Assembly: GCA_001821395.1 (NCBI GenBank)
Contig: MHLM01000003.1
Coordinates: 1 to 35,695 of the forward strand
DNA: 35,695 bases
Direction: 5' to 3'
Source: Candidatus Lloydbacteria bacterium RIFCSPHIGHO2_02_FULL_50_18
GTDB taxonomy: Bacteria > Patescibacteriota > Minisyncoccia > Phycocordibacterales > UBA6899
Part shown: positions 1 through 35,695 of the stretch, piece after piece
Layout: each line of letters starts with the position of its first letter
Numbering within the stretch: position 1 is the first letter of the stretch
Position numbers and translations under genes: made by a program
The notes under the pieces: generated by a model
What the model was told of the DNA's origin: nothing
The model's database searches: none
Seen by the model: the letters and a program-made list of their open reading frames with translations, nothing else

Positions 1-69
1 ATATCCCGACGGGTATGTTGTTTTATTGACAGCGCGCCAATAATTCCTTGTTGCAATTCAGGTTAGAAT

Positions 70-342
70 TTAAGCACCTACGATTCCGGGAGTAAGTAAT
101 GCCCCAGCCCAAAGTGTACCAACATCTGTTTTGATCCCACTTGCTACTACTTGCTTGATGCGTGGTTGAATTTTTGGGAAAAGATAAAATCCAAATACGA
201 CAAAGACCAGTAGCATTGCAGAGTTTCCAACGAGCAGCGAAAGTGCACCTGAAACAACAAATGCTGCTGTCATAAGAAAATTTTCTGTCCTCGTGAGTAG
301 TAGAAACTCTTGTCCATTTTCTTTGTGGGTGATTTGAAACAT
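70..342 (-). CDS. small two-helix membrane protein, hypothetical
   Basis: A 90-aa protein that I do not recognise. About 22 polar residues are followed by two hydrophobic stretches at roughly residues 24-40 and 41-54, then a basic segment (FPKIQPRIKQ) and a Gly/Leu-rich C-terminus, so it is probably a small inner-membrane hairpin protein. The ATG at 342 is supported by an extended -10 element (TGTTAACAT) that ends exactly 6 nt upstream, the geometry seen at many other starts in this window. No Shine-Dalgarno sequence is present. It stands alone, divergent from the permease gene at 568. Its existence is supported by the promoter and by coherent membrane-protein composition, not by any family match. 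Confidence 0.6.
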   Translation of the reverse strand: MFQITHKENGQEFLLLTRTENFLMTAAFVVSGALSLLVGNSAMLLVFVVFGFYLFPKIQPRIKQVVASGIKTDVGTLWAGALLTPGIVGA

Positions 343-348
343 GTGTTC

Positions 349-357
349 ATGTTAACA
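349..357 (-). promoter_or_regulatory. extended -10 promoter, leaderless geometry
   Basis: On the minus strand the sequence reads TGT-TAACAT. The hexamer ends 6 nt before the ATG at 342, which would place the transcription start at or next to the start codon. No good -35 hexamer is visible. Confidence 0.5.
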
Positions 358-382
358 AGCATTTTTCACCCCACCAAACAGG

Positions 383-418
383 CCTGCCTGCCCTGCATGC
401 GCAGACATGGAAGGCAGG
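383..418. repeat. palindromic GC-rich intergenic element, copy 1
   Basis: Outer arms CCTGCC (387-392) and GGCAGG (413-418) flank an inner hairpin CTGC-ATGC-GCAG (393-404). The 18-nt core CTGCATGCGCAGACATGG at 393-410 recurs exactly at 4008-4025. It lies between the divergent genes at 70-342 and 568-1395. The structure and intergenic placement resemble a REP-like dispersed element. Confidence 0.6.
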
Positions 419-552
419 TTCAATGTGTGTCTATCACGACACTCCCATCGGATTTTCTTAATAATTTCAATCTTATGCCTCAATAGAGAGGTTTTTGATA
501 TTGAAGTGGAATGATCAATCAAAAAAATTATAGGTCAGTTCTTGAAAACACG

Positions 553-561
553 TGATAAAAT
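553..561 (+). promoter_or_regulatory. extended -10 promoter, leaderless geometry
   Basis: TGA-TAAAAT ends exactly 6 nt before the ATG at 568. There is no Shine-Dalgarno sequence between it and the start, so the transcript is predicted to begin at the start codon. Confidence 0.5.
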
Positions 562-567
562 AAAAGA

Positions 568-1395
568 ATGATCATAGAATTTATTCCTGTGTTTGCTGAG
601 TATGCATGGCAAGTAATGCCGTGGTTCATTGCCGGACTTGTACTCGCAATTGTTTTTGAAAAACATTTCGGAAAGAAAGTATTGCCAAAATATTTCTGTG
701 AATACCACCCGCTCTCCGTCTCGGCGCTCCTGTTGGTTGGTATGATTTCGCCCTTCAGTATCCTGTCCGGTTTACCGCTCGCAATGCAACTTTTGAAGCG
801 GGGCGCACATCCGGCACTCCTCCTTTCGTTCTTTGCGGCGGAGCGTGTCTATGACCTGCAATCTTTTCCAATTATCGAAGGGATCTTTGGGTGGAAATTC
901 GCTATCATTAACGTGCTTATTGTATTTGTTGCCCTTTTTGTCGCATCGTGGCTGGTGAAAGATAGCATCATTGCGTATCAGTCCCGCCCGGAAACCGCAC
1001 TCGAGCATGATGGATGGAAGAAGCATGCAAAAATGCTTTTTGTTGTTATGGTGGGAATCGCAATTGCCGCACTCTTTCGCGTAACGGTTCCTGAGGCGGT
1101 ATTTACCCAATATGCCGGGGATTTTTTGGGAAGTGTCATTACCGCGCTACTTCTTGGTTTTTTTCTTTATCTGGGGACCATTGTGGGGAATTATCCGTTG
1201 GCGGGCGCATTCTCAGAGCTGGGCATGCATGGTGCCGGACTGATGACTTTTCTCTCCGCTTCATCGCTCCTCAATATCGTGATTGTTGCACTTTTTGTGT
1301 CCTCAATATCTCCGCGGGTCGTCGCAAAGTACTTCGTTATATATGGAAGTGTTGCCACCATTTTGTCGATATTTTACGGGATATTTATTTATTGA
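568..1395 (+). CDS. DUF318/ArsP-like permease
   Basis: A 275-aa polytopic membrane protein with about eight hydrophobic segments. Two similarly organised halves suggest the internal duplication known for the DUF318 (ArsP_1, PF03773) permeases. The first half has a helix pair around a Pro/Ser/Gly-rich loop and LPLAMQLLKRGA near residues 69-80; the second half has GNYPLAGAFSELGMHGAG near residues 207-224. Classical ArsP permeases carry a cysteine pair before the PL motif. Here SPFSILSGLPLA occupies that place without cysteines, so arsenical export should not be assumed and the substrate is unknown. The start is the ATG placed 6 nt after an extended -10 element. The family assignment comes from remembered motif resemblance and is moderately certain. 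Confidence 0.6.
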   Translation: MIIEFIPVFAEYAWQVMPWFIAGLVLAIVFEKHFGKKVLPKYFCEYHPLSVSALLLVGMISPFSILSGLPLAMQLLKRGAHPALLLSFFAAERVYDLQSFPIIEGIFGWKFAIINVLIVFVALFVASWLVKDSIIAYQSRPETALEHDGWKKHAKMLFVVMVGIAIAALFRVTVPEAVFTQYAGDFLGSVITALLLGFFLYLGTIVGNYPLAGAFSELGMHGAGLMTFLSASSLLNIVIVALFVSSISPRVVAKYFVIYGSVATILSIFYGIFIY

Positions 1396-1455
1396 TCAAA
1401 CAGGTTCGAAATCTGTCTATCACGGTATTCTAACCGGAGTTGAGCTAAAAAATGT

Positions 1456-1491
1456 CAGATCGATCCTTGATAAAGGGGTTATTTCGATCTG
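1456..1491. other. nested inverted repeat upstream of secreted PG-binding gene
   Basis: CAGATCGA (1456-1463) and TCGATCTG (1484-1491) are perfect inverted arms. Inside them ATAA (1470-1473) and TTAT (1479-1482) form a second short stem around a GGGG-containing loop. It sits 61 nt after the permease stop and just upstream of the likely promoter at 1528. It could be a terminator without a T-tract or an operator; the evidence is structural only. Confidence 0.3.
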
Positions 1492-1527
1492 GGTGACGCA
1501 CGGCACCTTACTTTGTTTGGGAGCGGG

Positions 1528-1536
1528 TGTATTATT
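1528..1536 (+). promoter_or_regulatory. -10-like element before secreted protein gene
   Basis: TG followed by TATTAT (1530-1535), or TGT-ATTATT read as an extended -10, ends 7-8 nt before the ATG at 1544. This supports choosing that ATG over longer upstream open frame. Confidence 0.4.
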
Positions 1537-1543
1537 GAGATAT

Positions 1544-3664
1544 ATGAACACAAAACTCTGTGGTGTTGTTTCGGTGTTACTTTTTGTGCTTTTTATTCCT
1601 TTCACTACATTCGCTGTTTCTCCTCAGGTTACAAGCAATACGACGACGATCGCTGAACTCATGCAGCAGATCGCGGTTCTTCAGGTGCAAATAGAGGAGC
1701 TGAAAGCAGATCTGGCAAATACAAAACAAGAACTTGCTGTGGTGAAGGAAGAAATACGGATCACCAAAACGCTGCGACGCGGGATGGAAGACGAAGAAGT
1801 GAAAAAACTTCAAGAATTTTTGAGCACAATGCCGGATGTTTATCCCGAAGGATTGATCACCGGATATTTCGGCTTCTTAACGGAAAAAGCAGTCAAAAAA
1901 TTCCAAGAAAAGAACGCGAGCGACGTGCTGAAACCACTCGGACTTTCCAAGGGCACAGGATTCGTCGGGATGAAAACCATGGAGAAGATGAATGATGTGC
2001 TTGATGAGAGTGGGGTATTGAGCAACGCCGCGTCAACAAACGAAGAGAAGGTGACAATCTGCCACTTTCCTCCTGAAAATCCGATAAACAAACAAACAAT
2101 TGCTATTGGCGTTTCGGCACTTCCAGCTCACAAGACGCACGGTGATACAGTTGGTGCCTGCAATAATGAACAGGTGTCACCAATACAGAATCCGTCTCCG
2201 ACATCGACGGCTTGTACAACAGACGCAAAAATGTGTTCCGACGGTTCTTCTGTAGCGCGCATTTCGCCGAAATGCGAATTTGCACCATGTTCCGTTATTC
2301 CCGTGTCTCAGTATTATATTAAAATTACCGCTCCAAGCCGATGGGAAACATGGACGACCGGATCTTCGGTGTATATCAAATGGACAAGTAATATTCCCGC
2401 GACGCACAATATCATGATAGTGAGAGTGAGGGATTCTGCAGGCAGTGAATTCAATCTTCTGAGAGACACACAAAATGACGGCATTGAATTACTGACCATT
2501 CCATCTACGTTGGCTTCGGGAATGTATCATTTTGAAATGAAAACAGTATTTGGAAATCAGACTGTTTTTAGCGAAATCGAAGGAATAATTACCATCGTTA
2601 ATCTAAATAATCCTGGACTGACTCCTGTTACTGAAACAAAAATAATTACCCCGAGCGTAGATGGAGGGCACGGCGTACTTGGGGGGACATCGGTGGTAGC
2701 CGTTGGAAGCGATCAGACATTCACGATCACGCCGATGCCGGGGTATCAAGTAGCAAGCGTCATTGTTGACGGAGTAAATCAGGGCTCGATGATGTCATAT
2801 ACATTCACGAATGTTCAGACGAATCATTCGATTGCCGTTTCATTCTCGCCGATCCAGACGGCGTCAACTGCTCAATATGCGATCACTGTTACACAGGGCG
2901 TGGGCGGTACCATTTCTCCGGGGACCATATCGATCGCAAGCGGGGGCGGTAAGACATTCACCATCACACCGGGAAGCGGCTACCAGATATCAACCGTTAC
3001 GGTTGATGGCGTAAATCAGGGTGCGATCTCGACTTACACATTTACGAATGTGACCAGTGCTCACACCATAACGCTGACAACCACACCACTCTCAGTACCC
3101 CAACCGGTCTCCGGCTTTACCATGAGTGCAGGAGCCCCGGGATTTTTATCTTTTTCTTGGACGCCGCGAAATGATGTTGCGGGGTATAGGATATATTTGA
3201 CGAACACCGCTACCAACATCACAACTACCCGAGATTTTTCCCCTGCCAACCAGAGCGGTGTGGGTAACTTCGGGTACGAACAGGGTGTCCAATATTCAGC
3301 ATTTATCGTTTCGGTCGATGCGGCCGGAAATATTTCGATTCCGTCAAATACGTTAACTGCAATAACCACGAAGTTAACGAGGCCAACAAACCTTACTGTT
3401 TCCGCTACGAGTCCCACGGCTGTTTCGTTGGCATGGACTGCATCAGAAGGAATCGTCTATAAGTATAAGATCACCAGATGGACCGGCAGTGTGAGCATGA
3501 ACAGCCCTCAAAGCATCATGGAGGTTCTTGCTCCGGCGACATCATACGTTGATGCCACAGTAGGACCGGGCGTAACCTATATTTATTGGGTCAAATCTGT
3601 GAGTGTAGAAAATTACCAATCCGTTGATATTAGTGCTCCCGCAATTACGACACCAACAACTTAG
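1544..3664 (+). CDS. secreted multidomain peptidoglycan-binding protein
   Basis: A 706-aa exported protein. Residues 1-24 form a signal peptide. A coiled coil covers about 35-75. A PG_binding_1-like domain follows at about 76-150 (LRRGMEDEEVKKLQEFL, then ITGYFGFLTEKAVKKFQ). At 171-206 lies a Cys/His motif domain beginning ICHFPPENP and ending AHKTHGDTVGAC. A Cys-rich motif spans 224-249 (CTTDAK, CSDG, CEFAPC). A Kre9/KNH-like beta domain covers about 257-353. Two divergent InlB B-repeats lie at about 366-435 and 446-513, each with TFTITP and VDGVNQG. Two FN3-like domains end the chain. Both cysteine motifs recur, to my knowledge, in secreted Parcubacteria proteins. The open frame extends upstream to 1283 but overlaps the permease gene; ATG 1544 gives the signal peptide and follows a -10 element. 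A likely role is a cell-wall-attached surface protein. Confidence 0.85.
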   Translation: MNTKLCGVVSVLLFVLFIPFTTFAVSPQVTSNTTTIAELMQQIAVLQVQIEELKADLANTKQELAVVKEEIRITKTLRRGMEDEEVKKLQEFLSTMPDVYPEGLITGYFGFLTEKAVKKFQEKNASDVLKPLGLSKGTGFVGMKTMEKMNDVLDESGVLSNAASTNEEKVTICHFPPENPINKQTIAIGVSALPAHKTHGDTVGACNNEQVSPIQNPSPTSTACTTDAKMCSDGSSVARISPKCEFAPCSVIPVSQYYIKITAPSRWETWTTGSSVYIKWTSNIPATHNIMIVRVRDSAGSEFNLLRDTQNDGIELLTIPSTLASGMYHFEMKTVFGNQTVFSEIEGIITIVNLNNPGLTPVTETKIITPSVDGGHGVLGGTSVVAVGSDQTFTITPMPGYQVASVIVDGVNQGSMMSYTFTNVQTNHSIAVSFSPIQTASTAQYAITVTQGVGGTISPGTISIASGGGKTFTITPGSGYQISTVTVDGVNQGAISTYTFTNVTSAHTITLTTTPLSVPQPVSGFTMSAGAPGFLSFSWTPRNDVAGYRIYLTNTATNITTTRDFSPANQSGVGNFGYEQGVQYSAFIVSVDAAGNISIPSNTLTAITTKLTRPTNLTVSATSPTAVSLAWTASEGIVYKYKITRWTGSVSMNSPQSIMEVLAPATSYVDATVGPGVTYIYWVKSVSVENYQSVDISAPAITTPTT

Positions 3665-3870
3665 AACTTCGTCGCCGTTTGACGGGAGCGCATGAACACA
3701 CTAGGATGTTGATGCTTGTGCGCGCAATCATTGGTGTTATCCTTGACCGTTTGGGCATATGACCGTTCTCATGATTCTGAACAGAGCGAAGATCGCATGA
3801 CATTTGCTTCAGAAGTGGCAATGTTTACCGTTTCTGCGCCCTAACTGTTGCCACGGCCCAATCTGCCAAT

Positions 3871-3909
3871 AATCAATTACCCCATCGGCAGGCCACGGGG
3901 TAATTGATT
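3871..3909. terminator. 13-bp inverted repeat, terminator-like
   Basis: AATCAATTACCCC (3871-3883) pairs perfectly with GGGGTAATTGATT (3897-3909) around a 13-nt loop. It lies about 207 nt downstream of the secreted protein gene. The T-tract is weak, so termination is plausible but unproven. Confidence 0.45.
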
Positions 3910-3993
3910 TGTCTGTTCGAGAATAGCATTGAAGGGAGAACACAAGGCAGAGCACGGTGTTTTTCCGTTTACAGCCAGGTTCGCGTTCGTCGT

Positions 3994-4037
3994 GTCGCCT
4001 GCTTGCTCTGCATGCGCAGACATGGCAGGCAGGCGAC
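3994..4037. repeat. palindromic GC-rich intergenic element, copy 2
   Basis: Arms GTCGCCTGCTTGC (3994-4006) and GCAGGCAGGCGAC (4025-4037) pair over 13 bp with a single G-T wobble. The loop region carries the same 18-nt core (4008-4025) as copy 1 at 393-410. The longer, cleaner arms make this the better-preserved copy. Confidence 0.65.
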
Positions 4038-4233
4038 TCCCTTCATTTCCCTCCGGCTTTTGTTAGAAAGTTTTGTTTTACGAGCCGCCCATTTCGTTCG
4101 CCGAGTATTTTGCGGCCTCATGCTTAGTGTTTTTCGCAAAAAATCGTCGTTTACTATAATTTTGTTTAGTGTCATACTGATAGCAGGTTTTTTATTAGTA
4201 CTTATAAGCTATTGTTTTGTAAATCATCGTTAT

Positions 4234-4935
4234 ATGAAAAAAACATCTGTCGGAGTTCTCTCATTAGTTATCCTTCTTAGCGCAGTACCTGCTCTAGTGG
4301 TGTTTGCTCGCGAGGATGCACCTGCGCCAACCGCATATCGAGCTAACGAAGCATCGCTCAATGCCACCTCAAAGGAGGACAATGGCGACGATAAAGCGGA
4401 GTACAAATTATTGGGCGAGTCCGAAGAAAATGGCAATGCCACATCAGCGGACAGAGCGGAAGAAAAAGGGAATAGTACTTCGAGTGAGGCAAGTGAGAAG
4501 AAGGAGTCGAGCGAGAAGGGGGGTGACCTGCATCGCAGCGAGGTGGCTCGATTTGTCGAGACGCTGCTCGATGTTGCAGATCGAGATGATGGTATCGGTG
4601 AAGAGGTAAGAACCATCGCCCGCGAGCAGGCGAGCTCATCAGAAAAGATCGCCGATGCGGTTAATCAGATCGAACAACGAAGCGGTGTAAAAACATTTCT
4701 CATAGGATCAGACTACAAGAACATCGGAGCCATTCGCAGTGAGATCGCTCAAACGGAGAATCGTATCGCAAAGCTCGATCGCGAGATCGTCCGAGCGGCA
4801 TCCTCGACGGATGTGATGAGTGTTCAAGCGGAGCTTGCGTCAATGAAGGCTGAGCAGACTCGGATCGAGGAATTTGTGAAAGCTAACGAAAGTAAGTTCA
4901 GTTTATTTGGTTGGCTTGTTCGACTCTTCCAGTAA
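4234..4935 (+). CDS. secreted helical protein, conserved hypothetical
   Basis: A 233-aa protein. Residues 1-25 are a signal peptide (MKKTS..., hydrophobic core 6-24). An acidic Ser/Glu/Asn-rich linker covers about 40-97. A mostly helical region from about 99 to 220 includes VARFVETLLDVADRDDG (105-119), FLIGSDYKNIG (155-165) and a coiled coil at about 166-215. The C-terminal FSLFGWLVRLFQ (222-233) is amphipathic or membrane-seeking. I recall similar helical proteins ending in an FSLFGW-type tail in Parcubacteria, with no assigned function. The ATG at 4234 creates the signal peptide; the upstream extension is rejected. Export with a membrane-associating C-terminus suggests an envelope role. The gene is convergent with the ABC ATPase and ends before a strong shared terminator. 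Confidence 0.75.
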   Translation: MKKTSVGVLSLVILLSAVPALVVFAREDAPAPTAYRANEASLNATSKEDNGDDKAEYKLLGESEENGNATSADRAEEKGNSTSSEASEKKESSEKGGDLHRSEVARFVETLLDVADRDDGIGEEVRTIAREQASSSEKIADAVNQIEQRSGVKTFLIGSDYKNIGAIRSEIAQTENRIAKLDREIVRAASSTDVMSVQAELASMKAEQTRIEEFVKANESKFSLFGWLVRLFQ

Positions 4936-5061
4936 TAACAGAAAGACGGGTTGTCATACCATACACTTTGTGTTGACACAAAGAGCAGGGATGGGGAGAT
5001 GTCATAATACAACACAACAATGAATTTTCTTCGGCATCATTCTCAACGATCGCGTATTCAG

Positions 5062-5085
5062 AAGGCCCCTCAGATGAGGGGCCTT
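5062..5085. terminator. bidirectional terminator hairpin
   Basis: AAGGCCCCTC (5062-5071) and GAGGGGCCTT (5076-5085) form a perfect 10-bp stem with the tetraloop AGAT. It lies between the convergent genes ending at 4935 (+) and 5229 (-), so it can serve both. Confidence 0.75.
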
Positions 5086-5228
5086 CCTGCTTATTCCTGC
5101 TCATTTGATACTCCGGACCACGGTCTGGGGGAATGGGGGGGGCGGGTGACCTGAGGTTGGGTTGTGCGTTCATTTTTCGAAGCGATTGCCCATATTCCCC
5201 TACGGCTTTTTACCGTGAAGGCGCTTTT

Positions 5229-6569
5229 TCATCCATGGGTGCGCTGCTTGGGGATCAATTGCATGACTGGGATGAGCCGTTCAACAAATTTATTTGTATT
5301 TACTCCAACCAGTCCAACTCCGCCATGTTCGATTGATTCACTGAGTAGTCGGGAAAATTCCGCACCGTCGATTTGTTGAGACAAATAGCGCGTCAGGCAG
5401 CCTTCAAATACTTCTTCCTGTTTCGTCGAGAGTGTTCCATAACGAATTCCAAACAGCCAGCGTTCAATATACAATCGTGAGAGAGGGGAGAGGCGTTTGC
5501 TTGCCGGCTGTCTCGTGAGCCAGTCTCGCAATTCGAAGAGCCCGTCCATCTTAGTCAAAATATCCATCGCATACTCGGATGCGTACCCCATCCCTCCCTG
5601 CGGTCTCGGTTTTTGCAGAACAAACAGCGCATCTCTTTTTGCGAGCTTCAGTACGGCGACCTCGATGAGGATATGATTCAGCCTCCGCTCAAGAATCGGT
5701 TCAGGTTCTCTTGCTACTGCCTTCGCGAAATCATTGATACAGGAGACCTTTGATAGCTGTTCAAACGTGAGCTCGTCGCTTGGTTCATTGTCGAAGGGTG
5801 AAGAGCCGAACTCCAGGCTTGTCGCCGGTTTGACCGCTGTGGTTACGTCGGTTGCGCTCGTCAATATGCGTGATCCTTTTTTTTCTTCTATTTTAACGAT
5901 CTGTCCGTCCTTCATATAGAGCACGCGATCGGCATACGTGATGAATGAAGGATCGTGGGTGACAAGGAGAATCGTCTTTTTATCGCGGACGTTCAATTCG
6001 AGCAATTGATTGAGCACGATCTCGGTCGATTCTGAGTCAAGGTTTCCCGTGGGTTCATCGGCGACGATGATGTCGGGATCGGTGATGAGCGCTCGTGCGA
6101 TTGCAACGCGTTGCTGCTGTCCTCCTGAAAGCTGGCTTGGGTAGCGCTTGACCAAGTGACTGATGCGAAAACGCTCCAAAAGGACCTGCGCTTTCTTTTT
6201 ACGCTCTCTCGGCGGCACTCCTGCGGCGAGGAGCGGTAACGTCACATTCTGGAGTACGTCAAGTGTTGAGATGAGGTTGTATGATTGAAAGATCATGCCG
6301 ACATCGAAACGGTGCAGCACAAGCAGGTCCTGCGGTTTCATCGAGGCGACATTCTTTCCGTTCACCCACACTTCTCCCGTGTCGATATTCCGTTCGATTC
6401 CCGTGAGCGCATAAATGAGCGTTGACTTGCCGCAGCCTGACGGGCCGTAGACCACTACGAACTCTTCCGGGTATGCCTTAAAATTCACATCATGCAAGGC
6501 GACACTTTCCGCGGATGTGCCTTTCTTGTAGATGATCGAGAGATCTGTTGTTCCAAAAATTTCCTGCAT
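5229..6569 (-). CDS. MacB/LolD-type ABC transporter ATPase with C-terminal extension
   Basis: A 446-aa ABC ATPase. Residues 1-235 are a complete nucleotide-binding domain: Walker [10 protein letters not shown] at 42-50, Q-loop FQS near 94-96, signature LSGGQQQR at 147-154, Walker [10 protein letters not shown] at 167-175 and the switch histidine in THD at 205. The QSYNLI and DEPTGNLDS motifs are typical of the MacB/LolD/FtsE group. Residues from about 240 to 446 form an additional, mainly helical domain that I do not recognise; ordinary members end near residue 230. It starts 12 nt after the stop of the permease gene, without a Shine-Dalgarno sequence, so it is the last gene of the surface-protein operon. 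It would energise that permease on the cytoplasmic side. Confidence 0.9.
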
Positions 6570-6581
6570 ACGTGATGATGA

Positions 6582-8321
6582 TTATTTGTACTTGACCGCA
6601 TTGAGCGGATCCATCATTGCTGCCCTCTGGCTTGGAATGATCCCGGTAAGAAACCCGATGACGAGCGCAGAGCCGACAATGGAGACCATGAACCATGTGG
6701 GGTAGTAGAAGAGCGCGATCGTATGCCCTCCGAAACTCTGCGCAAGAAAATTGATGACGAAATTCGCTCCTTGCGATATTGCTAGTCCAAAGAGCAACCC
6801 GCTTACTCCGCCGAGTCCTCCGATGATCGTCGCTTCCAAGAGGAAGAGTTTGCGGACGTCACCATCTGAGATCCCGAGCACCTTCATGATGCCGATCTCC
6901 TGCGTCCGCTCAAGGAGTGATATGGTCATGGTGTTGAACATTCCAATGGTCGCAACGATGAGTGATGCGGCTCCGAAGAGTGCGAGGACAATCTCGGCGA
7001 TATTGAAGACTTTTGTCGCTTGGTCAACCGTATCGATGATTGAACTCGACATGAAGCCAAAGTCCGCAATACTTACACGCAGCGCACTGATATGGGTCTT
7101 GTCTATTGCTAAGACATCCACAGCACTATACTGCGGTACGAGGTCTGCGAGAAATCCCGCTGAAAGATAAATATTCGGATTTTCATCATCATTGCTTATT
7201 CCGACGACCTGAAAATCATCACCGAGCTTGATGCTCTCAACCCCGGTCCCGCCCTCTTTTGTGATCGGGCGATATACCGTCACAGTGAATGGCTTTGTGA
7301 AGTCATTGAGACCTGTCTTATTCATTATTTGCAAAAAGCTTGAACTGAGAACAATGGCATGTTCATCGAGCGTGTAGATACGCCCTTCTTTTAGCTGACC
7401 GCCCGAAACGGAAAAATATTCCGGCTGGGTTCCGCGGAATTGTGCCTCGACGGCTAATGCCTCCGATTCTAGCTGTCCGGCGAGTCCGAATATCGGTTCG
7501 ACGTGTACGACGCCCGGCAGAGCGGCGATCCGGTTGGCACTTTCACGATCAAGTGGAATAACATCGGGGCTTGGTGACTGCACGGTGAGCGAGCGCATCA
7601 GTCTTTCTGAGGCGAATTGGTCCAAGAGCACTTTTTCCAGTCCATATCCGAACGAGACCAAAAAGAAGATCGTTGCGAAGCTGACTCCTATCCCAAGGGT
7701 GGTGAGCATTGTCATTCCCGGCTTCACGCGAAATGTGCGCAGTGCGAGCGTGATCAAATCTCGGTAGAGGATATGCGTTTTTCCGTTCTGCGGTATGATG
7801 ATCTTTTCTTCCTCTACCGGCGTCGCGAGCCTCGTCTCGGTGACCTCCGATGCTACGCGAGCAGCACTGCTTGCTCCTTTTCCTTTTTCAATATCTTTTT
7901 CGATTTCCGCTTCTTTCAGTTCAAGTCTAAGAATATCGATCCGCAAACCTCGGAGTTCGATCTCGCTCTTGCGAAGCAAGTCCATGATCGCCCATCGCTC
8001 TCGTTGCAGGTCTTGGCGCTCCTGCTGGAGTTTCCATCGTCCGCGTTCGAACGTCCGCTGTGCCTCATTGTCTACCGCCCCTTTTTCCTGGAGAGTAAAT
8101 TTTTGTATCGCCGCTTCCGTTGCTTCTTCCTTTTCCCTGATGCTTCCAAAATGCACCGATATTTCTGCGATGGCGTTTTGTTGTTTGAGAATTCGCGTCT
8201 GCTTGTCCGCCTTCTGGTTCGAGATATTTTGCAGTAATATTTCAGGGTCAACAACCCTTGCGCGATGAAACGGCCAAAGTGAGCGGAGAAATATACGTAA
8301 TGTGGATGCTTTTTCGGGCAT
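6582..8321 (-). CDS. MacB/FtsX-family ABC permease with cytoplasmic coiled coil
   Basis: A 579-aa permease. Residues 1-180 precede the first membrane segment and hold a charged coiled coil (about 30-150, with repeated RW/ER motifs such as RGRWKLQQERQDLQRERW). TM1 lies at about 204-224. A MacB-type periplasmic domain follows, then three C-terminal FtsX helices with the usual TISLLERTQEIGIMKVLG motif between them. The family normally starts within a few dozen residues of TM1, so the 200-aa cytoplasmic N-terminus is unusual. The open frame extends to 8795 but overlaps the upstream gene; ATG 8321 follows a TATTAT element by 7 nt and sits 49 nt after the surface-protein stop. By family analogy it is a mechanotransmission or envelope-export permease; its substrate is unknown. 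Confidence 0.85.
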   Translation of the reverse strand: MPEKASTLRIFLRSLWPFHRARVVDPEILLQNISNQKADKQTRILKQQNAIAEISVHFGSIREKEEATEAAIQKFTLQEKGAVDNEAQRTFERGRWKLQQERQDLQRERWAIMDLLRKSEIELRGLRIDILRLELKEAEIEKDIEKGKGASSAARVASEVTETRLATPVEEEKIIIPQNGKTHILYRDLITLALRTFRVKPGMTMLTTLGIGVSFATIFFLVSFGYGLEKVLLDQFASERLMRSLTVQSPSPDVIPLDRESANRIAALPGVVHVEPIFGLAGQLESEALAVEAQFRGTQPEYFSVSGGQLKEGRIYTLDEHAIVLSSSFLQIMNKTGLNDFTKPFTVTVYRPITKEGGTGVESIKLGDDFQVVGISNDDENPNIYLSAGFLADLVPQYSAVDVLAIDKTHISALRVSIADFGFMSSSIIDTVDQATKVFNIAEIVLALFGAASLIVATIGMFNTMTISLLERTQEIGIMKVLGISDGDVRKLFLLEATIIGGLGGVSGLLFGLAISQGANFVINFLAQSFGGHTIALFYYPTWFMVSIVGSALVIGFLTGIIPSQRAAMMDPLNAVKYK

Positions 8322-8328
8322 TGAGATG

Positions 8329-8334
8329 ATAATA
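8329..8334 (-). promoter_or_regulatory. -10-like element before permease gene
   Basis: TATTAT on the minus strand ends 7 nt before the ATG at 8321, in the 49-nt gap after the giant surface-protein gene. It may give the transporter genes an extra internal promoter. Confidence 0.35.
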
Positions 8335-8370
8335 CCTATCCCGTCATTATAACCTAATATTTCCCGAACC

Positions 8371-11300
8371 CTATAACCCGATATTTTTTGTCCAACCGAA
8401 TGTCGATGAGAAGTTGGCAATAATGATGTCGATGATCGATGCTTTTTGCTGGGGTGTTTTGACGGTAAAATCCTTTGATTCCGCACGGTTTCCTGACGCA
8501 TCGGTCGAGGCAACGCGGAAGCGGTACACGGTATTTGGTTTCCAGTTGGCAATAACGATGGTGTGCTTCGTCCCCATGTCGATCGTCTCGCTTGTAGACA
8601 GAGCGGGCTCCGTTCCCTCAACTCCCGCGACGCCTTCATCGTAGAGTACTTGTGATGTCGAGAGTTCATCTGTGCCCCAGAAGACGATGACTTGGATCTT
8701 GTTTCCGGCACCCGGGAATACGGTGATATCTGTTCGTACCTGAGTGATCTCCGGGGGGGCGATATCCTTGCCCGTCGTGTAGTTCGCCATATCACGTCTT
8801 GCAGTATTTCCGTGCGGGTCCGTTGAGAGCAGTTCGATACCGTAGGTGGTACCTGATTTTAGCTGCTCAAGAATAACGGCATGGTCGTTCACATAGTCAG
8901 ACTTTCCAAACGTGTCCCCCCTACTTTCCATTGGCTTTCCGTTCACATACGGAGTGTAGCGGACGGCGGAATTGGTGAGCACATTCGTGTGCCACGCGAA
9001 GCGGACCTTTCCACCTTCCAGTTGTGCAACGCTCGCATTAGTGATCTCGGGGAGTTCGACGGGGGTCACGAAGGTGTAGTCACGGGTGCGCACTTTCGTC
9101 CCCAACTGCGAGGTGGAGCGGATCTGGAAGTGATACTCCGTTGAGGGAAGCAAGTTCTCGAGCGTGACCTTGTGGTCCATCTCATATATCTCCGCCTTGC
9201 CGAATTCCTGTTTGTACGGATCTTCGCGCGCGGAATCGAATTCATCCTTCTTTGCAAGGGCGATCATGGAGTTCGTCTCTTTGTCGCTCGTCCACGCGAT
9301 CGACACCATGTTTGCTCCGATCACGACCTCCGGAGCACCCCTTATGATGGGCGGGGGAACAGCCTGTGCGAGTTCGCGGAGTGTTTTCATTGCGGGGGTG
9401 AGCTCGCCTTCCGTGAGGTTGAGTGAGGTACTGCCCTCGAAGGATTTGGTGAGTGCACTGAACTTTTCGCTCACGATCCTGAGGATCGCTTTCGGATCGG
9501 TCGTTTCATCGGCACGAAGTCCGAAGATCTCTGTTTTGATATCGGTTAATTCTTTCACTGCGGTCGCAAGCTCGGTCGTCTTTTGTGCAAGCTCATCTGT
9601 TCGTAATGCGAGTGCATCCTGTGCGTCTTGCAACGCTTTCTTGGCTTCATCGTAGAGGACTTGTGCAACACCGTCGGGCTGTCGTGCGCTTGCGTAAACG
9701 ACAAGTTGGACCACTCGATCGGCTTCACCGAAGGACTGTTCTTTTGTGGTGAAAGAGTATTCAGTTGAAGTGGCGATGTTGCCGTTCTGGTCGGCGGAGC
9801 TGACGCGGTAGTAGTAAGGGGTGAGCGGAGTGAGCCCGTCGATCTGGATGAAGTGGGACATGTCGTAGGTCGTGTGCACGGTCGAACTTGCGTATATTCC
9901 CGTCGTCGTACCCCATTCCACCGTTCCATTTGCCGCCTCATCAGTGTCCCAGGAGATGACCGCGGCGATATCGATGACGGTTCCTGTGGCGACGTTCGTG
10001 ATGATGGGGGCGGAGAGATCGTCTGAGGTGTTAAATTTATAGTATTCCTTGACCCCATTCACCACATTCTTGTCTTCCGCGAGATTACCCGCCTCATCCG
10101 TCGATTGGACATAGAAGTAATAGGTCTGCCCCGGGATGAGTCCCTCGAGGGTGACCTTGTGGGTGGTGAGGTATGCGGCCATGCCGGTAAAGAACTCGAT
10201 CCCTCCTGTGGGGGGGGTATTCATCGCATACACGACATTAGCATTGGCAGCGATGTTCGTATCCCAGCTGATGTCCGCGTTGGTATTCGATGCGCGGATG
10301 ACCGCAACATTTGCAATGAGCGCACCCGATCTTGTCGTGAAGGAGAGCGGAGTGGATGACGCCAGATTTCCCGACGGGTCACGCGAAGTCACCACGTAGT
10401 CATATGTTTGCCCGGGAGTGAGTCCCGTGATCGACACTTCATGATTGGTGACGTATGAGGTGACACCTTGGGTCAAACTGTAGTCGCTGCAGGGGGAGAC
10501 ACAGAATCCTACGCTCGAATCAGCGAGCTCGCTTGTCGTCCAGGAGATGGTTGCCCCTTGCGTCGTTGTCGTCGCGCTCTCGCCGGTGATCGTGGGCGGA
10601 GTGCTGTCGACGCTTTGTCCATTGGGAGCATCGCTCACGACGGGGGAGTAATATGAGGTATTGCCGTTCGCGTCGTCGACGTAGAGTTTGTAGTAATAGG
10701 TGAGGTTGGTGTCAAGCATCGCGCCGCCATTGTCATCAAGAATGTAGTTATCCATACGGTTGGTGATCGTGCGATAGAGCTCGTATGGGCCGCCGGCAAC
10801 CGAGCGATAGATGCGGTATGCGCCAAAGCCGGGCCCCGGTACGGGAGTGACTCCCCAGGAGATGAAAAGTCGGAAGGTGAGGTCATTCGAGAGGTCAAGG
10901 ATACCGACCCCCACCGGTGTGTTCGGTGTCGTGACCGCGGTGATCGCCGTTTCGTTCGCATGCGCATCGCGGAGCTGCAAATATACCGTATCGGGTTCCG
11001 CCACCAGTGTAATGGTTGAGGATGAAGCGAAGGGGACCCAGATAGCATCCGAGAGGTCAGGCATGCGCCCGAGTTTCATTTCCATCGCCGAATCGTCTGA
11101 TGCATTGATCGTCGCGAGCGCTGGGGAGTATGTGGCTTGGATAATGAGCGGGATAGCTCCGAACGCCGGGTTTTTCTCATCGAGTGGAAAGGCGAGTGAT
11201 GCAAGTGCCGCGGTATTTTTTGCAAGCTCTCCATCGTTCACCGTTACGCGTACTTGCGTTGTTGAGGAGAATACGCCGTTGAGGGTACTCTTTGCGTCCC

Positions 11301-14300
11301 AGACAGTAGTGTATGTGTTCCACGTGAGCTCTGAGACAGCCTTGCTTGTCGTCGCATCAGCGGATAGACCCGTAACGATAGGTGTCCACGTTCCGCCACT
11401 GTTGGTTGAATATTCAAATGACGGGAGGACAGTTCCCGGAGTGAATGTTCCGAAGGTGGCATCGGGATCGCGCGTATCGTAGCTGATCAGGACGGTGCCG
11501 TCAGTTTGTTCCGCTGCCGTCACGTTCTGAAGCTCCGGTTGGAGGTTCATCACATAGCTTATCGTGAGATCAGCCATCGATGGGGTCGATGCGCCTGATG
11601 AAGAAAGTGTTATCATGTACTGAAACCACTGGTCATCCATGCCATCACGCACCGAGGAGGGGAGTGCGGAAGAAAGACAGGTGACCGTAGTTCCTGACTT
11701 TGAACATCCGGTTGAAGTTGAGCTGAGCGTCGCCCAGTCGGTCGAAGCGACGGTGGCTGCTGTTGAGGATGCACGAAGTGAGATCGCAACGTATGTTCCG
11801 GCAGGAAGCGTAGCATCTTCATTCCACGTAGTTCCTCCCATTAAATTTGCCGTATTCCCCGTATCGAATTTTGACGAGGTGAGAGTTTGTCCTGATGGAT
11901 AACGGTTAGAGACAATCGTGACGTCACTCAATGTGGGAGAAGTCGCGGTATTTGTTGTTCCGAAGTTCGCTCGATATTGCACATAGCGATGCACTCCCAA
12001 TCCGGAAATACTTCCGCCACTCAAAACGCCCGTCTGCCACGCTGTCCATGAGCCATCGGGGACAAGCGTATCTCCTGCGCGCACGTCGATGCTAGCTGTT
12101 GTATTCGCTGGGGTTGAAAGAGAGTACGAGATACTTCCCTGACCCGCGAGGGAATCCAAGACGGAAGAGGTGAAAGTGCCGAGAGTGGAGTAGACAGCGG
12201 TTTGAATGATGAATTTGTAGAAGCCGGTATTACCGGTACTTTGAGTGACATAGATCGTATCATCCGCACCATTACGGATCATACTACTACCATTGCTGAG
12301 TGCTCCTGGCGCTACTGCAAGCGTCGTCCACGTATTGGTGGAGATGGTGTATTTGTAGAAGCCGGTGTTACTGCCACCTCGAGTGACATAGATCGTATCA
12401 TCAGCACCATTACGGATCATACTACTGCCATCGGCGAGTGTTCCTGGCGCTACTGCAAGCGTCATCCACGTATTAGTGGAGATGGTGTATTTGTAGAAGC
12501 CGGTGAGATTGCCACATTGTGTGACATAGATCGTATCATCAGCACCATTACGGATCATATCACTACCATTGTTGAGTGCTCCTGGTACTACCGTAAGCGT
12601 CGTCCACGTATTGGTGGAGATGGTGTATTTGTAGAAGCCGGCGAGACCGACGGTGCCGCCTTGAGTGACATAGATCGTATCATCGGCACCATTACGGATC
12701 ATACTACTACCAGAGTCAAGTATTCCTGGTACTACCGCAAGCGTCGTCCACGTATTGGTGGAGATGGTGTATCGATAGAAGCCGGTAGCGGAATTTCCTT
12801 GAGTGACATAGATCGTATCATCGGCTCCATTGCGGATCATATTACTACCACCGAAGAGTATTCCTGGTACTACCGCAAGCGTCGTCCAAGTGTTAGTGGA
12901 GATGGTGTATTTATAGAAGCCTGTGGTGCCATTACCTCGAGTGACATAGATCGTATCATCGGCTCCATTGCGGATCATATTACTACCGTTTGCGAGTGCT
13001 CCTGGTACTACCGCAAGCGTCGTCCACGTATTGGTGGAGATGGTGTATCGATAGAAGCCGGTAGCGGAATTTCCTTGAGTGACATAGATCGTATCATCCG
13101 CACCATTACGGATCATATTACTACCCTGCGCGAGTGTTCCTGGTGTCGCTGCCAAACTCGAAACATTCGATCCTGCCCACGTATTGGTGGAGATGGTGTA
13201 TTTATAGAAGCCAGTAGTGCTATTCCCTTGAGTCACATAGATCGTATCATCCGCACCATTGCTGATCATGCTGGAGCCAGTGTAGGGCCCCCCGGGAATT
13301 GCAGCCAGAGAAGTCCAAGTGTTGGTGGAGATGGTGTATTTGTAGAAGCTGGTATAGCTAGTCGCTTGAGTGACATAGATCGTATCATTCGCACCATTAC
13401 GGATCATGCTGGAGCCATAGGAAAGTGGTCCTGGAGTTATGGCCAAAGAAGTCCAAGCATTGGTCGAAATGGTGTATTTGTAGAAGTTGGCGGTCATGTT
13501 ACCTCGAGTGACATAGATCGTATCATCAGCACCATTACGGATCATACTACTACCATCGCTGAGTGCTCCCGGTGCTACCGCAAGCGTCGTCCACGTATTG
13601 GTGGAGATGGTGTATCGATAGAAGCCGGTAGTGGAATTTCCTTGAGTGACATAGATCGTATCATCGGCACCATTACGGATCATTCTGGAGCCAGCACCCA
13701 CCCCTGGATTTACAGCCAAAGAAGTCCAGGTGTTAGTGGAGATGGTGTATTTATAGAAGCCGGTATTGCCACCCCCTTGGGTCACATAGATCGTATCATC
13801 CGCACCATTACTGATCATGCTAGAGTTAGTGTACACACTCCCCGGAATTGCAGTCAAAGAAGTCCAGGTGTTAGTGGAGATGGTGTATTTATAGAAGCCA
13901 GTAGTGCTATTCCCTTGAGTCACATAGATCGTATCATCGGCTCCATTGCGGATCATATTACTACCGTTTGCGAGTGCTCCTGGTACTACCGCAAGCGTCG
14001 TCCACATATTGGTGGAGATGGTGTATTTATAGAAGCCGGTAGTGCCACCACCTTGGGTCACATAGATCGTATCATCCGCACCATTGCGGATTATATTGCT
14101 GCCTATGGCAATCGCTCCTGGCGCTGCCTTGAGCGCCGTATCCCACGCATTCACAGGAATAGAAGTGCCCGCCAGCACGACCGAAGCGCCTGCACCTCCC
14201 CCGCTCACCACTGTTGTTGATTGCGTTCCCGCATTAAAATCCGCATCGCTCGTTTGTGTCACCGAGGTGCTTATCGTCGAGAGTGAAAGCGTTGTGCCGC

Positions 14301-14805
14301 CGACGATATTTGTCGAGGTCGCAGCGTACTCGGTCCAGTTCGCAGGCGCCGGATACCCCGTCGTATTCGACGTCAGTGTCGTCCAGTCGCTCTGGGTCCA
14401 GGAGAATGTTGCGGCGAGCGCTGTCTGATACACTCCTGTCGCAAAGTTGATCGCGAGACCTGCGAGCGACGAGGTCATGACGATTACGAGTCCCGTCGTC
14501 GCGGTGAAGAGCCGCACTCGTGCATGGTATTTTTTGAATCCATCATGGGAATGCCGCTCGATAGAAGGGTGCACGCCCCGCTCTTTGTACAAGACTTCAT
14601 ATGTTGTTTCCGAATCTTTAGTGAGAATGATCGCGAAGCGCAGGATGCCCTCGATGAGACTGATAAAAAAGAGAGAGATACTGAGCGCGCGGAAAGGGAG
14701 GAGTGTCTCTTTTTCGTGCTTCAATGTGTCGCGGAGCTCGACCTCTTTGCTGCGGCGGATCTTGTTAATTTTGTAAAACAATGCGGTTAAATTTATGTTT
14801 TTCAT
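8371..14805 (-). CDS. giant surface protein: Kelch-like repeats, FN3 domains, coiled coil
   Basis: A 2144-aa envelope protein. A basic N-terminus precedes hydrophobic segments at about 38-62 and 99-121, the second followed by an AxA-type site near 130. Residues about 237-870 hold 14 tandem repeats of roughly 45 residues, each with NGADDTIYVT and FYKYTISTNTW cores; they resemble Kelch or galactose-oxidase blades, and 14 would fit two seven-bladed propellers. Beta-sandwich domains follow at about 870-1100. FN3 domains follow, with repeated ISWDT and YYYRVSSAD-type motifs. A coiled coil at about 1715-1810 is inserted between FN3 domains. Three more FN3 domains and a hydrophobic or amphipathic tail (2120-2144) end the chain. 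It is first in an operon with the permease and ATPase. Adhesion or surface-layer function is inference. Confidence 0.85.
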   Translation of the reverse strand: MKNINLTALFYKINKIRRSKEVELRDTLKHEKETLLPFRALSISLFFISLIEGILRFAIILTKDSETTYEVLYKERGVHPSIERHSHDGFKKYHARVRLFTATTGLVIVMTSSLAGLAINFATGVYQTALAATFSWTQSDWTTLTSNTTGYPAPANWTEYAATSTNIVGGTTLSLSTISTSVTQTSDADFNAGTQSTTVVSGGGAGASVVLAGTSIPVNAWDTALKAAPGAIAIGSNIIRNGADDTIYVTQGGGTTGFYKYTISTNMWTTLAVVPGALANGSNMIRNGADDTIYVTQGNSTTGFYKYTISTNTWTSLTAIPGSVYTNSSMISNGADDTIYVTQGGGNTGFYKYTISTNTWTSLAVNPGVGAGSRMIRNGADDTIYVTQGNSTTGFYRYTISTNTWTTLAVAPGALSDGSSMIRNGADDTIYVTRGNMTANFYKYTISTNAWTSLAITPGPLSYGSSMIRNGANDTIYVTQATSYTSFYKYTISTNTWTSLAAIPGGPYTGSSMISNGADDTIYVTQGNSTTGFYKYTISTNTWAGSNVSSLAATPGTLAQGSNMIRNGADDTIYVTQGNSATGFYRYTISTNTWTTLAVVPGALANGSNMIRNGADDTIYVTRGNGTTGFYKYTISTNTWTTLAVVPGILFGGSNMIRNGADDTIYVTQGNSATGFYRYTISTNTWTTLAVVPGILDSGSSMIRNGADDTIYVTQGGTVGLAGFYKYTISTNTWTTLTVVPGALNNGSDMIRNGADDTIYVTQCGNLTGFYKYTISTNTWMTLAVAPGTLADGSSMIRNGADDTIYVTRGGSNTGFYKYTISTNTWTTLAVAPGALSNGSSMIRNGADDTIYVTQSTGNTGFYKFIIQTAVYSTLGTFTSSVLDSLAGQGSISYSLSTPANTTASIDVRAGDTLVPDGSWTAWQTGVLSGGSISGLGVHRYVQYRANFGTTNTATSPTLSDVTIVSNRYPSGQTLTSSKFDTGNTANLMGGTTWNEDATLPAGTYVAISLRASSTAATVASTDWATLSSTSTGCSKSGTTVTCLSSALPSSVRDGMDDQWFQYMITLSSSGASTPSMADLTISYVMNLQPELQNVTAAEQTDGTVLISYDTRDPDATFGTFTPGTVLPSFEYSTNSGGTWTPIVTGLSADATTSKAVSELTWNTYTTVWDAKSTLNGVFSSTTQVRVTVNDGELAKNTAALASLAFPLDEKNPAFGAIPLIIQATYSPALATINASDDSAMEMKLGRMPDLSDAIWVPFASSSTITLVAEPDTVYLQLRDAHANETAITAVTTPNTPVGVGILDLSNDLTFRLFISWGVTPVPGPGFGAYRIYRSVAGGPYELYRTITNRMDNYILDDNGGAMLDTNLTYYYKLYVDDANGNTSYYSPVVSDAPNGQSVDSTPPTITGESATTTTQGATISWTTSELADSSVGFCVSPCSDYSLTQGVTSYVTNHEVSITGLTPGQTYDYVVTSRDPSGNLASSTPLSFTTRSGALIANVAVIRASNTNADISWDTNIAANANVVYAMNTPPTGGIEFFTGMAAYLTTHKVTLEGLIPGQTYYFYVQSTDEAGNLAEDKNVVNGVKEYYKFNTSDDLSAPIITNVATGTVIDIAAVISWDTDEAANGTVEWGTTTGIYASSTVHTTYDMSHFIQIDGLTPLTPYYYRVSSADQNGNIATSTEYSFTTKEQSFGEADRVVQLVVYASARQPDGVAQVLYDEAKKALQDAQDALALRTDELAQKTTELATAVKELTDIKTEIFGLRADETTDPKAILRIVSEKFSALTKSFEGSTSLNLTEGELTPAMKTLRELAQAVPPPIIRGAPEVVIGANMVSIAWTSDKETNSMIALAKKDEFDSAREDPYKQEFGKAEIYEMDHKVTLENLLPSTEYHFQIRSTSQLGTKVRTRDYTFVTPVELPEITNASVAQLEGGKVRFAWHTNVLTNSAVRYTPYVNGKPMESRGDTFGKSDYVNDHAVILEQLKSGTTYGIELLSTDPHGNTARRDMANYTTGKDIAPPEITQVRTDITVFPGAGNKIQVIVFWGTDELSTSQVLYDEGVAGVEGTEPALSTSETIDMGTKHTIVIANWKPNTVYRFRVASTDASGNRAESKDFTVKTPQQKASIIDIIIANFSSTFGWTKNIGL
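12190..14102 (-). repeat. 14-copy tandem coding repeat, about 138-bp unit
   Basis: Fourteen in-frame units lie inside the giant surface-protein gene; the motif CATAGATCGTATCAT on the plus strand marks almost every unit. Exact matches include 99 nt (12724-12822 and 13000-13098, two units apart) and 83 nt (12945-13027 and 13923-14005, seven units apart). Such identity indicates recent duplication or ongoing homogenisation. Confidence 0.9.
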
Positions 14806-14814
14806 GCTGGTGGT

Positions 14815-14823
14815 ATTATAGCA
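14815..14823 (-). promoter_or_regulatory. consensus extended -10 promoter of surface-protein operon
   Basis: TGC-TATAAT on the minus strand is a perfect extended -10. It ends 9 nt before the ATG at 14805, so the 5' leader would be only a few nucleotides. No Shine-Dalgarno sequence lies between. Confidence 0.65.
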
Positions 14824-14898
14824 AAATTTTCATTGGAAAAAGCTTAATTAGTATCTTTTTGTTTAGCGAGTATTTTCATGGTAAAATTCCGCGCATAA

Positions 14899-14907
14899 TG
14901 GTATTCT
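14899..14907 (+). promoter_or_regulatory. extended -10 promoter of coiled-coil gene
   Basis: TGG-TATTCT ends 11 nt before the ATG at 14919. It is back to back with the surface-protein promoter in a 113-bp divergent intergenic region, which would allow shared regulation. Confidence 0.5.
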
Positions 14908-14918
14908 AAGAACAAATT

Positions 14919-15941
14919 ATGAACGATAAAAACACTACTGATGGAAATGGGGGACCATTTGCTCTCGACCCCGCACTCGATCAAACTCCAGCTCAGGATA
15001 TCACTGTTTCTTCCGATATTACCGACACGCTCGCGCAATATGAAAAAAAACTCGCCGCGCTTCGTGAGGAGGTTTCCGTACTGACGCGTGACCGTATCGC
15101 GCTTGCCGCAGCCGTTGATGAAGAACACCAGATGATATTCAAGCTTGGACAAGACCTACTGCCCATTCTCGTCCGTGAACGTTCGGTTATTGAGGCATTG
15201 AAAGACATCAGCATAAAAGAGCGCTCAGTTACGGATATCGCGGAACGTCGCACTCACGAACAATCACGATGGAAACAAGTTGAAGGGTGGTATGCAGTTG
15301 AGCAGGAAAAATGGGAAAAACAAGAAACACTTGAAGCGCAAAAGCAGCGGACCGAGGCGCATCGTGCGGAGCACGTAAAATTAACGGAGAAGGAATATGC
15401 GCTGCGCACCGAGATCGAGCAGGTGGAACTCGCAAAAGAAAAAGCCGAACTCCATGCGCAGATCGAGGTCATCGTGGAGTCTCGCGTTTCGACTGAAGGA
15501 CAACTTGATGACCTGGAAGAAAAACGCGAGAAGGCGATCGCGCAGTTTCAGACGATCACACAAATGGAGGAGGGGATTGAAAAGAAGGAATTAGAGGTGG
15601 AAGATCTGCTTACGAGCGCCCATTCACTCAAAGAAGAACGCACGTTGGTCGAAGAACGCTACGCGCTCGAAAAAGAGCGACATGAAGCTGAGGCCTCCCG
15701 ATGGAACATTGAGGACGAGATTGCGACGATCGGCGGTTCATATGTTGAATCCGAGAAGATACTTGATGAACTGAAGCAAAAAGAGAAGGCACTGCTCGAC
15801 CAGCTCGCTGTTCTTGAAAAAAAAGCCCCGCTCGCGACGCCGCTTGCGCCGATTTCTCCCCTTGAAAAAGTATTAACTGAAGAAGCGGTCACGACAGCGG
15901 AGGCGCTACCAGGAGAAGGCGTGGTACCACCCTTGGCATAA
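14919..15941 (+). CDS. cytoplasmic coiled-coil protein, hypothetical
   Basis: A 340-aa protein with no signal peptide or membrane segment, so presumably cytoplasmic. The first 35 residues are acidic and polar. From about 35 to 300 the chain is almost continuous charged heptad-like helix rich in Glu, Lys, Arg and Ala, with W-containing segments such as WYAVEQEKWEKQE and EASRWNIEDE. The last 40 residues are Pro/Ala-rich. The helix composition and spaced Arg-Trp motifs resemble the cytoplasmic coiled coil of the MacB-like permease encoded across the divergent promoter region, which suggests a partnership or shared ancestry. This is inference, since low-complexity coiled coils can look alike by chance. 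I assign no function. Confidence 0.75.
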   Translation: MNDKNTTDGNGGPFALDPALDQTPAQDITVSSDITDTLAQYEKKLAALREEVSVLTRDRIALAAAVDEEHQMIFKLGQDLLPILVRERSVIEALKDISIKERSVTDIAERRTHEQSRWKQVEGWYAVEQEKWEKQETLEAQKQRTEAHRAEHVKLTEKEYALRTEIEQVELAKEKAELHAQIEVIVESRVSTEGQLDDLEEKREKAIAQFQTITQMEEGIEKKELEVEDLLTSAHSLKEERTLVEERYALEKERHEAEASRWNIEDEIATIGGSYVESEKILDELKQKEKALLDQLAVLEKKAPLATPLAPISPLEKVLTEEAVTTAEALPGEGVVPPLA

Positions 15942-16013
15942 CGGCTTTATCCTCCCCCTGATTCATTTTGTTTCGCTCAATCAGCTGTTGGTATTTTGCA
16001 CTACGACAAATAC

Positions 16014-16053
16014 TACATAGGGTGGTCCTATGTACATAGGACCACCCTATGTA
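16014..16053. repeat. perfect 40-bp palindrome
   Basis: Twenty base pairs on each side of the centre at 16033/16034 match without exception or spacer. The half-site reads TACATAGGACCACCCTATGT followed by A. Within it TACATAGG and CCTATGTA are themselves repeated around the centre. An 11-nt half-site-like match, TACATAGGACC, occurs at 19533-19543 before upp. It may be an operator, a hairpin or a mobile miniature element. Confidence 0.75.
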
Positions 16054-16185
16054 TCTATACTAGATTCAGCTTTAAGTCTCGGCACACAAACCACGGTCTC
16101 CCGCCCGTTGCGATTGAATTTTTAGTTGTTGACTGAGGCAATCGCTTTTGCCATCACTATTTATCAACGTTTTTTAGCCCTTTTT

Positions 16186-16206
16186 TGTCAAGGTTTAACT
16201 TTGACA
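16186..16206. repeat. inverted repeat ending in TTGACA
   Basis: TGTCAAGGTT and AACTTTGACA pair over 10 bp with one G-T wobble around a single T. The right arm contains the -35-like hexamer TTGACA (16201-16206), but no -10 lies at the right distance, so a promoter is not called. Confidence 0.4.
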
Positions 16207-16211
16207 TCATT

Positions 16212-16237
16212 TTCCTAGGGGTACCCTAGGAATTTTT
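16212..16237 (+). terminator. hairpin followed by T-run
   Basis: TTCCTAGGG (16212-16220) pairs with CCCTAGGAA (16224-16232) around a GTA loop and is followed directly by TTTTT (16233-16237). It is a compact intrinsic terminator, possibly for transcription from the coiled-coil gene 270 nt upstream. Confidence 0.55.
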
Positions 16238-16516
16238 AGCAATCTTTCTGTTTTTGTACTGTATCCAATCCCATGCATAGCTTGGTCTTCCTGCCTTGGA
16301 TTCACGATTGCACGAGATTCACTTTTGATCATTGTGTTTCTCAAGGAAGTTCAAGTGGTCACCCCACGAGGGACTTTTTGGTATGCGCCAGGCGTTTCGG
16401 TTCGACAGAGGACGTATTGTTCTCGCGTGGCAGACTATTGAAGATGCCGAATATGCACGCCGACCACATCACCATTTTTCATTGTACAAAAGACACTATT
16501 GTGAAATGATTTGTTC

Positions 16517-17791
16517 ATGGACAACGAGCAAGAGTGGTGGATGAGTGCAAAGATCTATGAACTCTATATTGATAAGTTTGCAAAAGATATCCGCGGGCTA
16601 ACCGCGCACCTCGATTATTTTTCCCGATTGGGTATCAACACGCTGCACCTTCTCCCGCATTATCCGTCACCGATGATCGATGACGGATATGATGTCACCG
16701 ACTATCGCGGGGTCCGTCCCGAGCTCGGGTCTCTTGAGGATCTGCGGCACTTGATTGATGCTGCTCATGAAAAAGGACTTCGCATCATTCTGGATCTTGT
16801 CATAAATCATGTCTCGTCTCTTCATCCATGGTTTTTGGAGGCGCGCACTTCAAAAGATAACCCGAAACGTAATTATTTTTTATGGAGTAAGACGGGGGAG
16901 GAGCTTCGGGATGGTATCAACGCATTTCCCGGGATCAAGAAAAGCAATTGGATTAAGGATCCGGCAACCGATGAATTTTATTACGCGACGTTCTATCCAG
17001 AACAGCCCGACCTCAATTGGGATAATGAAGCAGTGGTCTCCGGAATGCTCGCCAATATGGATTTTCTCGCCGACCTTGGCGCAGACGGATTTCGCATTGA
17101 TGCCGCTCCGCATCTCATAAAGCGAGAGGGAACGAACTCGAAAGGATTGCCCGAAACACATCATCTACTGAAACGGATCCGGGCGTATCTTGAAAAGAAG
17201 CATCCCGGGGTCATTCTCCTGGCAGAGGCGGGAGCATCGATGGATGAACTCAAGAAGTATTTTGGCAACGGCGATGAGTGTCATATGGCGTACCATTTTC
17301 CTCTTATGTGTGCGATGTGGGAGACCCTGCTTTTTAATGACCGAACGTATGTTGATAAGTTCGTTTCGTCGTTTGCGGATATACCCCCCGGCTGCCAGTG
17401 GGCGACTTTCCTTCGTAATCATGACGAGATTGCATTGACCCTCCTCCCGTCTGATATTCGCAGGGAGATGGTCAACCTGCTTGATAAGAAGCATGAATAT
17501 CTCTTCAATAACGGAACGACGACCGCGGTTCGCATCGCAACTGCACTTGGAGGGGACCGATCGAAGATCTTGAAGGCACAAGAGTTGCTCTACGGCCTTC
17601 CCGGCGCTCCAGTATGCTATTACGGAGATGAGATAGGGATGCAAAATTTACCTTTCCGCCCCGGAGTGATCGATACACGGATATTTGTGCGCGGCCCATT
17701 TGATTGGATTGCCGCCGAATCGCAGATGAACAATGATGATTCACTGTTCTCTCAAACCGCACGGATCATCAAGCGCGGAAAAGGTCTTTAA
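16517..17791 (+). CDS. GH13 alpha-amylase family protein, lacking domain C
   Basis: A 424-aa glycoside hydrolase family 13 (beta/alpha)8 barrel resembling the trehalose synthase/amylosucrase branch. Conserved region I is DLVINH (93-98). Region II is GFRIDAAPH with the nucleophile Asp at about 195. Region III is LLAEAG with the acid/base Glu at about 237. Region IV is FLRNHDE with the transition-state Asp at about 303. All three catalytic acids are present, so activity on alpha-glucosides is expected. Relatives usually run past 500 residues with a C-terminal beta domain; here the chain ends shortly after the barrel. The frame opens with TTG at 16511. I take the first ATG (16517); ATG 16541, just before the KIYELYIDKF strand, is also possible. 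No clear promoter or Shine-Dalgarno sequence supports either. Confidence 0.88.
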   Translation: MDNEQEWWMSAKIYELYIDKFAKDIRGLTAHLDYFSRLGINTLHLLPHYPSPMIDDGYDVTDYRGVRPELGSLEDLRHLIDAAHEKGLRIILDLVINHVSSLHPWFLEARTSKDNPKRNYFLWSKTGEELRDGINAFPGIKKSNWIKDPATDEFYYATFYPEQPDLNWDNEAVVSGMLANMDFLADLGADGFRIDAAPHLIKREGTNSKGLPETHHLLKRIRAYLEKKHPGVILLAEAGASMDELKKYFGNGDECHMAYHFPLMCAMWETLLFNDRTYVDKFVSSFADIPPGCQWATFLRNHDEIALTLLPSDIRREMVNLLDKKHEYLFNNGTTTAVRIATALGGDRSKILKAQELLYGLPGAPVCYYGDEIGMQNLPFRPGVIDTRIFVRGPFDWIAAESQMNNDDSLFSQTARIIKRGKGL

Positions 17792-17844
17792 CGTACTCTA
17801 GTGAGTGCGATGATTTTTTCTTATAAACCCTGTACCATGGAGGG

Positions 17845-18435
17845 ATGGAAGAGCCGATAAAAGAGCGTTCTCGTATCGAATCGATAACCGAGAAGATCAA
17901 AGTACTCGAGCATGAACTTGAGGTGGAATTTGTGAAACGCCGCGCGGGACTCAGCTTCGGCATTGAACGAGGAAGAGTGGTTTTTGAAAAAGAGATATTG
18001 CGGCGTCACCGAGAATTGAAGATCAGCATCCTCGCCTATGTCGCAGGGGCACGACCGCTTATTCTCCTCACTGCGCCGATTATTTATGGGCTTGCGGTTC
18101 CGCTCGTCCTTCTGGATGTGTGCGTCAGTGTTTATCAGGCAGTCTGTTTTCCTGTCTATCGTATTCCTAAGGTGAAACGGAGCGATTATTTTCATTTTGA
18201 CCATGCGCATCTCGCGTATCTCAACAGCCTTCAAAAATTCAATTGCGCGTATTGTTCATATGCGAACGGTTTGCTTGGATATATTCGCGAGATCGGCGGA
18301 CGATCAGAAGCATATTGGTGCCCCATTAAACATGCGCGGCGCGTGATTGGAGCCCATGAACAATATACTGAGTTTGTTGATTATGGAGACGCTGACGCAT
18401 TTAAGGAAAATCGTAGGCGCGCCAATGAGGACTAG
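17845..18435 (+). CDS. conserved membrane protein with CxxC motif, unknown function
   Basis: A 196-aa protein. Residues 1-60 are a charged helix. Hydrophobic segments at about 62-83 and 85-105 give a membrane hairpin. The C-terminal half contains YFHFDHAHLAYLNSLQKFNC followed by YCSYANG, then REIGGRSEAYWCPIKHARR, i.e. a CxxC pair, a later Cys and nearby His residues that could bind a metal. I recall this pattern as a conserved uncharacterised family outside CPR as well. A GGAGGG directly abuts the ATG, too close for a normal ribosome site; TATAAA (17822-17827) and TACCAT (17833-17838, 6 nt from the ATG) are possible -10 elements. Its stop overlaps the convergent adenine deaminase gene by 4 nt. 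Confidence 0.8.
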   Translation: MEEPIKERSRIESITEKIKVLEHELEVEFVKRRAGLSFGIERGRVVFEKEILRRHRELKISILAYVAGARPLILLTAPIIYGLAVPLVLLDVCVSVYQAVCFPVYRIPKVKRSDYFHFDHAHLAYLNSLQKFNCAYCSYANGLLGYIREIGGRSEAYWCPIKHARRVIGAHEQYTEFVDYGDADAFKENRRRANED

Positions 18436-19451
18436 TTTGCCATGGAGAGTCCGTTGATCTCTGTAATATGTTTCTTTTTTGTATCTTCTTCCAGAAATGA
18501 GGCGGTGAATGAATTTATCGCGAGTTGACGTAATTCCTCATGCGAAAGATCGAGCCCCTCGGCAATGGCGCAGTAATTCTCGCTCAAATATCCGCCGAAG
18601 TAGGCCGGGTCATCGGAATTGACGGTTATCAAGAGTCCGGCGTCTATCATTTTTCGAAGCGGATGTTCCCTGAGATCTGCTATGACGCGCAACTTTAAAT
18701 TGGAAAGCGGGCACACCGTGAGCGGAATTTGTTGCGTTCGAAGTCGCATTACAAGTGCCGCATCATCGAGCGCGTGATTGCCGTGATCGATGCGTTTGAC
18801 GTTGAGCAGGTCGAGTGCCTCTGTGACATACTCCGCGGGGCCCTCCTCGCCCGCATGAGCGACCAAGAAAAAACCTTCTTTTGCCGCACGCTTGTAGACC
18901 GCTTGAAATTTGCTCGGCGGATTACCTTGCTCACCCGAATCAAGGCCGATACCCGCTATCCATTTTTTGTACGGGAGTGCCATATCAAGCGTGCGTAGTG
19001 CGTCAGCCTCGTCGAGGTGTCGAAGGAAACACATGATGAGCTTGGAGGTGATGCCCCACTCTTTTTCTGCGGCAACTTGAGCACGATGAAGACCGGCAAT
19101 CACGGTCTCAAACGGAACTCCGCGTACGGTATGCGTCTGCGGATCAAAAAATATTTCTGCATGTCGAATGTTCTCTTCGTGCGCTTTTGTGAAGTATGCC
19201 AGTGCAAGATCATAAAAATCTTCCTCCGTGAGCAGTACGCTCGCCCCTCTGTAGTAGATATCAAGAAAATCCTGCAGATCATTGAATTGGTATGCGTCTC
19301 GTAATGCAGTGATCGAGGGATAGGTAAGCGGTATCTTGTTGCGTGCCGCGATAGCAAAAAGCAGTTCGGGTTCGAGTGTCCCTTCGATATGTAAATGCAA
19401 TTCCGCCTTTGGGAGATGCCGTATGAACTTGCCGAGCGGTGTGGTCATCAT
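18432..19451 (-). CDS. adenine deaminase (adenosine deaminase superfamily)
   Basis: A 339-aa metal-dependent deaminase. The zinc site is complete: HLH at residues 19-21, HAGEEG with catalytic Glu at about 202, RIDHGNH with His at about 223, and NSDDPAYFGG with Asp at about 280-281. GLDSGEQGNPPSKF, FFDPQTHT and CPLSNLKL closely match the bacterial and fungal adenine deaminase (Aah1-like) group rather than classical adenosine deaminase. The expected reaction is therefore adenine to hypoxanthine plus ammonia in purine salvage. The open frame begins with TTG at 19469; the ATG at 19451 follows TGT-TACACT by 8 nt and is preferred, with a second ATG at 19448. It lies back to back with upp and a second phosphoribosyltransferase, consistent with nucleobase salvage. 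Confidence 0.88.
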   Translation of the reverse strand: MMTTPLGKFIRHLPKAELHLHIEGTLEPELLFAIAARNKIPLTYPSITALRDAYQFNDLQDFLDIYYRGASVLLTEEDFYDLALAYFTKAHEENIRHAEIFFDPQTHTVRGVPFETVIAGLHRAQVAAEKEWGITSKLIMCFLRHLDEADALRTLDMALPYKKWIAGIGLDSGEQGNPPSKFQAVYKRAAKEGFFLVAHAGEEGPAEYVTEALDLLNVKRIDHGNHALDDAALVMRLRTQQIPLTVCPLSNLKLRVIADLREHPLRKMIDAGLLITVNSDDPAYFGGYLSENYCAIAEGLDLSHEELRQLAINSFTASFLEEDTKKKHITEINGLSMAN

Positions 19452-19459
19452 ATGTATCG

Positions 19460-19468
19460 AGTGTAACA
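19460..19468 (-). promoter_or_regulatory. extended -10 promoter of adenine deaminase gene
   Basis: TGT-TACACT on the minus strand ends 8 nt before the ATG at 19451. It overlaps the upstream TTG of the longer open frame, which argues against that start. Confidence 0.45.
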
Positions 19469-19555
19469 ATTCCCGTAAATTTCACAAATAAGTAGGGGGG
19501 GGTGAGTCAAAGGAGGATGCGAGTGCACGCCATACATAGGACCCGGCCCCAAGTA

Positions 19556-19564
19556 TGTTAAAAT
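19556..19564 (+). promoter_or_regulatory. extended -10 promoter of upp, leaderless geometry
   Basis: TGT-TAAAAT ends exactly 6 nt before the ATG at 19571. The palindrome-like half-site TACATAGGACC lies just upstream at 19533-19543, roughly where an operator would act. Confidence 0.55.
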
Positions 19565-19570
19565 ATTTAT

Positions 19571-20164
19571 ATGAAAAAGGACTCCATGAACGGGCTTCTT
19601 CTGACCCTTCGCAACAGGAATTTGTCGACGCCGGAGTTTCGTAAGGCAGCTGAGAAGATGTCGGTACTACTGCTGCGAAAATTGAAAGCAGTACTTAATA
19701 AGGACGGGGTACGATCGGGGGAGGTGTCGACCGTCATCATCCTGCGTGCTGCGGTCGCCATGCTACCGCCCATGCTGCACATGTTCCCGGGAACGTCTGT
19801 CGGAGTGCTCGGTTTGAGGCGTGACGAGCATACAAAACGTGCACATTGGTATTACGAGAAACTCCCCCCGATCTCAAAAAAAAGTATCATTGTGATCTTG
19901 GACCCCATGCTCGCAACTGGCGGCAGCGCTTCTGCCGCTGTGTCGAGACTCATCTTGCGCGGGGCAGATCCGCGGAACATCTATTTTGTCGGTGTAATCG
20001 CGGCCCCCTCAGGTGTTGTACGGCTGGCGCAGAAGATCCCGGAGTCGCACATCATTCTTTCCATCATTGACGAGGGTCTCGACCACGATGCCATGATCGT
20101 GCCGGGGCTCGGAGATTTTGGGGATCGGTATTTCGGGAATATTCCCACTCGTTCAAAAAAATAA
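19571..20164 (+). CDS. upp: uracil phosphoribosyltransferase
   Basis: A 197-aa enzyme converting uracil and PRPP to UMP in pyrimidine salvage. The PRPP-binding loop is LDPMLATGGS (110-119). The N-terminal ILRAAVAMLPPML (57-69) and GLRRDE (81-86) and the C-terminal uracil-binding PGLGDFGDRYFG (178-189) are all family signatures in the right order. Length is slightly below the usual about 208 residues because the N-terminus is short. The start is ATG 19571, placed 6 nt after an extended -10; an alternative ATG five codons later lacks this support. The next phosphoribosyltransferase begins 6 nt after its stop, so the two are co-transcribed. The adenine deaminase gene is divergent. Confidence 0.93.
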   Translation: MKKDSMNGLLLTLRNRNLSTPEFRKAAEKMSVLLLRKLKAVLNKDGVRSGEVSTVIILRAAVAMLPPMLHMFPGTSVGVLGLRRDEHTKRAHWYYEKLPPISKKSIIVILDPMLATGGSASAAVSRLILRGADPRNIYFVGVIAAPSGVVRLAQKIPESHIILSIIDEGLDHDAMIVPGLGDFGDRYFGNIPTRSKK

Positions 20165-20170
20165 TTACCT

Positions 20171-20800
20171 ATGTATTTCAAAGATAGACGGGATGCCGGA
20201 AAAAAACTCGCCAAAGCACTGGAGCAATATCGCGATGTGCAACCCATCGTTTATGCATTGCCGCGTGGAGGTGTTGTGCTGGGGGGCGAGGTCGCACGGG
20301 CACTTCACGCACCACTCGACCTGGTTATCACGCGGAAGATCGGGCACCCTAGCGAGCCTGAGTACGCGATCGGTGCGGTTACGGAAGCGGGCGATCTTCT
20401 CTGCAACGAAGCCGAGGTGGAGACGATCGATCCCGAGTGGCTGAAGCAGGCGGTGGAGCGTGAACGCAATGAGGCTGCACGCAGGAGGAAAGTGTATTTG
20501 AGCGACCGACCGCATATCTCCGCGCGCGGGGTGACGGCCATCATTGTCGATGACGGGGCAGCGACGGGGCTCACGCTCCGCGTCGCGGTGATGGCGCTTC
20601 AAAAAGAACACCCGAAGAAGATCGTCATTGCCGTTCCCGTTGCACCATCTGATGTCGTTGCCGTATTGCAAAAAGAGACGGATGAGGTCATCACGCTCAC
20701 TGATGGGGAAGAATATCTTGGAGCAGTCGGCTCATACTATGAGCATTTCCCGCAAGTATCCGATGAAGAAGTCATCGCACTTCTAAATGAGCAGAAGTAG
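20171..20800 (+). CDS. phosphoribosyltransferase (COG1926-like)
   Basis: A 209-aa type I PRTase-fold protein. The N-terminal FKDRRDAGKKLA and YALPRGGVVLGGEVA (28-42) are typical of the predicted phosphoribosyltransferase family COG1926. The PRPP loop is IIVDDGAATGLT (124-135). A helical insertion with Arg-rich RERNEAARRRK (97-107) lies between them. The substrate base of this family is not established. The gene starts 6 nt after upp without a Shine-Dalgarno sequence, suggesting translational coupling or reinitiation. With upp and adenine deaminase it forms a base-salvage group, so a purine or nucleobase substrate such as hypoxanthine is a reasonable but untested guess. Confidence 0.85.
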   Translation: MYFKDRRDAGKKLAKALEQYRDVQPIVYALPRGGVVLGGEVARALHAPLDLVITRKIGHPSEPEYAIGAVTEAGDLLCNEAEVETIDPEWLKQAVERERNEAARRRKVYLSDRPHISARGVTAIIVDDGAATGLTLRVAVMALQKEHPKKIVIAVPVAPSDVVAVLQKETDEVITLTDGEEYLGAVGSYYEHFPQVSDEEVIALLNEQK

Positions 20801-20853
20801 CATCGCCCATATTCTTTGCTCATTTCCCTGCTCGCTCTTCGTTGATGCTGTTT

Positions 20854-20883
20854 TTGAATTAGTATAAGATGAATAAGTATTAT
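20854..20883 (+). promoter_or_regulatory. -35/-10 promoter candidate
   Basis: TTGAAT (20854-20859), an 18-nt spacer and TATTAT (20878-20883) precede the hypothetical gene at 20914. This would leave a leader of roughly 24 nt, unlike the leaderless geometry elsewhere. Confidence 0.4.
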
Positions 20884-20913
20884 TAGCCGCGATCGATAAG
20901 AAATTTTACATAC

Positions 20914-21261
20914 ATGACGAAAATGATCTATGGGGTGGATGCGGATGCGGAACTCAGCCCCGTTCAAGTAAGGGATGCGCTCGTGACCTGCTTCAGGGAG
21001 GCTCATTGTGATATTTTGGATGAGACATTCGGTTCGAGCACGTTAAGACCGGAAGACACAGAGAGTCTGAAAAAAATGGACGTGGAACTCCTTATCCAAG
21101 AATTTTTTAGAAAGGTCGAAGGGGACTATGATCATCCCACGAAGGAGACTCTGCTCTTGGTGATGGGTGAATTGAAGAAGTTTGCGGAGGAGTTCCGGGT
21201 GGAAGAGATCGTCAGCAGACATTACTCGGAAATACTGGTGTTGATAAAAAAGCTCGTGTAG
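20914..21261 (+). CDS. small helical protein, conserved hypothetical
   Basis: A 115-aa soluble, mostly helical protein without signal peptide or membrane segment. Recognisable stretches are SPVQVRDALVTCFREAHCD (15-33), the DYDHPTKETLLLVMGEL block (76-92) and a C-terminal HYSEILVLIKKLV (103-115). I recall similar small proteins in Parcubacteria with no assigned function. Two cysteines (25 and 32) sit in the first helix, but no metal site is evident. It stands between the salvage genes and the membrane-protein operon with its own possible promoter, 52 nt before the next start. Confidence 0.7.
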   Translation: MTKMIYGVDADAELSPVQVRDALVTCFREAHCDILDETFGSSTLRPEDTESLKKMDVELLIQEFFRKVEGDYDHPTKETLLLVMGELKKFAEEFRVEEIVSRHYSEILVLIKKLV

Positions 21262-21313
21262 CCTGTCAGGAAGGATCGTCTGGTCGGGACTCATTACTCA
21301 TTAAGAATTTATC

Positions 21314-21811
21314 ATGCTGTTAGTAGGATTTCTTACGGTCATTCATGTGGTGGGTGTTGCCCTCGGTGCGGGCGGTGCGTTCTTTGCCGAGGTATTTTAT
21401 TTACGAGCGATCAGAGACGGCATCATCGATCCGACGGAAAGTGATTTTCTGAAGACGACATATCGGATGCTTCGGATCGGAACCATACTCCTTATTATCA
21501 CCGGCTTTGGTTTGTTTCTCTATTTTCGTCTCAACGGCAGGTCCGAATTTCTCTACAATTCCCGATATTGGATAAAGGAGACACTGCTCATCATTATTTT
21601 GTGCAATGCATTACTCCTTCAGGCGCGACGCATGCCCGTTTGGCTCGGGAGCGCGATATCGCTCGCGTCATGGACCGCAGCGCTCGTGGTCGGTGCATGG
21701 CGAAGTATTCCGGGAACATATGTGGAGATCATGCTTGTGTATCTTGTTCTTGTCCCAGTGACCGCTTGGGTGCTTGAAATTATCCGCAGAAAAATGGCTA
21801 TTCGCGTATGA
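21314..21811 (+). CDS. four-helix membrane protein, unknown (operon gene 1)
   Basis: A 165-aa integral membrane protein with about four to five helices (roughly 3-23, 52-72, 85-102, 108-126, 133-156). TM1 carries a histidine at residue 11 (IHVVGVALGAGGAFF), reminiscent of b-type haem-binding or CopD-like helix bundles, but no second ligand is certain. A basic YRMLRIG precedes TM2. The stop overlaps the next ATG (ATGA at 21808-21811), so the genes are translationally coupled. No Shine-Dalgarno sequence is seen; a weak TAAGAA lies 6 nt before the ATG. I do not recognise the family. Confidence 0.75.
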   Translation: MLLVGFLTVIHVVGVALGAGGAFFAEVFYLRAIRDGIIDPTESDFLKTTYRMLRIGTILLIITGFGLFLYFRLNGRSEFLYNSRYWIKETLLIIILCNALLLQARRMPVWLGSAISLASWTAALVVGAWRSIPGTYVEIMLVYLVLVPVTAWVLEIIRRKMAIRV

Positions 21812-22263
21812 CAACACAACTTCTTTTCATGCTCATTCTCCATGTGTTCTCTGGTCTTATCGGCGTCATATTTTCCTACGCAACGCTGATGGAGTTAGTG
21901 AGACATAATTACTCACTTCCATATCTTCGCCGCACAAGTGTCGGCGCAGTGATACTTTACCTGCTTGCGTGGCTCTCCGGCGGATATTATTACGTCACCT
22001 ATTACGGCACAACTGTGAAACCCGTTATTTTGGCGGGAGCACACCCATTCGCACATTCGTTCTTTCTTGAAGTGAAGGAGCACCTCTTTCTGTTGCTGCC
22101 ATTTATGGCTATCACGTCAGCAACCTTTTTCTGGTACACGAACGAAGAAGGGAAGATTGATGAACGCCTTCGGGGCTCACTCATTACACTCGTTGCGATG
22201 ACAACGATTATTGGTATATGTATCGCGCTTGCGGGGGTCGTCACCTCCGGGGCGGTAAAATAA
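21808..22263 (+). CDS. four-helix membrane protein with histidines, unknown (operon gene 2)
   Basis: A 151-aa integral membrane protein with about four helices (roughly 5-26, 43-63, 92-109, 123-145). Histidines cluster near membrane edges: His12 in TM1, His33 in the first loop, and His79, His83 and His92 around the third helix (AHPFAHSFFLEVKEHLF). Such spacing could bind haem or metal, as in small membrane cytochromes, but this is inference. It overlaps the preceding gene by 4 nt and is followed after 3 nt by the next. The organisation implies one complex built from three small membrane subunits. Confidence 0.75.
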   Translation: MTTQLLFMLILHVFSGLIGVIFSYATLMELVRHNYSLPYLRRTSVGAVILYLLAWLSGGYYYVTYYGTTVKPVILAGAHPFAHSFFLEVKEHLFLLLPFMAITSATFFWYTNEEGKIDERLRGSLITLVAMTTIIGICIALAGVVTSGAVK

Positions 22264-22266
22264 CTT

Positions 22267-22611
22267 ATGGATACCATGGAAAATAACAATACACGCATTG
22301 ATGCGGCTCGGGTCATTGGCATAACTACTGCTGCCGCATTAAGTATCGTATGGATCGCGGCGAGCACGATCGGCACTGAGGTAAGCGCACCATTTAAAGC
22401 ATTTTTGAAGGGTGCATTCACGCACCACTGGATAGGGAAGGGGGGCATCGCGATCATACTTTTTTTTGTTGTCACTTTCGTGATGACACTCGTCGCACGA
22501 CGATCTCAACATACGAATGTTGCGCCTGCTCTTTTGTTTATGCTTTGGGCGAGTGTGTTCGCTTCCGTCGCGATCATTGGACTTTACGGGTATATCGATT
22601 TCTTTAAGTAG
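22267..22611 (+). CDS. three-helix membrane protein, unknown (operon gene 3)
   Basis: A 114-aa protein with an N-terminal polar stretch and about three helices (roughly 16-34, 60-76, 87-110). A His pair (FTHHWIG, 53-54) sits before TM2, as in its operon partners. It starts 3 nt after the previous stop; a second ATG three codons later is also possible. No Shine-Dalgarno sequence is visible, consistent with coupled translation. Function is unknown and is presumably tied to the two upstream membrane proteins. Confidence 0.7.
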   Translation: MDTMENNNTRIDAARVIGITTAAALSIVWIAASTIGTEVSAPFKAFLKGAFTHHWIGKGGIAIILFFVVTFVMTLVARRSQHTNVAPALLFMLWASVFASVAIIGLYGYIDFFK

Positions 22612-22642
22612 GACGACATATCACTTTTTTGTGTGAATGGCA

Positions 22643-22651
22643 TGGTAATAT
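22643..22651 (+). promoter_or_regulatory. extended -10 promoter of PAP2 gene, leaderless geometry
   Basis: TGG-TAATAT ends exactly 6 nt before the ATG at 22658, so the transcript is expected to begin at the start codon. Confidence 0.55.
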
Positions 22652-22657
22652 GTACGT

Positions 22658-23128
22658 ATGCTTCCCTTGCTTGCCATCATTGCGGCAAAATATCTATTTT
22701 TGCTCTCATTCGTAATCGCCTTTTTTTCTTTTTTTAAATTGAGCGCGACGGAGCGCCGCCGACTTTTCTTTTTTGGGCTGGTCGCACTGCCGATGATCTT
22801 TTGTACTGCGGTCGTCGCGAGTCATTTCTACGACAACCCCAGACCATTCGTCGTCCTGCAGTTCGTTCCGCTTATTCCGCATGCCCCCGATAACGGATTC
22901 CCCTCCGATCACGTCCTGCTCGTTTCGGCGATAGCGGCAATATTCATGTATTTCGACCGCAGGGCCGCGGCTCTCTTGTGGGGTGTCACACTGCTTGTCG
23001 CCATTGGAAGGGTGACCGTTGGGGTGCATCACGCCACTGATGTGATCGCAAGCATGCTCATTGCACTTCTTTGTGTGTTTGTTGTCGATTATGTGCTCAT
23101 GTTCATCATGAAAAAGATATACGGATAG
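22658..23128 (+). CDS. PAP2-family membrane phosphatase
   Basis: A 156-aa membrane protein of the PAP2 (type 2 phosphatidic acid phosphatase) superfamily with about five helices. The phosphatase signature is present in order: YDNPRPF (58-64) for motif 1, FPSDH (81-85) for motif 2 with its catalytic His, and GRVTVGVHHATD (117-128) for motif 3 with Arg118, His124/125 and Asp128. Small members of this size often act as undecaprenyl-diphosphate phosphatases (BcrC type), recycling the lipid carrier for peptidoglycan synthesis; that assignment is inference. Motif 2 reads PSDH rather than the more common PSGH. It is transcribed from its own promoter and ends before a hairpin shared with convergent proline dehydrogenase. 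Confidence 0.88.
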   Translation: MLPLLAIIAAKYLFLLSFVIAFFSFFKLSATERRRLFFFGLVALPMIFCTAVVASHFYDNPRPFVVLQFVPLIPHAPDNGFPSDHVLLVSAIAAIFMYFDRRAAALLWGVTLLVAIGRVTVGVHHATDVIASMLIALLCVFVVDYVLMFIMKKIYG

Positions 23129-23162
23129 CAACCCTCGTCTTGGCTGTCTATCGTGTAGAAAA

Positions 23163-23185
23163 AAACCGCAGCCAAGCTGCGGTTT
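23163..23185. terminator. bidirectional terminator hairpin
   Basis: AAACCGCAGC (23163-23172) and GCTGCGGTTT (23176-23185) form a perfect 10-bp stem with loop CAA. On the minus strand it is followed by a T-run, so it is strongest for proline dehydrogenase; it also follows the PAP2 gene by 34 nt. Confidence 0.75.
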
Positions 23186-23186
23186 G

Positions 23187-24167
23187 TTAGTAATGGTTAC
23201 GCGTACGCGTTGTGAGCCATTTCCAGAAAAGTGTGCGAAAGATACTGATGCGCCTCTGTATGTACCCGCCCGATGCGCCCTTACACCATGGTAAGACGAC
23301 TGGAACATAGACACATACGGTGTACCCCTCATCGAGGAGACGACGACCGAGCCCAGTCCAGAGTCCATAGAGCATCTGGATCACGAATTCATTTTTTTCT
23401 ATCCCGTGATCATGTGCGCTTTGGAGAACGCGGCGCAATAGTTTCTCGTCATGCATCGTCGCGATATAGGGACGTTTTTTTCGCTCTAGGCAATCGATGA
23501 AGTATTTTTTGTATCGACGCTCGACTGTTTTTACGTCAACGAGCACGTTCGGATCTTCGCGATAAACGCCCGCACCTTTTACTATCCGTATGGGGTGCTC
23601 GAGGAGACCGTATGTTCGGCACAGATTCGGCAATTCCTTGAGGTGCATAGGAACGGCAATACGAAGCAGGTATCGCAGCTCTGGTGATTCACTCGTAATG
23701 CCCGCGATGACACGAAATGCACGTTCAATGGTCTGCGTTGATTCTGCATCGATCTCAAGCTCGACGGTTTCGCCTTGATCTCCTTGGTTGCGCAAGGAGA
23801 TGGAGAGCAAGAGTGCCCATAGCTCGCGAACGAAACGTTCATCAGACGTTCGCAGTGGGGGATCGGATGCATCAAGCCCAAGAGATGTGGGTTTGATGAC
23901 GATATTTCCGTAGTCACCCTTTTCCATGAGTGAGATCAGTTCGCTGTGGAATTTTTGCAACAGTCCGATGAGCTTGCTGTCACCGACATCTTCGACCATG
24001 ACATCAAAAGACGTCAGAAATCCCTCCCTGCGAAGGTGTCGCGTTTTGCTCAGCACATCGGCCGCATCTTTTGCGGAAAGGACGACGATGTGACGCATGA
24101 TCGGATAGAAAACAAAATAGAGTAGCCGATCGACGAGTTTCATTATTCGCTCGGTTAAGGTGAGCAT
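23187..24167 (-). CDS. proline dehydrogenase, stand-alone
   Basis: A 326-aa FAD-dependent PRODH-fold (beta/alpha)8 enzyme, expected to oxidise proline to pyrroline-5-carboxylate. Family motifs appear in order: IKPTSLG (91-97), VELEIDAE (135-142), RIVKGAG (194-200), YIATMHD (234-240), FVIQMLYG (261-268), YVPV (287-290) and the substrate-binding YxxRR (302-306). Length matches monofunctional PRODH; no pyrroline-5-carboxylate dehydrogenase domain or gene is present in the window. A hydrophobic N-terminal segment (12-30) could associate with the membrane, where the enzyme normally reduces quinone. It is the only gene here with a convincing Shine-Dalgarno sequence (GGAGGG at 24171-24176). Confidence 0.88.
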   Translation of the reverse strand: MLTLTERIMKLVDRLLYFVFYPIMRHIVVLSAKDAADVLSKTRHLRREGFLTSFDVMVEDVGDSKLIGLLQKFHSELISLMEKGDYGNIVIKPTSLGLDASDPPLRTSDERFVRELWALLLSISLRNQGDQGETVELEIDAESTQTIERAFRVIAGITSESPELRYLLRIAVPMHLKELPNLCRTYGLLEHPIRIVKGAGVYREDPNVLVDVKTVERRYKKYFIDCLERKKRPYIATMHDEKLLRRVLQSAHDHGIEKNEFVIQMLYGLWTGLGRRLLDEGYTVCVYVPVVLPWCKGASGGYIQRRISIFRTLFWKWLTTRTRNHY

Positions 24168-24170
24168 AGA

Positions 24171-24176
24171 CCCTCC
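24171..24176 (-). promoter_or_regulatory. Shine-Dalgarno sequence of proline dehydrogenase
   Basis: GGAGGG on the minus strand lies 3 nt before the ATG at 24167. It is the clearest ribosome binding site in the window and marks this start as leadered, unlike most others. Confidence 0.55.
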
Positions 24177-24205
24177 ATGAAGTAAAAGAATTCTCTCTTA
24201 GGACT

Positions 24206-24211
24206 ATCATA
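24206..24211 (-). promoter_or_regulatory. -10 candidate of proline dehydrogenase
   Basis: TATGAT on the minus strand, within the small palindrome GACTA-TCA-TAGTC (24202-24214), would give a leader of about 31 nt that includes the GGAGGG. The palindrome could also be an operator. Confidence 0.35.
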
Positions 24212-24392
24212 GTCATCCTCGAGTGTCCAAGTGCGGGTGTTGCATTGCTTGTTCTGTGCATGAATAGAGCCATATTATCTTGTTGTCTGTCGGCCACTCA
24301 TTTGAGGTCCGGTCGTAGAAAATGGAGAGGGGCACCGCACCGGATCTTGCTTCGGTCGGCCTCGTGCTTGCGGAGATTTTTGTATGTGAAAT

Positions 24393-24401
24393 TGCTATAC
24401 T
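24393..24401 (+). promoter_or_regulatory. extended -10 promoter of alpha-2-macroglobulin gene, leaderless geometry
   Basis: TGC-TATACT ends exactly 6 nt before the ATG at 24408. The same nonamer occurs before the mgtA-like gene at 34659. Confidence 0.6.
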
Positions 24402-24407
24402 TTTGGT

Positions 24408-27400
24408 ATGGAAAATACTCAACAAGAGGGTGGAGGCCCTCGTGGCAGCTCATTTATTTCGCGCGTCAAAGCGCTTTTATCGGACAGTGTAAAAAAATAT
24501 TATAAGCTGGGACTCATCATCGTAGTGCTCGCGGTCATGTGTGTCACAGTATTTTTTGTGGTGCTACAGAGGATGCCATCCGAGCTCCCCGGTGAGCAAT
24601 ATACGCTCGTTGCCGATAAGATCTCGCAAAGCGCTCCGATCACCGTCTTGCTCCCTCCTGATACAAATTTTTCAAATTTTGATCCAAAACAGGAGCTCGC
24701 CTTCTCGCCCGTGATCAAGGGCGAGTGGGAATCCCACGCGACCTCTTCAGAGAACAGGTATCGCTTTCTTCCCTCCGAAAAACTCACCGTCGGTGCATAC
24801 TATCTTGTGACGCTTGATGCCCCCGAGCTCAAGATGGAAAAAATGTTCTCAGTGGATAAGGACCCTTCAGTACTCGCGATATTCCCGAAGCAAGAGGCTG
24901 AGGTTAATGAATACTCAAATATTACCATCATGTTCAGTCGTCCGATGGTTGCCCTCAGTGCGCTCGGAGAAAATGCTGATATCGTGCCCCCCGTTCTTAT
25001 CACTCCTTATACAGAGGGGAGATGGAAGTGGATCACGACGCGCACGCTGCAGTTCATTCCGACGAAACGCCTCCTGCGCTCTTCTTCGTACACCGTGTCC
25101 GTGAAAGACGGGTTTCGCTCGCTCGATGGAGTTAGTGTTCCGGCATTTGCGCATGCTTTTACGACGCGCACGCTCAGCTATCAGTATTCCGGAGTGAACG
25201 ACGCTTCCTTGCTCTCACTCACTCACGACCAGCCCGTCCGTATCTACTTCAATCAGCCGATTGATCTTGAAAAGACACGGTCACTTATCAGTGTTTCACG
25301 AACGGCATCGCTTCTCCCCGTGTCGTTTGTCGTCGCTTATGGAACGCGCAGTGTTACTGATGAAAAAACAGGAAAAACTCGGGATCTTACCGATCAATCG
25401 GTGCTTGAGTTATTCCCTGAAAAGGATAGGTACGGAAGAGCATATCTCTGGGACTTTGATGAAACATACGGAGTTGCACTATCGGGTGCAGTGCCGCTTG
25501 AGGGAGATATAAAACTCTCTGTGGCATTTAACCGATCTGTCCGGATCGCCCCCATTATCGAAAATGTATCTGCGGAGTCACCACGGAGCAACCTCGTGAC
25601 GCCGGAGTTATTCGACCCCACTGGTACGCTCGTGATACGCGCGAGTGAGCCGATTGACCTGCATGCTTCGAATATTGCAGGGAAGGGAATACAAAAGCTG
25701 GAGTACGGTCAAAAGTGTCCGGAGCCGGCAGCCGGAGAAGAGGTTTCTTTAGACTTGAGGGATTGCGCAAAGGTCGATGATCAAAAAAGTATTCGCATCA
25801 GTTTCAACGCCGACGAATTTGTCCTCGGGGAAACGGCGGTGATCACGATGACAAAACTCGTGAATATGGACGGTATTGTGCTCAATACCGAATCGATCGT
25901 GAAAACATTTACCACCTTCCCTAAATTTACCGTGGTGCGCACGACACCGAAAACTAACGCGGTTAATGCGAGTCTCACCGCCGTGCAGATCTGTAGTACT
26001 AATCCACTCGTCGCACCGATCGAAGCTGAATTCTATAAGAAGATCCGCTCGAACATGATGATCGGTCTTTGGAATTGGGACGGTTCGTTCTTGGTCACAA
26101 AAGATTTCTATCGATCAGACGCATCATGCCCCTCGGGTACGTTTCAGACGACGATCCGATATGGACTCGTACCAAAATTTGGGTACGAGCTCACGCTTGA
26201 TCTTGACGATCATTTTGGGCAGCACCTCTCGCTTGATCTGCGCTTTACCACCGCCGACGCTGATCCACTGGCGAAAGGGTTCGCTCATTTGCAGCCAACG
26301 GTGGTGATGACTCCGCCGGACCGTACGACGCTCACGTATGGCCTTGATTTCATGAATGCAATGGATATGACGATCTGCAGGGTCTCTGCGGAGATGATGC
26401 TCTCCTATCGCGCATTTCCCAAAGAGATCGAGGATGGACCATCCGCGTTTCACTGTATTGATAAAAAGACAAAGCATCTCGTGCTCCCCGAATCATATGC
26501 AACAAGAAAATACCTACGGGTTGATCTTCGCGACTTCTATCCGGATGCGATAGGAAATTATGTTGTTATTTTTTCTAATCCGGGCTATCGCAAGGTATCG
26601 CGTGACTGGAAGACCGATAAGCTTATTCTCGGCGGGCAGTTATTTGAAAAAACGTATGTTACCGTCACGCGGCTTGCGGTCGGTTCAAAACAAGTAGAAC
26701 GCAGCGATGCATACTACGACCAGACGAACGGCGAACGTGATGCATTCATGAAGGGGAAGTGGCCGACGAATCTGTATTGGGTGAATGATTTTAAGAGTCT
26801 TACGCCGAGCATTGGCGCCGTGGTCACTCCGTATATTGCGGACCGCACAACCATGACAAAACTGACCGCATATCGCACGGATAACGAGGGTATCGCAACA
26901 ACCCCTTCCGCGGATGACGTTATTGGTGCGGTTGTCACTGCGGATGGAGATAGCGCTGTCGTGAGCAATAAAAGCGATGCATTGTCATGGGCACAGAATG
27001 CGGGACCGGCGCGGCGTGAATATGTTTATACCGACCGTCCGATCTATCGTCCCGGAGATACGGTACACGTGAAGGGTATCTCACGTATCGGCTACGATGC
27101 GAAATTTGAGCTCGCACAAGGAAAGACAAAGCTCGAAATTCGTGATGCGAAATATGGGGTCGCACGAACGCTCGATCTTTCATTCAGCAAGAACGGCACA
27201 TATGAATCATCGTTCGTCATCGATACAAAGGCGCCGCTCGGCTATTATTCGATTAGCTCGGATACCGGAGGCTATTGGTCATTTCAGGTCGAGGAGTACG
27301 TCGCACCACAGTTCAAGGTTGATGTTGCTCCGGATAAAGAAGAATACATTTCCGGAGACACTGCGGCTATCACTATCGCCGCGGACTACTATTTCGGTGT

Positions 27401-30400
27401 CCCGGTGCAAAATGGTGATGCGGAGTATCGGATCGTCGCACAGGATTATTATTTTGACCGTTATTCAGACGGCTACTTCAGTTTCGGAAGAGGTTGGTAT
27501 GATAACGAAAATGGTTGGTATGGCGATCATTTTATTGCGTCCGGAAAACTGAAGCTTGCGAAAGACGGAAAAGGAGCGATCAGTAAGGAGTTGAATATTG
27601 ATAAACTCTTTACCGGAAATTATAAAGAGGGAAGCAAGGTGGTGAGCATCTATGTCACCGTAAAGAACGAGAACGGACAATCAGTGACAAAGCAACAGTC
27701 ATTTATTGTGCATCGTGGAACATTTTATGCGGGAATCTCCATGGATGAATATTTTGTCGAGTCGGGAAAGCAGGGGGTGGCACACATAAAGACCGTTGAT
27801 GTCAAAGGGAAGCCTGTCTCAAGGGATGCGCTTACACTCAGCCTTGATAAGGTTGAGTGGAAGTCGTACAAACGTCAGGAAGTGGACGGGAATTTCTACT
27901 ATCGCACTGAACGGGTGAAGGCCGCGGTGAGCAGTACAAAATTAAACACTGATGAGAGCGGCAACGGGAGTTACCAATTCACCGCAGGCGAGGCGGGGGA
28001 ATATGAGCTTTCAATCATCGGGACTGACGAGCGAGGGAACGCTGTCACCGCACAATACCCGTTCTATGTTTCAGGGTCCGGAGCGATCAGTATTCGTCCG
28101 ACCAATAACGCGACGCTCGAGTTGGTTGCGCCGAAGACGGATCTTGCCGTCGGTGCGACCGGGTCCTTCGTCATCAAGTCTCCGTATCCGCACGCAAAGG
28201 CACTTGTGACGCTCGCACGCGGCAGCACCTATCTCCACAAGGTGATCGATCTTGATTCACAGCTCACCGAGTATCGGTTCACCGCGACCGAGGAATATAT
28301 CCCTAATGTCATCGCAAGCGTGCTGTTGCTCGCGCCGTTACCGGAAATGAAATATGGTGAAGTACGTTACACGGTCGGTGCAAAAGAAAAAGAATTAACG
28401 ATCGAGGTCGTTCCAGGCAAGAAAACATATTTACCCGGTGAAGAGGTCAGCCTTGCGGTAACAGTGAAAGATGCGAACGGAAGGCCGGTGCAGGCGGAGC
28501 TTTCGCTTGCCGTTGTCGATATGAGCGTACTCGCCCTTGTTGGGAATCCCAAGAAACATCCGGTCACATTCTTCTATAATGGCGAACCGCTGACCATTCG
28601 TACTGCCATGAATGTGAAGAACGTGCTCAATATTGCGGAGATTCCCATAGGAACGAAGGGTGGAGGCGGAGGCGAGGACCTTGAGAAGAAAAAGCGCGGC
28701 GAGTTTCGTGACACCGCTTTCTGGGAGGGGGTGGTAGAAACGGACGCGAATGGAAAAGCAACCGCCACCTTTATGCTCCCCGACAATCTCACGCAGTGGC
28801 AAGTTGAAAGTGTCGGTGTTACTAAGGAAACCAAGATCGGCGTCGGATACAGTGATTTTACCGCACGCAAATCGATCATGGCGGTACCGCTCAAGCCGCG
28901 ATTCATTCTACCCGGAGATAGTTTTGCGGTCGGTGGAACGATATTTAATGAGTCTGATAAGACGCAAAAATTGAACGTCTCCATCGTTGCACCCACGCTC
29001 ACGCTCCCCGGCAGTCACGAGACGACGGTCGTCATCGAGCCGCATGCGTCGATAAGCATTTCATTTCCGGCCGTTGCCCCGGAAGCGGTCATAGAGGGGA
29101 GTCATGAGTTCACGCTACTTGTAAAAAATAATGAATATGAAGATGTTGTTGTGAACACCTTTCCGATAGAGCGCAATGATACGTATGAATTCACTGCAAC
29201 TGCCGGACGTGTTACTGATGCGAATTGGAAAGAGCAGCTCTATCTGCCAAAGAATGTGATCGCCGACCGGGGTATGCTTACGCTCTCTCTCAGTGCAACG
29301 ATGGCATCACTACTCGATAGTGCGGTAATGGGAATGATCATCTATCCGTATGAATGCAGTGAGCAGGTCGCAAGTAAATTACGTACGATCGCTATCGTGA
29401 AGCAAAATGCGCAGTTGTTCGGTACCGGGACACCGATGCTGCCGGAAAGAGTGACGGTTGGTACGGAGACGTTTACCATTGACCAGATCGTGGAGAATGG
29501 ATTGGCGAAACTCTATCAAGCTCAAACACCGGATGGCGGAATGCCGTATTATGCCAACCTCGCACCCGACTTTGGTGTGACGCTTGAAACGCTTGAAACG
29601 TATATTGATCTGAAAAAAGCAGGCTATAAGATCGATGCAGACAAGCTCACGCAATCGGCGCAATATGTATTCAATTACATTAATTATCCGCGCGCGGATC
29701 ATCAGCTTTCGAGTGAAGATATCATCGTGAGTTCCTATGTGTTGTCGAAGGTCGAAGCCGCTCGTTTCTCGAGTCCCGCAATGCGCGAAAAACTGCTCGC
29801 GTACGCTGGCGATAAAGCGTTCATCCAAAATGGTTTAAGTACGCCCGCGCTCGCGTATCTTGCGATACTCGCGGCAAAAGAAAATTTTGGCATGTTTGCC
29901 TCGTCACGTTTGTTCGCGGAATTCGAGAACAGAAGCAATATCGATGCGCGCGGGACCACGATAAAGGCGAATACGGCAATGCCGTCACGATTTGCCGAAA
30001 GTGCGATCGTCGACACCGCGCTTGCGCTCAAGGCTTTCTCTGAGGCAAAGCGGGATTCACCGCTTTTGGAGGGGTTTGTTCGCGCATTGAAGACCGGAAG
30101 GTCGTACGATGGCGGATGGGCTTCGACGTATAACTCAATCATCGCGATCGACGCAGTGACGGAATATCTGAAGCTGACGAATGAAGCGAATGCACACATG
30201 AGTGTCGCTCTCACGCTTGATGGAACCCCGCTGCTCTCTCCGACATTCAATAAGGCGAACATACTTACAACTTATGCGACGACCGTGCCGATGAGCGCAC
30301 TCAAAAAAGGGGAGAGTCAGATAGTGCAATTTCTGAAAAAAGACCTCGGACTCACTAACGATGCGTATTACTACGACATGCTGCTGCGGTACTACCTTCC

Positions 30401-31031
30401 CGCCGCGTCGATCGCTCCTCGCGATGAGGGTTTCAGTGTGGTGCGCGCACTCTATCGAGCGGATGATGTCGAGTTCGCACACCCGGTGAGTGAGGCGATG
30501 CAAGGGGATGTTCTGCACGGGCGGATCACAGTGAGCGTTCCCGTGTCCCGTTTTCACGTTGCGATCGAGGACCGCATTCCCGCGGGAACCGAGATCGTGA
30601 ACCAGCGTCTTGCCACCGAAGATCAGAGTTTGGAAAATGATACCGCTCCGTCTTCTCGATTCGGCATGGACGGGAGAATGCTCGGTGCCGGATCAAAGCT
30701 TGAGCAGCGTCTTGCCGCGATCTTTTCCTTCGGCGGAAGGTCGATCGGACCGAACAGGGAAACAGACGGGATCTTGAGTGATGATATGTATGGCAACAGG
30801 AACATGGTACTCCGTCCGATATATCCCTCGGCCGTCGAGGCCCATGATGATCGTCTCTTTGTGTATGTGGACGAGCTTCCAGCCGGTGAATATGTCTATG
30901 ACTATTATCTGCGCGTGCTCATTCCCGGAACATATCAACACCTTCCGCTTGTGGTGAGTGAGATGTATACGCCGGAAAATTTCGGCCGCACCGCGGGTGG
31001 CATTTTCACGGTCGTTAAGAAGTCGGAGTAG
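24408..31031 (+). CDS. bacterial alpha-2-macroglobulin
   Basis: A 2207-aa envelope-anchored alpha-2-macroglobulin, expected to trap proteases through a bait region and a covalent thioester. One N-terminal membrane helix (about 34-53) anchors it, in place of the lipobox used by many proteobacterial members. Beta-sandwich MG-like domains follow. The A2M_N/MG2 motif TDRPIYRPGDTVHVKG lies near 872-890. A Gly-rich linker near 1420 precedes the A2M domain (FWEGVVETDANGKA near 1438, then DNLTQWQV). The thioester motif is YECSEQ with Cys1650 and Gln1653 intact, the usual CGEQ being CSEQ. A helical thioester domain and a C-terminal receptor-like beta domain complete it. The start is set by the extended -10 element 6 nt upstream. 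It is convergent with pbpC, a partner it accompanies in many bacteria. Confidence 0.92.
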   Translation: MENTQQEGGGPRGSSFISRVKALLSDSVKKYYKLGLIIVVLAVMCVTVFFVVLQRMPSELPGEQYTLVADKISQSAPITVLLPPDTNFSNFDPKQELAFSPVIKGEWESHATSSENRYRFLPSEKLTVGAYYLVTLDAPELKMEKMFSVDKDPSVLAIFPKQEAEVNEYSNITIMFSRPMVALSALGENADIVPPVLITPYTEGRWKWITTRTLQFIPTKRLLRSSSYTVSVKDGFRSLDGVSVPAFAHAFTTRTLSYQYSGVNDASLLSLTHDQPVRIYFNQPIDLEKTRSLISVSRTASLLPVSFVVAYGTRSVTDEKTGKTRDLTDQSVLELFPEKDRYGRAYLWDFDETYGVALSGAVPLEGDIKLSVAFNRSVRIAPIIENVSAESPRSNLVTPELFDPTGTLVIRASEPIDLHASNIAGKGIQKLEYGQKCPEPAAGEEVSLDLRDCAKVDDQKSIRISFNADEFVLGETAVITMTKLVNMDGIVLNTESIVKTFTTFPKFTVVRTTPKTNAVNASLTAVQICSTNPLVAPIEAEFYKKIRSNMMIGLWNWDGSFLVTKDFYRSDASCPSGTFQTTIRYGLVPKFGYELTLDLDDHFGQHLSLDLRFTTADADPLAKGFAHLQPTVVMTPPDRTTLTYGLDFMNAMDMTICRVSAEMMLSYRAFPKEIEDGPSAFHCIDKKTKHLVLPESYATRKYLRVDLRDFYPDAIGNYVVIFSNPGYRKVSRDWKTDKLILGGQLFEKTYVTVTRLAVGSKQVERSDAYYDQTNGERDAFMKGKWPTNLYWVNDFKSLTPSIGAVVTPYIADRTTMTKLTAYRTDNEGIATTPSADDVIGAVVTADGDSAVVSNKSDALSWAQNAGPARREYVYTDRPIYRPGDTVHVKGISRIGYDAKFELAQGKTKLEIRDAKYGVARTLDLSFSKNGTYESSFVIDTKAPLGYYSISSDTGGYWSFQVEEYVAPQFKVDVAPDKEEYISGDTAAITIAADYYFGVPVQNGDAEYRIVAQDYYFDRYSDGYFSFGRGWYDNENGWYGDHFIASGKLKLAKDGKGAISKELNIDKLFTGNYKEGSKVVSIYVTVKNENGQSVTKQQSFIVHRGTFYAGISMDEYFVESGKQGVAHIKTVDVKGKPVSRDALTLSLDKVEWKSYKRQEVDGNFYYRTERVKAAVSSTKLNTDESGNGSYQFTAGEAGEYELSIIGTDERGNAVTAQYPFYVSGSGAISIRPTNNATLELVAPKTDLAVGATGSFVIKSPYPHAKALVTLARGSTYLHKVIDLDSQLTEYRFTATEEYIPNVIASVLLLAPLPEMKYGEVRYTVGAKEKELTIEVVPGKKTYLPGEEVSLAVTVKDANGRPVQAELSLAVVDMSVLALVGNPKKHPVTFFYNGEPLTIRTAMNVKNVLNIAEIPIGTKGGGGGEDLEKKKRGEFRDTAFWEGVVETDANGKATATFMLPDNLTQWQVESVGVTKETKIGVGYSDFTARKSIMAVPLKPRFILPGDSFAVGGTIFNESDKTQKLNVSIVAPTLTLPGSHETTVVIEPHASISISFPAVAPEAVIEGSHEFTLLVKNNEYEDVVVNTFPIERNDTYEFTATAGRVTDANWKEQLYLPKNVIADRGMLTLSLSATMASLLDSAVMGMIIYPYECSEQVASKLRTIAIVKQNAQLFGTGTPMLPERVTVGTETFTIDQIVENGLAKLYQAQTPDGGMPYYANLAPDFGVTLETLETYIDLKKAGYKIDADKLTQSAQYVFNYINYPRADHQLSSEDIIVSSYVLSKVEAARFSSPAMREKLLAYAGDKAFIQNGLSTPALAYLAILAAKENFGMFASSRLFAEFENRSNIDARGTTIKANTAMPSRFAESAIVDTALALKAFSEAKRDSPLLEGFVRALKTGRSYDGGWASTYNSIIAIDAVTEYLKLTNEANAHMSVALTLDGTPLLSPTFNKANILTTYATTVPMSALKKGESQIVQFLKKDLGLTNDAYYYDMLLRYYLPAASIAPRDEGFSVVRALYRADDVEFAHPVSEAMQGDVLHGRITVSVPVSRFHVAIEDRIPAGTEIVNQRLATEDQSLENDTAPSSRFGMDGRMLGAGSKLEQRLAAIFSFGGRSIGPNRETDGILSDDMYGNRNMVLRPIYPSAVEAHDDRLFVYVDELPAGEYVYDYYLRVLIPGTYQHLPLVVSEMYTPENFGRTAGGIFTVVKKSE

Positions 31032-31046
31032 TCGCCCCAGGTCGAG

Positions 31047-31078
31047 AAAAGAGCACATGAACACCTGTGCTCTTTTTT
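31047..31078. terminator. bidirectional terminator hairpin
   Basis: AAAAGAGCACA (31047-31057) pairs perfectly with TGTGCTCTTTT (31066-31076) around an 8-nt loop, with T-runs on both strands. It separates the convergent alpha-2-macroglobulin and pbpC genes. Confidence 0.85.
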
Positions 31079-31100
31079 GTTTTGTTGATGTACCTCATGA

Positions 31101-33215
31101 TCAATTCGTCACGCGGATGCGGAGCGTGTCGACGAGGCTGCCTTCCGACTCACGCGCACTTACAACATATTCTCCCGGTCCATCCGGTGACCAGAATACT
31201 TTTTCTCCTTCCCCGAGCACTTTCCCGTCTATGCTCCACGAAAGAGCGCGCTTTGCGCGAAGTGGTATGCTCATTCCCGGCTGGTACAAAAGTACATCCC
31301 TATCATGCGGTTCGAGTATGACCTCGTTACCCCTCATGATGAGGCGGGAATATTCCACATCATCACCAGGCAGTCCAAATGAGCGACCCTCCTGTGTCTC
31401 AGCATCAACAATCGCATTCGCATCAAATGGCTGCTGCGTGATGTCTCCGCGCGCTTTGAGCAGTGTCATGACATCGCTCCAGATCCTTCCTGCGCCTCGT
31501 GATCCTGTGAGAAGGTCCATCGGTTTATTGTCGCTATTGCCGATCCATACGACGACAACAGTGTCCGGCGTATATCCGACGGTCCAACTGTCGTGATAGT
31601 CATATGATGTTCCTGTTTTGACCGCATAGTTTGTGAAAGGAAGATCGAGATTGCTTTCAAGACCAAATTGTTCGACCCCCATCAGTCGGTCCGAGAGCAT
31701 TTTATTAATGAGTGCTGTTGTCGTCGCGCGGAGTATCTGTTTTACGCTGCCAACCGATGTCGACATGGGGATCTCTACCGGAATTCCTTTTATGAGTTCA
31801 AGTGGCGCCAAGACGCCGTTTCGCGGAAAGACGGTGAAATAATGTGCGAGTAAGAGCGGATTCATTTCAAGCCCGCCGAGCGCGACGGAGAGTTGGTAGG
31901 TATCGAATGATTGGCGCGGGATGAACCCAAGTGTGTTTTTCATGAAGGAGCCGAATCGGTCGATGCCGTCGAATTGCAGTGCTCGTACGGCGGGGACATT
32001 CAGGCTATTCGAAAGTGCGTAATGGAGTGTGACATCCCCGCGGTAGATCCCATCGTAATTTTTTGGATAGAACGCATAGCCAGTACCAATTTCGTAGCGA
32101 TATTCAGTGTCATCGATAATGGAATACGGACGTGCTCCCGCCTCGATTGCTTCTCCATAGATAAACGGCTTCCAAGTGGAACCGATCGGACGAGGCGCAA
32201 GTGCCATATTAATCTGGTTCCCGTCGATCGCACTATACGGATCCGGTGTTCCGACAAGTGCGAGTAGCTTGTTTGACTCTTCCTCACTTCCGAGTTTAAT
32301 GACCACGACGGCGGCATTGCCGACACTTGCGAATTGCTTCGTTCCCAGTCGATTACTCACGATCGCTCGTATCGTTGCCGTGAGTTCCCGGTCGATGGAG
32401 AGCGTGCAGGTGTTGCCACACTCCGTAAAAGCAGAAAGCGAGGCGATCTCAAACAGGGCAGGGTCTTTTCTTTGCTCTCGGAGTGAGCGCGGAATGCTTG
32501 TGTATGCTGCAATGTCGGTCACGTTGAGACGCCTGCCGAGATTGGTTGCACGCACGGTGTTTCCCGCACTTCCCGGTTGAAAGGATGGGGCACTAAGGAG
32601 TGCGATCAGTCGAACGATCTCTCCATCGGTAAGCAGGGCGGTGCTTTTTCCAAAATAATATTGTGCCCCTCCCTCGATCCCTTCGATCTGATTTCCGAAA
32701 TATGCACTGCTCAAATACATTGTGAGTATCTCTTCCTTTGGAGTGTAGAGTTCAATCGCGAGGGCATAGAAGACCTCCGCGAACTTGTTCGCGACAGAGC
32801 GTTCATTCTCATGACCCAGGAGATTTTTTACCAATTGCTGTGTGATCGTACTCCCGCCGGTATGATCCCCGTACATGAGTGTATGAAAAAGACTGCGTAT
32901 GATGCTGCCGGGATTTATTCCCGGATGCTTATAGAAAAATCTGTCCTCTTTCCGTATGATGAGCTCACGCACACGCTCTGTACTCGATCCAATGGTCATG
33001 AAGTGGCCCTTTTGGTTCGGTAAACGCTGAAGGAGGTCACCATTTTGATCGAGTACTTGTTTTGAGATCTCTCCTTCGTACGCGGCATGAAGTGTAGTAT
33101 TCATTTCTCCGGCAGAGACCAAGACAATAAGGAGTATCGCCAAAAGCGCAACGAATAGACCGTTCCTTCTTTTTTTTACGCGTTGGAAAAAACCCGGGGT
33201 TGCCTGAATTTCCAT
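31101..33215 (-). CDS. pbpC: penicillin-binding protein 1C
   Basis: A 704-aa class A penicillin-binding protein, polymerising and cross-linking peptidoglycan outside the membrane. A basic N-terminus and TM helix (about 19-36) are followed by the GT51 transglycosylase domain with RKEDRFFYKHPG (catalytic Glu90) and GGSTITQQLVKNLL (120-133). The transpeptidase domain has SxxK as GSTWKP (Ser346, Lys349), SxN as SLNVP (Ser404-Asn406) and KTGT (533-536). A C-terminal beta domain (about 620-704) matches the BiPBP_C module typical of PBP1C. All catalytic residues are present. It is convergent with the alpha-2-macroglobulin gene; elsewhere the two are often co-directional. A TAGACT element 9 nt before the ATG may be its -10; no Shine-Dalgarno sequence is seen. 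Confidence 0.93.
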   Translation of the reverse strand: MEIQATPGFFQRVKKRRNGLFVALLAILLIVLVSAGEMNTTLHAAYEGEISKQVLDQNGDLLQRLPNQKGHFMTIGSSTERVRELIIRKEDRFFYKHPGINPGSIIRSLFHTLMYGDHTGGSTITQQLVKNLLGHENERSVANKFAEVFYALAIELYTPKEEILTMYLSSAYFGNQIEGIEGGAQYYFGKSTALLTDGEIVRLIALLSAPSFQPGSAGNTVRATNLGRRLNVTDIAAYTSIPRSLREQRKDPALFEIASLSAFTECGNTCTLSIDRELTATIRAIVSNRLGTKQFASVGNAAVVVIKLGSEEESNKLLALVGTPDPYSAIDGNQINMALAPRPIGSTWKPFIYGEAIEAGARPYSIIDDTEYRYEIGTGYAFYPKNYDGIYRGDVTLHYALSNSLNVPAVRALQFDGIDRFGSFMKNTLGFIPRQSFDTYQLSVALGGLEMNPLLLAHYFTVFPRNGVLAPLELIKGIPVEIPMSTSVGSVKQILRATTTALINKMLSDRLMGVEQFGLESNLDLPFTNYAVKTGTSYDYHDSWTVGYTPDTVVVVWIGNSDNKPMDLLTGSRGAGRIWSDVMTLLKARGDITQQPFDANAIVDAETQEGRSFGLPGDDVEYSRLIMRGNEVILEPHDRDVLLYQPGMSIPLRAKRALSWSIDGKVLGEGEKVFWSPDGPGEYVVSARESEGSLVDTLRIRVTN

Positions 33216-33304
33216 GATGCTCTCAGTCTAACTCGTGTCACAAAATAGTCCCAATAGCACTCCTCGCATGTTCATGTTGTCGCCATGACTTTTGTGCTGT
33301 TGTT

Positions 33305-33313
33305 TGATAGCAT
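33305..33313 (+). promoter_or_regulatory. extended -10 promoter, leaderless geometry
   Basis: TGA-TAGCAT ends exactly 6 nt before the ATG at 33320, the same spacing as at six other starts. Confidence 0.5.
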
Positions 33314-33319
33314 TTTTGC

Positions 33320-33712
33320 ATGAAGAAAATAGCGGTACTTTTTTTAAGCGCGTTCCTACTTAATGTTGTTTGGGAGAACCTCCATTCATTTCTGTATGAA
33401 AGTTATCAGGGTGGAACGATTACCGAGTTTATATTACTGCGCGCATCACTTTTTGATGCGATAGTGGTAATGCTTTTTGTGACACCATTTTTGTACGTAG
33501 CCTATTTGAAGAAACGAACATGGCTCATCATTGTCATGGGTGCCCTGATCGCGATCACGAACGAGTGGTATGGGCTCAGCACTGATCGCTGGTCCTACAA
33601 TTCCCTCATGCCTATTTTGCCATTCTTGCACACAGGACTCACACCTACCCTACAGCTCGGACTACTTGGTTATCTGGTGTTTCGGGTACAGCAAGACATT
33701 TTGAACGACTAG
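33320..33712 (+). CDS. small four-helix membrane protein, conserved hypothetical
   Basis: A 130-aa membrane protein with about four helices (roughly 4-20, 38-60, 66-83, 103-122). Distinctive motifs are NVVWENLHSF (15-24), NEWYGLSTDRWSY (86-98) and MPILPFLHTGLTPTLQLGLLGY (102-123), where Trp, Glu, Asn and Asp lie near membrane edges. I recall the NEW...W.Y...MP.IPF pattern as a conserved uncharacterised family but cannot name its function. It has its own leaderless-type promoter and is followed by the independently transcribed HIT gene. Confidence 0.75.
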   Translation: MKKIAVLFLSAFLLNVVWENLHSFLYESYQGGTITEFILLRASLFDAIVVMLFVTPFLYVAYLKKRTWLIIVMGALIAITNEWYGLSTDRWSYNSLMPILPFLHTGLTPTLQLGLLGYLVFRVQQDILND

Positions 33713-33772
33713 GTTGGACCCAGTCGACGATGATCACTTATTGTTCAGCGGGGAGATTTTCTTATGTAGGAT

Positions 33773-33781
33773 TGGTATACT
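33773..33781 (+). promoter_or_regulatory. extended -10 promoter of HIT gene, decides the start codon
   Basis: TGG-TATACT ends exactly 6 nt before the ATG at 33788. A GTG two codons earlier (33782) would begin at the very edge of the -10 element and is therefore excluded as a start. Confidence 0.6.
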
Positions 33782-33787
33782 GTGCGC

Positions 33788-34210
33788 ATGATATACAGTG
33801 AATTTTTGGCGGCGCTAACGGATTGCCCTTTTTGCGCCACTTCGCACCGCGTTGTTGCAGAGAATGAATATGCATTTCTTACTTATGCCATTGCACCTTA
33901 TCGCCCGGATCATCTTTTGGTCATTCCCAAACAACACATCGAGCATGTGCTCGAACTTTCTAAAGCAATCACGGATGACCTCGATTCACTGCAACGAGCA
34001 GGCTTACGCATGTTGAATAAATTGGGGCACGAGAATGTCACATTATTGGTTCGTGAGGGAATGGGGTCGGGGAAGAGCATTCCCCATCTGCATTATCATC
34101 TCATCCCCGATATTCTCTTGGGGGATACTGAGCGAAACGGTAAGGAACGATCGGTACTCGCTGATGATGAAATAGACAGCCTTGTTTTCCGACTTATGTC
34201 TGCCTTATGA
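33788..34210 (+). CDS. HIT family hydrolase
   Basis: A 140-aa histidine triad protein. The active-site motif is HLHYHLIP (100-107) with His100, His102 and His104, the middle-to-last His acting in nucleotidyl transfer. CPFC (13-16) near the N-terminus is the usual zinc-binding pair of Hint/GalT-like HIT proteins. PDHLLVIPKQHIEHVLEL (40-57) is the conserved substrate-side strand. HIT proteins hydrolyse nucleoside phosphoramidates or dinucleotide polyphosphates in the cytoplasm; the substrate here is unknown. The start is set by the extended -10. The stop overlaps the ATG of the phosphatase-like gene (ATGA at 34207-34210), so the two are coupled. Confidence 0.9.
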   Translation: MIYSEFLAALTDCPFCATSHRVVAENEYAFLTYAIAPYRPDHLLVIPKQHIEHVLELSKAITDDLDSLQRAGLRMLNKLGHENVTLLVREGMGSGKSIPHLHYHLIPDILLGDTERNGKERSVLADDEIDSLVFRLMSAL

Positions 34211-34650
34211 AAATTCACTTCGTCTGTCGCGGAAACACGTATCGCAGTCGATTGGCTGAGGCATATTTTAACTCACTCGTTATCCCGGACTGCTTCGCTG
34301 TTTCGAGTGGTATTGCGGCCCTGCGTAACCTTAACGGTCCGATAACCACTTATGCGGCGAGGATCATTGCCGCGCATGGGTTCACCCAATACGGAAAGAT
34401 CGGCTGGACGCAATCTACAAAAGAAGACCTTGAGGCTGCGGATATTGTGGTATTCATGAATGCGGACGTGTATCGGGACTGTTGCGCAATCATCGGTCCC
34501 GTGATGCAAAGGTTTTATGTTTGGAGCGTGGAAGACGTCACGCCGGAGGAATTTGATGTGAACACCATAGAGGGGCTCGCTGACGCTGCTTTTGCTGAAA
34601 TAGTCAACGATACTAACGCTTTAGTCGAGGTGCTGCTTGGTGAAAAATAG
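34207..34650 (+). CDS. low-molecular-weight phosphatase/arsenate reductase-like protein
   Basis: A 147-aa protein of the LMW protein tyrosine phosphatase fold. The P-loop VCRGNTYRSRLAEA (6-19) has the CX5R signature with Cys7 and Arg13 followed by Ser14. VSSGIAAL (32-39), then an ADIVVFMNADVY strand and a SVEDVTPEEFD loop (122-132) in the place of the general-acid D-loop, match the fold. The first P-loop residue after Cys is Arg, less usual than the CxGNxxRS pattern of typical LMW-PTPs, so catalytic specificity is uncertain. It overlaps the HIT gene by 4 nt and likely depends on its translation. No transcription terminator separates it from the P-type ATPase gene, whose promoter begins 8 nt after its stop. 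Confidence 0.82.
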   Translation: MKIHFVCRGNTYRSRLAEAYFNSLVIPDCFAVSSGIAALRNLNGPITTYAARIIAAHGFTQYGKIGWTQSTKEDLEAADIVVFMNADVYRDCCAIIGPVMQRFYVWSVEDVTPEEFDVNTIEGLADAAFAEIVNDTNALVEVLLGEK

Positions 34651-34658
34651 TACGCGGA

Positions 34659-34667
34659 TGCTATACT
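34659..34667 (+). promoter_or_regulatory. extended -10 promoter of P-type ATPase gene
   Basis: TGC-TATACT, identical to the element at 24393, ends 7 nt before the ATG at 34675. An out-of-frame ATG at 34670 is only 2 nt away and is too close. Confidence 0.6.
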
Positions 34668-34674
34668 GGATGCT

Positions 34675-35695
34675 ATGACCGATCAAACACCACCCATAGC
34701 CATTACCGGTCTTACCTCCCAGGAGGCCGAAGAGCGTCTCGCAAAATACGGGGAGAATGTCATCTATCACCGCAAGCGTTTGCGTCCGATCATCGCGTTC
34801 ATCAAGAAGTTCAATAGCCCGCTCCTCCTGCTTTTGATCGGAGCTTCTGTTATTTCTTTTTTTCTCGATCAGCAAGTCAACGCAGCGATCATCATTTTTA
34901 TGGTCGTTCTTTCTGCGACACTCGATTTTTTGAACAGTTATAAATCGGAGAAAGTTGCTGAAAAATTGCTCACTCAAGTAGCGACGACTGCGACTACATT
35001 TCGTGATGGACAAAAGAAGGAAGTTTCTTTTCATGCACTGGTGCCCGGGGATATCGTTGAGTTTTCAGCAGGGGATGTTATTCCTGCGGACTGCGTGATC
35101 TTGTCTGCCGATGATTTTTTTGTAAATCAGTCTGCGCTCACTGGAGAGTCGTTTCCCGTCGAGAAGCACGTGTCTACGGTGCCGCCGCAATTGGACATGG
35201 CGATCACGTTGGGTGATGAGACTGCAGTCTTCATGGGGACATCGGTTGTGACGGGGTATGCCGTTGCGATGATCATGCATACTGGTGTGAATGCTGAATT
35301 CGGAAAGATCGCGGAACGACTTTCTGCAAATGAGGAAGAAACTAATTTTGATCGAAGCTTGAGACAGTTCAGTGTATTCATCATGCGTTTGACTATCGTT
35401 ATGGTGGTCATTGTCTTTGCGCTCAATTGGTATTTTGGACAAGAAATATTTGATTCATTTCTTTTTGCTGTTGCGATCGCAGTGGGGCTCACCCCCGAAC
35501 TGCTCCCCGTCATCATGTCGGTCGCACTTTCTCACGGTTCGATGGTGATGGCGAAGAAGAAGGTCATCGTGAAGAATCTCGCCGCGGTACAAAATTTCGG
35601 GAGTATGGATATCTTGTGTACCGATAAAACGGGAACATTGACGAAAGACCGGATCGAGCTGGTCAAATGCGTCGATATGGCGGGGGTTGATTCCG
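34675..35695 (+). CDS. mgtA: MgtA-type P-type ATPase, 5' part
   Basis: The first 340 residues of a cation-transporting P-type ATPase; the gene runs past the window end. An N-terminal cation-ATPase domain precedes TM1 and TM2 (about 47-64 and 70-88). The actuator domain contains PGDIV (124-128) and TGES (156-159). TM3 and TM4 cover about 233-251 and 260-285, with GLTPELLP (271-278) as the ion-binding kink. The phosphorylation motif is DKTGT with Asp317 (313-324 reads ILCTDKTGTLTK). The NFGSMDILCTDKTGT stretch and the PELLP motif are characteristic of the P-IIIB magnesium importers MgtA/MgtB. It would import Mg2+ with ATP hydrolysis. The nucleotide-binding domain and last helices lie outside the window, so completeness cannot be judged. 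Confidence 0.88.
   Translation, partial: MTDQTPPIAITGLTSQEAEERLAKYGENVIYHRKRLRPIIAFIKKFNSPLLLLLIGASVISFFLDQQVNAAIIIFMVVLSATLDFLNSYKSEKVAEKLLTQVATTATTFRDGQKKEVSFHALVPGDIVEFSAGDVIPADCVILSADDFFVNQSALTGESFPVEKHVSTVPPQLDMAITLGDETAVFMGTSVVTGYAVAMIMHTGVNAEFGKIAERLSANEEETNFDRSLRQFSVFIMRLTIVMVVIVFALNWYFGQEIFDSFLFAVAIAVGLTPELLPVIMSVALSHGSMVMAKKKVIVKNLAAVQNFGSMDILCTDKTGTLTKDRIELVKCVDMAGVDS

Follow-up and report, generated by a model that had tools for sequence, protein, structure and literature searches.

Apparent co-inheritance of a MacB-type ABC transporter and a tail-bearing giant surface protein across Patescibacteria

In the genome of Candidatus Lloydbacteria bacterium RIFCSPHIGHO2_02_FULL_50_18, genes for an ABC transporter lie beside the gene for a giant surface protein, and a divergent neighbor encodes a soluble coiled-coil protein. 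Does the transporter serve the giant protein, and do the coiled coils take part? We addressed these questions in a 35,695-nucleotide stretch of contig MHLM01000003.1 (here called the window). The original prediction, made from the letters of the window, described a dedicated four-gene system in which a cytoplasmic coiled coil docks on the permease and controls the giant protein, with matching coiled coils on three of the proteins.

Gene content of the locus

All four genes were borne out as real. The giant surface protein (2144 aa; 8371..14805, minus strand) was recognized through kelch, fn3, and Pur_ac_phosph_N (FN3-like) matches and contains kelch-like repeats, Ig/FN3 domains, and, as foreseen, a helical segment of its own between FN3 domains. 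Its 14 kelch-like repeats of ~46 aa, with the core NGADDTIYVT, occupy 12136..14160 (minus strand). A helical/coiled-coil spacer (residues 1694 to 1819; 9349..9726, minus strand) is followed by a C-terminal FN3 module common to the tail proteins of relatives (approximately residues 1820 to 2120; 8446..9348, minus strand) and by a conserved C-terminal tail, ASIIDIIIANFSSTFGWTKNIGL (8374..8442, minus strand). Hydrophobic stretches were found at residues 33 to 63 and 99 to 125, with an ALA-AT signal-peptidase-like site after the second; as read from the sequence, these two N-terminal segments make the topology of the giant uncertain.

The ATPase (446 aa; 5229..6569, minus strand) belongs to the MacB/LolD/FtsE class (PF00005, 2.6e-32) and consists, as predicted, of an ABC domain plus an extra C-terminal domain of ~180 residues. 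The permease is of the MacB/FtsX type (PF02687, 7.7e-19), and its coding sequence is likely 6582..8321 (minus strand; 579 aa, probable start at 8321). The longest open reading frame, which extends to 8795 and overlaps the giant gene, begins with 158 residues of out-of-frame read-through; the permease described in the original prediction is there, but not the start of that longest frame. The soluble coiled-coil protein (340 aa; 14919..15941, plus strand) contains two tandem copies of a hairpin motif; it is transcribed divergently, again as described beforehand. A promoter scan of the divergent intergenic region found no promoter-like site and, overall, fewer sites than in shuffles.

A conserved unit of tail protein, ATPase, and permease

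Surface proteins of the conserved unit carry C-terminal FN3 domains and then a ~23-residue tail, IIDIIIANFSSTFGWTKNIGL, which lies at the C terminus or no more than a few residues from it in proteins of 215 to 2405 aa. We named this the FN3-tail family, defined by an FN3 module and an IIDIIxxNFxxxFGWxKxIG-like C-terminal tail, and the giant qualifies for it. The tail in the window matched the tail model with an E value of 7e-21, and the A1 match had an E value of 5.8e-136, the window sequence itself being one row of both models. No LPXTG-like or PEP-like motif was found in the tail, which is weakly amphipathic in the window giant (moment of 0.24 versus 0.45 in two homologues).

Among 80 tail-protein loci, which are stretches fetched across Patescibacteria, 57 encode an FN3-tail protein together with the ATPase and permease, mostly as contiguous, codirectional genes; 19 have no ABC gene within the fetched stretch. 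Of 247 order genomes, 26 have both the tail and the permease, 1 has only the tail, and 1 has only the permease (Fisher's test, 7e-33, with shared ancestry ignored). The corresponding numbers in a class sample of 287 genomes were 33, 1, and 15 (Fisher's test, 1.6e-30, likewise ignoring shared ancestry); the tail may have diverged or been overlooked in the 15 class genomes with only the permease. An FN3-tail protein, a MacB-class ATPase, and a four-helix permease of the MacB/LolC fold are a conserved unit. On these sequence comparisons, a MacB-type engine appears to be co-inherited with a tail-bearing giant in a pairing that recurs across the phylum, and the pairing looks like a dedicated machine that places or releases a giant surface protein. 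The predicted coupling of a dedicated MacB-type ABC pair to the giant is supported, well beyond the window, by gene order, co-occurrence, and the conserved tail. When the co-occurrence of all four genes was checked in relatives, these three passed and the 340-aa gene failed.

Some loci follow a short subtype, in which the tail protein measures ~500 aa and consists of an FN3 domain, a helical spacer, three FN3 domains, and the tail; the next gene upstream often encodes a large surface protein of its own (about 1,500 to 2,800 aa). In one large subgroup, the system lies within a cluster of cohesin-, dockerin-, and WxL/DUF916-like surface proteins.

With the layout of the short subtype, the ~500-aa tail protein resembles an adaptor, and the window giant a fusion of adaptor and client. 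The FN3-tail protein might accordingly be a permanent extracytoplasmic partner of the MacA, EnvC, or PcsB kind, with tail and helical spacer docked on the permease and ATP cycles driving the FN3 stalk on another target, such as a cell wall enzyme or a separate giant; the window protein would then be such a partner fused to its giant. Mostly, there is one tail protein per transporter. Within the order, tail copies track the transporter one for one, down to a genome with two tails and two permeases (G231), which also led us to discard the idea that, in the order, the tail marks many proteins for sorting in general. The helical spacer between beta domains fits the broad plan of MacA-type adaptors, and the FN3-tail gene stands where a MacA-type gene stands in the other ABC loci of this genome. 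However, the FN3-tail protein has no sequence similarity to the HlyD/MacA families, and a genome outside the order (G376) has a single ABC unit and three tail giants, none of them adjoining it. The tail therefore behaves in G376 like a client signal rather than like part of a fixed 1:1 adaptor. G376 is the sole genome in which several full-length clients per transporter were confirmed in sequence; extra tail matches in G279, G458, G337, and G517 were short or broken frames and were excluded as clients. Taken together, we regard a permanent partner as rather unlikely.

Relationship to known ABC systems

The model of the nucleotide-binding domain (NBD) is nearest to the MacB NBDs 5lja and 5gko (Z of 32.5; root mean square deviation [rmsd], 1.7 to 2.1). 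The C-terminal domain of the ATPase (approximately residues 267 to 438; 5256..5771, minus strand) comprises two four-helix units, as seen in the model, each with a GG(M/V)G motif whose G is conserved at both sites in an alignment of 31 members. This domain is kept in nearly all relatives. It has no sequence relative in Pfam or the PDB; TAFH/TFIID matches with E values of 0.001 to 0.5 were judged to be chance, and in a fold search with the ATPase model the match list was taken up by the NBD. The permease has four transmembrane segments (residues 202 to 233, 436 to 470, 492 to 527, and 537 to 565) with an extracytoplasmic domain between the first and second. That domain has a porter-type fold (MacB_PCD, PF12704, 1.1e-14; periplasmic-domain structures 3ftj and 5udf matched), and Foldseek returned MacB 5gko (E = 5e-22), LolE (E = 2e-20), LolC, and FtsX. 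By modeled fold, both proteins are assignable to the type VII ABC superfamily (MacB/LolCDE/FtsEX).

Within this superfamily, the unit resembles each known system in part. Like MacB (MacAB-TolC; YknXYZ and SpMacAB in Gram-positive bacteria), it pairs an NBD with a four-transmembrane permease bearing its extracytoplasmic domain between the first two segments, and its top structural matches are 5lja, 5gko, and 5lil. In MacB, however, the NBD is fused N-terminally to the permease, whereas here a gene of its own encodes it, together with an additional helical domain at its C terminus, and the permease scores 71 against a cutoff of 966 for the macrolide MacB equivalog NF007826. Also unlike MacB systems, no HlyD/MacA-type adaptor was found among the scanned locus genes; the partner is instead an FN3 protein that ends in a tail. 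LolCDE and LolDF share the fold (9rld and 7arh chains) and the separate NBD, and the substrates of Lol are likewise exported proteins, handled on the outer side of the inner membrane. The studied locus and its relatives nevertheless have one permease gene rather than the two of LolC and LolE (score of 53 against a cutoff of 362 for the lolCE equivalog). No lipobox was seen by eye in the inspected N termini of the window giant and the short FN3 proteins read; the recognition element would be a C-terminal tail. An outer membrane is not expected in Patescibacteria.

FtsEX with EnvC, PcsB, or RipC belongs to the same superfamily and also couples an ABC pair to an exported partner that carries helices. 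Its extracytoplasmic domain is smaller than the MacB-like domain of about 190 to 200 aa found here, and the partner studied here has FN3 domains and a tail. Scores were 40.6 against a cutoff of 225 for FtsX_Gpos and 174.6 against 264.85 for FtsE, and FtsX-sized permeases (~310 aa) turn up in relatives as separate matches. PEP-CTERM and type I secretion signals are also short conserved C-terminal elements that direct varied surface proteins to a dedicated machine. In contrast, the tail studied here occurs on only one to three proteins per genome and pairs with a MacB-type ABC pair, not with a protease or a type I exporter.

Antibiotic and peptide export or resistance is common among MacB-like ABC proteins (PMC5985334), and the ABC unit might thus be an ordinary exporter or defense pump for small molecules or peptides with which the FN3 surface protein merely travels. 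We consider this very improbable, given that the tail is co-inherited near-perfectly with one permease subclass and that the remaining MacB-like permeases encoded in this genome are not involved. Those three permeases each lie beside an HlyD/MacA-type adaptor gene, the place occupied at the studied locus by the FN3-tail protein.

Cytoplasmic coiled coils

The permease N terminus carries a cytoplasmic helical hairpin (residues 26 to 145; 7887..8246, minus strand), predicted as helices 26 to 79 and 85 to 145 with a low-confidence linker to the rest of the protein. Arg-Trp motifs spaced along this hairpin and along the 340-aa protein had been pointed out beforehand, and both pairs are exactly 14 residues apart (RW at 95 and 109 in the permease; RW/KW at 117 and 131 in the 340-aa protein). 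Both proteins qualify for what we named the RW-coil family, with RW pairs 14 apart beside a helix-hairpin turn. BLASTP aligned them with an E value of 1e-5, and the permease coil matched the 340-aa protein better than any of 200 heptad-preserving shuffles (z = 5.6). Similarity beyond such shuffles indicates homology, not generic coiled-coil likeness. The coil of the giant belongs elsewhere: it has no RW motif, its z scores against the two RW coils were 2.3 and 0.3 (5/200 and 72/200 shuffles as good), and its flanking FN3 domains should lie outside the cell. Of the three supposedly matching coils, then, two are related, and the coil of the giant was ruled out by the shuffle scores.

These coils did not prove to be a general feature of the system. 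The 340-aa gene adjoins none of the 80 tail loci of relatives. Of the 58 orthologous permeases that these loci encode, none matched the RW-coil profile, and 56 measure just 366 to 412 aa; an RW coil in a permease was found solely in this genome. By sequence comparison, 5 of 98 close genomes have the 340-aa gene, its profile occurs in 30 of the 247 order genomes, and RW genes lie mostly elsewhere (e.g., pnp-RW-TM protein-dksA-chlI). On these counts, we rejected it as a conserved fourth component. In G006 and G045, RW genes lie close to MacAB-type operons, which may be chance, and these were left uncounted. The cytoplasmic coiled coils are a local add-on in this species.

In the original prediction taken in full, the 340-aa protein would dock on the permease coil, gate the transporter, and thereby control display of the giant. 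The two coils are homologous, adjacent, and share their RW spacing; RW proteins recur next to membrane proteins in other genomes (e.g., a single-transmembrane protein after pnp or an MscS-type channel); and several lineages have unrelated cytoplasmic extensions at the permease N terminus (G054, L205, G299, G261, G337, and G391), which suggests that this site tolerates regulatory add-ons. However, the soluble gene is dispensable for the system, being absent from other loci, and its family usually occurs at unrelated places. The permease coil is also no nearer to its neighbor than to RW members of other genomes (z of 5.7 to 7.1 against four other members), and the low-confidence linker disfavors rigid force transmission. 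Control of display by docking is therefore improbable. Local docking of the 340-aa protein on the permease coil is by itself plausible, given two homologous sequences at one locus.

Proposed mechanism and implications

We give about even odds to a dedicated type VII ABC machine in which ATP powers the seating or release of giant surface proteins that Sec exports and that bear the tail. Sec would export the giant by means of the hydrophobic signal at its N terminus, and the permease would recognize the C-terminal tail and preceding FN3 module on the outer face as a client signal. Co-inheritance of tail and permease is consistent with this step; the tail could instead be a membrane anchor that the ABC pair does not read. 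By analogy with the family, the MacB-like ATPase would, on binding and hydrolyzing ATP, drive mechanotransmission by way of the stalk and the extracytoplasmic domain of the permease, extracting, pushing, or seating the giant at the cell surface without moving it across the membrane. The helical C-terminal domain of the ATPase may regulate this machine from inside. In this species only, the permease would have gained a flexibly tethered cytoplasmic RW hairpin, to which the neighboring two-hairpin RW protein may bind, serving as a scaffold or regulator.

More tentatively, and with somewhat less than even confidence, the unit may represent an undescribed sorting pathway of Patescibacteria, in which a C-terminal FN3-tail signal on Sec-exported, adhesin-like giants is read and acted on by a dedicated MacB-type ABC pair with an unusual helical ATPase domain, with an assembly line for surface complexes in one large subgroup. 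In the literature searched, we found no description of a system of tail protein and MacB-type ABC pair; PMC13059738 mentions FN3 adhesin candidates and FtsEX in passing only.

How the host-attachment surface of Patescibacteria is built and controlled is largely an open question. The system described here offers a concrete machine, widespread in the phylum, with a short mutable signal and a client list, so that surface assembly in Patescibacteria can be tested in a heterologous system. For the type VII ABC proteins, whose extracytoplasmic domains locate their clients in ways that are still an open question, the system supplies a new type of partner. If the sorting-pathway reading is true, it would point to an assembly line for surface complexes in bacteria thought to be host-attached.

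Gene content and conservation of the locus

Positions 5229 to 15941 of the window hold four intact genes, three of them transcribed from the minus strand in the order giant, permease, and ABC ATPase. The giant (14805 to 8371; 2144 aa) carries Pfam kelch and FN3-like domains, and its 14 kelch-like repeats recur at intervals of about 46 residues. The permease (8321 to 6582), 579 aa from its likely ATG after removal of read-through 5′ of that codon, matches FtsX (7.7e-19) and MacB_PCD (1.1e-14), and the ATPase (6569 to 5229; 446 aa) matches ABC_tran (2.6e-32). The fourth gene (14919 to 15941, plus strand) is divergent from the others and encodes a 340-aa coiled-coil protein with no Pfam family match. 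Downstream of it lies a perfect, hairpin-like inverted repeat (18 bp, separated by a 4-base loop; 16014 to 16053). Elsewhere, the plus strand (24408 to 31031) encodes a 2207-aa alpha-2-macroglobulin-like protein (MG2, A2M, bait region, bMG10) with an N-terminal Big_5 domain.

A search with the window permease recovered a distinct subclass (E < 1e-60) in 10 of 97 relatives; neighbors in nine of these include an ATPase and a protein with the giant's C-terminal 300 residues. Among the ATPases in these neighborhoods, only that of G054 (275 aa) clearly lacks a C-terminal extension. A wider scan, in which each species was represented by one genome, yielded 80 loci from Falkow-, Magasanik-, Kaiser-, Sung-, Azam-, Moran-, Doudna-, Jorgensen-, Taylor-, Yonath-, Adler-, and Shapirobacteria records. 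The predicted four-gene neighborhood was recovered in part: among the 79 loci encoding the FN3 protein, both ATPase and permease lay on the fetched stretch in 57, one of the two in 3, and neither in 19. The Arg-Trp (RW) coil of the permease N terminus was absent from all 10 subclass permeases in the relatives and, by family profile, occurs within a permease only in the window genome (247 order and 287 class genomes). Across the order (n = 247), the full-length FN3 C-terminal module was present in 26 genomes and the permease subclass in 27, with 25 in common; a truncated tail adjoining the permease in G229 raises co-occurrence to 26 (Fisher P = 7e-33). Across the class (n = 287), the tail was present in 34, the permease in 48, and both in 33 (P = 1.6e-30), although both P values ignore phylogeny and thus overstate independence. 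The pattern spans many families.

These FN3-tail proteins (215 to 2405 aa) end at, or a few residues beyond, a motif near IIDIIxxNFxxxFGWxKxIG. A tail profile run on 34 selected genomes found exactly one clear copy per tail-positive genome, save two in G231, which also has two permeases. Class-wide, only G376 combines a single ATPase-permease pair with three full-length tail proteins encoded at other sites. This favors, though not decisively, reading the tail as a client signal rather than as part of an adaptor fixed at 1:1.

Loci fall into two subtypes. In one, including the window, giant and FN3 tail form a single protein of about 1,300 to 2,400 aa; in the other, the short subtype, the FN3-tail protein has only about 500 aa, and a giant is often encoded separately by the gene upstream. 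Twelve short-subtype loci (L091:362-7238, L089:6602-13580, and ten others) have additional conserved genes for surface proteins in common, most of them located downstream of the permease and none in the window's locus. Their products are a secreted protein of ~620 aa, a ~315-aa protein that by eye looks DUF916/WxL-interacting-like, a dockerin protein (Pfam 2.4e-5, just above its cut-off), and two cohesin-like proteins that have transmembrane helices at the C terminus (1e-5, just above its cut-off); WxL-like proteins are also among those shared. These genes suggest a cohesin-dockerin surface complex in Patescibacteria.

Coiled coils of the permease and its neighbors

Judged by sequence, the permease N terminus and the 340-aa protein are homologous (BLASTP E = 1e-5), with Arg-Trp pairs 14 residues apart in both. 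All pairs among these two and four proteins from other genomes beat heptad-preserving shuffles (z = 5.6 to 17.7; 0/200), whereas the giant's coil gave z = 0.3 to 2.3. The original prediction of a four-gene locus with matching coils on three proteins was mostly right, failing for the giant. In the AlphaFold2 model, two long helices of the permease segment (26 to 79 and 85 to 145; pLDDT mostly 75 to 92) form a hairpin, with a low-confidence linker to the transmembrane part. The fusion did not arise as a fresh copy of the adjoining gene, since the permease coil is no closer to the neighboring 340-aa protein than to family members from other genomes.

The RW family occurs in 30 of 247 order and 18 of 287 class genomes, often after pnp and before single-TM protein, dksA-like, and chlI-like genes, or adjoining an MscS-type channel. 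The pnp arrangement, with a ~400-aa single-TM protein of no known family and a dksA/traR-like gene, recurs at L234:3568-9431, L058:2924-13440, L230, L231, and L236. At L221, L224, and L227 (three genomes, one family), the RW-coil gene lies immediately upstream of a five-TM protein, which is an MscS-type channel in L224, the sole one scanned. One match (G144:C2:95328-96002; L222) falls inside an open frame with a reported length of 24,590 aa, in a Patescibacteria genome of ~0.8 Mb.

At least six further lineages (G054, L205, G299, G261, G337, and G391) have unrelated extensions at the permease N terminus, so the RW hairpin is one case of a recurrent kind of add-on. Extensions with a recurring GW....I..AF-like motif, distinct from the RW coil, were seen at L205:6792-9068, L249:2476-5154, L250:2427-4526, and L035:3969-5411.

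ABC engine and proposed mechanism

The structures nearest to the ATPase domain are MacB NBDs (Z = 32.5), and the permease resembles MacB (Foldseek E = 5e-22) and LolE (2e-20). In MacB-type proteins, ATP powers work outside the membrane without moving substrate across it (PMC5985334). All three other MacB-like permeases of the window genome adjoin an HlyD/MacA-type adaptor, whose position is taken in the window locus by the FN3-tail protein. The ATPase C-terminal domain, for which no relative was detected by sequence, is built from two helical units that contain GG(M/V)G motifs.

Gene linkage, co-inheritance, the tail, and fold class are established for this system. We infer that the giant would be exported by Sec and its tail recognized by the permease, with ATP driving seating or release; the ATPase C-terminal domain may be regulatory, and the permease hairpin may bind the 340-aa protein. 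The original prediction, a dedicated system in which a cytoplasmic coil docking on the permease controls the giant, stands as a dedicated giant-protein/ABC system (linkage, co-inheritance, tail), but its key part was wrong. The open-access literature searched held no earlier description, which does not prove that none exists. The system is a variant form of type VII ABC machinery (the MacB/LolCDE/FtsEX superfamily), with a new sort of partner.
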